From assembly GCF_012985205.1 (NCBI RefSeq), contig NZ_JABEKS010000001.1, forward strand, positions 496,001 through 560,000: DNA of 64,000 nucleotides, in the 5' to 3' direction. Position 1 is the stretch's first letter, and every line of letters begins with the position of its first letter. The translations under genes were made by a program, and so were the position numbers. This document shows, one piece after another, positions 1-64,000 of this stretch. The notes below the pieces were generated by a model that had not been told where the DNA came from, ran no database searches, and saw only the letters and a list, made by a program, of their open reading frames with translations. The stretch comes from Planctomonas sp. JC2975. GTDB taxonomy: Bacteria > Actinomycetota > Actinomycetes > Actinomycetales > Microbacteriaceae.

Positions 1-35
1 ATCACCCGGCGATCCGCGCTGCGGTAGCCGTATGA
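1..35 (+). CDS. thyA: Thymidylate synthase, C-terminal end only
   Basis: The first 35 bases read in frame as the tail HPAIRAAVAV followed by TGA. This matches the conserved C-terminus of ThyA, which makes dTMP from dUMP and methylene-tetrahydrofolate. The stop overlaps the next start as ATGA (ATG at 32, TGA at 33-35), so thyA and folA are translationally coupled. This is the usual thyA-folA pair, in which the reductase recycles the dihydrofolate that ThyA produces. Only ten residues are visible, so the call rests on those residues plus the neighbour. Confidence 0.8.
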   Translation, partial: HPAIRAAVAV

Positions 36-523
36 CCATCGGGCTGATCTGGGCGCAGGCGAACGGCGGGATCATCGGCGCGGATGGTGCGATTCCGTGG
101 CACGTGTCGGAGGACAGCAGGCACTTCCGCGCCGTGACGACGGGTGGGGATGTCGTGATGGGACGCAAGACGTGGGATTCGCTGCCGCCGCGCTTCCGTC
201 CGCTCCCCGGGCGACGCAACATCGTCGTGTCTCGCGACCTCGACTGGCGTGCGGACAGTGCGGAACGCGTTGGTTCCGTCGCGGATGCCATCGCACTGGC
301 CGAGGCTGACGTGTGGATCATCGGTGGCGGACAGATCTACGCGGAAGCCATCGACCTCGCCGACCTGCTGGAGGTGACCGAGATCGACCTCGACGTCGAC
401 GGAGACACCGTCGCTCCCGCGATCGGTGACAGCTGGCGCCTCTCGTCCGTCGAACCCAGTACCGGATGGGCGACGTCGGATGCGGGCGTGCGCTACCGAT
501 TCCTGAGCTACGTACGACGCTGA
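32..523 (+). CDS. folA: Dihydrofolate reductase
   Basis: Reduces dihydrofolate to tetrahydrofolate with NADPH in the cytoplasm. At 163 residues it is the normal single-domain length. The family signatures are in order: N-terminal IGLIWAQ, the IGADGAIPWH substrate loop, the GDVVMGRKTWDSLP NADPH segment, RRNIVVSR, and the IIGGGQIYAEA nucleotide-binding glycine cluster. The ATG overlaps the thyA stop by four bases, so it is probably co-transcribed and coupled to thyA. The acidic substrate residue after the PWH turn (S-E-D in this protein) is present. The assignment is secure; trimethoprim sensitivity cannot be judged from this. Confidence 0.96.
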   Translation: MTIGLIWAQANGGIIGADGAIPWHVSEDSRHFRAVTTGGDVVMGRKTWDSLPPRFRPLPGRRNIVVSRDLDWRADSAERVGSVADAIALAEADVWIIGGGQIYAEAIDLADLLEVTEIDLDVDGDTVAPAIGDSWRLSSVEPSTGWATSDAGVRYRFLSYVRR

Positions 524-617
524 AGCTCTGCGGATCCAGATGCCCTGCGGATCCGGCGGGACTCCCTAGGTCGTCCGAGCCGAATGCCCCTGAGCCGGAG
601 TTCGTGCCGGGTGCGAC

Positions 618-737
618 TCAGCGCGAGCGGTAAGGGGTGTGGCCCATCTGAATGGCGGCACCGATCCCGAGAATCGCTCCGACGATGCCGATGACGCCGA
701 TGATTCCCCAGAGGATCGCTTCAACCATGGTGTCCAT
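618..737 (-). CDS. Small single-pass membrane protein, 39 aa, unknown
   Basis: A 39-residue protein beginning MDTMVEAILWG and ending GHTPYRSR. It is almost entirely one hydrophobic Ile/Gly/Val-rich helix (about residues 7-31) with a basic tail. A longer open frame runs upstream through the M23 gene, but only this tail has membrane-protein composition, and ATG at 737 is the natural start. A weak GATGGA lies just upstream. It converges on folA and diverges from the M23 peptidase gene. I do not recognise the family; small glycine-rich membrane peptides of this kind may stabilise envelope complexes, but that is inference. Confidence 0.5.
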   Translation of the reverse strand: MDTMVEAILWGIIGVIGIVGAILGIGAAIQMGHTPYRSR

Positions 738-920
738 TATTCCATCGTCAGAAGTCGCCCGTGCGCAGTGCACCGACCGGCTGCCGGCGGCATCGTCGAA
801 CGCGGTCCGACCGAACCCGGGAATCCTCCCAGCGCACGTTGTCCGCCCCGGCGCCCGGTGCCAGACTCGTAGGCGAGCAGGTATTCGGCTGGACCAGTGG
901 GTACGGGGTATTTCGGGGTT

Positions 921-2339
921 ATGACAGGGCAGTCGCGGGCCGGCGCATCGTGGAGACGCGGTGCAGGATTCCGACGCACGGCGGTGCTCTGCACGATTCT
1001 GCTGACGGCGACCTTCGGCGGAATCGGCGCTGCGCGGGCGGACGACCCCGCAACCCCTGCACCGACGACAACGCCGGCCGACACGTCCACGCCGACACCC
1101 GATCCGTCGACGACTCCCACCCCGGATCCCACGGACACGCCCACCCCGGATCCCACGGGAACACCGACACCCACACCGACGGGCACGCCGGATCCCACGG
1201 GAACACCGACACCCACGCCGACGGACACCTCGACTCCGACGGACGGCGACACCGGAGATCCTTCGAACCTGCCATCCCCCGAGTCGACAGGGGACGGCGA
1301 CACCGCGGCGCTCACGGACGGCGGCGGACTCAGCGACAGCGCCATGCAGGCCCTCCAAGATGCGATCGACAAGGCGCAGAGTTCGCTGGACAGTGCGCAG
1401 TCCGTGCTCGATTCCGCGACGACGGACTATGACGCGGCCAAGGCGGCGTACGCGAACGCCAAAACCCTCGCGACGGCCGCGGACCGGATAGCAGACAACG
1501 CCGACACCGCGGCGAAGGCGGCCGCCGCGAAGCTCATGGTGGCGCTCAACCAGTCCCACTCCGACTCCGCAACGACGACACTCGGCGCTGTGCTGGGCAA
1601 CCCCGGAGCTTCATCAAGCAGCGAGAACCTCCTGCAACGGCTCACCGCCGCGAACCAGCTGGGCAACATGCACGGCCCGCTTGACGAGCTCACCGCACGG
1701 GCCATTTCCACCGCCAAGCACGCGAACGCGCTGAAGGACGCGGCGCAGAAGGCGGATGCCACGGTCGCTTCCGTTCCGCTCGCCCAGAAGAAGACTGCTA
1801 AGAAGGCTGCCCAAACGGCGGTGGACGCCGCGCAGGCATCCCTCGACGCGGCGATCAATGCGATGGTCCAGGCGTCCAGCGGTACTGCCGACGACAGCTT
1901 CTCAGACGACTTCCGGCTGTCGTCCGGAAGCTGGGTCGATCCGGTGAAGGGGCCCATCACCGACGTGTTCGGCCCGCGTCCGTCGCAGCCGGCCGGATCG
2001 CCCGTCTTCCATCCCGGTGTCGACATCGGTGCGGCGTGCATGACCGTCATCGTCGCTGCCGCGGACGGCACCGTCAGCTTCGCGGGACCGTACAGCGGCT
2101 ACGGGAACTTCATCCTGATCGATCACGGCGACGGCGTGCAGACCGCATACGGTCATATCTCCGACGGCACGATCATGGTCACGCCCGGACAACAGGTGAC
2201 CGCTGGCCAGCCGATCGCGCGCGTGGGAAGCACCGGCGAGTCGACCGGGTGCCACCTGCACATCGAAGTCCGGATCGACGGCACGGCGATCGATCCGATG
2301 CCGTTCTTCGCCGACCGGGGTGTGACCCTCGGCCAGTGA
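921..2339 (+). CDS. Secreted M23 metallopeptidase with coiled coil and Pro/Thr linker
   Basis: Predicted cell-wall endopeptidase or amidase activator of 472 residues. A Sec signal peptide has an RR...FRR basic start, a hydrophobic core TAVLCTILLTATFGG and cleavage after ARA (about residue 40). A Pro/Thr/Asp-rich linker (about 41-110) is built from tandem DNA repeats. An Ala/Asp/Lys-rich coiled coil follows (about 135-320), as in EnvC/RipA-like proteins. The LytM domain at the C-terminus has the zinc ligands HPGVD and HLH (in HLHIEVR), so it looks catalytically intact. Start: ATG 921 is preferred because a TATTTC box sits 6 nt upstream; GTG 897 would add eight residues. A weak stem at 2348-2376 may end the transcript. 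Confidence 0.85.
   Translation: MTGQSRAGASWRRGAGFRRTAVLCTILLTATFGGIGAARADDPATPAPTTTPADTSTPTPDPSTTPTPDPTDTPTPDPTGTPTPTPTGTPDPTGTPTPTPTDTSTPTDGDTGDPSNLPSPESTGDGDTAALTDGGGLSDSAMQALQDAIDKAQSSLDSAQSVLDSATTDYDAAKAAYANAKTLATAADRIADNADTAAKAAAAKLMVALNQSHSDSATTTLGAVLGNPGASSSSENLLQRLTAANQLGNMHGPLDELTARAISTAKHANALKDAAQKADATVASVPLAQKKTAKKAAQTAVDAAQASLDAAINAMVQASSGTADDSFSDDFRLSSGSWVDPVKGPITDVFGPRPSQPAGSPVFHPGVDIGAACMTVIVAAADGTVSFAGPYSGYGNFILIDHGDGVQTAYGHISDGTIMVTPGQQVTAGQPIARVGSTGESTGCHLHIEVRIDGTAIDPMPFFADRGVTLGQ
1148..1231 (+). repeat. Two 42-bp tandem units in the M23 linker
   Basis: Two nearly identical 42-bp units (1148-1189 and 1190-1231), each starting GGATCCCACGGGAACACC, encode PTGTPTPTPT-type repeats. 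A related shorter unit lies just upstream at about 1116-1147. In-frame repeats like this change copy number by slippage and so alter linker length without breaking the reading frame. Confidence 0.75.
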
Positions 2340-2438
2340 CGGATGACGCACCGCACCTGCACGGTCTGCGTGGTGCGACTTCGTTCGGCGATCGGAAAAC
2401 TCTGGGGACCGTCTTCGGCGTGATCGACGACCTATTGG

Positions 2439-2511
2439 TGGGCCCTGCCGGGATCGAACCGACGACATCCACGGTGTAAACGTGGCGCTCTACCGACTGA
2501 GCTAAAGGCCC
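2439..2511 (-). tRNA. tRNA-Val (anticodon TAC)
   Basis: Complete cloverleaf on the minus strand. The acceptor GGGCCTT pairs with AGGGCCC (one G-T). The D arm is AGCTCAGTCGGTAGAGC. The anticodon stem CCACG/CGTGG has loop TTTACAC, so the anticodon is UAC. The T arm is TCGGTTCGATCCCG. The 3' CCA is encoded (2436-2438). A TAGACT -10 box lies at 2520-2525, about 8 nt before the 5' end. Confidence 0.95.
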
Positions 2512-2519
2512 GCGCGTGC

Positions 2520-2525
2520 AGTCTA
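2520..2525 (-). promoter_or_regulatory. -10 box for tRNA-Val
   Basis: On the minus strand this reads TAGACT, matching the actinobacterial TANNNT -10 consensus. It is placed to start transcription 2-3 nt before the mature tRNA 5' end. No good -35 is visible. Confidence 0.4.
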
Positions 2526-2566
2526 TCGGCCGGATCGCGTGCGTCCGGCAGGCGACATCCGTTCGC

Positions 2567-3034
2567 TCAGGCCGCCTTGAGCTCCTCCAGCGCGATGCGG
2601 TACGCCTCGAGGGTTCGCGCCTCGCCCGGCGCCGTGATGAAGCTCTCGCGGATGATTCCGCTCGAGTCGATGAGGAAGGTGGCGCGGTTCGCGAAGCCTT
2701 TGTCCTCCAAGAACACGCCGTACTGCTTTGCGGTGTCGCCGTGCGGCCAGAAGTCACTCAGCAGCGTGAAGTCGTACGACTCCTGCCCCGCCCAGGCGCG
2801 CAGCGCGAACTTCGAGTCGACCGAGATGCCGATCAGTTCGACGCCGTCCGCCCGGAAGATCTCGAGGTTGTCGCGCAGCTCGCACAGCTCGCCGGTGCAG
2901 GTGCCGGAGAAGGCGAGGGGGAAGAAGACCAGCGCCACAGCGCTCTTTCCGCGGTAGTCACTGAGCCGGATGTGCTCGCCGAACTGGTTCGGCAGCTCGA
3001 AATCAGGTGCCTGAGTGTCGTTCTCGAGGGCCAC
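2567..3034 (-). CDS. ahpE: Thioredoxin-fold peroxiredoxin, AhpE/Bcp type
   Basis: Cytoplasmic thiol peroxidase that reduces hydroperoxides, 155 residues. The hallmark FFPLAFSGTCTGEL carries the peroxidatic Cys at about residue 46. LLSDFWPHG and NRATFLID match mycobacterial AhpE closely. A second Cys at about residue 51 makes a CxxxxC pair typical of Bcp, whereas classical AhpE is one-Cys. The GTG at 3034 is the start because AAAGGAG precedes it at good spacing; the frame stays open upstream only as high-GC noise. It is monocistronic, followed by tRNA-Val on the same strand. Confidence 0.88.
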   Translation of the reverse strand: MALENDTQAPDFELPNQFGEHIRLSDYRGKSAVALVFFPLAFSGTCTGELCELRDNLEIFRADGVELIGISVDSKFALRAWAGQESYDFTLLSDFWPHGDTAKQYGVFLEDKGFANRATFLIDSSGIIRESFITAPGEARTLEAYRIALEELKAA

Positions 3035-3167
3035 CGTCGCTCCTTTCGGGTGATGAACACCACACGAATCGCTGGATGCACCGCCTGCCGGCGCGCACGG
3101 TACGAAAGCATAGACCGCGGGTCGCGGGCCGGATCGGCGTGCGCGCCGAACGATCAGGATCGTGATC

Positions 3168-3246
3168 ATCGCGGCTCGCGCCGCTCAGCGACTCGATGGG
3201 GTCCGTTACCGATGCCGGCGAGAATACCGAATCCTCAATCGTGGCT
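3168..3246 (+). repeat. 84-bp element, copy A (upstream of aceE)
   Basis: First of two tandem imperfect copies. The opening 36 nt (3168-3203) match copy B at 30 positions. CAATCG at 3236-3241 and TATCGT at 3246-3251 fall at offsets 68 and 78, exactly as in the other copies. The hairpin seen in copies B and C is not preserved here. The last bases are shared with the start of copy B, giving a 79-nt period. Confidence 0.55.
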
Positions 3247-3330
3247 ATCGTGGCTCACGCCACTCATCGACTCAATCGGGTCGGTTCCGGCGCGAGCGCC
3301 GGAACCGCTCCCCCCAATCGTCGATAGGCT
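3247..3330 (+). repeat. 84-bp element, copy B (aceE upstream region, hairpin plus -10-like box)
   Basis: This copy has a 36-nt conserved block containing GACTCAATCGGGTC and a perfect 10-bp inverted repeat with a 4-nt loop at 3283-3306 (GGTTCCGGCG/CGCCGGAACC). CAATCG follows at 3315 and TAGGCT at 3325-3330. The same modules at the same spacing recur at 9442-9525 before acpP. TAGGCT fits the TANNNT -10 consensus and lies 80 nt before the aceE start, so the element may be, or contain, the aceE promoter. The rest of 3035-3410 shows no gene. Confidence 0.65.
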
Positions 3331-3410
3331 GGCCTACGGCGTGCCGCCTGTCGTAACCCGACAGAGCCGAGCGCCGCCCACGATCGATCCACACAAAGAA
3401 AGAGGTCGCG

Positions 3411-6137
3411 GTGTCTGTCAACGACCAGGACCCGTATTCGGTGAACTACATCGACTCGGACCCTGAGGAGACTGCCGAGTGGCAGGAATCCCTCGAATCG
3501 CTCGTAGCCACCGAGGGCCACCAGCGGGCGCGGGAGATCATTCTCAGCCTGTTGAAGAGGTCGAAGGAACTCCACCTCGGCGTGCCCATGGTCCCCACCA
3601 CGGACTACATCAACACCATCGCCCCGGAGAACGAGCCGGACTTCCCCGGTGACGAGGAGATCGAGCGTCGATACAGGGCGTGGATCCGCTGGAACGCCGC
3701 GATCCTCGTGCACCGTGCGCAGCGTCCCGGCATCGCGGTCGGCGGCCATATCTCCACCTACGCGTCGAGCGCCGCCCTCTACGAGGTCGGCTTCAACCAC
3801 TTCTTCCGCGGCCAGGACCACCAGGGCGGCGGCGACCAGATCTTCATCCAGGGGCACGCCTCCCCCGGCCCCTATGCACGCGCCTTCCTCGAGGGACGCC
3901 TGTCGGCGGATCAGCTGGACGGGTTCCGTCAGGAGAAGTCGCACGCCCCGAACGGTCTCTCGTCTTACCCGCACCCGCGGCTCATGCCGGAGTTCTGGCA
4001 GTTCCCGACGGTGTCCATGGGCCTCGGACCGATCAACGCGATCTACCAGGCGCAGCTCAACAAGTACCTCACCAACCGCGGCATCAAGGACACGTCCGAC
4101 CAGCATGTCTGGGCGTTCCTCGGTGACGGGGAGATGGACGAGGTCGAAAGCCGCGGCCAGCTCCAGGTCGCTGCGAACGAGGGCCTGGACAACCTCACCT
4201 TCGTGATCAACGCGAACCTGCAGCGCCTCGACGGACCGGTGCGGGGCAACGGCAAGATCATCCAGGAGCTCGAGAGCTTCTTCCGTGGCGCCGGCTGGAA
4301 CGTCATCAAGGTCGTCTGGGGTCGTGAATGGGACGACCTGCTCGCCAAGGACACCGACGGCGCTCTGCTCAACATCATGAACACGACGCCCGACGGCGAC
4401 TACCAGACGTACAAGGCCGAGAGCGGCTCGTACGTGCGCGAGCACTTCTTCGGGAAGGATCCGCGCGCACTGGAGCTCGTGAAGGACTACTCCGACGAGC
4501 AGATCTGGAACCTCAAGCGCGGTGGCCACGACTACCGCAAGGTGTACGCGGCGTTCAAGGCGGCACTCGAGCACAAGGGCCAGCCGACAGTCATCATCGC
4601 CAAGACCATCAAGGGCTACGGTCTCGGTCCGCACTTCGAGGGCCGTAACGCGACCCACCAGATGAAGAAGATGACGCTGGACAACCTCAAGACGTTCCGC
4701 GACTCGATGCACATCCCGATCACGGATGAGCAGCTCGCCGAGAACCCGTACCTCCCGCCGTACTACCACCCGGGCGAGAACGACGAGGCCATCCAGTACA
4801 TGCTGGAGCGTCGCCGCGCACTCGGCGGATTCCTGCCGGAGCGCCGCTCCAAGTACACGCAGATCCCTCTGCCCGACGACAGCGCCTACGCCGTCTCGCG
4901 TCGTGGATCGGGTACGCAGGAGATCGCCACCACGATGGCGTTCGTGCGTCTGCTGAAAGACCTGCTGCGCGTCAAGGGCTTCGGCCACCGCATCGTGCCG
5001 ATCATCCCCGACGAGGCCCGCACGTTCGGCATCGACGCGTTCTTCCCGAACGCGAAGATCTACAACCCGAACGGTCAGCACTACACGTCGGTCGACCGCG
5101 AGCTGCTGCTCTCCTACAAGGAGAGCCCGCAGGGTCAGATGATCCACGTCGGCATCAACGAGGCGGGCGCCATGGCCGCCTTCACCAACGTCGGAACGTC
5201 GTACGCGACGCACGGTGAGCCGCTCATCCCCGTCTACGTCTTCTACTCGATGTTCGGGTTCCAGCGCACCGGCGACGCGATGTGGGCGGCCGGCGACCAG
5301 ATGGCGCGCGGGTTCATCATGGGAGCCACGGCCGGACGCACCACGCTCACAGGCGAGGGCCTGCAGCATGCGGACGGTCACTCCCCCATGCTCGCAGCGA
5401 CCAACCCCGCCGTGGTGACCTACGACCCGGCATACGCGTACGAGATCGGGCACATCGTGAACGCCGGTCTGGAGCGGATGTACGGCGGCAATCATCCTGA
5501 TCCGAACGTCATGTACTACCTCACCGTGTACAACGAGCCGATGGTCCAGCCCGCCGAACCGGAGGGCCTCGACGTGGACGGCGTCGTGCGGGGCATCTAC
5601 AAGCTGCGCGCCGCCGAGGGCGACGGACCTAGGGCGCAGCTCCTCGGATCCGGTGTCTCGGTGCCGTGGGCTCTCGAGGCGCAGGAACTGCTGGCGAACG
5701 ACTGGGGCGTGCGCGCCGATGTCTGGAGCGTCACCAGCTGGAACGAGCTCCGCCGGGACGGCCTGGCCGCCGACGAGCACAACTTCCTGCACCCGCAGGA
5801 GGAGAAGCGCGTTCCCTACGTGACCAGCAAGCTCGCCGGTGCGGAAGGCCCCTTCGTGGCCACGACGGACTACGCTCACGCGGTTCCCGACCAGATCCGC
5901 GCGTACGTTCCGGGCGAGTTCGCGACGCTCGGCGCCGACGACTTCGGGTTCTCGGACACCCGTGCCGCTGCACGCCGCTTCTTCAAGATCGACGGACCGT
6001 CGATGGTGGTGCGCACGCTCGAACTGCTCGCTGCACGCGGACAGGTCGACCCCTCGGCCCCCGCTCAGGCGATCGAGCGCTACCGGCTCTACGACGTCAA
6101 TGCCGGCACCACGGGGGTCGCCGGCGGCGAGAGCTAG
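3411..6137 (+). CDS. aceE: Pyruvate dehydrogenase E1 component (homodimeric)
   Basis: Decarboxylates pyruvate with thiamine diphosphate and passes the acetyl group to the lipoyl E2, feeding acetyl-CoA into the TCA cycle and lipid synthesis. The 908-residue length is typical of the single-chain E1 of actinobacteria and gamma-proteobacteria. The ThDP motif is [12 protein letters not shown]...[13 protein letters not shown] (about 235-285). The active-site regions [11 protein letters not shown] and [11 protein letters not shown], the transketolase-like central domain and the C-terminal domain are all intact. The GTG start has AGAGG upstream. E2 and E3 genes are not in the window. fasR follows after 11 nt, so the two are probably co-transcribed. 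Confidence 0.97.
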
Positions 6138-6148
6138 GCAGCGAGCAC

Positions 6149-7351
6149 GTGGCGAAGCCGAAGACCAAGGACGAGACCCTCGCCTGGCTGCGGAAGATCT
6201 CGGGTGAGCTGGCGACAGCGACCCTGAAACGGCTCGAAGACACGCTTCCGTGGTACCGAGAGATGCCACCGGGCCGGCGCTCCGCCGTCGGCCTGGTGGC
6301 CCAGGCCGGCATCACCTCGTTCATCGCATGGTTCGATGATCCGCGTTCCACGCCGTGGATCGCGGCGGACGTGTTCGGTGCGGCCCCTCGCGAGCTTCTC
6401 CGATCGGTGTCGCTGCAACAGACGCTGCAGCTGATCCGCGTGACGGTCGAGGTGGTCGAGGACCGCGTGCGCAGCGGAGGCAACGAAGAGCTGCGCGAGG
6501 CCATCCTGCTGTACTCCCGTGAGATCGCCTTCGGGGCAGCGGATGTCTACGCACGCGCCGCTGAGGCACGCGGGCTCTGGGACGCGCGCCTGGAGGCGCT
6601 GGTCGTCGACTCGATCCTCACCGGCGAGTACGACGACGAGTTGCCGAGTCGGATCGCCGCCCTCGGCTGGCATGGTCACGGCGAGGTGAGCGTGCTCGTC
6701 GGCACCGCACCGACGCAGCTGGATGTCGACGCCCTGCGCCGGATCGCTCGGCACATGGCGGCCGATGTACTCATCGGAGTACAGGGATCGCGGCTGGTGC
6801 TGGTGATCGGACGAGCTCAACCGCGCTCCAGCGAATCCGACGAGGTCGGTCCGTCTAACTCGATCACGTTCATCGAGATTGCTCGACAGCTCGAGTCGGG
6901 CTTCGGACCCGGGCACCTGGTGCTCGGCCACGAGGTACCCGGCCTGGTCGACGCCTCGAAGAGTGCGCGTGCGGCCCTCGCCGGATTCGCCGTGGCGAAG
7001 GCGTGGCGGAACTGCCCGCGTCCGGTGCACGCTGACGATCTGCTGCCCGAGAGGGCGTTCGCAGGCGATCCGCTTGCCAGGAGCACGCTCGTCGGCCGCA
7101 TCTACCGCCCGCTGCAGGCGCATTCGCCGGAGCTGCTGAACACGCTGTGGAGCTACCTCGACAACGGCCGCTCGCTCGAGGCGACGGCACGCGAGCTCTT
7201 CGTGCATCCGAACACGGTGCGGTACAGGCTCAAGCGCGTGACGGATGTCATCGGCTGGGACGCCACGGGAGCGCGCGAGGCCCTCATTCTGCAGGCGGCC
7301 CTGATCGTCGGTTCCATCAACGAGCCGGACGCACCCGCCCGACGACGGTGA
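6149..7351 (+). CDS. fasR: PucR-family regulator of fatty acid synthesis (FasR-like)
   Basis: DNA-binding regulator of 400 residues. The C-terminus carries the PucR helix-turn-helix, with LEATARELFVHPNTVRYRLKRV at about 345-366. The N-terminal two-thirds resemble the Streptomyces FasR family, which activates the fabD-fabH-acpP-fabF cluster. Its position between aceE and fabD is the standard actinobacterial one and supports that role. The start is the GTG at 6149, 11 nt after the aceE stop; the frame remains open back into aceE but that part is shadow. The ligand is unknown. Function is assigned by family and position, not by a recognised operator. Confidence 0.85.
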   Translation: MAKPKTKDETLAWLRKISGELATATLKRLEDTLPWYREMPPGRRSAVGLVAQAGITSFIAWFDDPRSTPWIAADVFGAAPRELLRSVSLQQTLQLIRVTVEVVEDRVRSGGNEELREAILLYSREIAFGAADVYARAAEARGLWDARLEALVVDSILTGEYDDELPSRIAALGWHGHGEVSVLVGTAPTQLDVDALRRIARHMAADVLIGVQGSRLVLVIGRAQPRSSESDEVGPSNSITFIEIARQLESGFGPGHLVLGHEVPGLVDASKSARAALAGFAVAKAWRNCPRPVHADDLLPERAFAGDPLARSTLVGRIYRPLQAHSPELLNTLWSYLDNGRSLEATARELFVHPNTVRYRLKRVTDVIGWDATGAREALILQAALIVGSINEPDAPARRR

Positions 7352-7401
7352 TGTCGCCAAGGCCACCGCGACCGAGAATCCGAACAGGAGAGCGCACGAC
7401 G

Positions 7402-7488
7402 ATGTACGACACCGACAAACGATCCGCCGGTAGTTCATGGAACCCCGACACGGATGCGTTCGAAGCGATTGGCAGACTAGAACGGTGA
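7402..7488 (+). CDS. 28-aa upstream ORF overlapping the fabD start
   Basis: An ATG with AGGAG 11 nt upstream opens a 28-residue frame (MYDTDKRSAG...AIGRLER). Its TGA overlaps the fabD GTG as GTGA (7485-7488). fabD has no Shine-Dalgarno of its own, so ribosomes finishing this frame could reinitiate on fabD. The peptide is hydrophilic and matches nothing I recognise. An alternative is that fabD is leaderless from a weak CAGACT box at 7473-7478, exactly 6 nt before GTG, in which case this frame is incidental. Confidence 0.45.
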   Translation: MYDTDKRSAGSSWNPDTDAFEAIGRLER

Positions 7489-8414
7489 TCGTCGTCGCCT
7501 GCCCTGGACAGGGTTCGCAAACTCCTGGCTTCCTCGCGCCCTGGTTGGCCGACTCGGCTTCCCGCGCGCTCGTAGAGCGGTTCTCGGAAGTCACCGGCGT
7601 CGACCTGATCCGACACGGCACCGAGTCGGACGCGGAGACCATCCGCGACACGGCCATCGCCCAGCCGCTCATCGTCGCCGCCAGTCTTCTCGCGCTGCAC
7701 GCGCTGCGTGCTGCGGCCCCGGATGCGGTGATCGGCGGCATCGCCGGCCACTCTGTCGGTGAGGCGGCTGCCGCCGCCGGTGCCGGCATCCTCTCCGAGG
7801 ACGACGCGCTCCGCTTCGTGCGAGCGAGGGCCCTGCTGATGGCCGAGGCCGCCGCTGCGACGCCGACTGGCATGAGTGCCGTCCTCGGCGGCGACCAGGA
7901 CGCGGTGATCGAGCACATCACAGAGTTCGGCCTGGAGCCGGCCAATTACAACGGCGGCGGTCAGATCGTGGTCGCCGGCGCCCTGGATGCGCTGGGCAGA
8001 CTCGGCGAGGATCCGCTCCGCGGAACGCGCGTCGTTCCGCTCCAGGTGGCCGGTGCCTTCCACACGCACTACATGCAGCCAGCGAGGGACGGCCTGGAGA
8101 AGGTCGCAGCGGACTTCGCCGTGACGGATCCTGCGCTCACCATCTGGACCAACAGGGATGGATCGGTCGTGGACTCCGGATCGGAGTACCTCCGGCTGAT
8201 TGTCGGTCAGGTGGCCTCACCCGTGCGCTGGGACCTGTGCATGGCTTCCTTCGAGTCGGCGGGGATCACCGGCCTGATCGAGCTGACCCCAGGCGGCGCC
8301 CTCACCGGCTTGGCGAAGCGCGGTCTGAAGGGCGTGCCGGCCGTCGCGATCAAGACGCCCGACGATCTCACCGCGGCAGTGGAACTGCTCGCCGCCGCAG
8401 GAAGCGAAGACTGA
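7485..8414 (+). CDS. fabD: Malonyl-CoA:ACP transacylase
   Basis: Loads malonyl units onto AcpP for type II fatty acid synthesis. The 309-residue length is normal. The N-terminal CPGQGSQ oxyanion loop, the nucleophile Ser at about 90 in GHSVGE, and His at about 193 in GAFHTHYM are present. GTG 7485 is chosen because VIVVACPGQGSQ is the family N-terminus and the start overlaps the small ORF before it. It is first of the fabD-fabH-acpP-fabF run, and fabH starts 2 nt after its stop. Confidence 0.95.
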   Translation: MIVVACPGQGSQTPGFLAPWLADSASRALVERFSEVTGVDLIRHGTESDAETIRDTAIAQPLIVAASLLALHALRAAAPDAVIGGIAGHSVGEAAAAAGAGILSEDDALRFVRARALLMAEAAAATPTGMSAVLGGDQDAVIEHITEFGLEPANYNGGGQIVVAGALDALGRLGEDPLRGTRVVPLQVAGAFHTHYMQPARDGLEKVAADFAVTDPALTIWTNRDGSVVDSGSEYLRLIVGQVASPVRWDLCMASFESAGITGLIELTPGGALTGLAKRGLKGVPAVAIKTPDDLTAAVELLAAAGSED

Positions 8415-8416
8415 AC

Positions 8417-9421
8417 ATGAGCACACCCCGACTGAACCAGTCGACGGGACCGCAGTACACGCGGATCCTCTCGCTCGGAGCGGCACGCGGCAGCAACGCC
8501 GTGCCGAACGACGACCTCGTCGGACCGATTAACTCGTCGGACGAGTGGATCCGGCAGCGCACCGGCATCATCACCCGCGCCCGCGCCCCGCACGATGTGC
8601 TCGCGATGGATCTCGCGACGGATGCAGCCCGCGAGGCCGTCGAGAAATCCGGCATCGCGCCGTCCGACATCGACCTCGTGCTCATCGCCACGATCAGCAA
8701 CGTTCGCCAGACGCCGTCGATGTCGGCCGTCGTCGCGGATCGGATCGGCGCCAACCCGGCTGCCGCGTATGACCTGAACGCGGCCTGCGCCGGATACGCA
8801 TACGCGGTCGCCCAGGCCGACGCGCTCATCCGTGCCGGCGCCGCCCACTACGCGGTCGTCGTCGGCGCCGAGAAGCTGTCGGATGTCGTCGACCCTGCCG
8901 ACCGCAGCATCTCCTTCCTCCTGGGCGACGGTGCCGGCGCAGCCGTCATCGGGCCGAGCGACGAGCCCGGCATCGCCCCCACGGTCTGGGGATCCGACGG
9001 ATCCAAGGCCGACACGGTCGGCATGGATCACACCCTCGTCGAGTTCCGCGACGGCGAAGCCGGCTGGCCGACGCTGCGGCAGGACGGACCGTCCGTCTTC
9101 CGCTGGGCGGTCTGGGAGATGGTCAAGGTGGCGCGGCGCGCCATCGAAGCAGCCGGCATCGAGCCAGGCGACCTCTCCGCGTTCATCCCCCACCAGGCGA
9201 ACATGCGCATCGTCGACGAGCTGGCGAAACAGCTCAAGCTTCCGGAGACGGTCGTGATCGCCCGCGATATCGAGACCACGGGAAACACGTCAGCGGCCTC
9301 GATACCGCTCGCCGCCCACCGACTGCTGTCGGAGCATCCGGAACTGAGCGGCACGCTCGCTCTGCAAATCGGCTTCGGTGCCGGCCTCGTGTTCGGGGCG
9401 CAGGTCGTCGTGCTGCCCTGA
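8417..9421 (+). CDS. fabH: 3-oxoacyl-ACP synthase III (KAS III)
   Basis: Starts fatty acid chains by condensing an acyl-CoA primer with malonyl-ACP. In a branched-chain actinobacterium it would prefer iso/anteiso primers, although the sequence does not prove that. The protein has 334 residues. The catalytic triad is visible as Cys124 (AACAGY), His259 (IPHQANMR) and Asn290 (TTGNTSAASIP). It follows fabD by two bases and is probably translated from the same message. Its stop is followed directly by repeat element C, which may restart transcription for acpP. Confidence 0.96.
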   Translation: MSTPRLNQSTGPQYTRILSLGAARGSNAVPNDDLVGPINSSDEWIRQRTGIITRARAPHDVLAMDLATDAAREAVEKSGIAPSDIDLVLIATISNVRQTPSMSAVVADRIGANPAAAYDLNAACAGYAYAVAQADALIRAGAAHYAVVVGAEKLSDVVDPADRSISFLLGDGAGAAVIGPSDEPGIAPTVWGSDGSKADTVGMDHTLVEFRDGEAGWPTLRQDGPSVFRWAVWEMVKVARRAIEAAGIEPGDLSAFIPHQANMRIVDELAKQLKLPETVVIARDIETTGNTSAASIPLAAHRLLSEHPELSGTLALQIGFGAGLVFGAQVVVLP

Positions 9422-9441
9422 ACGGCCCCTCGATCGCCTCT

Positions 9442-9525
9442 ATCGTGGCTTCGCCCCTCAATAACTCAATCGGGTCGGCCGGACGAGCAAGCTCATCCGG
9501 CTCTCGCCTCAATCGCCTTTAGACT
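9442..9525 (+). repeat. 84-bp element, copy C (upstream of acpP)
   Basis: Matches copy B module by module. ATCGTGGCT opens the block and ACTCAATCGGGTCGG closes the 5' part. An inverted repeat follows at 9478-9501, whose stem sequence differs from copy B but is still paired (GCCGGA/TCCGGC and GAGC/GCTC). CAATCG lies at 9510 and TAGACT at 9520-9525. Distances from hairpin end to CAATCG (9 nt) and to the TAG box (19 nt) are identical in B and C. TAGACT is a good -10 candidate for acpP, 38 nt before its ATG. Confidence 0.65.
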
Positions 9526-9563
9526 GTTCTGCTGTCACCTGACACCCAAGGAGAAACAAACCC

Positions 9564-9812
9564 ATGGCACTTTCCCGCGAAGAAGTCCTCGCCGGCCTGG
9601 CCGAGCTGATCAACGACGAGACCGGCATCGCGACGGACACCGTCGAGTACGAGAAGTCCTTCACCGACGACCTCGACATCGACTCGATCTCGATGATGAC
9701 GATCGTCGTCAACGCCGAGGACAAGTTCGACGTCAAGATCCCGGACGAAGAGGTCAAGAATCTCAAGACCGTCGGCGACGCCGTCGACTTCATCGTCAAC
9801 GCTTCGGCGTGA
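9564..9812 (+). CDS. acpP: Acyl carrier protein
   Basis: The 82-residue acidic helical carrier that holds growing acyl chains on 4'-phosphopantetheine. The attachment serine is Ser41 in DDLDIDSISMM. Most ACPs have DSL, so the DSI here is a conservative variant. AAGGAG precedes the ATG at normal spacing. It lies between fabH and fabF, but unlike its neighbours it is flanked by a promoter-like repeat upstream and a strong hairpin downstream. That fits the need to make ACP in excess over the enzymes. Confidence 0.96.
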   Translation: MALSREEVLAGLAELINDETGIATDTVEYEKSFTDDLDIDSISMMTIVVNAEDKFDVKIPDEEVKNLKTVGDAVDFIVNASA

Positions 9813-9815
9813 CCT

Positions 9816-9845
9816 GATCGGCGCGGCTCGCTGGCCGCGCCGATC
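9816..9845 (+). terminator. Hairpin between acpP and fabF
   Basis: A perfect 12-bp stem (GATCGGCGCGGC/GCCGCGCCGATC) with a 6-nt loop lies three bases after the acpP stop and is followed by a C/T-rich run. It has no U tract, so it may be a partial terminator or an mRNA-stabilising 3' end for a short acpP transcript. Confidence 0.6.
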
Positions 9846-9902
9846 CTCTCCTTCCTTCCACCCGCTTGCACAGGCGCTTCAGCGCGCCCGAGGTTCGGAC
9901 AC

Positions 9903-11144
9903 ATGACACCCAAGAAGATCGTCGTCACCGGTATCGGAGCCAGTACGCCCATCGGCGGCACCGCAGTCGACAGCTGGAACGCTCTCCTGGCGGGCGAATC
10001 CGGAACGCGCACACTCACCCACGAATGGGTCGAGAAGTACGAACTCCCGATCCGGTTCGCGGCAGAGGCGAAGGTGCGCCCCGAGGAGGTCCTGGAGCGG
10101 CCCGTGGCCAAGCGTCTCGACCCGGTTGCCCAGTTCGCGCTCGTGTCCGCTCTGGAGGCATGGGCCGATGCCGGTGCCCCCGAGGTGGATCCCGATCGAC
10201 TGGGCGTGGACTTCGCGACGGGCATCGGCGGCATGTGGACGCTTCTGGACGCTTGGGACACACTGCGTGAGCGCGGCCCGCGCCGCGTGATGCCGCTCAC
10301 GGTCCCGATGCTGATGCCGAATGCGCCGGCGGCCGCGATCTCGATGCACTTCAACGCCAGGGCCTTCGCTCGAACCGTCGCATCGGCTTGCGCCTCGAGC
10401 ACGGAATCCATTGCGAATGCTTACGAGCACTTGCAGGCGGGTCTGGCCGACGTGGTGATCGCCGGAGGATCCGAATCGGCCGTTCACCCCATCACGATGG
10501 CCGCGTTCGCGTCGGCGCAGGCGATGTCCAAGCGGAACGACGATCCCGAGCACGCGTCCCGTCCGTACAGCGTCGATCGCGACGGCTTCGTCATGGGCGA
10601 GGGCGCTGCGAGCCTCGTGCTCGAGACGGAGGAGCACGCGATCGCCCGCGGCGCCCACATCTACGCGGAGCTCGCGGGTGGTGGGGTGACCGCCGACGCG
10701 TACCACATCACAGCGAACGATCCTGAGGGCAAGGGCGCTCGCCGGGCGCTCATCCTGGCGCTCGAGCAAGCGGGAGCCTCACCCGACGAGGTGACGCACA
10801 TCAACGCGCACGCCACCAGCACTCCGGTCGGCGACATCGCGGAGTACGTCGCACTGAAGTCGGTCTTCGGCGACCGCGTGAACTCGATTCCGACGTCTGC
10901 GACGAAGGCGTCGACTGGTCACTTGCTCGGTGGCACGGGCGCACTCGAGGCGATGTTCACCGTACTGGCGTTGCGCGACCGCATCGCTCCTCCGACGATC
11001 AACATCACCACTCAGGATCCGGAGATCCCGTTGTCGGTGTCCGGCGAATCGCAGAAGCTGCCGGATGGCCCGCAGCTCGCGGTTTCGAACTCCTTCGGAT
11101 TCGGCGGCCACAACGCGGTCGTCGCATTCCGCAGCGTGGACTGA
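9903..11144 (+). CDS. fabF: 3-oxoacyl-ACP synthase II (KAS II)
   Basis: Extends acyl-ACP chains by condensation with malonyl-ACP. It has 413 residues. Cys163 sits in the VASACASSTE nucleophile motif; the two catalytic histidines are in NAHATSTPVGD and SFGFGGHNAV. The N-terminus KIVVTGIGASTPIG is typical. A GAGG precedes the ATG. It is last gene of the fab cluster, with a strong terminator 25 nt after the stop. Confidence 0.96.
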   Translation: MTPKKIVVTGIGASTPIGGTAVDSWNALLAGESGTRTLTHEWVEKYELPIRFAAEAKVRPEEVLERPVAKRLDPVAQFALVSALEAWADAGAPEVDPDRLGVDFATGIGGMWTLLDAWDTLRERGPRRVMPLTVPMLMPNAPAAAISMHFNARAFARTVASACASSTESIANAYEHLQAGLADVVIAGGSESAVHPITMAAFASAQAMSKRNDDPEHASRPYSVDRDGFVMGEGAASLVLETEEHAIARGAHIYAELAGGGVTADAYHITANDPEGKGARRALILALEQAGASPDEVTHINAHATSTPVGDIAEYVALKSVFGDRVNSIPTSATKASTGHLLGGTGALEAMFTVLALRDRIAPPTINITTQDPEIPLSVSGESQKLPDGPQLAVSNSFGFGGHNAVVAFRSVD

Positions 11145-11169
11145 TCAGGGGACGAGTTCCGATAGACCT

Positions 11170-11205
11170 GACGCCGGGAGGGTCCGATGGATCCCTCCCG
11201 GCGTC
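11170..11205 (+). terminator. Terminator after the fab cluster
   Basis: Perfect 13-bp stem (GACGCCGGGAGGG/CCCTCCCGGCGTC) with a 10-nt loop, followed by GTCGTCTCC. It marks the end of the fab operon, before the convergent DUF3145 gene. Confidence 0.8.
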
Positions 11206-11329
11206 GTCGTCTCCCCGCGTGCCGCCCCTTGTCCCTCTGCGGGCCCGCTTCGCTTTCGCAGCGCCGGGAATGCACATCCGGCCACCGCTAATCGCGCCGC
11301 AGGCCCGCTGAGGAACCCTTGTGCCGGCC

Positions 11330-11833
11330 TCACCCCACCTTGTGCAGCCAGATCACCGGCGCGTCATCGCTGGCGTGTCGGAATGGTTCGAGCTCGTCGT
11401 CCCATGCTTGTCCCAACGCCAGCCGCAGTTCGCGCTGCAGTTCCATCGCGTTGGCGCCCGCGATCTCCATCGCGTACCGAACGCGGTCCTCGGGAACGAC
11501 CATGTTGCCAGCTGTATCGGTCTGGGCGTGGAAGATGCCGAGGGAGGGCGTGTGGATCCACCGTCCGCCGTCCGTACCAACAGCGGCATCCTCCGTCACT
11601 TCGAAGCGGAGGTGCTGCCAGCCGAGCAGGCCGGAGGCGATCCGCGCTGCGGTTCCGCGCTCGCCTTCCCAGAAGAACTCGGATCGCACCGCGCCGGGCA
11701 GCACCGGCTGGTCCTGCCACTGGAAGTAGACGGGACGCTGAAGCGCGCGTCCTACCGACCATTCGACATGGGGGCTGAGCGCGCGAGGAGAGGAGTGCAC
11801 GAAAAGCACCCCTCGAGCCTGTGTTGGCGCCAT
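11330..11833 (-). CDS. DUF3145 family protein
   Basis: A conserved actinobacterial protein of unknown function, 167 residues, without signal peptide or membrane segment. Family features seen are the N-terminal RGVLFVHSSP, the aromatic WSVGRAL...VYFQWQDQPV segment and the C-terminal WDDELEPFRHASDD followed by VIWLHKVG. The ATG at 11833 is preferred over an in-frame ATG at 11890 because ACGGAGG lies just upstream and the conserved domain begins there. It is monocistronic, with a good promoter about 100 nt upstream. Confidence 0.85.
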   Translation of the reverse strand: MAPTQARGVLFVHSSPRALSPHVEWSVGRALQRPVYFQWQDQPVLPGAVRSEFFWEGERGTAARIASGLLGWQHLRFEVTEDAAVGTDGGRWIHTPSLGIFHAQTDTAGNMVVPEDRVRYAMEIAGANAMELQRELRLALGQAWDDELEPFRHASDDAPVIWLHKVG

Positions 11834-11935
11834 GGTGTCCTCCGTTCGATGTGGTGCGTCTTCCCCTACGACCACGAACGGATGCGCCATGCGGCGTTGT
11901 CTGCCGGCTGACGCCGACGGACAGCATTATCCCCC

Positions 11936-11965
11936 GGTGAGGCCGCGAATCACAAGGGTGTGATC
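11936..11965 (-). promoter_or_regulatory. Promoter for the DUF3145 gene
   Basis: Minus-strand TTGTGA (11960-11965) and GATAAT (11936-11941) are separated by 18 nt, giving a roughly 95-nt 5' leader before ATG 11833. This is one of the few places in the window with both boxes recognisable. Confidence 0.5.
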
Positions 11966-12021
11966 CTCGTGTCGCTCTCGCGGTCGCTCTCGCGGTCGTG
12001 GCATTGCGGTGAGAACTGCTG

Positions 12022-12048
12022 TGTCGGATTCGGAGCGCCCTGTTCGAC
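12022..12048 (+). promoter_or_regulatory. Putative ECF42-type promoter
   Basis: TGTCGG (12022-12027), 17 nt, then CGAC (12045-12048). This resembles the TGTCGA/CGA-type promoters reported for ECF42 sigma factors, and it stands directly before the YCII-sigma pair. That would make the pair autoregulated. The match is by eye. Confidence 0.5.
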
Positions 12049-12100
12049 GTGAGTGTGAGGCGAGAGCGCTCATCCACCCCCGACAACCAGGAGACGTCAG

Positions 12101-12529
12101 ATGAAGTACATGCTGCTGCAGGCATCCGATCCAACGCGGGGGGACGGCGAGGCCGCCGGCGCGGATCCTGCCGCGATGGATGCGTTCAACGACCGCTTGA
12201 TCCGCGCAGGGGTGCTGCTGGCCGGTGACGGTCTCGAGGTCGGGGATGCCGGCATCCGCGTGTCGTATTCCGGTGACGGCAGGGCAGTGACGGCGGGTGC
12301 ACTCTCCGCTCCTTCCGAGCCGGTCTGCGGCTTCTGGATCCTTCAGGTGGCATCGCGAGAAGAGGCCGTCGAATGGGCGCGTCGGATGCCGCTCACCGGG
12401 GGCACCGTCGAGGTGCGGAAGGTGCTCGACTCGACCGAGCCCGACACGCGCGGCACGGGCGCAGGGCGTGCGAGACTGCACGCGTTGGATGACACGGATG
12501 AGGACGCATGGCGGACGCGATCGAGGTGA
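12101..12529 (+). CDS. YCII/DGPF-domain protein linked to ECF42 sigma factor
   Basis: A 142-residue protein of the YCII-related (DGPF) family. N-terminal MKYMLLQASDP and the central GFWILQVASREEAVEWARRMP segment are typical. The usual D-G-P-F tetrapeptide is diverged here. AGGAG precedes the ATG. It overlaps the sigma-factor gene by 22 nt, so the two are translationally coupled. DGPF proteins are almost always encoded beside ECF42 sigma factors and are their likely targets or effectors; the biochemical activity is unknown. Confidence 0.85.
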   Translation: MKYMLLQASDPTRGDGEAAGADPAAMDAFNDRLIRAGVLLAGDGLEVGDAGIRVSYSGDGRAVTAGALSAPSEPVCGFWILQVASREEAVEWARRMPLTGGTVEVRKVLDSTEPDTRGTGAGRARLHALDDTDEDAWRTRSR

Positions 12530-13809
12530 CCGGCGAGCCTGGCGGCGTGGACGCGGCGACGGCAGCGGCGGTACGGCGGGAGATCGAGACGGTGTGGCGA
12601 CTCGAGGCGGCCAAGGTCGTGGCGACTCTGGCGCGCATGGTGGGCGATCTCGGACGTGCGGAAGATCTCGCCCAGGACGCGCTCGTCGAGGCGATGCAGT
12701 CGTGGCCTCGCACCGGCATTCCGCGCAACGCGGCGGCGTGGCTCACCTCTGTGGCGAAGCGTCGTGCCATCGACGCCTGGCGTCGTGACGAGCGCGCCAG
12801 CGAGAAGTACGCCCTGATCGCGGCGGCGGACGCCGGCGACGAGGAGCAGCCGGAACCTGACGAGACCCGCATCGACGACGATCTGCTGCGCCTTGTCTTC
12901 GTCTGCTGCCATCCCGTGCTTCCTGCTGCGTCGCGGGTGGCACTGGCGCTTCGCGTACTGTGCGGGCTCTCGACGGACGAGATCGCACGCGCGTACCTCG
13001 TGCCCTCCGCAACGATCGGCCAGCGCATCACCAGGGCCAAGCGCACGCTGCAGGCCGCCAATGTGCCGTTCGAGGTGCCCGATCGCACCGAGTTCGATGA
13101 GCGACTCGAGTCGGTGCTCGAGGTCGTGTACTTAGTCTTCAACGAGGGCTATGCGGCCACATCGGGCGAAGAGTGGATGCGACCGACGCTGGCCGAGGAG
13201 GCCATGCGGCTCGGTCGAGTGCTCGCCGAGCTCGTGCCGGATCACGCGGAGGCGCACGCACTCGTCGCGCTGATGGAGCTGCACGCCTCGCGGTTCGCAT
13301 CCCGCCGAGCGCCGGACGGCGCTGCGATCCCACTGGCGACGCAGGACCGCGCTCGGTGGGACCGGATCCTGATCGCGCACGGGCTGGCTGCCCTGCAGCG
13401 CGCGGATGCCCTCGGTGGTGAGCGCGGCCCTTACGCTCTGCAGGCGGCCATCGCCGCCTGCCACGCGAGGGCCATGACGACCGAGGACACGGACTGGGCG
13501 CAGATCGCTGGCCTCTACGACGCGCTCGCCGAGCGCACGCCCTCCCCCGTCGTCGATCTCAATCGGGCCGTCGCCGTAGGGATGGCTTATGGCCCCGAGG
13601 CGGGCCTGGACGCCCTGGAGCCGCTGAACGATGTCAAGGCCCTGTCGTCGTATGCTCTGCTTCCCGCAGTGCGTGGCGACCTCCTGGAGCGTCTCGGAAG
13701 GCTGTCCGAGGCGCGCGGCGCGTTCCTCGAGGCCGCTGCCCTCACCTCGAACGAGCGGGAGCGGGACGAGCTCCTGCGTCGCGCTGCAGCGGCCGACCCG
13801 CTCGGGTGA
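12508..13809 (+). CDS. ECF42-type RNA polymerase sigma factor with C-terminal helical extension
   Basis: 433 residues. Sigma region 2 (about 40-90) includes DLAQDALVEAMQSWP and SVAKRRAIDAWRRDERA. Region 4 (about 140-190) includes LCGLSTDEIARAYLVPSATIGQRITRAKRTL. A TPR-like C-terminal domain of over 200 residues follows, with EAHALVALMELHASR and PVVDLNRAVAVGMAYGPEAGL. This extension replaces an anti-sigma partner in the ECF42 group and is thought to control activity. GAGG precedes ATG 12508. No anti-sigma gene is nearby. The signal it responds to is unknown. Confidence 0.9.
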   Translation: MADAIEVTGEPGGVDAATAAAVRREIETVWRLEAAKVVATLARMVGDLGRAEDLAQDALVEAMQSWPRTGIPRNAAAWLTSVAKRRAIDAWRRDERASEKYALIAAADAGDEEQPEPDETRIDDDLLRLVFVCCHPVLPAASRVALALRVLCGLSTDEIARAYLVPSATIGQRITRAKRTLQAANVPFEVPDRTEFDERLESVLEVVYLVFNEGYAATSGEEWMRPTLAEEAMRLGRVLAELVPDHAEAHALVALMELHASRFASRRAPDGAAIPLATQDRARWDRILIAHGLAALQRADALGGERGPYALQAAIAACHARAMTTEDTDWAQIAGLYDALAERTPSPVVDLNRAVAVGMAYGPEAGLDALEPLNDVKALSSYALLPAVRGDLLERLGRLSEARGAFLEAAALTSNERERDELLRRAAAADPLG

Positions 13810-13840
13810 GCGAAGGAGTCCGCGTTGGCCTGGGACCGGA

Positions 13841-14680
13841 TCAGAACTCGTGCAGCAACGATCCGTCCTTCTTCAGCACGTTCTTCTCCCCCGCCTCGAT
13901 CCTGACCGTGAACCTGTTCTGCAGAGGCGGCATCGGGCAGTTGAAGGCGTAGCTGAACGCGCAGGGCGGCAGGATCGCCCGGTTGAAGTCGAGCGTGATC
14001 GTGCCGTCGGCGTTGGGGGCGACGAAGAGGAATCGGCCGACCGAGTACGTGTCGGTGCCGCTCGTGGCATCCGAGAAGACGAGCTGCAGCGCTCGCCCCG
14101 CCTTGAACGCAGCCAGGTTGTAGTCGACGCCGTCCTTCTGGAACGTGATCTCGCCGGGGATGGCCTTCTCGCGTGACGCGCCCTCGTCCTTGAGGTGCTC
14201 GAAGCCCACGGAGAGACCCTCGACGGGCGTGAACGTTGCCTGGATGACCCAGTCGGGGTCGTATCGGTAGGCGTCGATCGATCCGAACTCCTGGATGCCC
14301 TCCGATTTCGTGTCCCACACCCGCAGGCCGTACTCGCCGGCCTCGTTCGCGATGACCGTGCCCGTCACGGTGTCGCTGAACGCGATCGTGCTGGGCGTAT
14401 CCGAGTCCTTTCCGCGCACGATCGCCTCTCCGTCGACGACGACGCCGTCCACGATGACGCCGTCCGAAGCGGATGCTGCGACCTTCAGCCCCGACTCCCC
14501 CGCAGGCAACGGTGACCAGACGCCGGCAGCGGCCCACACGGGCTGCGGTGCGGCATCCGTGATCCACTGCGTGTTCACGAGAGCGAGGTTGCCCGTCGGC
14601 TGGACGACGGAGAGCTCGCGACGGGAGTGGAAGGTGTCGAGGAGCGCTGCGGGATCTGCAGGGGTCACGGTGTCGGTCAT
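13841..14680 (-). CDS. DUF1684 family protein
   Basis: Cytosolic protein of 279 residues in the DUF1684 family. The diagnostic C-terminal signature is NRAILPPCAFSYAFNCPMPP followed by LQNR. Mid-protein segments VGRFLFVAP and ITLDFNRA are also typical. ATG 14680 has GGAAG upstream and starts at the domain boundary. An alternative GTG at 14821 overlaps the upstream stop as GTGA and would add 47 low-complexity residues. It converges with the sigma-factor gene and lies downstream of the Pol I-like gene, probably in one operon. Confidence 0.85.
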   Translation of the reverse strand: MTDTVTPADPAALLDTFHSRRELSVVQPTGNLALVNTQWITDAAPQPVWAAAGVWSPLPAGESGLKVAASASDGVIVDGVVVDGEAIVRGKDSDTPSTIAFSDTVTGTVIANEAGEYGLRVWDTKSEGIQEFGSIDAYRYDPDWVIQATFTPVEGLSVGFEHLKDEGASREKAIPGEITFQKDGVDYNLAAFKAGRALQLVFSDATSGTDTYSVGRFLFVAPNADGTITLDFNRAILPPCAFSYAFNCPMPPLQNRFTVRIEAGEKNVLKKDGSLLHEF

Positions 14681-14817
14681 GCTTCCATCCTGATGGGTCT
14701 GAGGGGCGTCGGTGGTCAGGCTGTCGCCGTGTGACGTGATCTGTGCAACGGCGGGCGCCGACGGTTTATTGCCGCTGTCCTCGAGTCGGGCTTCTCGTGC
14801 GGTGCTCTCCGGATCCG

Positions 14818-16599
14818 TCACTTGGCCTGGTCGTAGCTGTCGACGACCGCGACGCTCAGCGGGAACTCGACGGGGAAGCCGCCGAAGAGCAGCCGACCTG
14901 CTGACTTCGCGGATTCGCGGATGGCTTCTGCCGCCTGTTCGGCGAGTGATTCCGGCGCGTGCACGACGACCTCATCGTGCAGGAAGTAGACCAGATGAGG
15001 GCTCCGATCGAAAGGCGGGGCTGCCGCTCCACGCGGGTCGGCGTGCATGGTCGCGAGCCGGTTGCGGAGGTCGGCCATCCAGCACAGCGCCCATTCGGCG
15101 GCCGTGCCCTGCACGACGAAGTTGCGCGTGAAGCGTCCCCAGTCCCGCGCCCGCGATCGCGCGCGGCGCTCCTGTTCGGCGTCGGCGTCTGGCAGCGATG
15201 CGTTCCGCTGCTGCTCGAACCACGCCTCTGACGGCGCAGGCGATGTGCGGCCGAGAAGGGTGCTCACGCGATCTCCGCGCTCGCCTGCCTCTGCCGCGTC
15301 CGAGACGAGCGCCAGAGCCCGTGGAAACGCACGCGCGAGGCGCGGGAGCACCCGGGCGCCGTCGCCGGTCGTGCCGCCGTACATGGCGGCCAGCATGCCG
15401 ACCTTGGCATGTTGACGGGAGTCGACGACTCCGGACGCGACGAGGCCGTCGTAGAGGTCACGGCCACGGCCGGCATCGGCCATCCGTTCATCGTGCGCCA
15501 GTCCGGCGAGGATGCGCGGCTCCAGCTGCGCCGCGTCCGCCACGATGAGTTTCCAGCCGGGGTCCGCCACAACGGCAGCGCGGATCTGCTTCGGCAGTTG
15601 CAGCGCTCCGCCGCCGTTGGTGGCCCACCTGCCCGTGACCACGCCACCTGGCACGTATTCCGGGCGGAACCGTCCGTCGTGCACCCACGATTCCAGCCAC
15701 ACCCAGCCGTTGGCGGTGAAGAGCCGCGACAGCTTCTTGTACTCGAGCAACGCGTGCATCACCGGATGATCCACCTCGCGCAGCTCCCGCGCTCGTGTGG
15801 AGGTCGCGTTGATGCCGGCGCGCTGAAGAGCCTTCATGAGGTCGCCGGGCGAATCCGGATTCAGCGTCGAGGCGCCAAGGTGATTGCGGATCTCCCGGGC
15901 CAGTGCCTCCATGCGCTCCGGGCGACGGCCCTGCGGGCTGCGTCGGCCTAGGGCATCCGTCAGCAGGCGGTCGTGGACGTCCGCCCGCCACGGCAGGCCG
16001 GCATGGCGCATCTCGGCGGCGACGAGCGAGCCCGCCGATTCCGCAGCGAGGAGCAAGCGCAGGCGGGACGCGGCGGCAGCGTCGCGGACGGAGGCTATGG
16101 CATCCGCCTGGCTGCGCAGCTCGGCGAGTTCGTCAGTGGCCGCGATCGCGTCGGCGGGCTCGGCGTCGAGGCGGAAGAGCGCGTCATCGGGCTCGACGGA
16201 CTCCGGCGTCTCCATCGGCCAGGGTGGCGGCGCGCCGTTCAGAGACGAACCCTGCGTGGTCGCCGAGCCGCGAAGAATGGCCCCGCAGAGCGCGAGGTCA
16301 ACGCAACGCTCCACACGGATGCCTGCCTCGAGGAGTCGCGGATACCACGTGCGCGACGTGCGCCAGGCCCACCGCGGATGCTCCGCCTCCTCTCGGGAGA
16401 CGAGTGCTCTCCACTGGGCGAGGGTCCGACGCTCCTCCACGAACGGGACTCCTGCGGCGTCAGCGCGGGTGACGACTACGGCGGATTCGTCATCCGCTGT
16501 GCGTCTCGTGGCGTCGCGGTCCCTCTCGCGACCCCTGCCGTCCTCACTCCGCGAGAGCACATAGGCGGCGCGTCGGACATCGTCTGATGAGACGGCCAT
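14818..16599 (-). CDS. Bifunctional 3'-5' exonuclease/DNA polymerase (family A, stand-alone)
   Basis: A 593-residue family A polymerase lacking the 5' nuclease domain of PolA. The actinobacterial family is annotated as bifunctional 3'-5' exonuclease/DNA polymerase. Motif A is VVADAAQLEPRILA (metal-binding Asp). Motif B/O-helix is RQHAKVGMLAAMYGGTTGDG. Motif C is VYFLHDEVVV. The N-terminal exonuclease-like region is short and lacks an obvious DEDD set, so proofreading activity is doubtful. GAGGAG precedes ATG 16599. A role in repair synthesis is inferred only. It faces no partner genes that would narrow the role. Confidence 0.85.
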   Translation of the reverse strand: MAVSSDDVRRAAYVLSRSEDGRGRERDRDATRRTADDESAVVVTRADAAGVPFVEERRTLAQWRALVSREEAEHPRWAWRTSRTWYPRLLEAGIRVERCVDLALCGAILRGSATTQGSSLNGAPPPWPMETPESVEPDDALFRLDAEPADAIAATDELAELRSQADAIASVRDAAAASRLRLLLAAESAGSLVAAEMRHAGLPWRADVHDRLLTDALGRRSPQGRRPERMEALAREIRNHLGASTLNPDSPGDLMKALQRAGINATSTRARELREVDHPVMHALLEYKKLSRLFTANGWVWLESWVHDGRFRPEYVPGGVVTGRWATNGGGALQLPKQIRAAVVADPGWKLIVADAAQLEPRILAGLAHDERMADAGRGRDLYDGLVASGVVDSRQHAKVGMLAAMYGGTTGDGARVLPRLARAFPRALALVSDAAEAGERGDRVSTLLGRTSPAPSEAWFEQQRNASLPDADAEQERRARSRARDWGRFTRNFVVQGTAAEWALCWMADLRNRLATMHADPRGAAAPPFDRSPHLVYFLHDEVVVHAPESLAEQAAEAIRESAKSAGRLLFGGFPVEFPLSVAVVDSYDQAK

Positions 16600-16686
16600 G
16601 GCTCCTCGCGGAATCGGCGGATGCGACCTCGAGCCGGACGACTCGAAACTGTCTTCGATCGTAGTGGCTACGACCGACCCCGCAGA

Positions 16687-19206
16687 CTACTGCGGGCGGA
16701 GCACCGACATCGCGTCCCGAAGCGTCAGGCCGGGAAGGTACGCGCGCACCAAGGCGAGACCGATGGCGGGAAGCGCAGCCGGATCCGGGTACGCCAGGAG
16801 CAGCGGCCTGAGCTCCGGCTGGAACTTGCGCTTGAAGGCGAGGAGCGAGCGGAATCCGTACATGGCCTCGAGCGAGGCGGCCAGGAAGCGCAGCACGGCG
16901 TCGACGGTGCTCTCCGCCGACTCCTCGGACGGGGTGCTGCGTGCCAGCGGTGCTGCCGACAGGCTCAGGTACGTCATCCCGTCGTCGCGGGCCTGCTCGG
17001 CCGCGCCGGCGATGAGGAACTCCATCACACCGTTCGGGCCGTCGATCCGCCGACGCATGAAATCGAGCGTCCAGCCGACGACACGCCCTCGGTCGAAGCC
17101 GGGCATCCAACTGGTCACCGCTTCGATCGAGCCGTCTTGCGCGCGAGCGAGCATGAGTGCGACATCCAGGTCTCGCAGCTCGTCCAGGCCGCCCAGCGTG
17201 AAGCCCATCTCCGGGAGGTCCTTCTGCGCGACCCATTGCTCGGAGATGTCGGCGACCTGGGACATGGTCTCGCGGGAGAGTTTCGAATGGCTCGTCCACT
17301 CGAGCGTGAGCCCGTCCCGGCGGGCTCGGTTGACGGAAGTGCGGACATCCTGCCAGCGCTTCCCCGTTGTCGACCAGTTCTGCGGTGAGATGACCGCTTC
17401 CTCGGCCACCACGATCCGGTCCCACCCGATCTGCTCGAAATGCTCGTCCCAGTCGGCGGCGTCGATGCTGTAGAACACAGGCGTCCAGCCGTGGTCGTCG
17501 CAGTGCCTGGCGAACTCCGCCATCGCGCCGGGTCTGGACTCGTCGCGGCCGAATGCACCGCCGATCGTGATGGCCACGCCGCCGACGACCCGGTATCCGA
17601 TCGCCGTGTCGTTGCCGGAACCGAACCAGTAGGAGGTCTGAGTCCAGGTGGTCATGAACGACAGGTGGTCGCCGCCGAACGTGGTCAGGATCCGCCTCGC
17701 GCGTTCGGCCTCGGCCGCTGACGACCCCGGCCGCGCAAGGATCGCCGGCACGGCGGCGATGATCGCGACGGCCCAGAAGACAGGACCGACCCCGTGGTAC
17801 AGGATTGCGCCGGCCGGCGTCGACGGCAGGAAGTCCGGCACCTCGCGATGCAGGAACTCCACGGGGACGAACCGCTCGAGGGCATCGAACATGAGCTCCC
17901 ATACGGTGACCGGGTGGGAGAACGCGACGTCGCGCAAAGCCCAGCCCAACGAGACGTACAGCGCCGCAAGCGCTATCGCCGCGCCGGCGACGATCGTCAG
18001 GTAGCGCAGCAGGGCGTGACGTGCCGGCGCAACGGTGAAGCTCCGCCGCGTCGCGATGAGCAGTACTGCGGTCACCGTGGGGGCGACGACTGTGGCCCCG
18101 AGGGTGACGACGACGCCCCACGAACTCCGCTGCGGAAGGCCTTCGACACCGGGAACGCCTGCGTGCGGGAGGAACCCCAGGTAGTAGCCGGCGAAGACGG
18201 CGAGCAGGAGGTTCATGGCGATCCCCAGCACGACCGCGAACCTCCGCCCGCGCAGGACGCCCCACGCCACGACGAGGAGGGTGAGCAACGGGAGAATGCT
18301 CAGGGCGATGGCGCCTGGCGAGGCGATCCGCTCGAGCGTGATGGCCTCGACGCAGGAGCGGCTAACGGCGTAGACGCTGCACGCCCGAAGGCCCTGCGGA
18401 TCGGATGCAGACCCCACGTCGAGCAGCATGGCGATCGGCGCCAGCAGGCCGTGCGGTCGACGCGACGCCGCAGCGATCAGCGGCCCGATCGCGCCCGCCG
18501 CGACGACGGATGCCATGAAGACCCGGATCTCGTGATGCGAACTGCGTCCCCACTCCCGCGCCCGCCCTCCCGGCCTCAGCACGACACCGAGCAGGAACCC
18601 GACACCGACGGCCAGCGCACGGTACACGTCGACAGGATCACCGCGGTAAAGCAGAAACATGAGCACCGCGAGCGTGGTGAGCACGCGCATCCGCCGCCGG
18701 GTTCTCGGTGTGGCGAACGCGCTGGCCGCCATCACCGCTCCGGCCACACCCGTCAGCGGATCCACGATCAGGGATGCACGCACACTGGCGTCCCAGATGC
18801 CACCCGCATAGCCGATGACCGCCTGGAAGGCGGCGCCCAGCACGTCGGCTGCGATCGCCGTGGCGAAGAAGGCCAGGATGGTTCGCCACGTGCCGAGTCG
18901 CCGTTCGCTGATCGCCAGCAGGACGCCGCCCCCGACGAGCGCCACGATCAGGGCAACATAGTCCTGTGCCAGCATCAGCGACGTGACGGGCGACCACCAG
19001 TGCCCCCAGAATGCGAGCGGTTCGAACCCGGTCGCGAACATCCATGGGACGGGTGCGCGAAGACCGCCGGGACGGGCGAGCACCAGGGTCATCACGGCCA
19101 CCACGCTCAGGTAGATGATGGTGAACGGGATCCTCGACGCACCCTGAATCATGCGGCGTACCGTCGCTTCGCGCCCGGGCATCTTCGTGGCTTTCACGGA
19201 GGTCAT
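16687..19206 (-). CDS. MprF-like membrane protein with DUF2156 (aminoacyl-phospholipid synthase) domain
   Basis: An 839-residue integral membrane protein. The N-terminal half has a rhomboid-like six-helix region (about 25-220, ending in R-rich loops) and more helices to about 500. The C-terminal DUF2156/LPG_synthase_C domain runs about 520-830 (GGDHLSFMTTWTQTSYWFGS, MGFTLGGLDEL, VMEFLIAGAAEQARDDG). In MprF this domain moves lysine or alanine from tRNA to phosphatidylglycerol. Here the flippase-like half differs from classic MprF, so substrate and direction are inferred. GGAGAAG lies about 10 nt before ATG 19206. It may influence resistance to cationic peptides. Confidence 0.75.
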   Translation of the reverse strand: MTSVKATKMPGREATVRRMIQGASRIPFTIIYLSVVAVMTLVLARPGGLRAPVPWMFATGFEPLAFWGHWWSPVTSLMLAQDYVALIVALVGGGVLLAISERRLGTWRTILAFFATAIAADVLGAAFQAVIGYAGGIWDASVRASLIVDPLTGVAGAVMAASAFATPRTRRRMRVLTTLAVLMFLLYRGDPVDVYRALAVGVGFLLGVVLRPGGRAREWGRSSHHEIRVFMASVVAAGAIGPLIAAASRRPHGLLAPIAMLLDVGSASDPQGLRACSVYAVSRSCVEAITLERIASPGAIALSILPLLTLLVVAWGVLRGRRFAVVLGIAMNLLLAVFAGYYLGFLPHAGVPGVEGLPQRSSWGVVVTLGATVVAPTVTAVLLIATRRSFTVAPARHALLRYLTIVAGAAIALAALYVSLGWALRDVAFSHPVTVWELMFDALERFVPVEFLHREVPDFLPSTPAGAILYHGVGPVFWAVAIIAAVPAILARPGSSAAEAERARRILTTFGGDHLSFMTTWTQTSYWFGSGNDTAIGYRVVGGVAITIGGAFGRDESRPGAMAEFARHCDDHGWTPVFYSIDAADWDEHFEQIGWDRIVVAEEAVISPQNWSTTGKRWQDVRTSVNRARRDGLTLEWTSHSKLSRETMSQVADISEQWVAQKDLPEMGFTLGGLDELRDLDVALMLARAQDGSIEAVTSWMPGFDRGRVVGWTLDFMRRRIDGPNGVMEFLIAGAAEQARDDGMTYLSLSAAPLARSTPSEESAESTVDAVLRFLAASLEAMYGFRSLLAFKRKFQPELRPLLLAYPDPAALPAIGLALVRAYLPGLTLRDAMSVLRPQ

Positions 19207-19336
19207 CGCAGAAGAGTCTTCTCCTTCGTGGGGGCGCCCCCGACCGGCTGAGCGCGTGCTTCAGAATTGTGACAGCCCACGCACATGTCGCGCTACGCGC
19301 ACTCACGGCCGGTGCCGGTGAGGCGTGAAGGTCCTC

Positions 19337-20158
19337 TCAGCGTGAGCGGGCCGCGTACTCCTCGAGGCGTTGCTGGGCCTGCGCATATCCCGTGGCAGCC
19401 GGTGCGACTCCGCCGTCCCTGATGGTGGTGGCGACGGCGACCGCAGCGTCGATGGCTGCCCGGTACGGAAGCGACCCTGTGCTGACCCTGCGGACGCCGA
19501 GCTCTCCGAGCTCGGAGAGCGTCAAGAGAGCGGTGACGAGCACATTGAGCGGGACCGGGACCCCTGCCGCCAGCTTCTCGAGCGCCTCGGGCGGCAGGCC
19601 TCCGGCGTCTGGGGCCCCTGTTCGTCCTGGCACGAAAACGCCGTCGGCACCCGCTTCGACGTAGACCTTCGCGCGTTCGAGCGTGCGTTCAGGCGTCGCA
19701 TCGATACCGAACCAGTAGGTGTCGACGCGCGCGTTCACGAAGACTCCCGGTGCCGCGGCCTTGATCGCGCGGATCTTCCCGGCGACGACACCGGGATCGA
19801 CGAGTCGGCCGGACTGCGAGTCCTCGAGGTTCACCCCCGCCACGCCCAGTTCCGCGACATACGCGGCGACTTCACCCGCGTCATCGCTGAATCCGTCCTC
19901 CACATCGGCGGTGACGTGCACAGGCAGTACTCGGAGGGCGTGCACCAGGTCGCGCGTGGTCTCGCGGCTCGCGCCGCCTGCATCCGGGGTTCCATGGGCG
20001 GCATTCACGCCGAAGCTCGTGGTTCCCACTGCTGGGAATCCGGCTTCCGTGAACGCCAGCGCGGAGGAGACATCCCAAGCGTTCGGCAACAGCAGCGGCA
20101 GGGGACCTCGATGCAGCTCGGCGAAGCCCGGCCGCGCGTCGGACGGTTCAGCGGTCAT
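19337..20158 (-). CDS. Isocitrate lyase/PEP mutase superfamily protein
   Basis: A 273-residue TIM-barrel enzyme. Superfamily motifs are TADVEDGFSD (metal-binding acidic cluster), GVNLEDSQSG and FVNARVDTYW. It is nearest to the oxaloacetate decarboxylase/PEP mutase-like group rather than true AceA, because the KKCGH catalytic loop is absent. The reaction is therefore a C-C or P-C lyase on a small 2-oxo acid, unspecified. ATG 20158 has AAAGGATC upstream and is preferred over the in-frame 20176 start. The gene stands alone. Confidence 0.8.
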   Translation of the reverse strand: MTAEPSDARPGFAELHRGPLPLLLPNAWDVSSALAFTEAGFPAVGTTSFGVNAAHGTPDAGGASRETTRDLVHALRVLPVHVTADVEDGFSDDAGEVAAYVAELGVAGVNLEDSQSGRLVDPGVVAGKIRAIKAAAPGVFVNARVDTYWFGIDATPERTLERAKVYVEAGADGVFVPGRTGAPDAGGLPPEALEKLAAGVPVPLNVLVTALLTLSELGELGVRRVSTGSLPYRAAIDAAVAVATTIRDGGVAPAATGYAQAQQRLEEYAARSR

Positions 20159-20207
20159 CGTGATCCTTTCGCGCACACTGGGTGCAGCCGCTGCCTCTAC
20201 CTCGGAC

Positions 20208-20594
20208 TCAGCTTCTGAGAGCTTCGGCGAGCCCGTTCAGCAGACCGTTCAGGCGGTCGAGCACCACGGTGTCCGCGGACAGCCCATAGGTATCGGCCAG
20301 CCCGCGAGGGTCGTGATACGCGACCCTGGTCTGTCCTCCGTCATCCCAGATGAGCATGCGGAGCGGGAGATCGAGTCCAACCGCTGGCTCGCTCTGCATG
20401 AGAACGGTGCCGACGGCAGGGTTCCCGAAGACGAGCACCACCTCGTCCGCGAGCTCGAGGCCGGCGGCTCTGGCCCCGGCCGCGTGGTCGATGGTCGCGA
20501 ACAGCTGGATGCCTTTTCCCGCGAGCTCCTGCTCCAGGCGCCGCGCAGCATCCGCCACCGAACCCGGGATTTCGGCGACTACCGGACCGTTCAT
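20208..20594 (-). CDS. DUF302 domain protein
   Basis: A 128-residue cytosolic protein. DUF302 features are the LEQELAGKGIQLFATIDHAAGA region and VLVFGNPAVGTVLMQSEPAVGLDLPLRMLIW split over residues 50-85. The fold binds small hydrophobic ligands; no catalytic residues are defined. Its ATG overlaps the stop of the upstream membrane protein as ATGA (20591-20594), so the two are coupled. Confidence 0.85.
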   Translation of the reverse strand: MNGPVVAEIPGSVADAARRLEQELAGKGIQLFATIDHAAGARAAGLELADEVVLVFGNPAVGTVLMQSEPAVGLDLPLRMLIWDDGGQTRVAYHDPRGLADTYGLSADTVVLDRLNGLLNGLAEALRS

Positions 20595-21091
20595 GCCGAC
20601 ACTTCCTTCGTTTCGACCGCCTCTTCCTGCCTGATGCGGACTCGGATGGCCAGAATCCCGACCGCGACGCCGAGCAAGGCCACGGCGACCACGACCCAGA
20701 TGGGGAGGCGCAGGTCGATCGCCAGCACGATGCAGAAGCCGTCGAAGAACGAGATGAGCACGAACCCAACGTGTCCGAGGAACGCTCGACGCCAGGTCGA
20801 TGTCTGGGCCCGGAGTGTCCGCCGCGCACGTTCCGTTCGCCAGAGCATGTACAGGCCGAGGACTCCGAGAATCGGGAACGCGATGCGCCTGGCGACGTCG
20901 AGCTCGGACCAATCGACCGACACGACCACCACGAGTGCGATCACGGCAGTCCACACGCACGTGGCATAGGCCACGAAGCCGGCCGATCTCGGCGAGTTCG
21001 GCAAGCGCACGAACACCACGATCCCCAAAGTGAATGCCGCCACGGCGGCGGCCGCGTGCACCGTGATCAGAAGAATGTGCAAGAAGTCCAT
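20591..21091 (-). CDS. Predicted multi-pass membrane protein, unknown
   Basis: A 166-residue protein with about five hydrophobic segments (residues 4-28, 38-60, 68-88, 108-125, 132-152) and a charged C-terminus RVRIRQEEAVETKEVSA. I do not recognise the family. GAAGG precedes ATG 21091. It is translationally coupled to DUF302, and together they may form a small membrane-associated unit. It diverges from the single-pass protein at 21332 with a 240-nt gap in which I see no gene. Confidence 0.7.
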   Translation of the reverse strand: MDFLHILLITVHAAAAVAAFTLGIVVFVRLPNSPRSAGFVAYATCVWTAVIALVVVVSVDWSELDVARRIAFPILGVLGLYMLWRTERARRTLRAQTSTWRRAFLGHVGFVLISFFDGFCIVLAIDLRLPIWVVVAVALLGVAVGILAIRVRIRQEEAVETKEVSA

Positions 21092-21331
21092 GGCGCCTTC
21101 GACGAACGGATGCGTGCGAGTGAGGTCGAGTCTGCCAAAGCGGCTCACAACCGAGTCGGACCCGCCCACCGCACCGGATGACGTCATCGTACGGCCGGCA
21201 GTCGCTCGGGCGATAGCGCGGATGCTCTGCCTGCGGGAACGAAGCACTCCGGATTCCCTGATGCGGTCCCGGACGTACCCTGGGCGTGATCGCTCCGCCC
21301 CGCGGAGCGGGGGTCGCGAAAGGTACGAATC

Positions 21332-22168
21332 GTGGACGAGCGGCGGCGACTGCTGGAACGCGTGTATTCGCGCGCCGGCGCATCCGAGGAGCCGGAGCCG
21401 CACGTGGATCCCGTCACCGGTGAGGCCGTGAGCATGACGAGGAGCCAGTGGGCGCTCGCCGAATACGACCGCGTGCGCGGGTCGGAGACAGCCCGAGCGT
21501 CGGGCGTCCGCGCACGGGATGACACCATCGATCCACCGGAAGACTGGAACGACGATGAGGTCGATGACGAGCTGCCGCCGGCCGGTCCGAGGCCGGAGTG
21601 GCGATCCGGACCGATGGCGAATCGTCTCAGGAAGGCGGCGCCTGTGCTCGCGGTCGTCGGTGGACTCGCTCTCGGGTCCGTCCTGACGCTGGGTGTCGAG
21701 GAAGCGGTGACATCGGCCCCGCCCCAGAACATTGCCGACGGGACGCCGGGACCGTCGTTCGCTCCGGTCGGCGCGCCCGCGGTCGGTTCGGGGGACGGCG
21801 ACGAGGCGGACACTCTGTCCACCGTCGCGCGCTACTTCGCGGACACCCCCACGGCGCTCCCCCTTTCCGTCGAGACGACCCGCGGGTTCGATGCGACGTC
21901 TTTCCGACTCGTCGCAGGCGGCGTCAGCACACGGGAGAGCAGTGCTATCTATGCCGCCCACCGACTCGACGGCGACTACTGTCTCGTCGCGGTCACCGGA
22001 GCCGGCCGAGCGGCCGAGACATGCGCCACGCTGGACGGCATCACACGGAACGGACTCTGGCTCGCGAAGGAGGCCTCACAGGCGAGCAACGGCCGACGCC
22101 TCACCGTCACCGTGACCTGGGCAACCGACGGGACGATCACCTGGGTGGCGGTACCAGCCGTCGGCTGA
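21332..22168 (+). CDS. Single-pass membrane protein, unknown
   Basis: 278 residues. A hydrophilic acidic cytosolic part (about 1-95) contains EDWNDDEVDDELPP, one membrane helix APVLAVVGGLALGSVLTLGV lies at about 107-126, and an extracytoplasmic domain contains two cysteines about 15 residues apart (DGDYCLVAV and AETCATL). AAAGG precedes the GTG start. The topology resembles an anti-sigma factor or membrane sensor, but no zinc motif or sigma gene is adjacent and I cannot assign a family. Confidence 0.65.
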   Translation: MDERRRLLERVYSRAGASEEPEPHVDPVTGEAVSMTRSQWALAEYDRVRGSETARASGVRARDDTIDPPEDWNDDEVDDELPPAGPRPEWRSGPMANRLRKAAPVLAVVGGLALGSVLTLGVEEAVTSAPPQNIADGTPGPSFAPVGAPAVGSGDGDEADTLSTVARYFADTPTALPLSVETTRGFDATSFRLVAGGVSTRESSAIYAAHRLDGDYCLVAVTGAGRAAETCATLDGITRNGLWLAKEASQASNGRRLTVTVTWATDGTITWVAVPAVG

Positions 22169-22245
22169 GCCCGTTGCAGCGTCCCAGTCGGCGCGAGTAG
22201 GTGCGGGAGGAAGGCGCCGCCTTTTCGCGCCTCTATGGTTATCGA

Positions 22246-22493
22246 TATGCAGATCCGGGACGCCCAGCCATCCGATCAGGCGCGCATCGACGCCGTCGTC
22301 GCGGCGGCGTTCGACGAGGAGTCGGACGGTCGGGTCGTCAGGATGGTTCACGCGCTCGACGACGGTCATGACCGTGCTCCGCGAGGTCGTCATCGTCACC
22401 GCATCCCCTACCGATCCGCTCGTCCACCGCTTCGCCAGGGACCTCCGCCGCCGAGGGCTGCCCCACTCGACCCTGGCCGGCGACCAGTCGTAG
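22246..22493 (+). pseudogene. GNAT acetyltransferase remnant plus out-of-frame tail
   Basis: ATG 22246 begins MQIRDAQPSDQARIDAVVAA, a clear GNAT N-terminus, but the frame loses resemblance to the family after about 37 residues and degenerates into Arg/Pro noise. A second frame (22368-22493) reads as a soluble 41-residue fragment REVVIVTASPTDPLVHRFAR and so on. Neither is a whole domain, so this looks like a deleted and frameshifted gene. Confidence 0.5.
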
Positions 22494-22579
22494 GTACGTC
22501 ATGATGCGGACCGCGTCGAGAGGATGCTGATCCGCCCGGTCAATCGAAATACCCTGATGAACGATGAGGGCACGAACGC

Positions 22580-22732
22580 TCAGGGGCGGTAGTCGTCGCG
22601 AGGTTGCTCATACAGCTTGGTCGCGTAGTCGTCCGCGCTGCGGCCGCCGTTGAGTGCCCCGCCAACCTGTTTCAGCACGTCAGTCGCCCGAAGACGGAGT
22701 CGGCCGAGCGAGTGCATCAGTCGAGCGAACAT
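22580..22732 (-). CDS. Small hypothetical protein, 50 aa
   Basis: A 50-residue amphipathic basic protein starting MFARLMHSLGRLRLRATDVL and ending YEQPRDDYRP. Codons favour G/C in the third position as in the neighbours. No Shine-Dalgarno is visible, but TACGGT lies exactly 6 nt before the ATG, the leaderless arrangement seen at several confirmed genes here. The family is unknown. Without that promoter the frame would not be convincing, because a longer open frame runs through it. Confidence 0.45.
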   Translation of the reverse strand: MFARLMHSLGRLRLRATDVLKQVGGALNGGRSADDYATKLYEQPRDDYRP

Positions 22733-22738
22733 ATCCAA

Positions 22739-22744
22739 ACCGTA
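22739..22744 (-). promoter_or_regulatory. -10 box (leaderless) for the 50-aa gene
   Basis: Minus-strand TACGGT, 6 nt before ATG 22732, predicts transcription starting at the A of the start codon. Confidence 0.4.
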
Positions 22745-23117
22745 CGCCCCGGCGAAAGCGCGCAGAAGGGGCGTCGACGAGCACGCTGCCGTATCACTCG
22801 TGTTGCGTAGCGGGATAACGCTTCGAGCGTGGCTATCCGTTGCCGTCAGCGCAGGTCTGGTGGGCGGCTGTTTGGCCGTGGCCGTTGGTGTCGAGCTGTA
22901 CCGGAGTGGAAGCGGTCGTCGACCCTCCCGTGTCGCCACCCTTGGATCCGCCCTTGGTGCTGGCATCGGACGGTGTGCTCGGCTGTGGCGAATACGCGGA
23001 TGACAGGAGGGCGCCGCCGGTACCACCGGTGAGGGTGTCCGACGCGGCGATCAGGAGGTTCACGCCGCCCTGAATCGGCCGTGGAAACAAATGTGGGCAA
23101 AACCATCCTGAAACACA
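22745..23117. other. Non-coding or decayed stretch
   Basis: No convincing gene is seen. A minus-strand frame here is Gly/Ser/Thr-rich (STPSDASTKGGSKGGDTGG) and could be a scrap of a secreted-protein linker. A plus-strand frame has one hydrophobic run. Both lack starts and conserved motifs. Together with the GNAT remnant it suggests an eroding region before tRNA-Met. Confidence 0.4.
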
Positions 23118-23148
23118 GGAACGGCAGCCCATCGAGGACTGCCGTTCC
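23118..23148 (-). terminator. Terminator after tRNA-Met
   Basis: Perfect 10-bp stem GGAACGGCAG/CTGCCGTTCC with an 11-nt loop, 18 nt beyond the tRNA 3' end. On the minus strand it is followed by TGTGTTTC. Confidence 0.65.
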
Positions 23149-23166
23149 CAGTGTTCACAAAGGGTG

Positions 23167-23240
23167 TAGGGCGGGCGGGACTTGAACCCGCGACCCAGGG
23201 ATTATGAGTCCCCTGCTCTGACCAGCTGAGCTACCGCCCC
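23167..23240 (-). tRNA. tRNA-Met (anticodon CAT, elongator)
   Basis: 74-nt cloverleaf. The acceptor GGGGCGG pairs with CCGCCCT. The D arm is GCTCAGCTGGTCAGAGC, the anticodon arm loop ACTCATAA gives CAU, and the T arm is GCGGGTTCAAGTCCCGC. Overall it resembles actinobacterial elongator Met. tRNA-Ile2 shares the CAU anticodon but is less similar. CCA is not encoded. Confidence 0.9.
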
Positions 23241-23261
23241 TCGGCGAACCGAACGTTCCGC

Positions 23262-24518
23262 CTAGTCCGCGGCCGCGGGCGCCACGTCGTCGACGACGAG
23301 GTCCGGAACCGCCTCACCACGATACAGGCACTCGAACGTGTTCAGCGTGCGCTCGATGTCGTGCGCGGCGATGAGGCGCAGCGACTCCTTCTTCATGGCC
23401 GTGAGCTCATCCTGCGGCATGCGGAAGATGTGCTCGAGCTTGTCCGCGAGCTCATGCGCGTTGCCCGGCTGGAACAGGTATCCGTTCTCACCATCGTGCA
23501 CCAGATGCGGCAGCGCCATGGCGTTGGCCGCCACGACCGGGAGTGCGGATGCCATGGCCTCCATCGTCACGATCGATTGCAGCTCGGCGATGGACGGCAT
23601 CGCCAAAACGGTGGCGCGCGTGTACGCCTCGCGCAGCTCGTCATCCGACACGTATCCGGTGAACGTCACGCGATCGGAGATGCCGAGCTGATGCGTGAGC
23701 TGCTCGAGGTTCTTCAGCTGATCGCCACCGCCGACGATCTCGAGCTTCGTGTCGAGATCCCCGGGAAGCAACGAGATGGCGCGGATGAGCACGTCGATCT
23801 GCTTCTCGCCCGTCACGCGACCGACGAAGATCACCCGGTTCTCCGTGCGCGGCTCGAAGCTAGGCGTGTACTTCTGAGCGTCGATGCCGCAGGAGATGGC
23901 GTACACGCCGCGCAGGCCGGTGTTCCGCTCAAGGAATTCGGCGGCCTTGTGCGTGGGCGTTGTGACAGCGGCGGCTCGGCTGAACGAGCGCTCGGCGGCC
24001 TTCCAGGCCAGACCGATCGACCACTGCTGCAGCCACTTGGGGATGGGAGCGAAGTCGAGCAGGTTCTCCGGCATGAAGTGGTTGGTTCCGATCAGCCGGA
24101 TGCCTCGCTTCTTCGCCTCGACCGAGAGCCCCCGACCGACCACGATGTGCGACTGGAAGTGCACGACATCGGGTTTGACCTCGTCGAGCACGCGAGCGCT
24201 TCGCTGCTTGATGAACCACGGCAGCGTGAACCGCAGCCAGTCGTGCGGATACCACCGCCAGCTCGGGAGCCGGTGCATCACCATGCGCTGGCCTTCGTGC
24301 TCCTCGATCCACGTTCCGTGCTTGCGAGAGGCCGACGGCGCCACGACGTGCACCTCGTGCCCGCGCGCAACGAGCCCCGCGGCCAGTCGCTCCGCGAATC
24401 GGGCTGCACCGTTCACATCCGGGGCGAAGGTGTCTGCACCGATCAGAACCTTCAGAGGCTTGCGCTGCTGCGCCGGTGAAGGCGCGGGGGTCGCAGCGGC
24501 ATCGCGTGAGTCCGTCAA
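23262..24518 (-). CDS. GT4-family glycosyltransferase
   Basis: A 418-residue GT-B enzyme transferring sugar from a nucleotide donor, probably to a lipid or envelope acceptor at the inner membrane. The N-terminal domain has KVLIGADTFAPDVNGAARFAERLA and the acceptor-side GTNHFMPENLL. The C-terminal domain has FVGRVTGEKQIDVLI and the donor loop MPSIAELQSIVTMEAMASALP, with the second conserved Glu retained in MEAMA. The start is TTG 24518 behind AAAAGGAC; the frame upstream is non-coding. It resembles mannosyl/glucosyl-diacylglycerol and PimB-type enzymes, but the acceptor cannot be named. It lies alone between tRNA-Met and the transporter. Confidence 0.85.
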   Translation of the reverse strand: MTDSRDAAATPAPSPAQQRKPLKVLIGADTFAPDVNGAARFAERLAAGLVARGHEVHVVAPSASRKHGTWIEEHEGQRMVMHRLPSWRWYPHDWLRFTLPWFIKQRSARVLDEVKPDVVHFQSHIVVGRGLSVEAKKRGIRLIGTNHFMPENLLDFAPIPKWLQQWSIGLAWKAAERSFSRAAAVTTPTHKAAEFLERNTGLRGVYAISCGIDAQKYTPSFEPRTENRVIFVGRVTGEKQIDVLIRAISLLPGDLDTKLEIVGGGDQLKNLEQLTHQLGISDRVTFTGYVSDDELREAYTRATVLAMPSIAELQSIVTMEAMASALPVVAANAMALPHLVHDGENGYLFQPGNAHELADKLEHIFRMPQDELTAMKKESLRLIAAHDIERTLNTFECLYRGEAVPDLVVDDVAPAAAD

Positions 24519-24612
24519 GGAGCCGTCCTTTTCTTCGTGTCGTTGGGAGGGGGGCGTCGGCACGATTCGTCTCACCGGGCTCGACGGCCCGGCGGTGATA
24601 CAAGCCCTTAGT

Positions 24613-25581
24613 CTATGCAGGGCCCTGGCCGCGAGAGGATTCCTGCGCATTCCCGTCGTCATATGTGCGCACACCAGGGTGCGCCCGAGCAAGCAGGAAC
24701 ACGCCGACGATGGCGACGACGCCGGTGAGAATGAAGGCCACCACCTGCCACGGCGCTGCGCCGGCCGCCTCGTTCAGGATCGTGATGCCGATGGCCACGG
24801 CCACAAGCGGATCGATCACAGTAAGACCCGCGATCACCAGATCCGGCGGCCCTGATGCATACGCGTTCTGCACGAAGTACGCACCGACGATCACCGCAGC
24901 CAGCAGGGCGATCACGCAGAACAGCGTGAGCAGGTCGAACTCCTGCTGCTCGATGCGCGAGATGACTGACTTCGCCAGGGTCGCGACGAATCCGTAGAGC
25001 ACGCCGGCGCCGACGACGTAGCCGAGGGCACGAAGCCGCTTGCGCAGGAAGAAGAAGGCGGTCCCGAACACGACGAGGACGCATCCGAGCACGATGAGGA
25101 TCTCGACCAGATCGCGCTCGGTCACCGGCTGCTCGCGCGCCGCGAAGGCTGCCACCAGCACGAACGCTCCGACGCCGCCCACGCACAGGCAGATCGCGAC
25201 GATCGATCGCTTGTTCAGCTTCGTGTGGCTCACCCGCGCGTTGATGAACGCGGTGATCACGAGCGAGACTGCGCCGAGCGGTTGCACGACGATCAGCGGG
25301 GAGAACGCCAGGCTGGTGAGCTGGAGGGCGATCGCGAGTCCGAGCATCAGGGTGCCGAGCACCCACGACGGACGCGCCAGGAGCAGAGCCAGTTGTCGGA
25401 ACTGCAATCCGCCACGGCCGTCGTGGTCGGTGTTCCGTTCCACCTTGGTCACGCCTCGGTGCTGCAATTGCGCGCCGATCGACATGAACACGGCTCCCAG
25501 CAAGGCGATGGGTATGCCGATGAACTGTCGCGGCTGAAGAGCCACCAGGTCGGTCGACGATGCGGCCAAGTCGGTGATCAC
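24613..25581 (-). CDS. DMT/EamA-family membrane transporter (NIPA-like)
   Basis: 322 residues with about nine to ten membrane helices. The first is GIPIALLGAVFMSIGAQLQH. SFGS/NIPA-like features are LAFSPLIVVQPLGAVSLVITA and the internal-repeat counterpart LVIAGLTVIDPLVAVAIGITIL. Members move small metabolites or Mg2+; the substrate here is unknown. GTG 25581 is supported by TAGTGT placed exactly 6 nt upstream (leaderless). It is divergent from def. Confidence 0.8.
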   Translation of the reverse strand: MITDLAASSTDLVALQPRQFIGIPIALLGAVFMSIGAQLQHRGVTKVERNTDHDGRGGLQFRQLALLLARPSWVLGTLMLGLAIALQLTSLAFSPLIVVQPLGAVSLVITAFINARVSHTKLNKRSIVAICLCVGGVGAFVLVAAFAAREQPVTERDLVEILIVLGCVLVVFGTAFFFLRKRLRALGYVVGAGVLYGFVATLAKSVISRIEQQEFDLLTLFCVIALLAAVIVGAYFVQNAYASGPPDLVIAGLTVIDPLVAVAIGITILNEAAGAAPWQVVAFILTGVVAIVGVFLLARAHPGVRTYDDGNAQESSRGQGPA

Positions 25582-25587
25582 CCCATG

Positions 25588-25616
25588 ACACTAATGGTTC
25601 GGCACGCAGATACCCT
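25588..25616. promoter_or_regulatory. Divergent leaderless promoters for the transporter gene and def
   Basis: TAGTGT on the minus strand (25588-25593) is 6 nt before GTG 25581. TACCCT on the plus strand (25611-25616) is 6 nt before ATG 25623. Both fit TANNNT with transcription starting at the start codon, so the whole 41-nt gap is promoter. Confidence 0.6.
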
Positions 25617-25622
25617 GGTCGA

Positions 25623-26189
25623 ATGGCCGTTCTCCCCATCCGCATCTGCGGCGATCCCGTGCTCCACTCCCCTGCCGCCGAGGTCACAGAGTTCGATGCG
25701 GCACTGCACGACCTGGTTCGCGACATGTTCGACACGATGGCCGCCGCCCCGGGTGTCGGCCTGGCCGGCCCGCAGTTGGGAGTCGCCAAACGGCTGTTCG
25801 TCTACGACTGGACGGATGACGCCGACGTGCGTCACCGCGGAGTCGCCGTGAATCCGACGCTCTGGATCACGCCGACGCCCGCGGCCGATGCCGATCCCGA
25901 CACCGAATCCGAGGGATGCCTCTCTTTCCCCGGCGAGCGGTTCCCGCTCAAGCGTTCGGCTGAGGCGATCCTCCAGGCCGTCGACGCGGACGGCGAACCG
26001 TTCGAGGTGCGCGCCGCCGGCTGGCTCGCACGAATCTTCCAGCACGAGTACGACCATCTGGACGGCCTCATCTACGTCGACCGGCTCACGGACGGCTACG
26101 CGCGCACGGCCGCCAAGATCGAGCGCAAGCGAGGCTGGGGCATCCCAGGACAGAGCTGGCTGCCGGGCGTCGACCACCTCGAAGACTGA
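25623..26189 (+). CDS. def: Peptide deformylase
   Basis: Removes formyl from the initiator methionine of nascent proteins in the cytoplasm. It has 188 residues. All three motifs are intact: GVGLAGPQLG, EGCLSFP (metal Cys) and QHEYDHLDG (metal histidines and catalytic Glu). Start ATG 25623 is placed at +1 of a TACCCT promoter, with no Shine-Dalgarno. A bidirectional terminator separates it from the convergent SHOCT gene. Confidence 0.96.
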   Translation: MAVLPIRICGDPVLHSPAAEVTEFDAALHDLVRDMFDTMAAAPGVGLAGPQLGVAKRLFVYDWTDDADVRHRGVAVNPTLWITPTPAADADPDTESEGCLSFPGERFPLKRSAEAILQAVDADGEPFEVRAAGWLARIFQHEYDHLDGLIYVDRLTDGYARTAAKIERKRGWGIPGQSWLPGVDHLED

Positions 26190-26216
26190 GACGCGTCGCG
26201 CCTGAGTGCGGCGGAT

Positions 26217-26249
26217 CCACCCGCGCGACCTGCGTGATCGCGCGGGCGG
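26217..26249. terminator. Bidirectional terminator between def and the SHOCT gene
   Basis: Core stem CCCGCGCGA/TCGCGCGGG (9 bp, 9-nt loop) extends by a CC/GG pair beyond a single mismatch. It lies between convergent genes. Confidence 0.65.
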
Positions 26250-26257
26250 AGCATCCG

Positions 26258-26587
26258 TCAGCGGGGTGATGGGCCGGGGCGGTTCGCCCGCAGCACCTCG
26301 AGACGCTTGCGGTACTCGACCTCGTCGATGTCGCCCTGGGCGAACCGTTCGGCGAGGGTGGACTCCGCGTTGCTGCTCGCGGCGAACGGGCCGTACGGTC
26401 CGTGTTCGCGCCAGTAGCTGCGACGACGCCTGGTCACCAGGAAGATGATCAACCCGATCACGAGGATCCAGAAGATCGGGATGATGAAGAAGAACGGGAA
26501 GAACCCGCCCGCCCACGGTCCGACCCAGTGCGCGCCTACGGCTGTCACGCCGGCCGCTGCGCCAAGGGAAGCGACGAGTGCGCTCAT
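26258..26587 (-). CDS. Membrane protein with C-terminal SHOCT domain
   Basis: 109 residues. A phenylalanine-rich helix GGFFPFFFIIPIFWILVIGLIIF spans about residues 28-50 in two parts, then a basic RRRR stop-transfer. The C-terminal SHOCT motif LAERFAQGDIDEVEYRKRLEVL lies at about 78-98. SHOCT domains mediate oligomer or protein contacts at membranes. AAAGG precedes the ATG. The role is unknown. It sits downstream of nothing, with a 258-nt non-coding gap to the response regulator. Confidence 0.8.
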   Translation of the reverse strand: MSALVASLGAAAGVTAVGAHWVGPWAGGFFPFFFIIPIFWILVIGLIIFLVTRRRRSYWREHGPYGPFAASSNAESTLAERFAQGDIDEVEYRKRLEVLRANRPGPSPR

Positions 26588-26826
26588 GATGTGTCACTGC
26601 CTTTCTCTGCTGTTCACACCCTGCGGTGGGCCCTTTCGCGGGCCGATTCCAGAGTCCCGCCTCGCCGCGGTTCGGGCGTCCGCCGGCGGGAGGCATCCGA
26701 GTGCTCCTCTGGGAGCAGCCGCGTGTGCAGCGGGAGCAGCGACCGCTGCCGTGTGGACAGGGACCAGCGCGATGAGAATCGTGTGGCGACCAGGCGGTGC
26801 GTGGACCGCCGGCCGGCCGGCGCCGG

Positions 26827-26864
26827 TCAGAAGCGGCCGGACGTCTCAGAAGCGGCCGGGCGTC
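26827..26864. repeat. 19-bp tandem duplication at the end of the response-regulator gene
   Basis: TCAGAAGCGGCCGGACGTC (26827-26845) is followed directly by a one-mismatch copy (26846-26864). The second copy holds the last codons and stop of the response regulator. The first is an extra stop-bearing copy just outside it. Confidence 0.6.
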
Positions 26865-27508
26865 ACGAGTCCCGACTCGTACGCGATCACCACGAGGTGC
26901 ACGCGATCACGTGCGTCGAGCTTCGTGAGGATGCGCGAGACGTGCGTCTTCGCCGTGAGCGGACTCATGAAGAGGCGCAGCCCGATCTCGGCGTTGCTGA
27001 GGCCCTCCGCGACGAGCCCGAGCACCTCGCGCTCCCGTTCGGTGAGCGGTTCGAGGACGGATGCCGTGACCTCCGGCCGCGGCGTCGCCGCCAGTCGCGA
27101 GAGCAGCCGCTTGGTCACGCCGGGCGACAGCAGTGCGTCGCCGGCGGCCGCGACCCGTACGGAACGGATCAGCTCCACCGGTTCCGTGTCCTTCACCAGG
27201 AATCCGCTCGCCCCTGCACGGATCGCTTCCGACACGTACTCGTCGAGCTCGAATGTCGTCACGATCACGACGTGCACGTCGCCGAGTCCGGCATCGCGCA
27301 CGATCTCGTCGGTGGCCCAGAGCCCGTCCCCGTCCGGCATGCGGATGTCCATGAGCACCACATCCGGCCGCTCGCGTCGCACGAGGGAAACGGCCTCGCG
27401 CCCGGTCGACGCCTCCCCGACGACATCGATGTCGGCCTCGTGATCGAGTAGGGCGCGGAATCCGGCGCGCACGAGGTGCTGATCGTCGGCCAGGACGACT
27501 CGGATCAC
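26846..27508 (-). CDS. NarL/LuxR-family response regulator
   Basis: 220 residues. The receiver domain runs 1-120 with the acidic pair in VVLADDQ, phospho-acceptor Asp in VVLMDIRMPDG and Lys in LVKDTEP. The LuxR-type helix-turn-helix at the C-terminus has LTEREREVLGLVAEGLSNAEI and TAKTHVSRILTKL. GTG 27508 overlaps the kinase stop as GTGA and has GGAGG upstream. It is the partner of the kinase encoded just before it; targets are unknown. Confidence 0.9.
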   Translation of the reverse strand: MIRVVLADDQHLVRAGFRALLDHEADIDVVGEASTGREAVSLVRRERPDVVLMDIRMPDGDGLWATDEIVRDAGLGDVHVVIVTTFELDEYVSEAIRAGASGFLVKDTEPVELIRSVRVAAAGDALLSPGVTKRLLSRLAATPRPEVTASVLEPLTEREREVLGLVAEGLSNAEIGLRLFMSPLTAKTHVSRILTKLDARDRVHLVVIAYESGLVTPGRF

Positions 27509-28800
27509 GTGGTCCTCCGTTCCCCGCGCACCGGCAACCAAGCGGTGACACGGAATCCTCCGTCGGCAGTGTGCTCGGCCTCGAGCGTGCCGCCGAGCGT
27601 TTCGGCCCGTTCTCGCATCCCGAGGATGCCACGACCGCCTTGCGCGTCCGCCGCGGACGGGCCATGGGTAGACGAGATGCCGGAGCCCTGGGCGGCATTC
27701 CTGGCGGACGAGCGCTCGGTTGATCCCGGTCCGTTCTCGATGCGGAGCTCGATCCCGCGCGGAGACGCCGTGACCTGCACGGAGACGTCGACGGTGCCCG
27801 CGTGCCGACGCACGTTCGTGAGGGACTCCTGCACGATGCGGTAGGCAGCGGAGCCGACCGCGGAACCGACAGAGGAGCCGGGGGTCGAAGCAGCATCCGG
27901 TGGCCGCGTTCCGTCTACGACGTTCCCCGACGCTCGCACGTTCAGTCCGCTGGCCCTGGTCTCGTCGAGGAGCCGGGGTATGTCATCCAGCGACGGACCG
28001 GGCCGCAGCGGCGCATCCGATTCGTCGTCCTGACGCAGCACGCCCAGCACGCCGCGCACCTCCTCGAGGGCGGTCGTGCTCGTCTCGCGGATCGCGCGCA
28101 GGCTCTCCCTGGCGCGCTCCGGCTCGTCGTCGAACAGATGGAGCCCGACGCCTGCCTGCACGCTGATCTGCGAAAGGGAGTGTGCGAGCACGTCGTGCAG
28201 CTCACGCGCGATGCGGAGACGTTCCTCTTCGGCGGCGGACCGCCTCTTGGATGCCTCCTCTCTGGTGGCCGCGCGGAAGCGCTCGCGTCGCGCGCTCGCG
28301 CCCGTGACAGCGCCGGCGACGACGCAGAGCACGATCGTGGCGACGAGCACGCGGATGCCCTCACCGGTGAGGCCCGGGACGGCGATGAGCACGATTCCCA
28401 CGATGGCCATGCAGGCGAGGCTGATCCAGGTCCAGGCGGCCTTGCCGCCCAGCACGGCCCGCGCCGCAGCGAAGGCCACCGCGAGGACCGCGAGCGGAGG
28501 CCCGGGCGCCAGCGCGATCGCCGGTGTCGCGAGCGCTGCCACGACCACGACGGCCGGGCCGCGCCAGCGCAGCAGGAGCATTCCGGAGGCCACGAAGCCG
28601 AGGAGAACGGCCACGAGCTGCACTGGATCGACGAGCGTGCGGTGAGCGCTGTGCCAGCCCTGGGCGAACGTGAACGCCAGGCCGGGCAGCTGCACGAATG
28701 CGCTCAGTGCCGCGGCGAAGACGCGGGCGCGGAAGGATCGCCTGGCCCGTTGCTGCGGTGACGGCTCGGGCCCGGTGCGCAGCCAGGGCGGGTACGGCAT
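27505..28800 (-). CDS. NarL-system sensor histidine kinase (HisKA_3)
   Basis: 431 residues. About four to five N-terminal helices lie between residues 35 and 165 (SAFVQLPGLAFTFAQ, LVAVLLGFVASGMLLL). A dimerisation motif RIARELHDVLAHSLSQISVQ carries the phospho-His, and a C-terminal ATPase has RIVQESLTNVRRHAG and GGRGILGMRERAE. ATG 28800 is supported by TACCAT exactly 6 nt upstream. There is no large extracellular sensor loop, so it is an intramembrane-sensing type. It is coupled to the regulator by a 4-nt overlap. Confidence 0.9.
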   Translation of the reverse strand: MPYPPWLRTGPEPSPQQRARRSFRARVFAAALSAFVQLPGLAFTFAQGWHSAHRTLVDPVQLVAVLLGFVASGMLLLRWRGPAVVVVAALATPAIALAPGPPLAVLAVAFAAARAVLGGKAAWTWISLACMAIVGIVLIAVPGLTGEGIRVLVATIVLCVVAGAVTGASARRERFRAATREEASKRRSAAEEERLRIARELHDVLAHSLSQISVQAGVGLHLFDDEPERARESLRAIRETSTTALEEVRGVLGVLRQDDESDAPLRPGPSLDDIPRLLDETRASGLNVRASGNVVDGTRPPDAASTPGSSVGSAVGSAAYRIVQESLTNVRRHAGTVDVSVQVTASPRGIELRIENGPGSTERSSARNAAQGSGISSTHGPSAADAQGGRGILGMRERAETLGGTLEAEHTADGGFRVTAWLPVRGERRTT

Positions 28801-28806
28801 TCCCTC

Positions 28807-28812
28807 ATGGTA
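28807..28812 (-). promoter_or_regulatory. -10 box (leaderless) for the histidine kinase operon
   Basis: Minus-strand TACCAT followed by 6 nt (GAGGGA) and ATG 28800. GAGGGA could also act as a Shine-Dalgarno, although it touches the ATG. Confidence 0.5.
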
Positions 28813-28856
28813 GCCAGCGCTCTCCCGGCGCTGATCGGCCAGTGGGCTGCCGAGTG

Positions 28857-29735
28857 CTACTCCCCTGGGAGTATGCGTCGCTCCTCGCCGACCGCCACCG
28901 GCCGCTCGAACTGCTGCGACCAGGCGCTGTACGAACCGGGATACAGCGCCGGCTCGAATCCCGCGAGCATCAGGGCCGCAGCGTTGTGCGCGGCCGTGAC
29001 GCCGGATCCGCAATACGTCGCGATGGGTGCGCCGTCATCGACACCGAGCTCGACGAACCGGGCACGCAGCTCGTCTGCGGCGCGGAAGCGGCCGGAGGCG
29101 TCGACGTTCTCCGTCGTGGGAGAGCTCAGCGCTCCTGGGATGTGGCCGGCACGGGGGTCGATCGGCTCCGTCTCCCCGCGGTATCGTTCGCCGGCCCGCG
29201 CGTCGAGCAGTGATCCATCTCGCGCGACCGCTGCCGCCTCGTCCGCCGAGACAACGGGAAGAGCGCCGTAGACGAGGTGGACGTCGCCAGGGGCCGCCTC
29301 CACCTCGCCGGACTCGAGCGCTCGGCCGGACGCGCGCCAGGCGGCCAGGCCGCCGTCGAGCATCCGCACGTTCGCGAACCCGCCGTAGCGCAACAACCAC
29401 CACGCACGGGCCGCCGACATGTTCGCGAGGTCGTCGTACACCACAACGAGGTCGCCGTCCGAGACGCCCCATGCGCGTGCGTCAGCCTGCAGGCGCTCGA
29501 CCGGAGGCAGCGGATGCCGTCCCTGCCGTGGATCGCCCTTCTGCGCGAGCTGTCGGTCGAGATCGACGTATACCGCAGAGGGAATGTGTCCCTGCAGGTA
29601 GTCCGGACGGCCGTCGGGACGGTCGAGGCGCCACCGGACGTCGAGGACGCGCACGGGACTTCCGCCATTCGCGGCCGTGGTCAGGCGCTGTGCGAGGTCA
29701 TCGGCGGTGATCAGCAGGTCGGATCGATCGGGCAT
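28857..29735 (-). CDS. Thiosulfate/3-mercaptopyruvate sulfurtransferase (two-domain rhodanese)
   Basis: 292 residues in two rhodanese domains. The first is inactive (about 8-135, VVVYDDLANMSAARAWW in place of the Cys loop). The second is catalytic (about 160-285) with the active-site loop TYCGSGVTA. It moves sulfane sulfur to cyanide or thiols. The CGSGVTA loop favours 3-mercaptopyruvate or thiosulfate enzymes and does not separate them decisively. ATG 29735 lies at +1 of a TAGCGT promoter. Its product follows tRNA-Asn on the same strand; no sulfur genes are adjacent. Confidence 0.88.
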   Translation of the reverse strand: MPDRSDLLITADDLAQRLTTAANGGSPVRVLDVRWRLDRPDGRPDYLQGHIPSAVYVDLDRQLAQKGDPRQGRHPLPPVERLQADARAWGVSDGDLVVVYDDLANMSAARAWWLLRYGGFANVRMLDGGLAAWRASGRALESGEVEAAPGDVHLVYGALPVVSADEAAAVARDGSLLDARAGERYRGETEPIDPRAGHIPGALSSPTTENVDASGRFRAADELRARFVELGVDDGAPIATYCGSGVTAAHNAAALMLAGFEPALYPGSYSAWSQQFERPVAVGEERRILPGE

Positions 29736-29741
29736 CCCTCA

Positions 29742-29747
29742 ACGCTA
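29742..29747 (-). promoter_or_regulatory. -10 box (leaderless) for the sulfurtransferase
   Basis: Minus-strand TAGCGT, 6 nt before ATG 29735. Confidence 0.45.
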
Positions 29748-29820
29748 GCGACTTCGCCGCATCGCTCCGGCAGCCCGGTGCGTGCCTGGCAAGCTCGAGA
29801 AACCGCATCTGCCGATGCAG

Positions 29821-29852
29821 AAGGCCCTCGCCGCATTCACGACGAGGGCCTT
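29821..29852 (-). terminator. Terminator after tRNA-Asn
   Basis: Perfect 10-bp stem AAGGCCCTCG/CGAGGGCCTT with a 12-nt loop, 9 nt beyond the tRNA 3' end. Confidence 0.7.
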
Positions 29853-29861
29853 CATGATCTG

Positions 29862-29934
29862 CTCCCCCACTTGGACTCGAACCAAGAACCTGCCGGTTAA
29901 CAGCCGGCTGCTCTGCCAATTGAGCTATGGAGGA
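29862..29934 (-). tRNA. tRNA-Asn (anticodon GTT)
   Basis: 73-nt cloverleaf. The acceptor TCCTCCA pairs with TGGGGGA (one T-G) and the discriminator is G. The D arm is AGCTCAATTGGCAGAGC, the anticodon loop CTGTTAA gives GUU, and the T arm is CTTGGTTCGAGTCCAAG. CCA is not encoded. Confidence 0.95.
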
Positions 29935-29957
29935 ATGCCCCCGGAAGGGGCTTGACT

Positions 29958-29985
29958 ACTTTACCAAAGCAGGGGCGGCGAACAA
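29958..29985 (-). promoter_or_regulatory. Promoter for tRNA-Asn
   Basis: Minus-strand TTGTTC (29980-29985), 16-nt spacer, TAAAGT (29958-29963). This predicts a start about 17 nt before the mature tRNA, with a short CCCC/GGGG hairpin in the precursor leader. Confidence 0.55.
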
Positions 29986-30022
29986 AAACGAGAGCACCCC
30001 GGGCGCGCCAGCCCTGTTCACC

Positions 30023-30838
30023 TCATTCGCTGAGCCGCAGCGCCTCCGCTAGCTGGGCCACATAGGGGTGCGTCGGTGCGGTGAACACGGCCTCCATCGT
30101 GCCGTATCCCACGAGGGATCCGGACTTCAGCACGGCCACCGTCGCAGTCGCGTTCCGCAGTACCCGGGCGTCGTGGCTGACGATCACGGCGGCGAAGTCG
30201 TGCTCGCCGTGCAGCTGCGCCAGGAGGTCGACGACGGAGTCCCGTACGGTCACGTCGATGCCGGCCGTCGGCTCGTCGGCGATCAACACGCTGGGGCCGA
30301 GGACGAGCGCCTGCGCGATCGCGACGCGCTGACGCTGTCCGCTGCTCAGCTCGTAGGGATACTTCTCCAGCACGCCCAGCGACAGCTGCACCGAGTCCAG
30401 CATCGAGGCGACGCGCATGCCGGCCTCGCGAGCATCGAAGTGCTTGTCCCGCTCGTAGATGGGCGAGGCGACCAACTGCGCGACGGTGGCCGTGCGGTCG
30501 AGGCGGGTGCCGGCATCCTGTTGCAGATAGCCGACGTGGAACGTGAGGCGTCGGCGGTCCCGGGTGTGCAGACGACGCATGGCGTAGCCCATCACCGTGG
30601 CGTCCCCGCCGGTGATGCGCGGCGCTGCGCCGCCGTCCAGTCCTGCTCGTCCCGAGATGATGCGGGCGAGGGTGCTCTTGCCGGATCCGCTCTCGCCGAG
30701 GATGCCCAGGACCTCGTCGGGCCGCACCCTTAGGCTGATGCCGCGCAGGGCGACGCATCCCGCAGACGGCCCATGCGGCGGGTACTCGGCGGAGAGGTCG
30801 CTGAGCACGATCGGGTCGCGGTATTCCTGTGCTGTCAT
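30023..30838 (-). CDS. Orphan ABC transporter ATPase (OppF/DppF or PhnK type)
   Basis: 271 residues, a complete nucleotide-binding domain. Walker A is GESGSGKST, the Q loop is VGYLQQDAG, the signature is ELSSGQRQRVAIAQAL, and Walker B is VLIADEPTAGID followed by SHD. The sequence resembles the oligopeptide transporter ATPases or the PhnK protein, including the APTHPYVAQLAEAL tail typical of the Opp family. No permease or binding protein is encoded nearby, so it must work with components elsewhere or have a non-transport role. GGAG precedes the start. It stands alone between tRNA-Asn and dnaG. Confidence 0.8.
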   Translation of the reverse strand: MTAQEYRDPIVLSDLSAEYPPHGPSAGCVALRGISLRVRPDEVLGILGESGSGKSTLARIISGRAGLDGGAAPRITGGDATVMGYAMRRLHTRDRRRLTFHVGYLQQDAGTRLDRTATVAQLVASPIYERDKHFDAREAGMRVASMLDSVQLSLGVLEKYPYELSSGQRQRVAIAQALVLGPSVLIADEPTAGIDVTVRDSVVDLLAQLHGEHDFAAVIVSHDARVLRNATATVAVLKSGSLVGYGTMEAVFTAPTHPYVAQLAEALRLSE

Positions 30839-30929
30839 GCTGAGACTCCGGCGTGCATGGGCCTCAGCCTATAAGCGCGCCCCCTTGGCCCGTCGAACGG
30901 ATCAGCGTGCCGTGAGTCGCGGAGACCGG

Positions 30930-32819
30930 TCAGTCGCCACGAAGGCGGGAGCGCTCCGCGTCGATCAGCACGAGCTCCTGCTGCACGGCGCCTCGCGCGA
31001 CGGCATCGGCCGGATCCGCGCGCTGGAGTCGGCCGAGCGCATCCGCTTTGCGTCGCAGCAGTTCCCGGTCGACGAGCGACGCCGTCACCGACGACGCGTA
31101 TGAGGAGACGCCGGCTTCGTCGCGTGCCGGCACGGGAGCGACGCTCAGCTGCCTCACGAGACTGGCGAACGGGGGCGGCACTTCGCCCGCGACCCGCTCG
31201 ACCCAGGATGCCGCGCCGTACACGTCGAGGTTGGCGGCGACGGCATCCCGCACGACGGCGAGCGAGGGGTTGGAGAACCGGGCCTCCGCAACGGCCCTGG
31301 CACGCTCCGGCCACACGTGCTGCGGATACTGCAAAATGGCCATCAACGCCTCGCGCTCCAGGCGCGTCGCCGGATCCGTCCCGAGACTGGCCAGGGTCAC
31401 CTCGGGCTCGCGCACCACGGGCGCACCGCCAGGCTCACCCTGCCGTGCTCGCGACTGCTCGTTCGCGGGTCCGCCGTTCGGACGAGCGGATCCCTGCCCT
31501 GAGGATGCCCGGCGCACGGCGACCTGCACCTCGCCCAGCTCGACGCCGAGCATGCGGGCCAGCTGGCGCGTGTATCCGGGCCGCAGCGCGGGATCCCGGA
31601 TGCCGGCGACGATCGGGGCGCACTCGCGCAGCGCTGCCACGCGGCCCTCGACCGTCTCGAGGTCGTACTTGCCCAGCGCCTGCCGGATGACGAACTCGAA
31701 CATCGGACGCTTGCTGTCGATCATGCGCCGCACGGCGGCGTCGCCCTGCACCAGTCGCAGATCGCAGGGATCGAGGCCCTGCGGCCCGACGGCGACGTAC
31801 GTCTGCGCGGCGAATCGCTGCTCCTCGCCGAATGCCCGCAGCGCTGCCTTCTGTCCCGCCTCGTCCGGATCGAACGTGAAGACGACCTCGCCGAGCCCGC
31901 TGTCGTCGCCGAGCACTCGGCGCAGCACCTTGATGTGGTCGACGCCGAAGGCGGTGCCGCAGGTTGCGACGGCCGTGTCGATACCGGCGAGATGGCACGC
32001 CATGACATCTGTGTAGCCCTCGACGACGACGACCCGATGAGATCGGGAGATCTCGCGCTTGGCGAGGTCGAGTCCGTAGAGCACCTGCGCCTTGTGATAG
32101 ATCGCGGTCTCCGGCGTGTTGAGGTACTTCGGACCCTTGTCGTCGTCGAGCAGCCGGCGTGCACCGAATCCGACGGTCTGGCCGGTGACGTCGCGAATGG
32201 GCCAGATGACCCGTCCGCGGAAACGGTCGTACGCGCTCCCCCGCTCGCCTGTCGACACCAGCCCGGATGCCGCCAGCTCCTCGGCCGTGAACCCGCGACC
32301 ACGAAGGTGTGCGCCGAGCGAGTCCCACGTGTTGGGAGCGAACCCGACGCCGAAATGATCGGCGGCGACCGGGTCGAAGCCGCGCTCGCCGAGGAAGCGG
32401 CGTGCGGCATCCGCATCGGGGGCGCCCAGCCGCTCGCGGAAGAACTCCTCTGCCGCCGCGTTCGCGGCGATGAGCCGAGCACGGTTGCCGGTCTCCGCGG
32501 CGGCGGGCCCGCCGTCCTCGTAGTGCAACGTGTAACCGAGGCGGGCGGCGAGCCGCTCGACGGCGTCGGCGAACGTGACGTGGTCCATGTTCATCAGGAA
32601 CTCGTACACGTCGCCGCCCACGCCGCAGCCGAAGCAGTGGTACAGCCCGACCCCTGGGCGCACCTGGAAGCTCGGGCTGCGCTCGTCGTGGAAGGGGCAG
32701 AGTCCCTTGAGTGACCCGACGCCTGCGGTCTTCAGAGTCACGTAATCGCCGACGATGTCGGCGATGTTGGTGCGGGCCTTGACCTCATCGACGTCGCTCT
32801 GTCGAATGCGGCCCGCCAT
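30930..32819 (-). CDS. dnaG: DNA primase
   Basis: Makes RNA primers for replication. It has 629 residues. The CHC2 zinc ribbon has CPFHDERSPSF and YHCFGCGVGGD (about 40-65). The catalytic TOPRIM domain has VVVEGYTDVMAC and the acidic FDPDEAGQKAA (about 260-325). The C-terminal helicase-binding domain (about 470-629) is preserved. ATG 32819 lies 7 nt after TAGAAT, so the message is nearly leaderless. dgt lies upstream on the same strand, the common dgt-dnaG arrangement in actinobacteria. Confidence 0.96.
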   Translation of the reverse strand: MAGRIRQSDVDEVKARTNIADIVGDYVTLKTAGVGSLKGLCPFHDERSPSFQVRPGVGLYHCFGCGVGGDVYEFLMNMDHVTFADAVERLAARLGYTLHYEDGGPAAAETGNRARLIAANAAAEEFFRERLGAPDADAARRFLGERGFDPVAADHFGVGFAPNTWDSLGAHLRGRGFTAEELAASGLVSTGERGSAYDRFRGRVIWPIRDVTGQTVGFGARRLLDDDKGPKYLNTPETAIYHKAQVLYGLDLAKREISRSHRVVVVEGYTDVMACHLAGIDTAVATCGTAFGVDHIKVLRRVLGDDSGLGEVVFTFDPDEAGQKAALRAFGEEQRFAAQTYVAVGPQGLDPCDLRLVQGDAAVRRMIDSKRPMFEFVIRQALGKYDLETVEGRVAALRECAPIVAGIRDPALRPGYTRQLARMLGVELGEVQVAVRRASSGQGSARPNGGPANEQSRARQGEPGGAPVVREPEVTLASLGTDPATRLEREALMAILQYPQHVWPERARAVAEARFSNPSLAVVRDAVAANLDVYGAASWVERVAGEVPPPFASLVRQLSVAPVPARDEAGVSSYASSVTASLVDRELLRRKADALGRLQRADPADAVARGAVQQELVLIDAERSRLRGD

Positions 32820-32826
32820 GGGCTCG

Positions 32827-32832
32827 ATTCTA
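32827..32832 (-). promoter_or_regulatory. -10 box for dnaG
   Basis: Minus-strand TAGAAT, 7 nt before ATG 32819. Confidence 0.45.
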
Positions 32833-32872
32833 GTTCGGCGGCACGGCGCTCATCGGCGACTGTGCACTGGCG

Positions 32873-32899
32873 CGCTTCGCCCTTCGACTCGCTTCGCCC
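32873..32899. repeat. Short direct repeat between dgt and dnaG
   Basis: CGCTTCGCCC occurs twice (32873-32882 and 32890-32899), separated by TTCGACT. The pair is enclosed by CTGGCG and CGCCAG ends, so it can fold. It resembles the dispersed CTTCGACTCGCTTCGC-type palindromic repeats of related genomes. Confidence 0.4.
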
Positions 32900-32918
32900 G
32901 CCAGGGAACTCGGAGATG

Positions 32919-34283
32919 CTACGAGTGGGCCAGGCGCTCGAACCACGCGATCGCGGACTGGTCCGTGAGGCTCGCGACCTGATCGACGACCACGCGCCTG
33001 CGCGCGGCATCATCGGTCGCCAGGCGCCAGTCCTCGGCGAATCCCGGGTCGAGGTTCGCGTCTTCCGTGCGCAGCAGGGCGTCCGCAAGCTCGGCGAGCA
33101 TGGTGCGCTGCCTGGCGTAAATGGGCTGCCTCGTGTTGCGCGACATCACGAAGGTGGCGACGATCCCCTTCAGGACGGCGATCTCGGCCTGGATCTCCCT
33201 CGGCACGACCACGTCTGCACCGAAGCGGATGAGGCTGCCCTGCTGGTACGCGTCTCTGGTGGCTCGTGCCGACGTCACGGCGAAGCGCCCGATCAGCTGG
33301 CTGGTCAGGTTCTTCAGGCGGGCTTGCGCACGACGCGAGCCGTCCCAGTCATCGAGCCAGACATCCAGTCGATCCAGCCGGTCGAAGGCGGCGATGAGCT
33401 CGTCGTGGCCGACCTCGCCGCCGATCCACTCGTACATCGACGACACAAGGGCATCGTGATCGACTCGTGCGCCGAGTGCCGCGACGTCGATGTAGCCGTT
33501 CACGACGGCATCCTCGAAGTCGTGAACGGAGTACGCGATGTCGTCAGAGAGGTCCATGACCTGCGCCTCGATGCACCGCACCCGATCCGGGGCGCCTTGG
33601 CGCAGCCAGTGGAACGCCGGCTCGTCGTCGGCGTAGAAGCCGAACTTGGCGCGACCGCTCGGGTCGGCGACAGAGGACGATGCCGGCCACGGGTACTTGC
33701 AGCTGGCGTCGAGGCTCGCACGGGTGAGGTTGAGCCCGTACGGATGCCCGTCCGCACCGAAGACCTTCGGCTCCAGTCGGGTCAGCAGTCGCAGCGTCTG
33801 CGCGTTGCCCTCGAATCCCCCGACGTCGCTCGCCCACTCCGAAAGAGCACGCTCGCCGTTGTGACCGAAGGGCGGATGCCCGATGTCGTGCGCCAAGCAC
33901 GCTGTGTCGACCACGTCGGGATCCAGTCCGAGACTGGAGGCCAGCTCGCGGCCGACCTGTGCCACCTCGAGGGAGTGCGTGAGCCTGTTGCGGGCGAAGT
34001 CCAGACCGGCCGTGGGGCTGAGAACCTGGGTCTTCGCCGCGAGCCGTCGCAACGCGCTGGAGTGCAGCAGACGAGCCCTGTCGCGCGCGAAGTCGCTGCG
34101 GCGGGTCGAGTGTTCCTCGGGCAGCCAACGCTCTCGATCGAAGGCCGTGTAGCCGGCCTGTTCGGCCGAGTAGTTGTGGTGAGCAGGAGAATCGGGCTGC
34201 GCCGAATGGTTCGACCGTCGCGAAGAATCGGGATGCTCCGGGGACAGCCCGGAATTCGGAGTGGTGCCGAATTCACCCGCCAC
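32919..34283 (-). CDS. dgt: Deoxyguanosinetriphosphate triphosphohydrolase-like protein
   Basis: HD-domain dNTP triphosphohydrolase of 454 residues, releasing triphosphate from dNTPs and so affecting dNTP pools. Metal ligands are RNRLTHSLEV and CLAHDIGHPPFGHNGE, with the later D in MDLSDDIAYSVHD. The first 45 residues are a polar, Ser/His-rich tail outside the domain. GTG 34283 overlaps the dusB end by 11 nt, showing coupling to dusB. The exact nucleotide preference of actinobacterial members is not known. Confidence 0.92.
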   Translation of the reverse strand: MAGEFGTTPNSGLSPEHPDSSRRSNHSAQPDSPAHHNYSAEQAGYTAFDRERWLPEEHSTRRSDFARDRARLLHSSALRRLAAKTQVLSPTAGLDFARNRLTHSLEVAQVGRELASSLGLDPDVVDTACLAHDIGHPPFGHNGERALSEWASDVGGFEGNAQTLRLLTRLEPKVFGADGHPYGLNLTRASLDASCKYPWPASSSVADPSGRAKFGFYADDEPAFHWLRQGAPDRVRCIEAQVMDLSDDIAYSVHDFEDAVVNGYIDVAALGARVDHDALVSSMYEWIGGEVGHDELIAAFDRLDRLDVWLDDWDGSRRAQARLKNLTSQLIGRFAVTSARATRDAYQQGSLIRFGADVVVPREIQAEIAVLKGIVATFVMSRNTRQPIYARQRTMLAELADALLRTEDANLDPGFAEDWRLATDDAARRRVVVDQVASLTDQSAIAWFERLAHS

Positions 34284-35475
34284 TCGTGTTCACCTCTGCC
34301 TCTGCCAGCTCGGCGTGCTGGTCGGCCGCGATGCTGCGGGACTCGAGCCAGCGATCGGGAAGTGCGGGGTTCTTGGGCGTGCCGGCGCGGCCTCGCGGGC
34401 CCTCGGCATCCTCACCCGGGTAGGCGATCGACGGATCCAGCGTGCCGAGCAGATCGTCCAACTGCTGCAGCGACTGGACGGTGGCCAGCTTGGCGCGCAA
34501 CTCTCCGCCGACCGGATACCCCTTGAAGTACCACGCGACGTGCTTGCGGATGTCGCGGCATCCGCGCTCTTCGCTCTCGAAGAACTCGACGAGCAGCTCG
34601 GCGTGACGGCGGAACGCCGCCGCGACCTGGCCGAGCGACGGATGCGCTGTCGCGGCGGCCGCCTCGGCCTCGGTGATCTCGCCGGCACGGGCGCGGAAGG
34701 CGGCGGACAGGTCGCCGAAGAGCCATGGCCTGCCGAGGCATCCACGGCCGACGACGACGCCGTCGCATCCGGTCTGCTCGACCATGCGGATGGCGTCCTG
34801 CCCGGTCCAGATGTCGCCGTTGCCCAGCACCGGAACGCTCGTCACGGTCTCTTTGAGCTTGGCGATGGCGGACCAGTCCGCGTGGCCGGAGTAGAACTCC
34901 GAGGCCGTGCGCGCGTGAAGCGCGATGGATGCGACGCCCGCATCCTCGGCGATGCGGCCGGCCTCCAGATAGGTCAGGTGGTCGGAGTCGATGCCCTTGC
35001 GCATCTTGATCGTCAGCGGCAGGTCCCCCGCGGCCTGGACGGCGTTCCTGACGATGTCGCGGAACAGGTCGAGCTTCCACGGCAACGCCGCGCCGCCGCC
35101 CTTGCGCGTGACCTTGGGAACCGGGCAGCCGAAGTTGAGGTCGATGTGATCGGCCCTGTCTTCTGCGACGAGCATCGTGACGGCCTCGCGCACGGTCTTC
35201 GGGTCGACGCCGTAGAGTTGGATGGACCGCGGCGTCTCGCTCTCGTGGTGCCGGATCAGCCGCATGGACTCCGGGGTACGCTCGACCAGTGCCCGGGAGG
35301 TGATCATCTCGCTCACGTAGAGCCCGGCACCGAACTCGCGGCAGAGCCTGCGGAACGCCGTGTTCGTGATCCCCGCCATGGGCGCCAGCACCACGGGTGC
35401 GTCGAGGCGCAGCGGGCCGATGGCCAGCTGTCCTGCCGTGAGGGGTTCAGCGCTTAGTGTTGCGGAGGGAGACAT
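34273..35475 (-). CDS. dusB: tRNA-dihydrouridine synthase
   Basis: FMN enzyme reducing uridines in the D loop of tRNA, 400 residues. The N-terminal LAPMAGITNTAFRRLCREFGAG, the catalytic Cys in HIDLNFGCPVPKVTRKGGG, KMRKGID and GNGDIWTGQDA/VVVGRGCLGRPWLF for FMN phosphate binding are all present. The C-terminal helical tRNA-binding domain is followed by about 40 extra residues. It is the first gene of the dusB-dgt pair and diverges from ybaK with a 76-nt gap. Confidence 0.94.
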   Translation of the reverse strand: MSPSATLSAEPLTAGQLAIGPLRLDAPVVLAPMAGITNTAFRRLCREFGAGLYVSEMITSRALVERTPESMRLIRHHESETPRSIQLYGVDPKTVREAVTMLVAEDRADHIDLNFGCPVPKVTRKGGGAALPWKLDLFRDIVRNAVQAAGDLPLTIKMRKGIDSDHLTYLEAGRIAEDAGVASIALHARTASEFYSGHADWSAIAKLKETVTSVPVLGNGDIWTGQDAIRMVEQTGCDGVVVGRGCLGRPWLFGDLSAAFRARAGEITEAEAAAATAHPSLGQVAAAFRRHAELLVEFFESEERGCRDIRKHVAWYFKGYPVGGELRAKLATVQSLQQLDDLLGTLDPSIAYPGEDAEGPRGRAGTPKNPALPDRWLESRSIAADQHAELAEAEVNTSGG

Positions 35476-35551
35476 CGCTCACGATTCTCCCAGATGGCGC
35501 CTGAAAGAACAGGAGCCCCGGGGAACCGCCACCGCAGGAGGGACGAGGAGC

Positions 35552-36022
35552 ATGGCCCAGGGACGCGAACGAGTGCTGGAGGATGCTGCGGCACGCGGCG
35601 TCGTGGTGCGGATCGTCGAGCGCCCCAAGGCGAACTCGCTGCACGAGGCAGCCACGCTCCTCGGCCTCGAGCCGTCCGGCATCGTGAAGACGCTCGTCGT
35701 CAAGCGTCACGACGGCGACTTCCTCTTCGCGCTGGTACCAGGCGGTCGCAAGATCTCGTGGGCGAAGCTGCGCACCCTTGTCGGCGTGAACAAGCTGTCG
35801 TTGCCGGACGCGTCCCTCGCGCTGGACGCCACCGGATACGAACGCGGAACGATCACGCCGTTCGGATCCACAACGGCCTGGCCGGTGTTCGCGGACTCGG
35901 AGGTGGCCGGACGCATGGTCGCCATGGGCGCGGGCGAGCACGGCTACAGCGCTTTCGTCGACGGCGATGCGCTGATAGCCGCGTTCGGTGCGACGGTGGC
36001 GGACATCACCGATCCGGAGTAG
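35552..36022 (+). CDS. ybaK: YbaK/EbsC-type aminoacyl-tRNA deacylase
   Basis: 156-residue editing enzyme that hydrolyses mischarged Cys-tRNA(Pro) in the YbaK branch. Motifs are KTLVVKRHDGDFLFALVPGGRKISWAKL (residues about 49-76, in pieces), GVNKLSLPDA, the Gly-rich YERGTITPFGS and the VAMGAGEHGYS loop. Start ATG 35552 has a strong GAGGAG. It is monocistronic and convergent with the small Cys protein and frnE. Confidence 0.88.
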   Translation: MAQGRERVLEDAAARGVVVRIVERPKANSLHEAATLLGLEPSGIVKTLVVKRHDGDFLFALVPGGRKISWAKLRTLVGVNKLSLPDASLALDATGYERGTITPFGSTTAWPVFADSEVAGRMVAMGAGEHGYSAFVDGDALIAAFGATVADITDPE

Positions 36023-36083
36023 CGGCTCTTTCGGGAGTCGAGCAGCTCAACCTCCGATGCGTCGGATGCACCAACGCGTCGGA

Positions 36084-36194
36084 TCAACCGGCGGCGGACG
36101 CCTCTTCTTCGGGCGCCTGGGCCCAGGGCACGGCGCACACGTCGCCGTCGCAAACGACGGCATTCGGGTCGCCGAGCGGCTTCAACCCGCTCAT
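36084..36194 (-). CDS. 36-aa Cys-pair microprotein overlapping the frnE stop
   Basis: The ATG (36192-36194) overlaps the TGA of the thiol oxidoreductase gene as ATGA, so translation should be coupled. The 36 residues begin MSGLKPLGDPNAVVCDGDVC and end in an Ala/Glu tail. Cys15 and Cys20 form a CDGDVC pair. No membrane segment or signal is seen. I cannot name the family. Its position right behind a dithiol oxidoreductase and the two cysteines suggest a redox or metal-related accessory, which is inference. Confidence 0.6.
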   Translation of the reverse strand: MSGLKPLGDPNAVVCDGDVCAVPWAQAPEEEASAAG

Positions 36195-36895
36195 GCTCCG
36201 GCCACGACCGAGTCGTCAGCAGCAGCATCCGCTTCGGAGCCCCGTTCGTCCCACACCTGCTCGAGGACCTGTGCGAACGTCGTCGCCTCCTGTGCGCCGG
36301 AGACGCCGTACTTGCCGTCGATCACGAAGAACGGAACTCCGTTGATGCCGTACTCCTGAGCGTTCGCCTGATCCTCGCGGACTGCCGAGAGGAACTCGTC
36401 GCGCTCGAGCGCTCCACGCGCCTCCTCGCGGTCGAGTCCGATCTCTGCTGCGTAGTCGGCGAGGTCGTCGATGCGTCCGACGTGGCCGCCCTCGGTGAAG
36501 TACGCCTTCAGCAGGCGTTCCTTCATCTCGATCTGCTTGCCGTGCGCCTTCGCATAGTGGATCAGTTGGTGGGCCTTGACGGTGTTCGTGTGCTGCATGG
36601 CAGGAAAGTCGTAGTCCAGGCCGACCTGCTGGGCGATGCCGCTCACGCGCTCGAGCATCTGCCCGGCCTGCTCGGGGCTGATGCCCTTGTGCTGCGCAAG
36701 GTAGTCGGCCTCGTTGCCCTCGAAGTCGACGGGGGTGTCCGGCGAGAGTTCGAACGAGTGATACTCCACCTCGACGCTGCGGCCCTCGCCGGATCCGGCG
36801 AAGAGTCCGGCCCCCGCCTCGAACTTGCGCTTGCCGATGTAGCACCACGGGCAGGCCACGTCGGACCAGATGTCAATCTTGATGGGATCACTCAC
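36191..36895 (-). CDS. FrnE-like DsbA-family oxidoreductase
   Basis: 234-residue cytosolic thioredoxin-fold protein with a helical insert. The active site is CPWC (Cys15 and Cys18) in WSDVACPWCYIGKRKFE, and the cis-Pro region is YGINGVPFFVIDGKYGVSG. FrnE/HCCA isomerase relatives handle dithiols or act in oxidative stress. GTG 36895 begins the conserved domain; the frame extends upstream without homology. No signal peptide is present, so it does not act like periplasmic DsbA. It is followed by the coupled microprotein. Confidence 0.9.
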   Translation of the reverse strand: MSDPIKIDIWSDVACPWCYIGKRKFEAGAGLFAGSGEGRSVEVEYHSFELSPDTPVDFEGNEADYLAQHKGISPEQAGQMLERVSGIAQQVGLDYDFPAMQHTNTVKAHQLIHYAKAHGKQIEMKERLLKAYFTEGGHVGRIDDLADYAAEIGLDREEARGALERDEFLSAVREDQANAQEYGINGVPFFVIDGKYGVSGAQEATTFAQVLEQVWDERGSEADAAADDSVVAGA

Positions 36896-36935
36896 GAAGG
36901 GTCCAACCGCGCGCGGTGACGGCCTATTCCGTTGA

Positions 36936-36941
36936 TAGCAT
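36936..36941 (+). promoter_or_regulatory. -10 box (leaderless) for the P-loop kinase gene
   Basis: TAGCAT followed by 6 nt and GTG 36948. This favours GTG 36948 over the adjacent GTG 36945. Confidence 0.5.
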
Positions 36942-36947
36942 CCAGTG

Positions 36948-37559
36948 GTGCTCGGTCCGGACGATCCGCTGCCCGCCGTGCGCCGCGTGCTGGTCGCCGG
37001 TGTGACCGGATCGGGAAAGACCACTCTGGCCCGCCGTCTGGGCGCCGAATGGCGGCTTCGGCACATCGAGATCGACGCGCTGTTCCATGGCCCGCAGTGG
37101 ACGCCACGGCCAGAATTCCTCGACGACGTCCGTGAGTTCGCCGCCGAGGAACGCTGGATCACCGAGTGGCAGTACTGGAGTCAGGGCACCGATGCCCTCC
37201 TCGCACCACGAGCGGATCTGGTCGTCTGGCTCGACTATCCGTACCGAGTGGTCCGATCTCGACTCATCCGGAGAACGTTGCGCCGGAGCATCTTGCGGAC
37301 CGAACTGTGGAACGGCAACGTCGAACCGCCCATCTGGAAGTGGTTCTCGAAGCCGGAAGACGAGGACATCCTGCGCTGGCAGACCGCGACGCTCCAGAAG
37401 TGGCGCGAGCGGATGCCGGACATCGAGCGTCTCTACCCGCATCTGATGATCGTGCGGTTGCGTCATCCGCGGGAGACGAAGCGGTGGCTCCATACTCATC
37501 GATCCGATGATTCCCTGATTGCGAAGCCATCGACGCCGGAATCCGGGCGTCTCCACTGA
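36948..37559 (+). CDS. P-loop kinase-like protein (DNA topology modulation/FlaR type)
   Basis: About 203 residues. Walker A is VAGVTGSGKTTLARRLG and a lid-like basic region is RSRLIRRTLRRSI. The WITEWQYWSQGTDALLAPRADLV stretch (cut at TEWQYWS/ADLVVWLDYP) is typical of the adenylate-kinase-like topology-modulation family. Phosphate acceptor unknown. Translation from GTG 36948 at +1 of TAGCAT is favoured. It ends about 90 nt before the fucosidase gene on the same strand. Confidence 0.75.
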   Translation: MLGPDDPLPAVRRVLVAGVTGSGKTTLARRLGAEWRLRHIEIDALFHGPQWTPRPEFLDDVREFAAEERWITEWQYWSQGTDALLAPRADLVVWLDYPYRVVRSRLIRRTLRRSILRTELWNGNVEPPIWKWFSKPEDEDILRWQTATLQKWRERMPDIERLYPHLMIVRLRHPRETKRWLHTHRSDDSLIAKPSTPESGRLH

Positions 37560-37647
37560 TGAAACATCCGATGAATGAGCTAGCGTGGAATGCAGACGCC
37601 GCCGCCCATCGAACGCGACGCCCGACCGCCATGGAGGATTCAGCTCG

Positions 37648-38928
37648 ATGTCCGATTCCACTCTCGACTGGTTCGTCCACGACCGGTTCGGTCTCTTCGT
37701 GCACTGGGGACTGTATTCGCTCGGCGCACGCCACGAGTGGCTGATGAACAGGGAGCGCATCCAGGTCGCGGACTACGAGAAGTACGCCCGCCACTTCGAG
37801 CCGGACCTCTACGACCCGGCACAGTGGGCTGCGCAGGCGAAGCAGGCGGGAATGAAGTACGTCGTTCTCACGACCAAGCATCACGAGGGCTTCTGCCTCT
37901 GGGACTCCAAGCTCACCGACTACACCGTGATGAACACGCCGTACGGCAAGGACGCCGTTCGCGAGTACGTCGAAGCCATTCGCTCCGCCGGCCTCAAGGT
38001 CGGCTTTTACCACTCTCTGATCGACTGGCACCACCCGGACTTCCCGATCGACGGCCACCATCCCCGTCGTGACGACCCCAACGCGGTGGCGCAGAACGAG
38101 CACCGTGACATCGCGCGCTATCGCGAGTACCTGCACGGCCAGGTACGCGAGCTTCTCACGGAGTACGGGCAGATCGACTATCTCTTCTTCGACTTCTCGT
38201 ACGAGCACAGCGACCACGACGAGATCTGGGGTGGAAAGGGCGCCGCCGCCTGGCGATCGGAGGAACTGCTCGCACTGGTGCGTGAGCTCCAGCCCGGCAT
38301 CCTCGTGAACGATCGACTCGGCATTCCAGGCGACTTCGTGACCCCCGAGCAGTACCAGCCCACCGCTCCGATGGAGGTCGACGGGGTGCGCGTTCCCTGG
38401 GAGGCCTGCCAGACGATCAACGGCAGCTGGGGCTACTACCGGGACAACCACAACGACAAGTCCGCCGACATGCTCGTTCGAATGCTCATCGACGGCGTCT
38501 CCAAGAACGGCAACCTGCTTCTGAACGTGGGCCCGACGGGTCGCGGAGACCTGGACCCGACGGCGTCGGCGACGCTGGAGGGTATCGGCACGTGGATGCG
38601 ACGCCACTCGCGGTCCATCTACGGCGCGGGGCCGAGCGACTTCACTCCTCCTGCGGATGTCCGCTACACCCAGCGCGGCGACCGGCTCTACGCCCACCTC
38701 TTCGCGTGGCCGTTCGAGAACCTGCACCTGCCAGGCCTCGCGGGCAAGGTCGAGTACGCCCAGCTGTTGAACGACGCGTCAGAGCTCGGCATGAGGGTGA
38801 TCGATCCATCGCTCCGAGCGCAGAACACGGGCATCGGCGGTCAGCCGGAGGGAACCCTGACCATCACGCTGCCGGTGATGCGACCAGCCGTGATCGTGCC
38901 CGTCGTCGAGCTCTTCCTCCGCGACTGA
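37648..38928 (+). CDS. GH29 alpha-L-fucosidase
   Basis: 426 residues, without a signal peptide, so it acts on imported or intracellular fucosides. Family signature parts are DRFGLFVHWGLYSLGARHEW, KYVVLTTKHHEGFCLWDS and SAGLKVGFYHSLIDWHHPD. The nucleophile region is IDYLFFDFSYE, where the Asp of FFDF matches the WFD nucleophile of the family. NLLLNVGPTGRGDL closes the catalytic barrel. GGAGG lies about 10 nt before ATG. There are no transporter or other fucose genes nearby, so the physiological substrate is unclear. Confidence 0.9.
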   Translation: MSDSTLDWFVHDRFGLFVHWGLYSLGARHEWLMNRERIQVADYEKYARHFEPDLYDPAQWAAQAKQAGMKYVVLTTKHHEGFCLWDSKLTDYTVMNTPYGKDAVREYVEAIRSAGLKVGFYHSLIDWHHPDFPIDGHHPRRDDPNAVAQNEHRDIARYREYLHGQVRELLTEYGQIDYLFFDFSYEHSDHDEIWGGKGAAAWRSEELLALVRELQPGILVNDRLGIPGDFVTPEQYQPTAPMEVDGVRVPWEACQTINGSWGYYRDNHNDKSADMLVRMLIDGVSKNGNLLLNVGPTGRGDLDPTASATLEGIGTWMRRHSRSIYGAGPSDFTPPADVRYTQRGDRLYAHLFAWPFENLHLPGLAGKVEYAQLLNDASELGMRVIDPSLRAQNTGIGGQPEGTLTITLPVMRPAVIVPVVELFLRD

Positions 38929-38937
38929 CGCAAAGAC

Positions 38938-38955
38938 GGGCCCGAACTCGGACCC
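38938..38955. terminator. Short hairpin between fucosidase gene and uppS
   Basis: GGGCCCGA/TCGGACCC with one central mismatch and a 2-nt loop between convergent genes. It is a weak bidirectional terminator candidate. Confidence 0.35.
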
Positions 38956-38958
38956 GGA

Positions 38959-39771
38959 TCAGACGTCATCGTCCCCTGGCGCGTCCACCGCACCGCCGAA
39001 GCGACGGTTGCGGGACGCGTACAAAGTGATCGCCCGCCACAGATCCGTGCGGGAGAAGTCCGGCCACAGGGTGTCGAGGAACACCATCTCCGCGTAGGCG
39101 CTCTGCCAGAGCATGAAATTGCTGGTGCGCTGCTCCCCGGAACTGCGCACGAAGAGATCCACGTCGGGAAGGTCCGGCAGGTAGAGGTGCCGCTGGATGG
39201 TCTTCTCCGTGACGGCCGACGGCCGCAGCCTGCCGGCCGCCACCTCCGCGGCGATGTCCCGCACGGCATCCGCCAGCTCGTTGCGTCCTCCGTAGTTGAC
39301 GCACATCGTCAGCGTGAGCACGTCGTTGCCGGCCGTAAGTCGTTCCGCGAACTGCAGCTCCTTGATGACGGATGTCCACAGCCGGGGCTTCCGACCTGCC
39401 CACCTGACGCGCACCCCCCATTCGTTCAACTGGTCACGTCTGCGGTGCAGCACGTCTCTGTTGAACCCCATGAGGAATCGCACCTCATCGGGCGATCGCC
39501 GCCAATTCTCGGTGGAGAACGCGTACACGCTGAGGTGCTTCACGCCGATCTGGATCGCTCCTGCGACCACATCGAGCAGCACGGCCTCCCCCGCCTTGTG
39601 CCCCTCGATGCGCGTCAGCCCCTGACGGTTGGCCCAGCGGCCGTTCCCGTCCATGACGAGTGCGACGTGGCCCGGCACGGCGGATGACGGCAGCTCGGGC
39701 GGGTAGATCCCCGTCCAGTCGACGGGACGATACTCGACGGCGTCCTTGTGCGTGTACGGCTTCGGGGTCAT
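38959..39771 (-). CDS. uppS: (E,Z)-polyprenyl diphosphate synthase (undecaprenyl/decaprenyl type)
   Basis: Adds isopentenyl units in cis to make the lipid carrier for peptidoglycan and wall polysaccharides. It has 270 residues. Motifs are [13 protein letters not shown] (catalytic Asp), [24 protein letters not shown] and [25 protein letters not shown] (in two parts). Its ATG overlaps the recO stop as ATGA. The chain length of the product cannot be read from sequence. recO-uppS is the usual actinobacterial pair. Confidence 0.94.
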
Positions 39772-40520
39772 GCACTGGCTCCGGTCTGCTGGGAAGATTC
39801 GCGCGACACGTACGGCAGGGACCGCAGGCCTCGCTCGAGGTGCCACTGGGTGTAGGCGGCGACGATGCCACTCGCCTTGTCGCGGGTGGCGGCATCCGTG
39901 GCCTCCGCTGCCGCCCAGTCTCCACGTAGGAGCGCGGAGAGCAGTTCGATCACCTCGCGTCCGACACGTGGCGCGCCGGGCGGCGCACAATCGGCGCACA
40001 CGACTCCGCCGAGCTGCACGACGATGGCGGAGTGCTCGCCGACCGTCCCGCACCGCGAGCAGGTGTCGAAGCTGGGCGCCCATCCTGCGATGGACAGCGC
40101 GCGCAGCAGGTACGAGTCGAGGGTGAGGGATGCCTCGTGCTCGTTCCGTGACAACGATCGCAGCGCGCCGATCAACAGCAGATATTGCTGAGGGGATCCC
40201 TCGGCCTCCGTGAGCCTGTCTGCAGTCTCGACCATGGCGTTGGCGGACGTGAAGCTCGCGTAGTCCATCGCGATCGGCGCCCCGTAGGCGCCAAGGGATT
40301 CCGCCTGCGTCACGATGTCGAGGCTGCGACCCTCGTACAGCTGCACGTCTGCCACCATGAACGGTTCCAGCCGTGCGCCGAACTTCGAGGCGGTGCGCCG
40401 TACGCCTTTCGCGACGGCACGCACCTTGCCGTGTCCACGGGTCAGCAGCGTGACGATCCGGTCGGCTTCGCCCAGCTTGTGGGTGCGCAGCACGACGGCT
40501 TCATCACGGTAAACGGGCAC
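39768..40520 (-). CDS. recO: DNA repair protein RecO
   Basis: 250-residue recombination mediator that loads RecA with RecR. It has an N-terminal OB-fold ([32 protein letters not shown]) and a C-terminal zinc-binding helical domain with CSRCG and VCADC. GTG 40520 is at +1 of a GATAAT -10 box; the longer open frame upstream lies across the divergent UPF0126 gene and is shadow. It is translationally coupled to uppS downstream. Confidence 0.93.
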
Positions 40521-40526
40521 CCGTCG

Positions 40527-40532
40527 ATTATC
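40527..40532 (-). promoter_or_regulatory. -10 box (leaderless) for recO-uppS
   Basis: Minus-strand GATAAT, 6 nt before GTG 40520. This is the closest match to TATAAT in the set. Confidence 0.55.
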
Positions 40533-40625
40533 CCGCGTGCACCCGACGTCCCGTGTCCGGCCGTCCGGACGGATCCGTTCCCGCGCCTCACGGGACGCAG
40601 CATCCCGCGTGGTAGAAACTGAGCC

Positions 40626-41408
40626 ATGACCTCGACGTTCAGTCTCCCGCTGTGGGCGGAGCTCGTCGCGGTCGCCGTCGGCAGTGTGCAGGGGGCGGCC
40701 TATGCATCCGGATTCCGCGACCGTCGCATCGACCTGCTCGGCGTCGCCATCATCGGGGCCGTCACGGGACTCGGCGGTGGCGCGCTCCGCGACATCCTGC
40801 TCGCCACCGGGCTGGTGGCGCTGCAGACCAACTGGTACCTGCCGGTCGCGGTGCTCTCCGCCCTGGCCGGGATGCTCCTGGCACGACTGTTCCACCGCAT
40901 CGACTGGACGATCACCATCCTCGACGCACTCACGATCGGACTCTTCGGCGCGATCGGCGCCACCAAGGCGCTCTCGATGGGGCTGCCGGGCGTGCCCGCC
41001 GTCTTCGTGGGCGTGGTCTCCGCTGTCGGTGGGTCGATCTTGCGCGACATCCTGCTCGGCACGCCGATCGGCGTCATGCACGTCGGATCTCTCTACGCTG
41101 TGGCCGCGGGAGCCGGGACCACCGTACTCGTCGTCGGCGTCGAGCTCGGCCTTCCGATCGCACCCGCGTCGATCGCCTGCACCGTCGTCACGATGGCCGT
41201 GCGACTGCTCGCAGTGCGGTTCGGATGGAGCCTGCCGGAGCAGCGCACGCTCTCCCTTCGGCGGCCGCGCATCAGCTTCGCACGTCTCGGCCGCAGAGGG
41301 CCGGATGCCCGCACCGCTTCCCCGCGCACTGGCAGCATCCCCACCTACCGCGAGGTGAAGCGCACGGACGACACCGAGCCCCCCGAGTCGGGTCCCGCCC
41401 CGTTCTGA
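40626..41408 (+). CDS. UPF0126/TRIC-type membrane channel protein
   Basis: 260 residues. Two homologous three-helix repeats carry the glycine-rich signatures [12 protein letters not shown] (about 50-61) and [12 protein letters not shown] (about 135-146). This is the prokaryotic TRIC cation-channel family (also called trimeric intracellular cation channel, or YicG-like; glycine transport has been proposed). A 60-residue polar C-terminal tail is extra. It diverges from recO over 105 nt. A TAGAAA box lies 7 nt before the ATG but breaks the TANNNT rule in the last base. Confidence 0.85.
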
Positions 41409-41499
41409 TCTCGCCGTTCGGGCGGATACCTTCTGTCCGCGCTGTTACGAAAGGTCAGTCCGACACGATCCACGTCGACAGGATCCAACTCGACAGGAC

Positions 41500-42324
41500 T
41501 CAGGTGGCGTCCCAGAGAGCGCGGTAGAACGCGATTCGCTCCGCGTCGGGACGCACGCCGTACGACTCGTAGTACAGGTCCGTGTAGCCGGGGCCGTAGT
41601 TCCACTCGGTGCTCCAAGCGCCGATCGCGATGTCCGCCCAGCGATCCGCGACGCCGAGACGCCCCAGGTCGACGTAGCCGGCCACCGTGCCGTCGTCGGC
41701 CAGTAACGTGTTCGGGGCACAGGCATCCGCGTGGCACACGACGAGCCGGTCGATGGACGGCGCGGGTCCCAGCACGTCGAGCGCGGCGACGCGCTCCGCG
41801 ATGCCTTCGGATCTGCTGCGCGCGATGCGGTCGGAGACGGACCACGAGTACGGGCATCCCTCGACAGGAACCGCGTCGTGGAACGCGCGGAGACCACTGC
41901 CCAGCGCACGCACCGCGCGCTCCGGATCTGCTCGCCAGCGCTCGGTCACGGCGTTCGCTCCGGAAAGCCCTCGCGTCACGAGCACCTCGCCGTCATCGTC
42001 GACGCGAAAATCGAGGACGATCGGCACCCGGACGAATGTGGCCGCCCAGGCAAGGCGCTCGGCCTCCGCCTCGAGATCGAGCTCACTGTTCGGAGGCGCC
42101 CACTTGGCGAAGACGATGTCGTCGCCAACGCGCGCCCGCACCGTGACGCCGCCCACCTCGTTGACCCACGTGACCTCATCGATGTCGTCCCCGAACCGCC
42201 TCGTGAGCGGTTCGGGGACGGCGAACGACGCGTCAGGCGTGCCGGAGAACGCGCGCACGTCGTGCGACCCCGCAGGCGTCCCCGAGTCCGGGACGACGTC
42301 GGCGGGAACCGATTCCCCCGTCAT
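41500..42324 (-). CDS. APH-family phosphotransferase (aminoglycoside 3'-phosphotransferase-like)
   Basis: 274 residues with the kinase-like catalytic loop VVCHADACAPNTLL (Asp in HADACAPN) and the metal site GYVDLGRLGVADRWADIA. The N-terminal lobe has DIVFAKWAPPNSELDLEAEAERL. The motif set is that of APH(3'), but chromosomal relatives in actinobacteria often phosphorylate other substrates, so resistance is not implied. The ATG directly follows the leuA stop (TGAATG), so it is coupled to leuA; this neighbour pairing has no obvious metabolic meaning. Confidence 0.82.
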   Translation of the reverse strand: MTGESVPADVVPDSGTPAGSHDVRAFSGTPDASFAVPEPLTRRFGDDIDEVTWVNEVGGVTVRARVGDDIVFAKWAPPNSELDLEAEAERLAWAATFVRVPIVLDFRVDDDGEVLVTRGLSGANAVTERWRADPERAVRALGSGLRAFHDAVPVEGCPYSWSVSDRIARSRSEGIAERVAALDVLGPAPSIDRLVVCHADACAPNTLLADDGTVAGYVDLGRLGVADRWADIAIGAWSTEWNYGPGYTDLYYESYGVRPDAERIAFYRALWDAT

Positions 42325-44163
<1,839 letters not shown>

Positions 44164-44179
<16 letters not shown>

Positions 44180-44208
44180 CAGCTAAGAAGGAGCAGGCCG
44201 GAGCGCAC
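44164..44208 (-). CDS. leuL: leuA leader peptide
   Basis: GTG 44208 opens a 14-residue frame, VRSGLLLLSCRDEA, ending TAG, with four consecutive leucine codons. This is the classic sensor of charged tRNA-Leu in front of leuA. A TAGTCT -10 box lies 7 nt upstream, so the leader is read almost from the first base. The function follows from the family of amino-acid leader peptides. Confidence 0.8.
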
Positions 44209-44215
44209 GTCGTTC

Positions 44216-44221
44216 AGACTA
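44216..44221 (-). promoter_or_regulatory. -10 box for leuL-leuA
   Basis: Minus-strand TAGTCT, 7 nt before the leader GTG. Confidence 0.5.
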
Positions 44222-44265
44222 CACCCGGCGACGTGTGCACTTGCCTGCGCCGTGGAGCCCCGAGG

Positions 44266-45132
44266 TCACGCCTTGGCCACGAAACGCTGCCGGATGCTGC
44301 CCAGTCCCTCGATCTCGCTGGTCACGGTCTGCCCGGCCTCGAGGTAGACCCTGGGGTTGCGGCCGAGGCCGACGCCATCCGGCGTACCCGTGAAGATCAC
44401 GTCGCCAGGGAGCAGTTCGACCAGCGCGGACAGACGAGCGACGAGCGTGGGAATGGGGAAGATCATGTGCCTGGTCCGGCCGTTCTGCAGCACCTCTGTC
44501 GTGCCGTCCGCACGCGTCAGGGTGCAGCCGATGGCCAGGTCGGAGCGGTCGGATCCCTGCGCCAGCTCGTCGAGGGTGACCACGGCCGGCCCGATGGGAG
44601 CGAAGTTCTTCAGGGACTTGCCGATCGAGAACTGCGAGGGGTCGCCCCAGAACTGCACGGTGCGGTCGCTGATGTCCTGTCCGATCGTGAGGCCGGCGAT
44701 GTGGTCCCAGGCGTCCGACTCGGCGATGTCGCGGCCGCCCTTGCCGATCACGGCCACCAGCTCGACCTCCCAGTCCACGGTGTCGCCCGTGAGCTCGACG
44801 TCGACATCGGCCCCGGCGAAGCTCGAGACGAACTTGGTGAAGACCATCGGGTTCTCCGGGACGCTGAGCCCGGACTCCCCCGCGTGGCTGGCGTAGTTGA
44901 GACCGATCGCGAAGACCTGCGGCGGACGCGGGACCGCAGGGCCGAGCTGTCGTGCGTCGTACGCGACGCCCTCGGAGGCATCCTGGGTCGCAGCCCACGC
45001 CACGAAGTCGTCCCACACTTCGTAGACGGCTTGCGGATGCGAGGCGAAACGCCCCGCGCTGGCGCTCTCCACATCGAGGGCACGGTCGTCGGTGAGGAGG
45101 ACGAGACGTCCGGAGAGGTTTGCGATACGCAA
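44266..45132 (-). CDS. Fumarylacetoacetate hydrolase family protein
   Basis: 288 residues. The FAH-fold C-terminal domain has FAIGLNYASHAGESG, NPMVFTKFVSSF, the metal ligands DWEVELVAVIGKGGRD (E-V-E motif) and IFTGTPDGVGLGRNP. Members hydrolyse acylpyruvates or decarboxylate/isomerise aromatic-degradation intermediates; the exact substrate is not evident. Start is TTG 45132 with AGG nearby. It is followed 67 nt upstream by the alpha/beta hydrolase on the same strand, so a two-gene catabolic operon is possible. Confidence 0.85.
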   Translation of the reverse strand: MRIANLSGRLVLLTDDRALDVESASAGRFASHPQAVYEVWDDFVAWAATQDASEGVAYDARQLGPAVPRPPQVFAIGLNYASHAGESGLSVPENPMVFTKFVSSFAGADVDVELTGDTVDWEVELVAVIGKGGRDIAESDAWDHIAGLTIGQDISDRTVQFWGDPSQFSIGKSLKNFAPIGPAVVTLDELAQGSDRSDLAIGCTLTRADGTTEVLQNGRTRHMIFPIPTLVARLSALVELLPGDVIFTGTPDGVGLGRNPRVYLEAGQTVTSEIEGLGSIRQRFVAKA

Positions 45133-45199
45133 CGCAGCCTGCTTTCGTGTCGAAGAGGAAGGGACGGAAACATCGGATGTCTCCGGCCGTTCTTGAACT

Positions 45200-45964
45200 C
45201 TAGCGCGTGAGGAAGTCGCGGATGCTCACGCCCAGTGCCCGGTCAGTCACGGCGCTCATGTGATTGCCGGGGATCTCGACGTAGCGGGCGAGCGGCATCG
45301 CATCCGCAAGTTCGGCACCGGATCCGAGTCCGTGGTCGTCGGCGCCGATCACGACGAGCGTTGGCGTCGTGATCTCGGCGAGCTCCGCCTCTGTCGCGCC
45401 GACCGAGGTGTCCAGAACGAGCCGCAGTGCAACGGGATCCCCGTCGTTCGTCTTGAGGAACGCCTCCGACCGCCACTCCGCGCTCCCGCGTCGGTGACTG
45501 CCGAGCCCCTCGAACACGCCGCGGTAGAACTCGTTGCGCTTGTCCACCTCGGTGATGCCGGCGAGCCCCATGCCGGCGACGACCGCGCGGCCGGGATCGG
45601 CGCCGCGCACCAGCATCCGCACCGTCGTGCGCGCCCCCAGAGAGTAGCCGCCGAGGTCGTAGTCCGTCAGGCCGAGGTGATCGATCAGGGCGAAGGCGTC
45701 GTCGGCGAGCACGTCTCGCGTGTACCGCTGGGGTTCGTGGGACCTGTCGCTGCCGCCGTGCGCGCGCAGATCGGGCATGATCACCCGGAACCCGGCCTCG
45801 GCGAGAATGTCGGCCGTGCCGTACCTGACCCAGTTGACGTATCCCGTGGAGAAGAATCCGTGGATGAGCACGAGCGGATGTCCTTCGCCGAGTTCGCGGT
45901 ACGCCATGGTCGCGCCATCGGCGGCGGGAAAGTGGTTCAGCGGCAGATCCGGACGACGAGGCAC
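45200..45964 (-). CDS. Alpha/beta hydrolase
   Basis: 254 residues. The oxyanion HGF is in LVLIHGFFSTGY, the nucleophile Ser is in LGGYSLGARTT, the acid is in VIGADDHGLG, and the His is in EIPGNHMSAV. There is no signal peptide. The substrate is unknown. GTG 45964 is 6 nt downstream of TACCCT, a leaderless arrangement. It is followed by the FAH-family gene, and the two may act on the same compound. Confidence 0.85.
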   Translation of the reverse strand: MPRRPDLPLNHFPAADGATMAYRELGEGHPLVLIHGFFSTGYVNWVRYGTADILAEAGFRVIMPDLRAHGGSDRSHEPQRYTRDVLADDAFALIDHLGLTDYDLGGYSLGARTTVRMLVRGADPGRAVVAGMGLAGITEVDKRNEFYRGVFEGLGSHRRGSAEWRSEAFLKTNDGDPVALRLVLDTSVGATEAELAEITTPTLVVIGADDHGLGSGAELADAMPLARYVEIPGNHMSAVTDRALGVSIRDFLTR

Positions 45965-45970
45965 CTCACC

Positions 45971-45976
45971 AGGGTA
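45971..45976 (-). promoter_or_regulatory. -10 box (leaderless) for the alpha/beta hydrolase
   Basis: Minus-strand TACCCT followed by GGTGAG and GTG 45964. Confidence 0.5.
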
Positions 45977-46027
45977 GACGCGCGTGCGCTCGGTCTCGTC
46001 GAGCCGGACATCCGCACCGCGACAGCT

Positions 46028-47482
46028 CTATTCGGTCGCCATGGCATCGACCGGTGAGACCCGCACTGCACGACGTGCGGCGACTGCGGATGCCAGGGCG
46101 GCCAACACGATCCCACCCGCGGCGATGACCGCGACGACACTCCACGGGATGTCGAGTGCGATGAGCCCGTGCACGGCGCTGCCCATCAGCGACTGAGCGG
46201 CCGCCCATCCGTAGATGCAGCCAAGGACGAAGCCGAACAGGAGCGCGGTGATCGTGACATGGCCGCTCTCGATCGCGATCATGCCTCGAAGCTGGCCGCG
46301 GCTGAAGCCGAGCGAGCGGAGCAGGCCGAGCTCTCTGGTGCGCTGGAGCACGCCCATCAGCATCGTGTTCACGAGACCGACGCCGGCGATCAGGGCGGAG
46401 AATCCGATCAGTCCGGTCAGCACCCAGAGAGCGACTGTCACCGACTGGTCGAGCATCGCCAGGTCGGCGGACGAGTGGTCGAATCGCGCCGTGACGGCGT
46501 CACGGAACCCGGTGAGCGCGACGGCGAACGTCGTGACGAGCGTGACGCCGATGACGAGTGCGATGCTGCTGCGGGCGCTGCGCTCCGGATACCTGCCGAC
46601 TCCGGCGACAGCGATGCGTCCGGCCGGCCCTCCGCGCCAGAGACGTCCGACCACACGCAGCATCGGCGGCATGATCCGTCCGGCGCCGAGCACGATGCCG
46701 GTGAACGACAGCACCCCGCCGAGGAACGCGATGAGAAGTCCGGCGGGGCTGATGAGCCCGGCGAAGGCACCCAGTGCGAGGAGCATCCCTCCGATCACTA
46801 TCAGGGCGACCATGCCGGCGGAGGCGATTCGCGCGCGTCGCCGTGGCGCATCCTGCACCGCGGCGACGGCCGTCGCCTCCAGGGGACTCACCGTCGTGAC
46901 GCCGCGGCATCCGATCCACGCCGCCCACCACGTCGTCAGCACGACGACCACGGCGGGCAACACGGCGAACGGCGTGTCGAGCGAGTAGTCCGCTGCTGGC
47001 AGCCAGCCGCCGGCGATCCCCGATCGCACCACGAGCAGTGCCACGAGCAGACCGACCAGCGCGCCGACGACCGCCCCGATGACGCCCGCCCCGAGGCCCT
47101 CGAGCGCGACCGCGCGGCGCACTTCCCTGCCTTCGGCACCCACCAGTCGCAGCAACGCGATCGAGCGGCGACGGCCGGCGATGACGGCTCCGAACGCGTT
47201 GATGGTCACCACGCAGCCGACATAGACGGCCACCGCCAGGAACACGGATGCGACCACGCTCAGGCCGATTCCGATCTTGTCAGAGGCGGCATCCGCGCCG
47301 GTCGCGCCGACAACGCCGGAGACCACGACGACCGATTCGACGAGGATCGTGCCGAAGAGACTCGTCATCGCCCCGACCACGAGCGTCGACGCATGGTCGC
47401 GTCGGCGACCGGTCCGAAGTGCGGTTCCTCGGCGTGCGCCACGCGATGGTGCGGCGGCGGCGGGCAGTGCCGTCCCCGTCAC
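46028..47482 (-). CDS. FtsX-like ABC transporter permease
   Basis: 484 residues with about eight membrane helices in two FtsX units. The first is at about 45-170, with [29 protein letters not shown] as the family's coupling region, here cut to [15 protein letters not shown]. The second is at about 360-470, with [20 protein letters not shown]. It lacks the big extracytoplasmic domain of MacB. GTG 47482 overlaps the ATPase stop (GTGA). With the ATPase it likely exports or senses an antimicrobial peptide or lipid, together with the two-component pair upstream. Confidence 0.88.
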
Positions 47483-48249
47483 GCGCTCGCCCCTGCCGAC
47501 TCCACACCGAGCATGATGCGCGACACGTCTTCGGCGGATGCCCGGCCCAGGTCGTCGACGACCCGACCATCGGCCAGCACCAGGATCCGATCGGCGAAGC
47601 TCGCCGCGACCGGATCGTGCGTGACCATCGCGATGCTCTGTCCGTGCACGCTCGAGGCCTCCGCGAGCAGCGCAAGCACCTCGCGTCCCGTTCGGGAGTC
47701 GAGGTTGCCCGTCGGTTCGTCTGCGAAGATCACGCTCGGCCGGGTGGCCAGGGCGCGTGCGATCGCCACGCGCTGCTGCTGTCCGCCCGAGAGCTCGTGC
47801 GGACGATGCCCGAGGCGGTCCGTCAAACCCAGGGTGTCCACGAGCTGTGCGATCCAGGCCTCGTCTTCGGCGCTCGAACGTCGTCCGTCGAGCTCGAACG
47901 GGAGGCGGATGTTCGCCAGCACGTCGAGCACAGGCACGAGGTTGAACGACTGGAACACGAATCCGGCGGCTCGGCGCCTGACCCGCGTGAGCTCGCGGTC
48001 GCCGAGCCCGCTCAGCTCGGCGTCGCCGAGCCAGACGCGGCCGTCGGTCGGCGAATCCAGTCCGGCCATCATGTGCATGAGCGTCGACTTGCCGGATCCG
48101 CTGGCGCCGATGATGGCGGTGAACTGGCCCGCGCGCAGGCCGACCGAGACGTCGTCGAGCGCTGTGACCGCGCTGGCTCCGCTGCCGTAAATCTTGGTGA
48201 GGCCCGCGACGCGCGCGGCCAGTCCCATGTCGGACGAAGTGATCTCCAT
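47479..48249 (-). CDS. ABC transporter ATP-binding protein (LolD/MacB type)
   Basis: 256 residues. Walker A is [18 protein letters not shown], the Q loop is [14 protein letters not shown], the signature is [16 protein letters not shown], Walker B is [16 protein letters not shown], and the switch His is in MVTHDP. The MacB/BceA-like features (GNLDS, FQSFNL) match the FtsX-type permease encoded next. ATG 48249 is chosen, with GGTGG upstream; ATG 48228 would be 7 residues shorter. A TAGCGT box lies 8 nt before 48249. Confidence 0.9.
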
Positions 48250-48400
48250 GACCACCGACGCTACGGGCGGCGATGGGGCTAGGCATCCGGCGGCGGAGGC
48301 ATCCGTTGTCCACCTCAGGGATGACATCCGGCGACCGGTCGTGGCGGAGCCTCGAGACAGGCGAGCAGGCCCGCTGGCCAGCCGAACCGTCGGAACGGCT

Positions 48401-49057
48401 CTACTCGACCAGTCCGTTCTCGTACGCGAAGGCGACCAGCTGCACGCGGTCCCGCAGGCTGAGCTTCGCGAGCACGCGAGAGATGTGCGTCTTCACCGTG
48501 GCCTCGGACAGGTACTCGTGCTCGGCGATCTCCGAATTGCTGAGCGCCCTGGCTGCGAGATCGAAGATCTGGCGCTCCCTGGCCGTGAGGGCCTGGAGCT
48601 CGACGGGCGCGCGCCGCGGCTCCTGCGCCGTGAACTGTTCGAGAAGCCGTCGCGTTGCGGAGGCCGCGATCACGGCGTTGCCCGCGTGCACCGTGCGAAT
48701 GGCCGCGAGCAGGAACTCCGGATCGGCATCCTTCAGCACGAACCCGCTCGCCCCGGCTTGGATGGCGCGCGCTGCGCTCTCGTCCACGTCGAACGTCGTC
48801 AGAACCAGAACGCGCGGCGTGGAACCGAGGCCCAGCTCGACGATCCGGGCTGTGGCCGCCACGCCGTCGAGTTCGGGCATGCGGATGTCCATGAGCAGCA
48901 CGTCCGGACGCGCCGAGGAGGCGAGCTGCACGGCCTCGAGGCCGTTGGACGCCTCACCGGCGAACTCAAGATCCGCCTGGGACTCGATCAACATGCGCAC
49001 GCCCGCGCGGAACAGCGCCTGATCGTCCACCAGTCCGACTCGGATCCGTTCGCTCAC
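48401..49057 (-). CDS. NarL/LuxR-family response regulator
   Basis: 218 residues. The receiver has VGLVDDQALFRAGV, VLLMDIRMPELDG (phospho-Asp) and FVLKDADP. The LuxR helix-turn-helix has LTARERQIFDLAARALSNSEIAEHEYLSEATVKTHIS (positions about 150-186). GTG 49057 overlaps the kinase stop as GTGA. With the adjacent ABC transporter it is likely the transporter's regulator. Confidence 0.9.
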   Translation of the reverse strand: MSERIRVGLVDDQALFRAGVRMLIESQADLEFAGEASNGLEAVQLASSARPDVLLMDIRMPELDGVAATARIVELGLGSTPRVLVLTTFDVDESAARAIQAGASGFVLKDADPEFLLAAIRTVHAGNAVIAASATRRLLEQFTAQEPRRAPVELQALTARERQIFDLAARALSNSEIAEHEYLSEATVKTHISRVLAKLSLRDRVQLVAFAYENGLVE

Positions 49058-50250
49058 GACACAGCCTTTCCCGCCGGTGCGATCGGCAGCACGGCATTCA
49101 CCTCGTACATTCCGCTCATCATGCCGCCGGCCGAGAGGCTGCCGCCCGCCAGTGCAGCACGCTCGCGCATGCCTGGAACACCGTGCCCGGCAGGCGGCGT
49201 TCCGTCCGCAGCGACAGTCGGCGCCCCCTCCCTTCGCACGACGTTGCGCACCCGCAGGTGCACTCCTTCCGACTCCCACAGCACGTCGAGATCGACGGTC
49301 TCGGTCGGCTCGCCGTGCCGGAGCGCGTTCGTCAGCGCCTCCTGCAGGATGCGGTAGGCGGCCATACCCGTTCCCTGCAGCAACGGCACCGGCGTGCCGC
49401 TCGTGGACTCCGCGATGTGCAGGCCTGCGCGGCGCATGCCCGCCACCAACGCCGGGAGGTCGTCGAGCGAGGGCTGCGGCCCGTCCGGCACCTCTTGGCG
49501 TAGCTGTGTCAGGAGCAGCCGAACCTCGATGAGGGCCGAACGTGCGGTCGAGGAGATGGTGGCCAGAGCATCCGATTGCACCTGCGGGCTGCCGGCTCCG
49601 GCATAGCGGGCGCCGTCGGCCTGGGCGATGACGACGGCCAGCGAGTGGGCGACGACGTCGTGCATGTCGCGTGCGATGCTCGTTCGCTCTTGCTCGATCG
49701 CGGACTCGTATGCCGCGCGCTGGGCTGCGACCGCCGCCTGCACCCTCGTCTCGCGCGACTGCCGCACGGTGCGCGCCAGCAGGCCGAGCGTCCAGCTCAG
49801 TCCGAAGAGGGTGATCATGCCGATGCTCAGGGCGAACAGCGTGACCAGGGTGTGCGAGACACCACCGACGGGGTTGAAATACGAATCGCGCGACGCAAGT
49901 GTCAGGTAGAGGGCGGCGATGACACCGCCGCCGACCGCGGACGCCAGTCCCAGCCAGCGCACCGTGCGGCCGCCGTACGCGGCTGTCGCGTACGCAACGC
50001 CGAGCACGGCGACATCCGCCACGGTCGCGGGCAGGAGTGTGATCATCTGCAGCAGCGCAGCACCCCACACCCCGGCGAGGGCGATCGCAGGTGACAGCCG
50101 GCGCACGGCCAGCGCGCCGCACATCAGAAGCACGACCACCGGACCGGCGAGCGGCGATTCGGCCGCTGCGCTCCAGATCGAGACCAGCAGGAGCAGGCTC
50201 GCCACGACGATGTCGTAGATGAGCTGAGCTCTGCTGATGGAACGGATCAC
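49054..50250 (-). CDS. NarL-system sensor histidine kinase (HisKA_3)
   Basis: 398 residues. Five or six N-terminal helices (about 10-155) have short loops. The phospho-His is in SIARDMHDVVAHSLAVVIAQ. The ATPase domain has RILQEALTNALRHGE and GHGVPGMRERAALAGG. GTG 50250 is exactly at +1 of a TACCGT box. It pairs with the regulator by a 4-nt overlap. Without an extracellular domain it is likely an intramembrane sensor, as in antimicrobial-peptide systems beside FtsX-type transporters. Confidence 0.9.
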   Translation of the reverse strand: MIRSISRAQLIYDIVVASLLLLVSIWSAAAESPLAGPVVVLLMCGALAVRRLSPAIALAGVWGAALLQMITLLPATVADVAVLGVAYATAAYGGRTVRWLGLASAVGGGVIAALYLTLASRDSYFNPVGGVSHTLVTLFALSIGMITLFGLSWTLGLLARTVRQSRETRVQAAVAAQRAAYESAIEQERTSIARDMHDVVAHSLAVVIAQADGARYAGAGSPQVQSDALATISSTARSALIEVRLLLTQLRQEVPDGPQPSLDDLPALVAGMRRAGLHIAESTSGTPVPLLQGTGMAAYRILQEALTNALRHGEPTETVDLDVLWESEGVHLRVRNVVRREGAPTVAADGTPPAGHGVPGMRERAALAGGSLSAGGMMSGMYEVNAVLPIAPAGKAVS

Positions 50251-50256
50251 CCGTCA

Positions 50257-50262
50257 ACGGTA
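50257..50262 (-). promoter_or_regulatory. -10 box (leaderless) for the second two-component operon
   Basis: Minus-strand TACCGT, 6 nt before GTG 50250. Confidence 0.55.
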
Positions 50263-50382
50263 CGCGGTGCAGGCGTCCGACCACGGGCGATCGGAACCGA
50301 ATCATCCTGCAGACGGATGCCTGTGCATCCGCAGCAGCATCTGCCGCGGCGCGTCAATGGCTCGCTGCCTGCAACGGCGGCC

Positions 50383-51327
50383 TCAGAACCCGAGGCGCCC
50401 CAGCTGCTTCGGATCCCGCTGCCACTCCTTGGCCACCTTCACGCGGATCGACAGGAACACCTTGCCTCCGACGAGCGGCTCGATCTGCTTGCGTGCGCTC
50501 TCCCCGATCGCCCGAAGACGCGAGCCGCCCTTGCCGATCACGATCGCCTTCTGGCTGTCCCGCTCGACGAAGAGGTTCGCGTAGATCTCCGTGATCGGCT
50601 TGTCTTCCCGCTCGACAATGTCGTCGATTGTGACGGCCAGCGAGTGCGGCAGCTCGTCGCGCACGTCCTCCAGCACCGACTCCCTGATGTACTCCGCGAT
50701 GCGGTCCTCGAGCTGTTCGTCCGTGATCGTGTCGTCCGGATACAGCTGCGGCGACGAGGGCAGCAGCGCGATCAGCTCATCGACGAGCTCGTCGAGCTGG
50801 TGGCCGCGCACGGCGGACAGCGGGATGATCAGATCCCACTCCCGCAGTTCGGACACCGCCACCAGCTGATCCGCGACGGCCGCCTTGGACGCGATGTCGG
50901 TCTTCGTGACGATCGCGACCTTCTTCGCTCGCGGATAATCGTCGAGCCGTTCGTTGATGAAGCGGTCTCCCGGGCCGATCTTCTCGTCGGCGGGCACGCA
51001 GAATCCGATCACGTCGACGTCGCCGAGGGTGGACTGCACGAGTGAGTTGAGCCGCTCGCCGAGGAGTGTGCGCGGTCGGTGCATGCCCGGGGTGTCCACG
51101 ACGATGAGCTGGCCGTCCGGCCGATTGACGATGCCACGGATGGCACGCCGTGTGGTCTGCGGCTTGGAGCTCGTGATGGCGACCTTTTCGCCGACGAGGG
51201 CGTTCATCAGCGTCGACTTGCCCACATTGGGCCGGCCGACGAAGGAGACGAAGCCCGCACGGAATACCGGTTCCTGCACGGCCTCGCCGCCTGCCGGATC
51301 GTCCTTCGGTCGCTTCTGCCTGCTCAT
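50383..51327 (-). CDS. era: GTPase Era
   Basis: Binds the 3' end of 16S rRNA and checkpoints small-subunit assembly. It has 314 residues. G1 is GRPNVGKST, G3 is DTPGMHRPR and G4 is TKTD. The KH domain at the C-terminus has KAIVIGKGGSRLRAIGESARKQIE (shortened here as VIGKGGSRLRAIG). Its ATG overlaps the CBS-protein stop by 4 nt. Fits the ybeY-CBS-era order common in actinobacteria. Confidence 0.96.
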   Translation of the reverse strand: MSRQKRPKDDPAGGEAVQEPVFRAGFVSFVGRPNVGKSTLMNALVGEKVAITSSKPQTTRRAIRGIVNRPDGQLIVVDTPGMHRPRTLLGERLNSLVQSTLGDVDVIGFCVPADEKIGPGDRFINERLDDYPRAKKVAIVTKTDIASKAAVADQLVAVSELREWDLIIPLSAVRGHQLDELVDELIALLPSSPQLYPDDTITDEQLEDRIAEYIRESVLEDVRDELPHSLAVTIDDIVEREDKPITEIYANLFVERDSQKAIVIGKGGSRLRAIGESARKQIEPLVGGKVFLSIRVKVAKEWQRDPKQLGRLGF

Positions 51328-52688
51328 CGGTCGTGTCCTCTCCCTCGGCCGCCCGCCTGGGCGGGGACGGGTCCGGTGTGGTGTTCGCTCGAGCTGCGTT
51401 CGCGACCGTCGGCGGACACCGCGCCGAGGTCGAACAGTGTCGTGTCCCGTCGCGCGACAACCGTGCTGATCCGACGCGAGCGTCCTTCCGAGCGCTCGGC
51501 GGTGAGCAACAGGCCGTCCACCGTCGCGACGGATCCCTCGACAGGGAGCCTTCCGAGCGCCTTCGCCAGGAGCCCGCCGACGGAGTCGACGTCGTCGTCG
51601 TCGAGTTCCAGTCCGAAGAGGTCGCCCAGTTCGTCGACAGCGAGCCGCGCGCTCACGCGATACGTGTCATCCCCGAGGGGCTCGACGAGCGGAACCTCGT
51701 GGTCGTACTCGTCCGAGATGTCACCGACGAGCTCCTCGATCAGGTCTTCCAGCGTGACGAGCCCTGCGATCCCGCCGTATTCGTCCACCACCATGGCGAG
51801 ATGGTTGGACTCCAGCTGCATCTGTCGCAGCAGCGCGTCGACGTTCTTCGACTCCGGCACGAAGAGCGCAGTACGCGCGAGCTCCGCGATACCGGCCACG
51901 TCGACGTCGAGCGGTCGCTCGTACGCCTGCTTGGCAACGTCGCGCAGGTACAGGATGCCGAGCACCTCGTCGGCGTCGTCGCCCACAACCGGCATGCGCG
52001 AGACGCCCTTGGCGAGGAAGAGGCTCATCGCGCCGGCGACCGTCGCATCCGAATCCACCGTGATCATGTCGGTGCGCGGGATCATCACCTCGCGCACCAG
52101 CGTCTCGTTGAACTCGAAGATCGAATGGATCAGCTCCCGGTCGTCCTCCTCGAGGACGTCGAGCTCAGCCGCTTCGTCCACAATGCTGAGCAGCTGCTCC
52201 TCGTTCACGACGGCAGCCGAACGTGCCCGTGACGGAGTCACGCGGTTGCCCAGCTCGACGAGGCCTCGCGCGATGGGCCCGATGAGCACGCGGATGCCGT
52301 GCACGAGCCACGCGGTCCCCGCCAGCAATCCCTTCGCGTGCGCTCTGCCGACGCTGCGCGGGCTGGTCCCGACGAGCACGAAGGACGCACCCGTCATGAT
52401 CGCCGCCGAGAGGATCAGCGCCAGCCACCACTGAGGGAAGATGCTCGCGAACGCGAGGGTGACGAGCACCGCTGCCGTCGTCTCCGCGATGATGCGGCTG
52501 AAGCTCACCGCGTTCAGGTGCGCGCCGGGATCGGCGGCGATCGCCTCCAGGGAACGCCGGAATCGCGACGTCTGCGCCAGCTCTGCGATGTCCGCGCGGG
52601 ACTGCACGGAGATCGCCGCGTCGACCGCGGCCATGAGCCCGCCGAACGCCACCAGCAGCAGCGCGATGACGAAGAACAGCGCGATCAC
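51324..52688 (-). CDS. CNNM/CBS-domain transporter-like protein (hemolysin C/CorC type)
   Basis: 454 residues. The N-terminal CNNM membrane domain has about four helices (1-170, FFVIALLLVAFGGLMAAVDAA). Two CBS domains follow (about 205-325, VMIPRTDMITVDSDATV and YGGIAGLVTLEDLIEELVG). A CorC_HlyC transporter-associated domain and a polar 40-residue tail finish it. Related proteins export Mg2+ or Na+ with ATP binding by CBS. GTG 52688 is 10 nt after the ybeY stop. Coupled to era by ATGA. Confidence 0.88.
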   Translation of the reverse strand: MIALFFVIALLLVAFGGLMAAVDAAISVQSRADIAELAQTSRFRRSLEAIAADPGAHLNAVSFSRIIAETTAAVLVTLAFASIFPQWWLALILSAAIMTGASFVLVGTSPRSVGRAHAKGLLAGTAWLVHGIRVLIGPIARGLVELGNRVTPSRARSAAVVNEEQLLSIVDEAAELDVLEEDDRELIHSIFEFNETLVREVMIPRTDMITVDSDATVAGAMSLFLAKGVSRMPVVGDDADEVLGILYLRDVAKQAYERPLDVDVAGIAELARTALFVPESKNVDALLRQMQLESNHLAMVVDEYGGIAGLVTLEDLIEELVGDISDEYDHEVPLVEPLGDDTYRVSARLAVDELGDLFGLELDDDDVDSVGGLLAKALGRLPVEGSVATVDGLLLTAERSEGRSRRISTVVARRDTTLFDLGAVSADGRERSSSEHHTGPVPAQAGGRGRGHDR

Positions 52689-52698
52689 GGCCCGCCGC

Positions 52699-53160
52699 CT
52701 ATCGTCGGCGTTCGGCGACCGCGAAGCCCACCAGGATGTCGCGCTGAATGGCGAACATCTCGCGCTCCTCCTCGGGCTCGGCGTGGTCGAATCCGAGCAG
52801 GTGGAGGATGCCGTGCGCCGTCAGCAACTTGAGCTCGTCCATCAGGTCGTGTCCGGCGGTCTCCGCCTGGGCTCCTGCCACCTGCGGGCACAGCACGACA
52901 TCGCCGAGCAGGCCGGCAGGCGTCGGCTCGTCCTCGGTTCCCGGACGCAGCTCGTCCATCGGGAAGCTGAGCACGTCCGTCGGCCCCGGCTCGTCCATCC
53001 ACTGAACGTGCAGCTGCTCCATCGCCGCCTCGTCGACGAGCAGGATCGCCAGCTCCGCCTCGGTGGAGACGTGCATCATGTCGAGCGCGTACGCGGCGAG
53101 ACGCTGAAGAGCCGCTTCGTCGACCTCGATCGCCGACTCGTTGTTGACTTCGATGCTCAC
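52699..53160 (-). CDS. ybeY: Endoribonuclease YbeY (16S rRNA maturation)
   Basis: 153-residue zinc metalloprotein acting in 16S 3'-end processing and rRNA quality control. The zinc motif is HGILHLLGFDHAEPEE and the central strand is TDVLSFPMDE. GTG 53160 has CAGGAC upstream and starts just before the conserved SIEVNNES region. It lies between phoH and the CBS protein as in most bacteria; here 67 nt separate it from phoH rather than the usual overlap. Confidence 0.94.
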   Translation of the reverse strand: MSIEVNNESAIEVDEAALQRLAAYALDMMHVSTEAELAILLVDEAAMEQLHVQWMDEPGPTDVLSFPMDELRPGTEDEPTPAGLLGDVVLCPQVAGAQAETAGHDLMDELKLLTAHGILHLLGFDHAEPEEEREMFAIQRDILVGFAVAERRR

Positions 53161-53227
53161 GGTGTCCTGCTCGTTCTCATTCGGATGGCTGCTGATCTCG
53201 GTATTCGGCGGGAGCTGCGTCGACGCC

Positions 53228-54316
53228 TCATCGGCGCTTCGGGAGATGGTCGCGTGGCGCTCCGGCTCTGCGCTCGGCGCGGTTGGCGAACTCCCTGGCC
53301 TGCTCGCGTTCGAAATGGTCGGCCTGCTTGCGCGCGTCGTACTCGGTGTAGGCATCCACGATCCGTCCCACGAGGGTGTGCCGCACGACATCGTCGCTGG
53401 TGAGGCGGGTGAAATGAATGTCGTCGATCCCGTCGAGCACGCGCGTCACCAACCGCAGCCCGCTGGCGGCGTTCGGCAGGTCGATCTGCGTGATGTCGCC
53501 GGTGATCACCATGCGGGAGCCGAACCCGAGGCGCGTCAGGAACATCTTCATCTGCTCGGGCGTGGTGTTCTGCGCCTCGTCGAGCACGATGAACGAGTCG
53601 TTGAGCGTGCGACCGCGCATGTAGGCCAGCGGGGCGACCTCGATGGTGCCGCTGGCGAGCAGCTTGGGCACAAGCTCCGGGTCGAGCATCTCGTTGAGTG
53701 CATCGTAGAGCGGGCGCAGATACGGATCGATCTTGTCGGTCAGGGTGCCCGGCAGGTAGCCGAGTCGCTCGCCGGCCTCTATCGCAGGGCGCGACAGGAT
53801 GATCCGGTTGACCTCCTTGCGCTGCAGAGCCTGAACGGCCTTCGCCATGGCCAGGTAGGTCTTGCCGGTCCCAGCTGGGCCGATCCCGAACACGATCGTG
53901 TTCTGGTCGATGGCGTCTATGTACTGCTTCTGTCCGAGGGTCTTGGGACGGATGGCCTTGCCCCGGGTGGTCAGGATGACCTGCCCCAGCACGTCCGCCG
54001 GCCGCGTTCCGCTCTCGATGATGCGAGCGGAGCTCGCCACCTCGACCGGGCTGAGGTCCTGTCCCTCGCGCACCATGATCAGCAATTCCTCCACGAGTCT
54101 GCGTGCGGATTCCACCTGTTCCGGGTCACCGGTGATGGAGATGTCGTTTCCCCGCACGTGCACGTCGACCAGCGGGTACTGCTTCTCGAGAGTCGTCAGA
54201 AGTCTGTCCTGGGCGCCGAGCAGCCGCACCATGGCCACGCCGTCGACGTGCAGGCGGGCTTCCGCGCCCTCTGACGCGACGCCGGACGGCGCCTGCGCCT
54301 CATCACTTCGAGCCAA
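53228..54316 (-). CDS. phoH: PhoH family P-loop ATPase
   Basis: 362 residues. The N-terminal KH-like region has VDVHVRGNDISITGDPEQVE. The ATPase core has GPAGTGKTYLAMAKAV, VILSRPAIEAGERLGYLPG (as IILSRPAIEAGERLG) and FIVLDEAQNTTPEQMK. PhoH partners YbeY functionally and may be a helicase. TTG 54316 has AAGGA at good spacing and lies 14 nt inside the HIT gene, so it is translationally coupled. Confidence 0.93.
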   Translation of the reverse strand: MARSDEAQAPSGVASEGAEARLHVDGVAMVRLLGAQDRLLTTLEKQYPLVDVHVRGNDISITGDPEQVESARRLVEELLIMVREGQDLSPVEVASSARIIESGTRPADVLGQVILTTRGKAIRPKTLGQKQYIDAIDQNTIVFGIGPAGTGKTYLAMAKAVQALQRKEVNRIILSRPAIEAGERLGYLPGTLTDKIDPYLRPLYDALNEMLDPELVPKLLASGTIEVAPLAYMRGRTLNDSFIVLDEAQNTTPEQMKMFLTRLGFGSRMVITGDITQIDLPNAASGLRLVTRVLDGIDDIHFTRLTSDDVVRHTLVGRIVDAYTEYDARKQADHFEREQAREFANRAERRAGAPRDHLPKRR

Positions 54317-54659
54317 GGGTTCCTTCCGCAAGACCTCCTGCGAGCACGTGGGCGTGCACGTGGAAGACCGATTGCCCGGCGTTCTCACCGGTATTGAAGA
54401 CGAGGCGGAACTGTCCGTCAGCATGCTCGTCGGCTATCAGCTTCGCCACCTTCACGAGGTGCGCGAGCAGAGCAGGGTCGGCGGCAGCCAATTCGACCAC
54501 GTTGCCGAACGCGGCAGTCTTGGGCACGACGACCACGTGCACGGGAGCCTGCGGCGCGATGTCGTTGAACGCGATCACGCGGTCGTCCTCGTACACGACA
54601 TCGGCGGGGATCTCCCGGTCGATGATGCGCGTGAAGATGCTCGGTTCGGTCTGCGTCAT
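54303..54659 (-). CDS. HIT-family nucleotide hydrolase
   Basis: 118 residues, HINT-type. The N-terminal FTRIIDREIPADVVYEDDRVIAF core (shown as FTRIIDREIPA) and the HIT triad HVHAHVLAG are intact. Removes AMP from phosphoramidates. ATG 54659 is 7 nt after TAGAAT; ATG 54668 would sit inside that box, so the shorter start is preferred. It is the first gene of the HIT-phoH-ybeY run and follows rsmE on the same strand. Confidence 0.93.
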   Translation of the reverse strand: MTQTEPSIFTRIIDREIPADVVYEDDRVIAFNDIAPQAPVHVVVVPKTAAFGNVVELAAADPALLAHLVKVAKLIADEHADGQFRLVFNTGENAGQSVFHVHAHVLAGGLAEGTLGSK

Positions 54660-54666
54660 GGCGTCC

Positions 54667-54672
54667 ATTCTA
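54667..54672 (-). promoter_or_regulatory. -10 box for HIT-phoH-ybeY-era
   Basis: Minus-strand TAGAAT, 7 nt before ATG 54659. Confidence 0.45.
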
Positions 54673-54783
54673 CGAAGAGCGGCCCGCTCGGGCCCGGTGG
54701 ACGGGTGCGGGTTCGCCGTAGGCGTGACGGCGACAGGTGCCGCACGACGACGGCTCGGGCAACTGCGGTCGCGCTGGCACCGC

Positions 54784-55521
54784 CTACCAGCGGCCCAGCG
54801 CGACGTTGAGCACGGCGATGGCGGCCGGTCCGGCGCTCGAGGTGCGCAACACGGAGTCCCCCAGCCGAACCGACGTGGCGCCGGCGGATGCCAGTCGTGC
54901 CGACTCCTCGGGCGTGATGCCGCCTTCCGGGCCGACGACGACCACGATGTCGCGGTCATCCCCATGCTGGAAACGGATGCCGCTGAGCGGCTCGTCCGCG
55001 CCCGGCTCGAGCACGAGAACGCGACTCGACTGCACTGTCTGCGCCAGCTCGGCGGACGTCACCGGTTCGCGCACCTCGGGGATCCAGGAACGCATCGATT
55101 GCTTCGACGCCTCGCGCACGATGGCAGTCCACCGCTGGACGCCCTTGTGCACCTTCTCACCGCTCCACCGCGACACGGACCTGGATGCCTGCCACGGCAC
55201 GATCACGTCCACGCCGAGCTCGACGGAGGCCTGCACGGCCAGTTCGTCTCTGTCGCCCTTCGCCAGCGCCTGCACGAGCACGATGCGCGGTCGCATCGCG
55301 GCGACGCGACGCACGGCATCCGCTCGCAGCACAACGCGGGACGGACCGGCGACGAGCACCTCGCCGTCCACCACGAGCCCGCGTCCGTTCGACACGGTCA
55401 GCGCATCGCCGACCCGCGTGCGGCTCACCGAGACGATGTGTTTGGCCTCCTGGCCGGTCACGACGATGTCGGCACCGGGTTCGACATCCGTGAGTTCCTC
55501 GAGCAGGTAAAGGTTGGCCAT
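54784..55521 (-). CDS. rsmE: 16S rRNA m3U1498 methyltransferase
   Basis: Methylates U1498 of 16S rRNA using SAM. It has 245 residues. The N-terminal PUA-like domain has HIVSVSRTRVGD and the SPOUT knot at the C-terminus has VVVVGPEGGITPEESARL and LGDSVLRTSSAGPAAIAVLN. TAGGAAGG precedes the ATG, 10 nt downstream of dnaJ, so it belongs to the hrcA-dnaJ operon. Confidence 0.94.
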   Translation of the reverse strand: MANLYLLEELTDVEPGADIVVTGQEAKHIVSVSRTRVGDALTVSNGRGLVVDGEVLVAGPSRVVLRADAVRRVAAMRPRIVLVQALAKGDRDELAVQASVELGVDVIVPWQASRSVSRWSGEKVHKGVQRWTAIVREASKQSMRSWIPEVREPVTSAELAQTVQSSRVLVLEPGADEPLSGIRFQHGDDRDIVVVVGPEGGITPEESARLASAGATSVRLGDSVLRTSSAGPAAIAVLNVALGRW

Positions 55522-55531
55522 GCCTGCCTTC

Positions 55532-56635
55532 CTACAGGAAGCGGTCGCGCAGCTTGGAGAACAGGCCCTGCTGGAACCGTGCCAGGGTCGGGGACTCCGC
55601 CTTGTGGTGCGCCGCGAACTGCTCGATGAGCTCGCGCTCCTTGCGATCGAGCTTCGTCGGGGTGACGACCTGCACGCCGACGCGAAGGTCGCCGCGTCCG
55701 GTGCCGCGCAAGTGGGTGATGCCCCTGCCCTTCACGGTGATGACGTCGGCGCCCTGCACGCCCGGCTTGAGCTCGACGTCGATGTCGCCGTCGAGCGCCT
55801 TCACCTTCGCGTGGGTGCCGAGCACGGCATCCGCCATCGAGACGCTCAGGGTGCACAGCAGGTCGTCGCCGTCGCGGCTGAAGATGTCGTGGTGCCGCAC
55901 CTTGATCTCCAGGTAGAGATCGCCGTTGGGGCCGCCGGCCGGGCCGGCCTCACCGCTTCCCGGCATCTGCAGACGAAGGCCTGTGTCCACACCCGCGGGG
56001 ATGTCCACCGGAACGGTCCGGCGCGCGCGCACGCGGCCCTGGCCCTGGCACGTCACGCACGGTGTGGCGATGACCGTTCCGTATCCTCGGCACGTTCCGC
56101 ACGGCGACGAGGTCATCACGTTGCCGAGGAGCGAGCGCACGGTGCGCTGGATGCTGCCCGTTCCGTGGCAGATGTCGCACGTGACGGGCGCTGTGCCCGG
56201 CTGGCAGCAGGATCCGCCGCAGGTCTCGCACACGACGGCGGTGTCCACTTCGAGGTCGCGATGGGCGCCGAAGACGACCTCGTCGAGATCGACTTCCACC
56301 CGGAGCAGCGCGTCTTGTCCTCGCTCGCGGCGGGATCGGGGACCGCGTTGCGACCCACCGGCTCCCCCGCCGAAGAACGTCTCGAAGATGTCGCCGAATC
56401 CACCGAAGCCGGCGCCGTCGAATCCGCCGGCCTGTGGGCCGAGGTCGTACTGCTGACGCTGCTGCGGGTCGCTGAGCACGTCGTAGGCGTGCGTCACGAG
56501 CTTGAACCGCTCCGATGCCTCAGGGCTCGGGTTCACGTCGGGGTGGAGCTCGCGGGCGAGACGGCGGTACGCCTTCTTGATCTCGTCGGGGCTGGCGTCG
56601 CGAGAGACACCGAGGACTTCGTAATGGTCGGCCAC
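55532..56635 (-). CDS. dnaJ: Molecular chaperone DnaJ (hrcA-linked copy)
   Basis: Co-chaperone that delivers clients to DnaK, 367 residues. The J domain has RELHPDVN (HPD). A G/F-rich linker follows at about 70-105. The zinc centre has four CxxCxGxG modules ([32 protein letters not shown]; the first is diverged at its last position). A C-terminal substrate domain follows. GTG 56635 has AAGG upstream. This is the second DnaJ type of actinobacteria, encoded with hrcA rather than with dnaK-grpE. Confidence 0.94.
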
Positions 56636-56694
56636 GAAGGGGATTCCTTAACTCTGGGGGCGTGAAGACGTGGGTCGCGGCTGCTGAATCGGGT

Positions 56695-57729
56695 TCATTC
56701 GCCGAGCAGGCGGGACAGGTAGCGGGCCACCGCTCGCACGGCGGCCATGTTGTTGGAGTAGTCCATTCGGGTGGGTCCGAGCACGCCCAGCCGGGCGACA
56801 TCGGTACCGCGTCCGGCGTATCCGCTCGCCACCACTGACGCCTCCGAAAGAGGTGCTGACGCGTTCTCGCGTCCGATCCGCACCGACACCCCGTGCTGAT
56901 CCTTGGCCATCTCGCCGAAGAGCTTCAGCAGCTCCACCTGTTCCTCGATGGCCTCCAGCACGGGCGTGACGCTGCCGCTGAAGTCGTGTTCCGTGCGCAC
57001 CAGGTTGGCCGCACCCGCCATGATCAGCCGTTCTTGCCTGGTGCCCTCGATCTGGTCGACGATCACCTGGCACAGGGATGCCACGACCTCGCGACGAGCC
57101 TGCGTCCATCCTTCGGCGGGCATCCGCTCGGCGAGCGATCGCAGCACGGATGCCGCATCCGACAAACGCAGACCGGCCGCCTCCGCGTTCACCCGCGCTC
57201 GCAACTCGGCGAAGGCGTCCTCCGACAATTCGCCGTCGGGCTCCGCGATGCCCTGCTCCACCACTCCCGAATCGGCGATCAGCACGCACAGCACGCGTTG
57301 CGGAGCGAGCGGCACGAACTCGATGTGACGAACCCGCGCTCGAGACACCGACGGATACTGCACGAGAGCGACCTGCTGCGTCAGCTGCGCAAGCAGGCGC
57401 ACCGTACGGGCGAGAACGTCGTCGACGTCGACGGACTGACCGAGGAACAGCTCGATCGCCTGCCTCTGAGCAGTGGAAAGCGGACGCAGCTCGGACATCC
57501 GGTCGACGAACAGGCGGTAGCCCTTGTCGGTCGGGACGCGTCCGGAGGACGTGTGCGGAGCAGCGATGAGCTCCTCTTCCTCCAGCGCCGCCATGTCGTT
57601 GCGGATGGTCGCGGCAGACACCCCGAATCCGTGTCGCTCGACGATGCTCTTCGATCCGACGGGCTCGCGGGAGGCGACGTAGTCCTGCACGATGACCCGC
57701 AGCACTTCGAGACTGCGTTCCGACACCAT
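56695..57729 (-). CDS. hrcA: Heat-inducible transcription repressor HrcA
   Basis: 344-residue repressor that binds CIRCE and releases it on heat stress when GroEL is occupied. The winged helix at the N-terminus has VGSKSIVERHGFGVSAATIRND and the GAF-like and dimerisation domain follows (LGPTRMDYSNNMAAVRAVARYLS in fragments). ATG 57729 has GGGAGG upstream. A perfect CIRCE lies 75 nt upstream, so it is autoregulated. Co-transcribed with dnaJ and rsmE. Confidence 0.95.
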   Translation of the reverse strand: MVSERSLEVLRVIVQDYVASREPVGSKSIVERHGFGVSAATIRNDMAALEEEELIAAPHTSSGRVPTDKGYRLFVDRMSELRPLSTAQRQAIELFLGQSVDVDDVLARTVRLLAQLTQQVALVQYPSVSRARVRHIEFVPLAPQRVLCVLIADSGVVEQGIAEPDGELSEDAFAELRARVNAEAAGLRLSDAASVLRSLAERMPAEGWTQARREVVASLCQVIVDQIEGTRQERLIMAGAANLVRTEHDFSGSVTPVLEAIEEQVELLKLFGEMAKDQHGVSVRIGRENASAPLSEASVVASGYAGRGTDVARLGVLGPTRMDYSNNMAAVRAVARYLSRLLGE

Positions 57730-57803
57730 CGCGATCGCTCCCTCCCGCTCATGAAGTCCGTACACCGTCTCCGTGCCGGAGATCCGGTGCAGACGGGCAC
57801 CTA

Positions 57804-57835
57804 TTGGCACTCCCGGCATTCGAGTGCCAATCATA
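57804..57835 (-). promoter_or_regulatory. CIRCE operator with overlapping -10 (TATGAT)
   Basis: TTGGCACTC-N9-GAGTGCCAA (57804-57830) is a perfect 9-bp CIRCE inverted repeat. On the minus strand TATGAT (57830-57835) overlaps its edge, so HrcA bound here would cover the -10 and start site of hrcA. Confidence 0.9.
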
Positions 57836-58044
57836 TCGTGCGGCCCTCGACGCGCGCTGAGCCGCGCCGCACGTGGGTGCGGGAAGCCCGGCCGCGATCC
57901 GGGGTGTCGACACTGCGACCCCGACCTTTGCGGCCGCGCCGCCGTGGGCAGTACCGTAGCGCTAACTCGCGCGGCGACGTGGCTGTGCTGGCCCGTCCGA
58001 GCCCAGAGCGAGACAGCGACCGAGCCATCGAAAGGCACAGTGCC

Positions 58045-58749
58045 ATGAGCGATCCCAACAGCCCTGAGCAGCCGGGCCAACCCGAGCAGCCGGGCCAACC
58101 CGAGCAGCCAGGCCAACCCGAGCAGCCAGGCCAGCCCCAACAGCCGGGCCAACCGCAGCAGCCTGCTGCGCCGCAGCCACCCCAAGCCCCGCAGCCGCCT
58201 CAGTACGGACAGCAGCCTCCGCAGCAGCCGTACGGCCAACCGCAGTACGGGCAGCAGCCGCCTCAGTACGGGCAGCAGCCTCCGCAGTATGAGCAGCAGC
58301 CTCCGCAGTATGGTCAGCAGCCTCCGCAACAGCCCTACGGCCAACCGCAATACGGCCAGCCCTACGCGGCAGCGCCTGCACAGCCGTTGAGCCCCGAGGC
58401 GGACAAGACAGCAGCCATGTGGGCGCACATCGGCGGAATCGTCGGATTCCTCCCATCCCTGATCATCTGGCTCGTGCTGAAGGACCGCGGTCCGCGCACC
58501 AACGTCGAAGGCAAGGAAGCCCTGAACTGGCAGATCACCTTCACGATCCTCTACGTCGCGCTCTGGATCGTGATCTCGATCATCGGCGGCATCACCTCCG
58601 CGGTCGGGCTCTGGTTCATCGGCGGCCTGCTCGCTCTTCTGCTCTGGGCACTCTGGATCGTCAACGTGATCTTCTCGATCATCGGCGGCGTCCGGGTGAA
58701 CGCGGGCGGAAGCTACCGCTATCCGTGGAACTTCCGCTTCATCAAGTGA
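58045..58749 (+). CDS. DUF4870 membrane protein with Pro/Gln repeat domain
   Basis: 234 residues. A long N-terminal cytosolic tail (about 1-110) of EQPGQP and YGQQPPQ repeats precedes a DUF4870 domain with three helices (about 125-220). The helix-1 lead is MWAHIGGIVGFLPSLIIWLVL and the conserved DRGPRTNVEGKEALNWQI follows. AAAGG precedes ATG. The P/Q-rich tail suggests multivalent contacts, possibly at the division or growth site, but this is inference. A strong terminator follows. Confidence 0.88.
   Translation: MSDPNSPEQPGQPEQPGQPEQPGQPEQPGQPQQPGQPQQPAAPQPPQAPQPPQYGQQPPQQPYGQPQYGQQPPQYGQQPPQYEQQPPQYGQQPPQQPYGQPQYGQPYAAAPAQPLSPEADKTAAMWAHIGGIVGFLPSLIIWLVLKDRGPRTNVEGKEALNWQITFTILYVALWIVISIIGGITSAVGLWFIGGLLALLLWALWIVNVIFSIIGGVRVNAGGSYRYPWNFRFIK
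58063..58152 (+). repeat. Five 18-bp tandem units in the DUF4870 gene
   Basis: Units of CCCGAGCAGCCGGGCCAA or close variants (58063, 58081, 58099, 58117, 58135) encode PEQPGQ. A second, less regular repeat of CAGTACGGGCAGCAGCC type follows to about 58350. Confidence 0.85.
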
Positions 58750-58773
58750 CGACTCGCCAACGCTGAGTTGCGC

Positions 58774-58809
58774 GAAGAGCCCGGGACGGCGCGCCGTCCC
58801 GGGCTCTTC
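58774..58809 (+). terminator. Strong terminator between the two DUF4870 genes
   Basis: Perfect 16-bp stem GAAGAGCCCGGGACGG/CCGTCCCGGGCTCTTC with a CGCG loop. It separates transcription of the two paralogues. Confidence 0.85.
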
Positions 58810-58886
58810 CCCTGCACGCTGTCGTGCCCTATGTTGTTGGCGCGAAGCGTCGCGCACTGTGGCGCGGCCACTCGAAGGAGTCAGTG

Positions 58887-59291
58887 ATGAGTAACGTTCC
58901 TCCCCCGCCCCCACCCCAGAACCCCTACCAAGGCAGCACCGCCATGGATCCTGCGGCCGAGAAGACCTGGTCGATCCTCATTCACCTGGGAGGTGCTGTC
59001 GTCTCGTTCATCACGTACGCCAGCCTCGCCTTCCTTCCGGCACTGATCGGATTCCTCGTACTCAAGGACCGCGGTCCCTTCGTGCGCGAGAACACCAAGA
59101 ACGCGCTGAACTTCCAGCTGACCATGCTGATCGGCGTGATCGTGGGCTGGATCACGGCCTTCATCATCATCGGATTCGTGATCCTGCTCGCCGTCTGGGT
59201 CGTCAATATCGTCTTCAGCATCATCGCGGCCGTCCGCGCGAACCGTGGCGAGGTGTACAGGTACCCCATCACGATCCAGTTCGTGAGGTAA
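58887..59291 (+). CDS. DUF4870 membrane protein (short form)
   Basis: 134 residues. A short polar start with a six-proline run (VPPPPPPQNPYQG) precedes a three-helix DUF4870 domain (about 28-125, SILIHLGGAVVSFITYASLA; LKDRGPFVRENTKNALNFQL). It is paralogous to the preceding gene but lacks its repeat tail. AAGGAG precedes ATG. It converges with hemW, 10 nt away. Confidence 0.88.
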   Translation: MSNVPPPPPPQNPYQGSTAMDPAAEKTWSILIHLGGAVVSFITYASLAFLPALIGFLVLKDRGPFVRENTKNALNFQLTMLIGVIVGWITAFIIIGFVILLAVWVVNIVFSIIAAVRANRGEVYRYPITIQFVR

Positions 59292-59301
59292 CGGCCGGCG
59301 T

Positions 59302-60525
59302 TCACGCCAGCAGCCGACGCACCACGGCGTCGGCAAGCAGCCGCCCTGTCCTGGTCAGTTCGACCGACCCATGCAGGGCGGCTTTCGCATCCACGAGTCC
59401 GTCGGCGATCAGGCCCGCGACGGCCGCCCGTCCAGCACCGTGCAGCGCCGACACCGGCAGGCCGTCGCGGATGCGCACGCGGAGGAGCACATCCTCGAGC
59501 TCGCGAGTGGTCGCATCGAGCGTCTCGCGGCCGGCGGCGGGCGATTCTCCGGCGAGGACGCGCTGGGCGTACGCGGCCGGATGCTTCACGTTCCACCACC
59601 GCACCCCGCCGACGTGGCTGTGCGCACCGGGACCGACGCCCCACCAGTCGTGGCCGAGCCAGTACGCGAGGTTGTGCCGGGACCGGTGCGCGGCATCCTT
59701 AGCCCAGTTGCTCACCTCGTACCATTCGTAGCCGGCGGCCTCGAGCCGCTCGTCGACGAGTTCGTACATGTCGGCCTGAAGGTCCTCATCGGGCTCCGGC
59801 ACCTCGCCCCGACGGATCTGTCTGGCGAGCTTCGTGCCGTCCTCGACGATGAGCGAATAGGCCGACAGATGGTCGGGGTCGCACGACAGCGCCGCCTCGA
59901 CGGAGGTGCTCCAATCCGTCAGCGACTCCCCCGGCGTTCCGTAGATGAGATCCAGGCTCACCTGCAGGCCGGCGTCCTTCGCCCACTGCACCACGAGCGG
60001 GATCCGCTCCGGGTCGTGCGTGCGCTCGAGGGTCCGCAGCACGTGGGGAACAGCGGACTGCATGCCGAACGACACCCTCGTGAATCCCGCTGCGGCGAGA
60101 TCGGCGAGGTAGCCGGCATCCACGCTGTCGGGATTCGCCTCCGTCGTCACCTCGGCATGCTGCGCTAGACCGAAGGTCGACCGCACCGCGGCGAGCATGG
60201 ACGCGAGGTCGGCCGAGGGAAGGAGCGTCGGCGTGCCGCCGCCGAAGAACACGGTCGCCGCTTCGCGCGACGGAATGCCGGAGAGCGCGAGAACCTCGGC
60301 GCCGAAGGCCACCTCGGTCGCCGCCTGCTCTGCGTAGTCGGCCTGGCGCGCGCCGCGGAGTTCGGTCGCCGTGTACGTGTTGAAATCGCAGTATCCGCAC
60401 CGCACGCGGCAGAACGGGACGTGCAAGTACACACCGAAGTCCCGCGAGGTCGCGTCGACGGCCGCGGACGCCGGAAGCAGGCCGTCCGACGGCGCCGGGT
60501 CAGCGATCGGCAGTGTGCTCGGCAT
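59302..60525 (-). CDS. hemW: Heme chaperone HemW (radical SAM)
   Basis: Radical SAM-type protein that binds heme; it is often mislabelled as coproporphyrinogen III oxidase HemN. It has 407 residues. The 4Fe-4S motif is FCRVRCGYCDFN (CxxxCxxC). GGGTPTLLPSADL and DLIYGTPGESL follow, then the C-terminal domain. HemN's residues for coproporphyrinogen oxidation cannot be judged by eye. Its ATG lies 26 nt inside the DUF1990 gene, a translational coupling. Confidence 0.9.
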   Translation of the reverse strand: MPSTLPIADPAPSDGLLPASAAVDATSRDFGVYLHVPFCRVRCGYCDFNTYTATELRGARQADYAEQAATEVAFGAEVLALSGIPSREAATVFFGGGTPTLLPSADLASMLAAVRSTFGLAQHAEVTTEANPDSVDAGYLADLAAAGFTRVSFGMQSAVPHVLRTLERTHDPERIPLVVQWAKDAGLQVSLDLIYGTPGESLTDWSTSVEAALSCDPDHLSAYSLIVEDGTKLARQIRRGEVPEPDEDLQADMYELVDERLEAAGYEWYEVSNWAKDAAHRSRHNLAYWLGHDWWGVGPGAHSHVGGVRWWNVKHPAAYAQRVLAGESPAAGRETLDATTRELEDVLLRVRIRDGLPVSALHGAGRAAVAGLIADGLVDAKAALHGSVELTRTGRLLADAVVRRLLA

Positions 60526-61288
60526 GCTCGACCCGTGCGGTGACCTCCGCCGCGGGGTCGCGGTGCACCTGGACATCGACGGACGGAATCGTCCCCGCGG
60601 TGTCATCCGTCTCGCCGGCGACCGACGCCTCTGCGATCACCGGGTTGCCCGTCACCGGATGCAACGCCCTGAGGTAGCGCTTGGCGAGCTGAGCCTGGCC
60701 GATGCGGACGAAGGGCGCGATGAAGGCCCTGGCACCGCCTGCCGTCTTGGAGAACGATCGCATCGTCAGCCACACCGAGTCGTCGTCGCGCCTCTCGAGT
60801 ACGAACGCCTCTTCACCGGACAGCGGATGCCCGCGCATCGTCCCGTAGCCGAACCCCACCCGGTTCTCCTCCTCGATCACGTAGACCACGCGCACCGGCG
60901 CGTTGAGGTGGAAGGGCCCGAACGGCACGCGCAGCAGGGCGGTCATTCCATTGGAGATGTACGGATGCCCGTCCTCGTCGAAGACCGCCTCCGTGCCTCG
61001 ATGGCGCTCGAGACGCTCAGGGGTTCCGTCTTCCGCGTAGTGCACTCCGGCGTATTCCTCGCCCGTACCCGGATCCACGCTGACGACCTCGACGCCACTC
61101 CCCCGCTGAACGCCCCACGTCATCAGGGCGCGCAGGGACGTCTCGAAGCGATCGTCCCCGCTGCCCAGCCGAATGGACCGGGCGTACGGACGGTATCCCT
61201 TTGGCGGATGCTGCGTCAGGTCGTGAGAGAGCGTCGCGCCAACGGCTGCGTAGGTCACCGGCTGATCGGTGAAGGTACTGCGTCGCAT
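60500..61288 (-). CDS. DUF1990 family protein
   Basis: 262 residues with the conserved RRSTFTDQPVTYAAVGAT start, GFGYGTMRGHPLSGEEAFVL and QAQLAKRYLRAL. The DUF1990 domain has no known catalytic role. ATG 61288 has GAAGG upstream; GTG 61357 would add 23 residues. It is coupled to hemW downstream by a 26-nt overlap. Confidence 0.85.
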   Translation of the reverse strand: MRRSTFTDQPVTYAAVGATLSHDLTQHPPKGYRPYARSIRLGSGDDRFETSLRALMTWGVQRGSGVEVVSVDPGTGEEYAGVHYAEDGTPERLERHRGTEAVFDEDGHPYISNGMTALLRVPFGPFHLNAPVRVVYVIEEENRVGFGYGTMRGHPLSGEEAFVLERRDDDSVWLTMRSFSKTAGGARAFIAPFVRIGQAQLAKRYLRALHPVTGNPVIAEASVAGETDDTAGTIPSVDVQVHRDPAAEVTARVEHAEHTADR

Positions 61289-61428
61289 GGCCTTCGTGAA
61301 CGTGCCCTTCGTCTCGGTGCCGGTATCGCTGCGGGTCGTGTGGGCGATTCGAGCCACCCGTCGTGTCGCCCAGGAAGTTTAGCCGAACCGGCGCAGCGCA
61401 TCCTGCACGCCTGGTCAGGGCCGGAACC

Positions 61429-63279
<1,851 letters not shown>

Positions 63280-63323
63280 CGTTCGGCAATTCTCCCATGA
63301 ACGGCCGGGCGCTCCGTGCGCCC

Positions 63324-64000
63324 TTATCCGGCGAAGCGCTCCGCACGCTCGACGACCACGCCCTGCCCGTTCTCCCAGCGATAGACCTCGGCCCCCGAGA
63401 TGAAGACACGCTCCGCGCGGCTCATCACATCGAGCGGATCACCGGACCAGAGCACCAGATCGCCGTCCAGGCCGGGACGGATCGACCCGACCCTGTCGTC
63501 GAGTCCGAGGAAAGAAGCGGGATTGATCGTCAGCGCCTCGAGCGCGGTCTGCGGATCGAGCCCTTCCTTCACCGCGAGCGACGCCTGGTGAACGAGGAAG
63601 TTGATGGGCACAACCGGATGATCGGTCGTGATGGCGACGCGCACCCCGGCCGCGGCGAGCCGTCCGAGGTTGGAGATCGCACGGTCGCGTAGCTCCACCT
63701 TCGAACGCGACGTGAAGAGCGGGCCGAAGATGACCGGGATGTCCCGTTCGGCGAGGATGTCGGCGAGCTTCGCGCCATCCGTTCCGTGGTTGATGACAGC
63801 GGTAGCCGAACTCGTCCGCAAGACGCAGCGCTGTCGCGATGTCGTCGTGCCGGTGCACGTGCTGATCCCACGCGAGTTCGCCGTCCAGGACCTGCACCAG
63901 CGTCTCCTTGGCGAGATCGCGCGCGAAGGGCTCGCCCTTGGTCGCGGCGGCGTCGCGGGACGCCCGGTAGTTCTGAGCATCGACGAACGCCTGCCTCAGC
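63324..64000 (-). pseudogene. Amidohydrolase (imidazolonepropionase-like), frameshifted and running off the window
   Basis: The N-terminal side is outside the window. Residues from the window edge to about 63801 read in one frame as a metal-dependent amidohydrolase, ending LAWDQHVHRHDDIATALRLADEFGYR (with a HxHxHD metal-type run). Beyond 63798 the reading continues only after a shift, as VINHGTDGAKLADILAER, then VAITTDHPVVPINF and NPASFLGLDDRVGSIRPG to the stop at 63324. One extra base or two missing bases at about 63798 explain it. Either a pseudogene or a sequencing error; the rest looks intact. Confidence 0.7.

Follow-up and report, generated by a model that had tools for sequence, protein, structure and literature searches.

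REP and BIME sequences, which accompany TnpA-REP (RAYT), are described in PMC8266576 as short palindromes at many intergenic sites with a conserved short motif at the foot of the hairpin; clustering and recognition of a single strand belong to the same description. The ends of IS200/IS605 elements, as set out for IS608 in PMC5934647, have the order guide, hairpin, cleavage site, and a short guide pairs with the end. ERIC, Correia/NEMIS and RUP are presented in PMC2229807 as non-autonomous elements below 200 bp with TA at their termini, and pneumococcal BOX, according to PMC3049150, is a modular and structured intergenic repeat that expands in tandem. We have analyzed a repeat of Planctomonas sp. 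JC2975 that resembles each of these elements in the traits just named; it was found in a stretch of 64,000 nucleotides, referred to here as the window. Mycobacterial interspersed repetitive units (MIRU) are dispersed tandem repeats of an actinobacterium, some of which overlap stop codons. The likeness to MIRU is one of description only, and the present repeat is palindromic, with covarying stems and an apparent landing at -10 boxes.

REP/RAYT systems have a GTAG-type tetranucleotide before the hairpin, which is lacking here, the foot motif being the octamer CTCAATCG. The repeat also differs from REP and BIME in having two hairpins in a fixed tandem unit whose right end lies on -10 boxes, and the Y1 HUH transposase (PF01797) of REP/RAYT systems was not detected in the five genomes of the genus. 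From IS200/IS605 elements it differs in the same lack of a Y1 transposase in those five genomes, in pentamers that vary between copies and in wobble pairs that favour the other strand; the pairing of guide with end is seen in its pentamers as a set but is weak in single-copy loci, and any cleavage site is putative. Unlike ERIC, Correia/NEMIS and RUP it has no terminal inverted repeats, is directional, forms tandem arrays and has stems that vary by locus. BOX is reported in PMC3049150 to be over-represented between convergent genes, whereas 23 of 44 loci of the present repeat lie on a -10 box. Since the repeat lacks a tested defining feature of REP/RAYT, of IS200/IS605 and of the TA-target MITEs, we treat it as a variant among interspersed palindromic repeats and not as a member of any of these three groups.

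Units in the window

According to a covariance model, the window holds three units only, A, B and C, each of 79 nt and on the forward strand, and none is located before fabD; B and C were measured from T|A to T|A. The unit consists of a small hairpin, a pentamer, CTCAATCG, a large variable hairpin, CTCAATCG again and a second pentamer, with the consensus (A/G)TCGCGGC-loop-GCCGCTC, inner pentamer A-N4, CTCAATCG, large hairpin, CTCAATCG, right-end pentamer N4-T. Copy C (9442-9520) is a complete unit between the T and the A of the acpP -10 box, matched by the model at G000:C1:505429-505515 with an E value of 2.8e-26, and four congeners are without it. The interval 9442-9525, in which the earlier note had described a hairpin element, is made up of this unit and the rest of the -10 box TAGACT (9520-9525).

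Within copy C, small hairpin 1 is degenerate (GGC-TTC-GCC, 9447-9455). The inner pentamer AATAA (9460-9464) is poorly matched to the right-end pentamer CCTTT (9516-9520), with two of five positions paired. The inner (9465-9472) and outer (9508-9515) conserved octamers, both CTCAATCG, enclose large variable hairpin 2 (9478-9501, arms 9478-9488 and 9491-9501), whose single mismatch is an A.C (T.G on the other strand). The last T of CCTTT is the first base of the native -10 box, which stands 44 nt before the ATG of acpP (9564-9812, forward strand, PP-binding domain). To the left of the unit lie an octamer, CTCGATCG, and a pentamer, CCTCT (together 9429-9441), which are probably the right end of an earlier copy that was lost.

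Copy B (3247-3325) precedes aceE (pyruvate dehydrogenase E1, 3411-6137, forward strand). Its right end is at the T|A of the -10 box TAGGCT (3325-3330), and its large hairpin (3283-3306) pairs perfectly. Copy A (3168-3246), which had gone unreported, is a degenerate unit in tandem with copy B (match G000:C1:499155-499241, E 9.6e-19). Between aceE and acpP lies a forward-strand gene for a regulator with a PucR-type HTH_30 and a GGDEF_2 domain (6149-7351), which we call FasR-like on the basis of its domains and neighbours. Searching positions 1-20000 of the window against Rfam 15 at E<=1 gave no match at the element; the matches obtained were a tRNA and one below the gathering score, both at about 2438-2511. 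The tRNA gene is on the minus strand at 2439-2511 (Rfam E 5.1e-13), outside the element.

Copy C had been said to keep every spacing of copy B, and counted by eye it does, 8 nt separating CAATCG from the end of the stem and 4 nt separating it from TAG; the 9 and 19 nt given earlier reflect a different way of counting. The stem was likewise correctly seen to have changed and still to pair, being GGTTCCGGCGC/GCGCCGGAACC in copy B and GCCGGACGAGC/GCTCATCCGGC, with one A.C mismatch, in copy C. Copy B is stable on both strands, none of 200 shuffles being as stable. For the top strand of copy C, folded as DNA, 73 of 200 shuffles are at least as stable, so that it does not stand out from them; its bottom strand folds better (4 of 200 as stable).

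Distribution of the repeat

The pattern ATCGTGGCT-N8-16-ACTCAATCGGGTC occurs at two places in the 4.36-Mb genome, namely copies B and C, with no occurrence of reversed-pattern controls. When ACTCAATCGGGTC was searched with one mismatch, tandem pairs 79 and 82 bp apart appeared elsewhere in the genome. One of these pairs is flanked on both sides by the stop codon of a convergent gene; from their translations we take the two genes to encode adenosylhomocysteinase and a siderophore-interacting protein.

The covariance model, built from eight copies, found 76 matches in this genome (G000) at E<=1 and 72 units at E<=0.01. The matches form 47 clusters of 1-4 units, 21 of them tandem; counts given below for 44 loci leave out three clusters whose last unit falls below the 72 at E<=0.01. 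In four congeners (G001-G004) the model found 22, 58, 6 and 25 units, all of these genus counts being lower bounds because 150 of about 2,500-3,200 first-look candidates were scored per genome. Among 150 sampled Microbacteriaceae, scanned with stricter filters and at most 29 candidates scored per genome, five had matches, and these were three genomes of the genus, G140 with two adjacent units (E 3.4e-12 and 1.2e-5) and G093 with one weak match. A scan for the exact double octamer hit 33 of 398 genomes; by reading, the real element was present, among the matches listed, only in four genus genomes (43, 51, 18 and 11 matches) and in G140, and G003 had no exact double octamer. The repeat is nearly genus-specific.

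In G140, a 2.1-Mb member of another genus of Microbacteriaceae, the units form one array (locus L186, about 1435-1637) that touches a tRNA-Arg gene (1613-1685), and its small hairpin is longer and different, yet paired. Three further Microbacteriaceae (G183, G016 and G199; loci L264, L277 and L263) have short-period tandem arrays that also contain CTCAATCG, with a period of 9 or 19 bp among the matches listed. Phages gave no match to the element and plasmids a single 29-nt match (E 0.8), and at least 120 stretches of viral contigs gave raw matches. In a literature search, none of the matches listed was titled as describing this element.

Filled and empty sites

None of the four congeners has the repeat in its acpP promoter, which reads ACCT|AGACT or CCTCT|AGACT without an insert; the empty site of G004 reads TGAACCGTCCCCTCT|AGACTG. 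A comparison of the filled site, CCTCT|A...CCTTT|A, with the empty CCTCT|AGACT of G004 would fit duplication of TA, but the filled site has an extra octamer on its left. The CCTCT to the left of copy C is the same pentamer as at the empty site of G004. Because of the extra octamer CTCGATCG on the left, the history of this site is not one clean insertion. We also fetched 80 loci from relatives by means of their FasR homologue and found acpP in 75 of them, one of these being congener G004 again. None of the 75 has the double octamer before acpP. A TA(A/G)-type -10 box is present in 74 (72 at 38-48 nt and two at 85 nt before the ATG) and one has no -10-like box. As the box is kept in relatives without the repeat, TAGACT is the native -10 box and the repeat sits directly on it. 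Judged by these alignments, the acpP copy is a lineage-specific insertion and not a FasR operator.

Shared control of aceE and acpP, possibly by FasR, had been put forward in the earlier note. In favour of a dyad or direct repeats that bind FasR, encoded between the two genes, is the fact that the combined pattern has its two exact genome matches at these two promoters; FasR of Streptomyces coelicolor, moreover, is reported in PMC7324645 to activate the fabD-fabH-acp-fabF operon. The proposal does not survive the wider comparison. Far from being confined to aceE and acpP, the element occupies about 44 loci, before genes of many functions, and by our gene predictions five of the 44 (one a weak match) are between convergent genes. 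The three units of the window include none before fabD. The acpP site is absent in four of four congeners and in all 75 relatives fetched by the FasR homologue, so that the conservation upstream of acpP on which the earlier proposal was to stand or fall is lacking. On the strength of this absence and of the dispersed copies we reject a shared FasR operator as very improbable, and we found no link between the FasR-like regulator and the repeat. A tempting regulatory tie between FasR, aceE and acpP is thereby removed, and its place is taken by a palindromic repeat with an unusual insertion rule.

We consider it likely that the element is a dispersed, tandem-forming, non-autonomous mobile palindromic repeat of one genus, with directional insertion at T|A. 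The acpP and aceE copies would then be two nearby landings. The aceE promoter, which carries two units in this genome, has none in G001 and G003 and possible remnants in G004 and G002. When the remnant loci (L202 and L203, of G004 and G002) are set against window positions 3228-3330, they hold GTCAATCG before TGGCTAGGCT, as well as CTATCGTGGCT; these are possibly scars of lost copies.

For 14 of the 47 clusters an aligned counterpart was available in the DNA fetched from relatives, and by reading at least one counterpart is without the element in 8 of the 14 (acpP, aceE, C1_162598, 250274, 296392, 299277, 333562 and 1024379); filled counterparts are over-represented among the 14, many of the relatives' loci having been fetched for holding the element. 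Three loci that are filled in this genome differ in G002 and G004: at C1_162598 the element is present in G002 and G004 is empty, at C1_1024379 it is present in G004 and G002 is empty, and at C1_296392 neither has it. Elsewhere both compared genomes are filled with different stems (C3_47457, C2_555080 and C1_773812 are examples). Movement is deduced from such differences between species that share about 87% identity, and not observed.

C1_333562 (L151, compared with L217) deserves separate mention. This genome and G002 share the small hairpin, the end pentamer and a similar left flank at this site, G004 being empty, and it seems to be one insertion common to two species. The large stems, however, are wholly different in the two genomes, and each is still paired. 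Stepwise compensation seems slow for such a change, and copying between arms or between copies may act.

Pairing and covariation

The earlier argument that a paired change in the stem implies selection on the structure is backed by the stems of the whole repeat family, from which it takes its weight, rather than by copies B and C alone. With one unit per locus, 549 of 646 positions of the large hairpin are Watson-Crick pairs, compared with a mean of 365 and a maximum of 393 in 2000 shuffles; this count covers the 35-nt large hairpins of 38 loci, with L133 and L138 dropped. Over all hairpin lengths, in 86 units, Watson-Crick pairs make up 822 of 944 in the hairpin and 338 of 430 in the pentamers. 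Most pairs of the large hairpin are seen as two to four Watson-Crick types. The four near-invariant pairs are matched by 5 to 64 of 2000 shuffles (35-nt hairpins only), and the presumed pair 5:30 is mostly G.T and is not paired. The first pentamer pair, invariably A-T where paired, does no better than shuffles and is uninformative. L133 and L138 were kept in the first per-pair analysis and dropped from the 86-unit count and from the left/right tetramer test below. The repeat thus offers some 40 natural variants of one fold in which change of the stem with pairing kept can be studied.

Mismatches are strongly biased, with 52 A.C and 10 G.T, a ratio reached by none of 2000 shuffles; by locus, A.C is in excess in 39 and G.T in 7, and 17 are tied. 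Since an A.C on one strand is a T.G on the other, the wobble pairs lie on the opposite strand, and the folded form is more likely to be of this strand. The better folding of the bottom strand of copy C agrees with this.

Inner and right-end pentamers tend to be reverse complements of each other. Over 44 loci the mean is 1.25 mismatches, compared with 2.75 (sd 0.13, minimum 2.11) in 10,000 shuffles, and 18 of the 44 pair perfectly. In 34 distinct units of relatives the mean is 1.24, against 2.47 when shuffled. Pairing is weak in the 23 single-copy loci, where 6 are perfect and 1, 8, 6 and 2 have one, two, three and four mismatches; partly this reflects mis-registered parses, and mis-registered inner pentamers (for example ranks 45, 56 and 57 and loci L133 and L138) were kept in the pentamer counts. 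In mixed arrays the inner pentamer matches the right end of the unit to which it belongs and not the left flank, as in C1:162598 unit 2, C1:867606 unit 2 and the G004 array at C1_1024379.

These pentamers raise the question whether a Y1 HUH transposase moves the repeat in the manner of IS200/IS605 or REP elements, with the inner pentamer as a guide that would pair with a right cleavage site NNNNT and choose targets. The order pentamer, hairpin, pentamer at the right end resembles the guide, hairpin and cleavage site of IS608 as given in PMC5934647, pentamer-end pairing is strong overall, and in mixed arrays it is to the unit's own right end that the pentamer pairs. Against it, no Y1 transposase was found in the five genus genomes at E<=0.001, a threshold at which 5 of 14 control genomes were positive, and at E<=10 those genomes gave two sub-threshold matches only (E 0.29 and 0.74). 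Likeness to the target is also weak at clean left flanks: the left and right tetramers differ by 1.27 mismatches, compared with 2.48 when shuffled, in 30 pairs curated by eye, but by about 1.9 in 4 in the 12 copies with clean flanks (hand count). Finally, it is the opposite strand that the bias in mismatches favours, and read on that strand the order misfits IS608. Guide-directed retargeting of the IS608 type is weakened by the dissimilarity of these clean flanks to the right-end pentamer and by the other-strand bias, and we regard the reading as a whole as unlikely.

Right ends at -10 boxes

In 23 of the 44 loci the right end falls exactly between the T and the A of a -10 box (TAnnnT). When right flanks are read as NNNN-TANNNT, the box is at offset 4 in these 23 loci and in at most two loci at any other offset from 0 to 39, the frequency of a TANNNT start among all T of the fetched loci being 0.4%. 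The next gene is on the same strand in 23 of 23, and the left end has a mirror-image box at one of the 44 loci. Of 26 terminal units in relatives, 16 are on TANNNT. So exact and one-way a match speaks for targeting, or else for a part played by the right end in the promoter; random landing followed by loss of harmful copies would give right ends spread through upstream regions.

Genes were predicted with a caller of our own, trained on 21 open reading frames of the window. In two of the 23 -10 loci the predicted start lies upstream of the unit's end, and the downstream frames were re-picked by a simpler rule. The predicted start is 13-19 nt past the last octamer in 14 of the 23, and such short distances suggest leaderless transcripts. 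Apart from acpP and aceE, 20 of 21 downstream proteins at these loci were scanned and 17 match Pfam at E<=1e-8. The kinds matched include class I and class II tRNA synthetases, IMP dehydrogenase, class-II aldolase, isocitrate/isopropylmalate dehydrogenase, RuvA, imidazoleglycerol-phosphate dehydratase, Sua5, UbiE and a cytochrome oxidase assembly protein; none of the 17 belongs to a fatty-acid synthesis family. By look, and with no control set, the genes behind the 23 promoters are mostly housekeeping genes, as would be expected if promoters that are often open are hit more.

The positions at promoters could also mean that the repeat, once spread, has been retained as a cis-regulatory module, its fold (a cruciform or an opposite-strand RNA) being kept to set promoter strength or to end upstream transcripts. 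The fixed orientation at -10 boxes, the wobble bias to one strand and C1_333562, seemingly one insertion with wholly different paired large stems in two species, are in keeping with this. The downstream functions are mixed, however, presence at the same promoter varies between species, and an element upstream of the -10 box should be outside the downstream transcript; such retention is therefore possible but somewhat unlikely. As for a role as terminator for all copies, it is contradicted by the 16 of 44 loci that by our gene predictions lie between divergent genes.

The fifth base of the right-end pentamer is T in 42 of 44 loci and the next base is A in 30 of 44 only. A T followed by an A at most right flanks would suit a TA-targeting MITE of the ERIC, Correia or RUP type, mobilized by a DDE enzyme (IS630/mariner-type) and surviving one-sidedly after insertion, the more so as TA is probably rare in this GC-rich genome except in -10 boxes and stop codons. 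The ends of the unit, however, are not inverted repeats: by inspection, ATCGTGGC... at one end bears no likeness to the AAAGGCGATTG... with which the other strand begins. Moreover, an orientation of 23 versus 1 is unexpected from a symmetric TA target, and the IS630-type DDE_3 domain (PF13358) is present in one of the five genus genomes and not in this one. We consider this origin quite unlikely. IS110 (PF01548) gave no match over the cut-off and one weak match in this genome, so that among PF01797, PF01548 and PF13358 there is no mobilizer candidate common to the genus.

A proposed route of insertion

In the reading that we favour, the repeat would be mobilized in a folded, single-stranded form, probably that of the strand opposite to the downstream promoter, by a putative enzyme supplied in trans. 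Insertion would follow a T, with a preference for the T(-12)|A(-11) step of native -10 boxes. The unit brings its own terminal T, so that the box TAnnnT would be rebuilt and the promoter would stay usable with a new upstream half; tandem copies would arise locally afterwards.

The -12T/-11A step is the upstream edge of the transcription bubble. More tentatively, the repeat may be a miniature element that lands in open promoter complexes: entering one strand between -12T and -11A in one orientation and rebuilding the -10 box with its own T, it would exchange the upstream half of native promoters, most of them of housekeeping genes (acpP, aceE and about 20 others), and the promoters would survive, while its hairpins would diversify with pairing kept. 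We regard this as conceivable rather than probable. If the landing rule holds, open promoter complexes would be a genomic target for the insertion of single-stranded DNA and a source of promoter rewiring.

Loci at gene ends

Fifteen of the other 21 loci face a convergent gene, and at 12 of these 15 its stop codon is no more than 21 nt away from where the last octamer ends. At C2:240195, C2:242693, C1:1710614 and C1:2695684 of this genome (L178, L166 and L177) the right-end pentamer is TCAGT, in which TCA is the stop codon (TGA) of the convergent gene. At other convergent loci the stop codon is inside the octamer (CGATTGAG).
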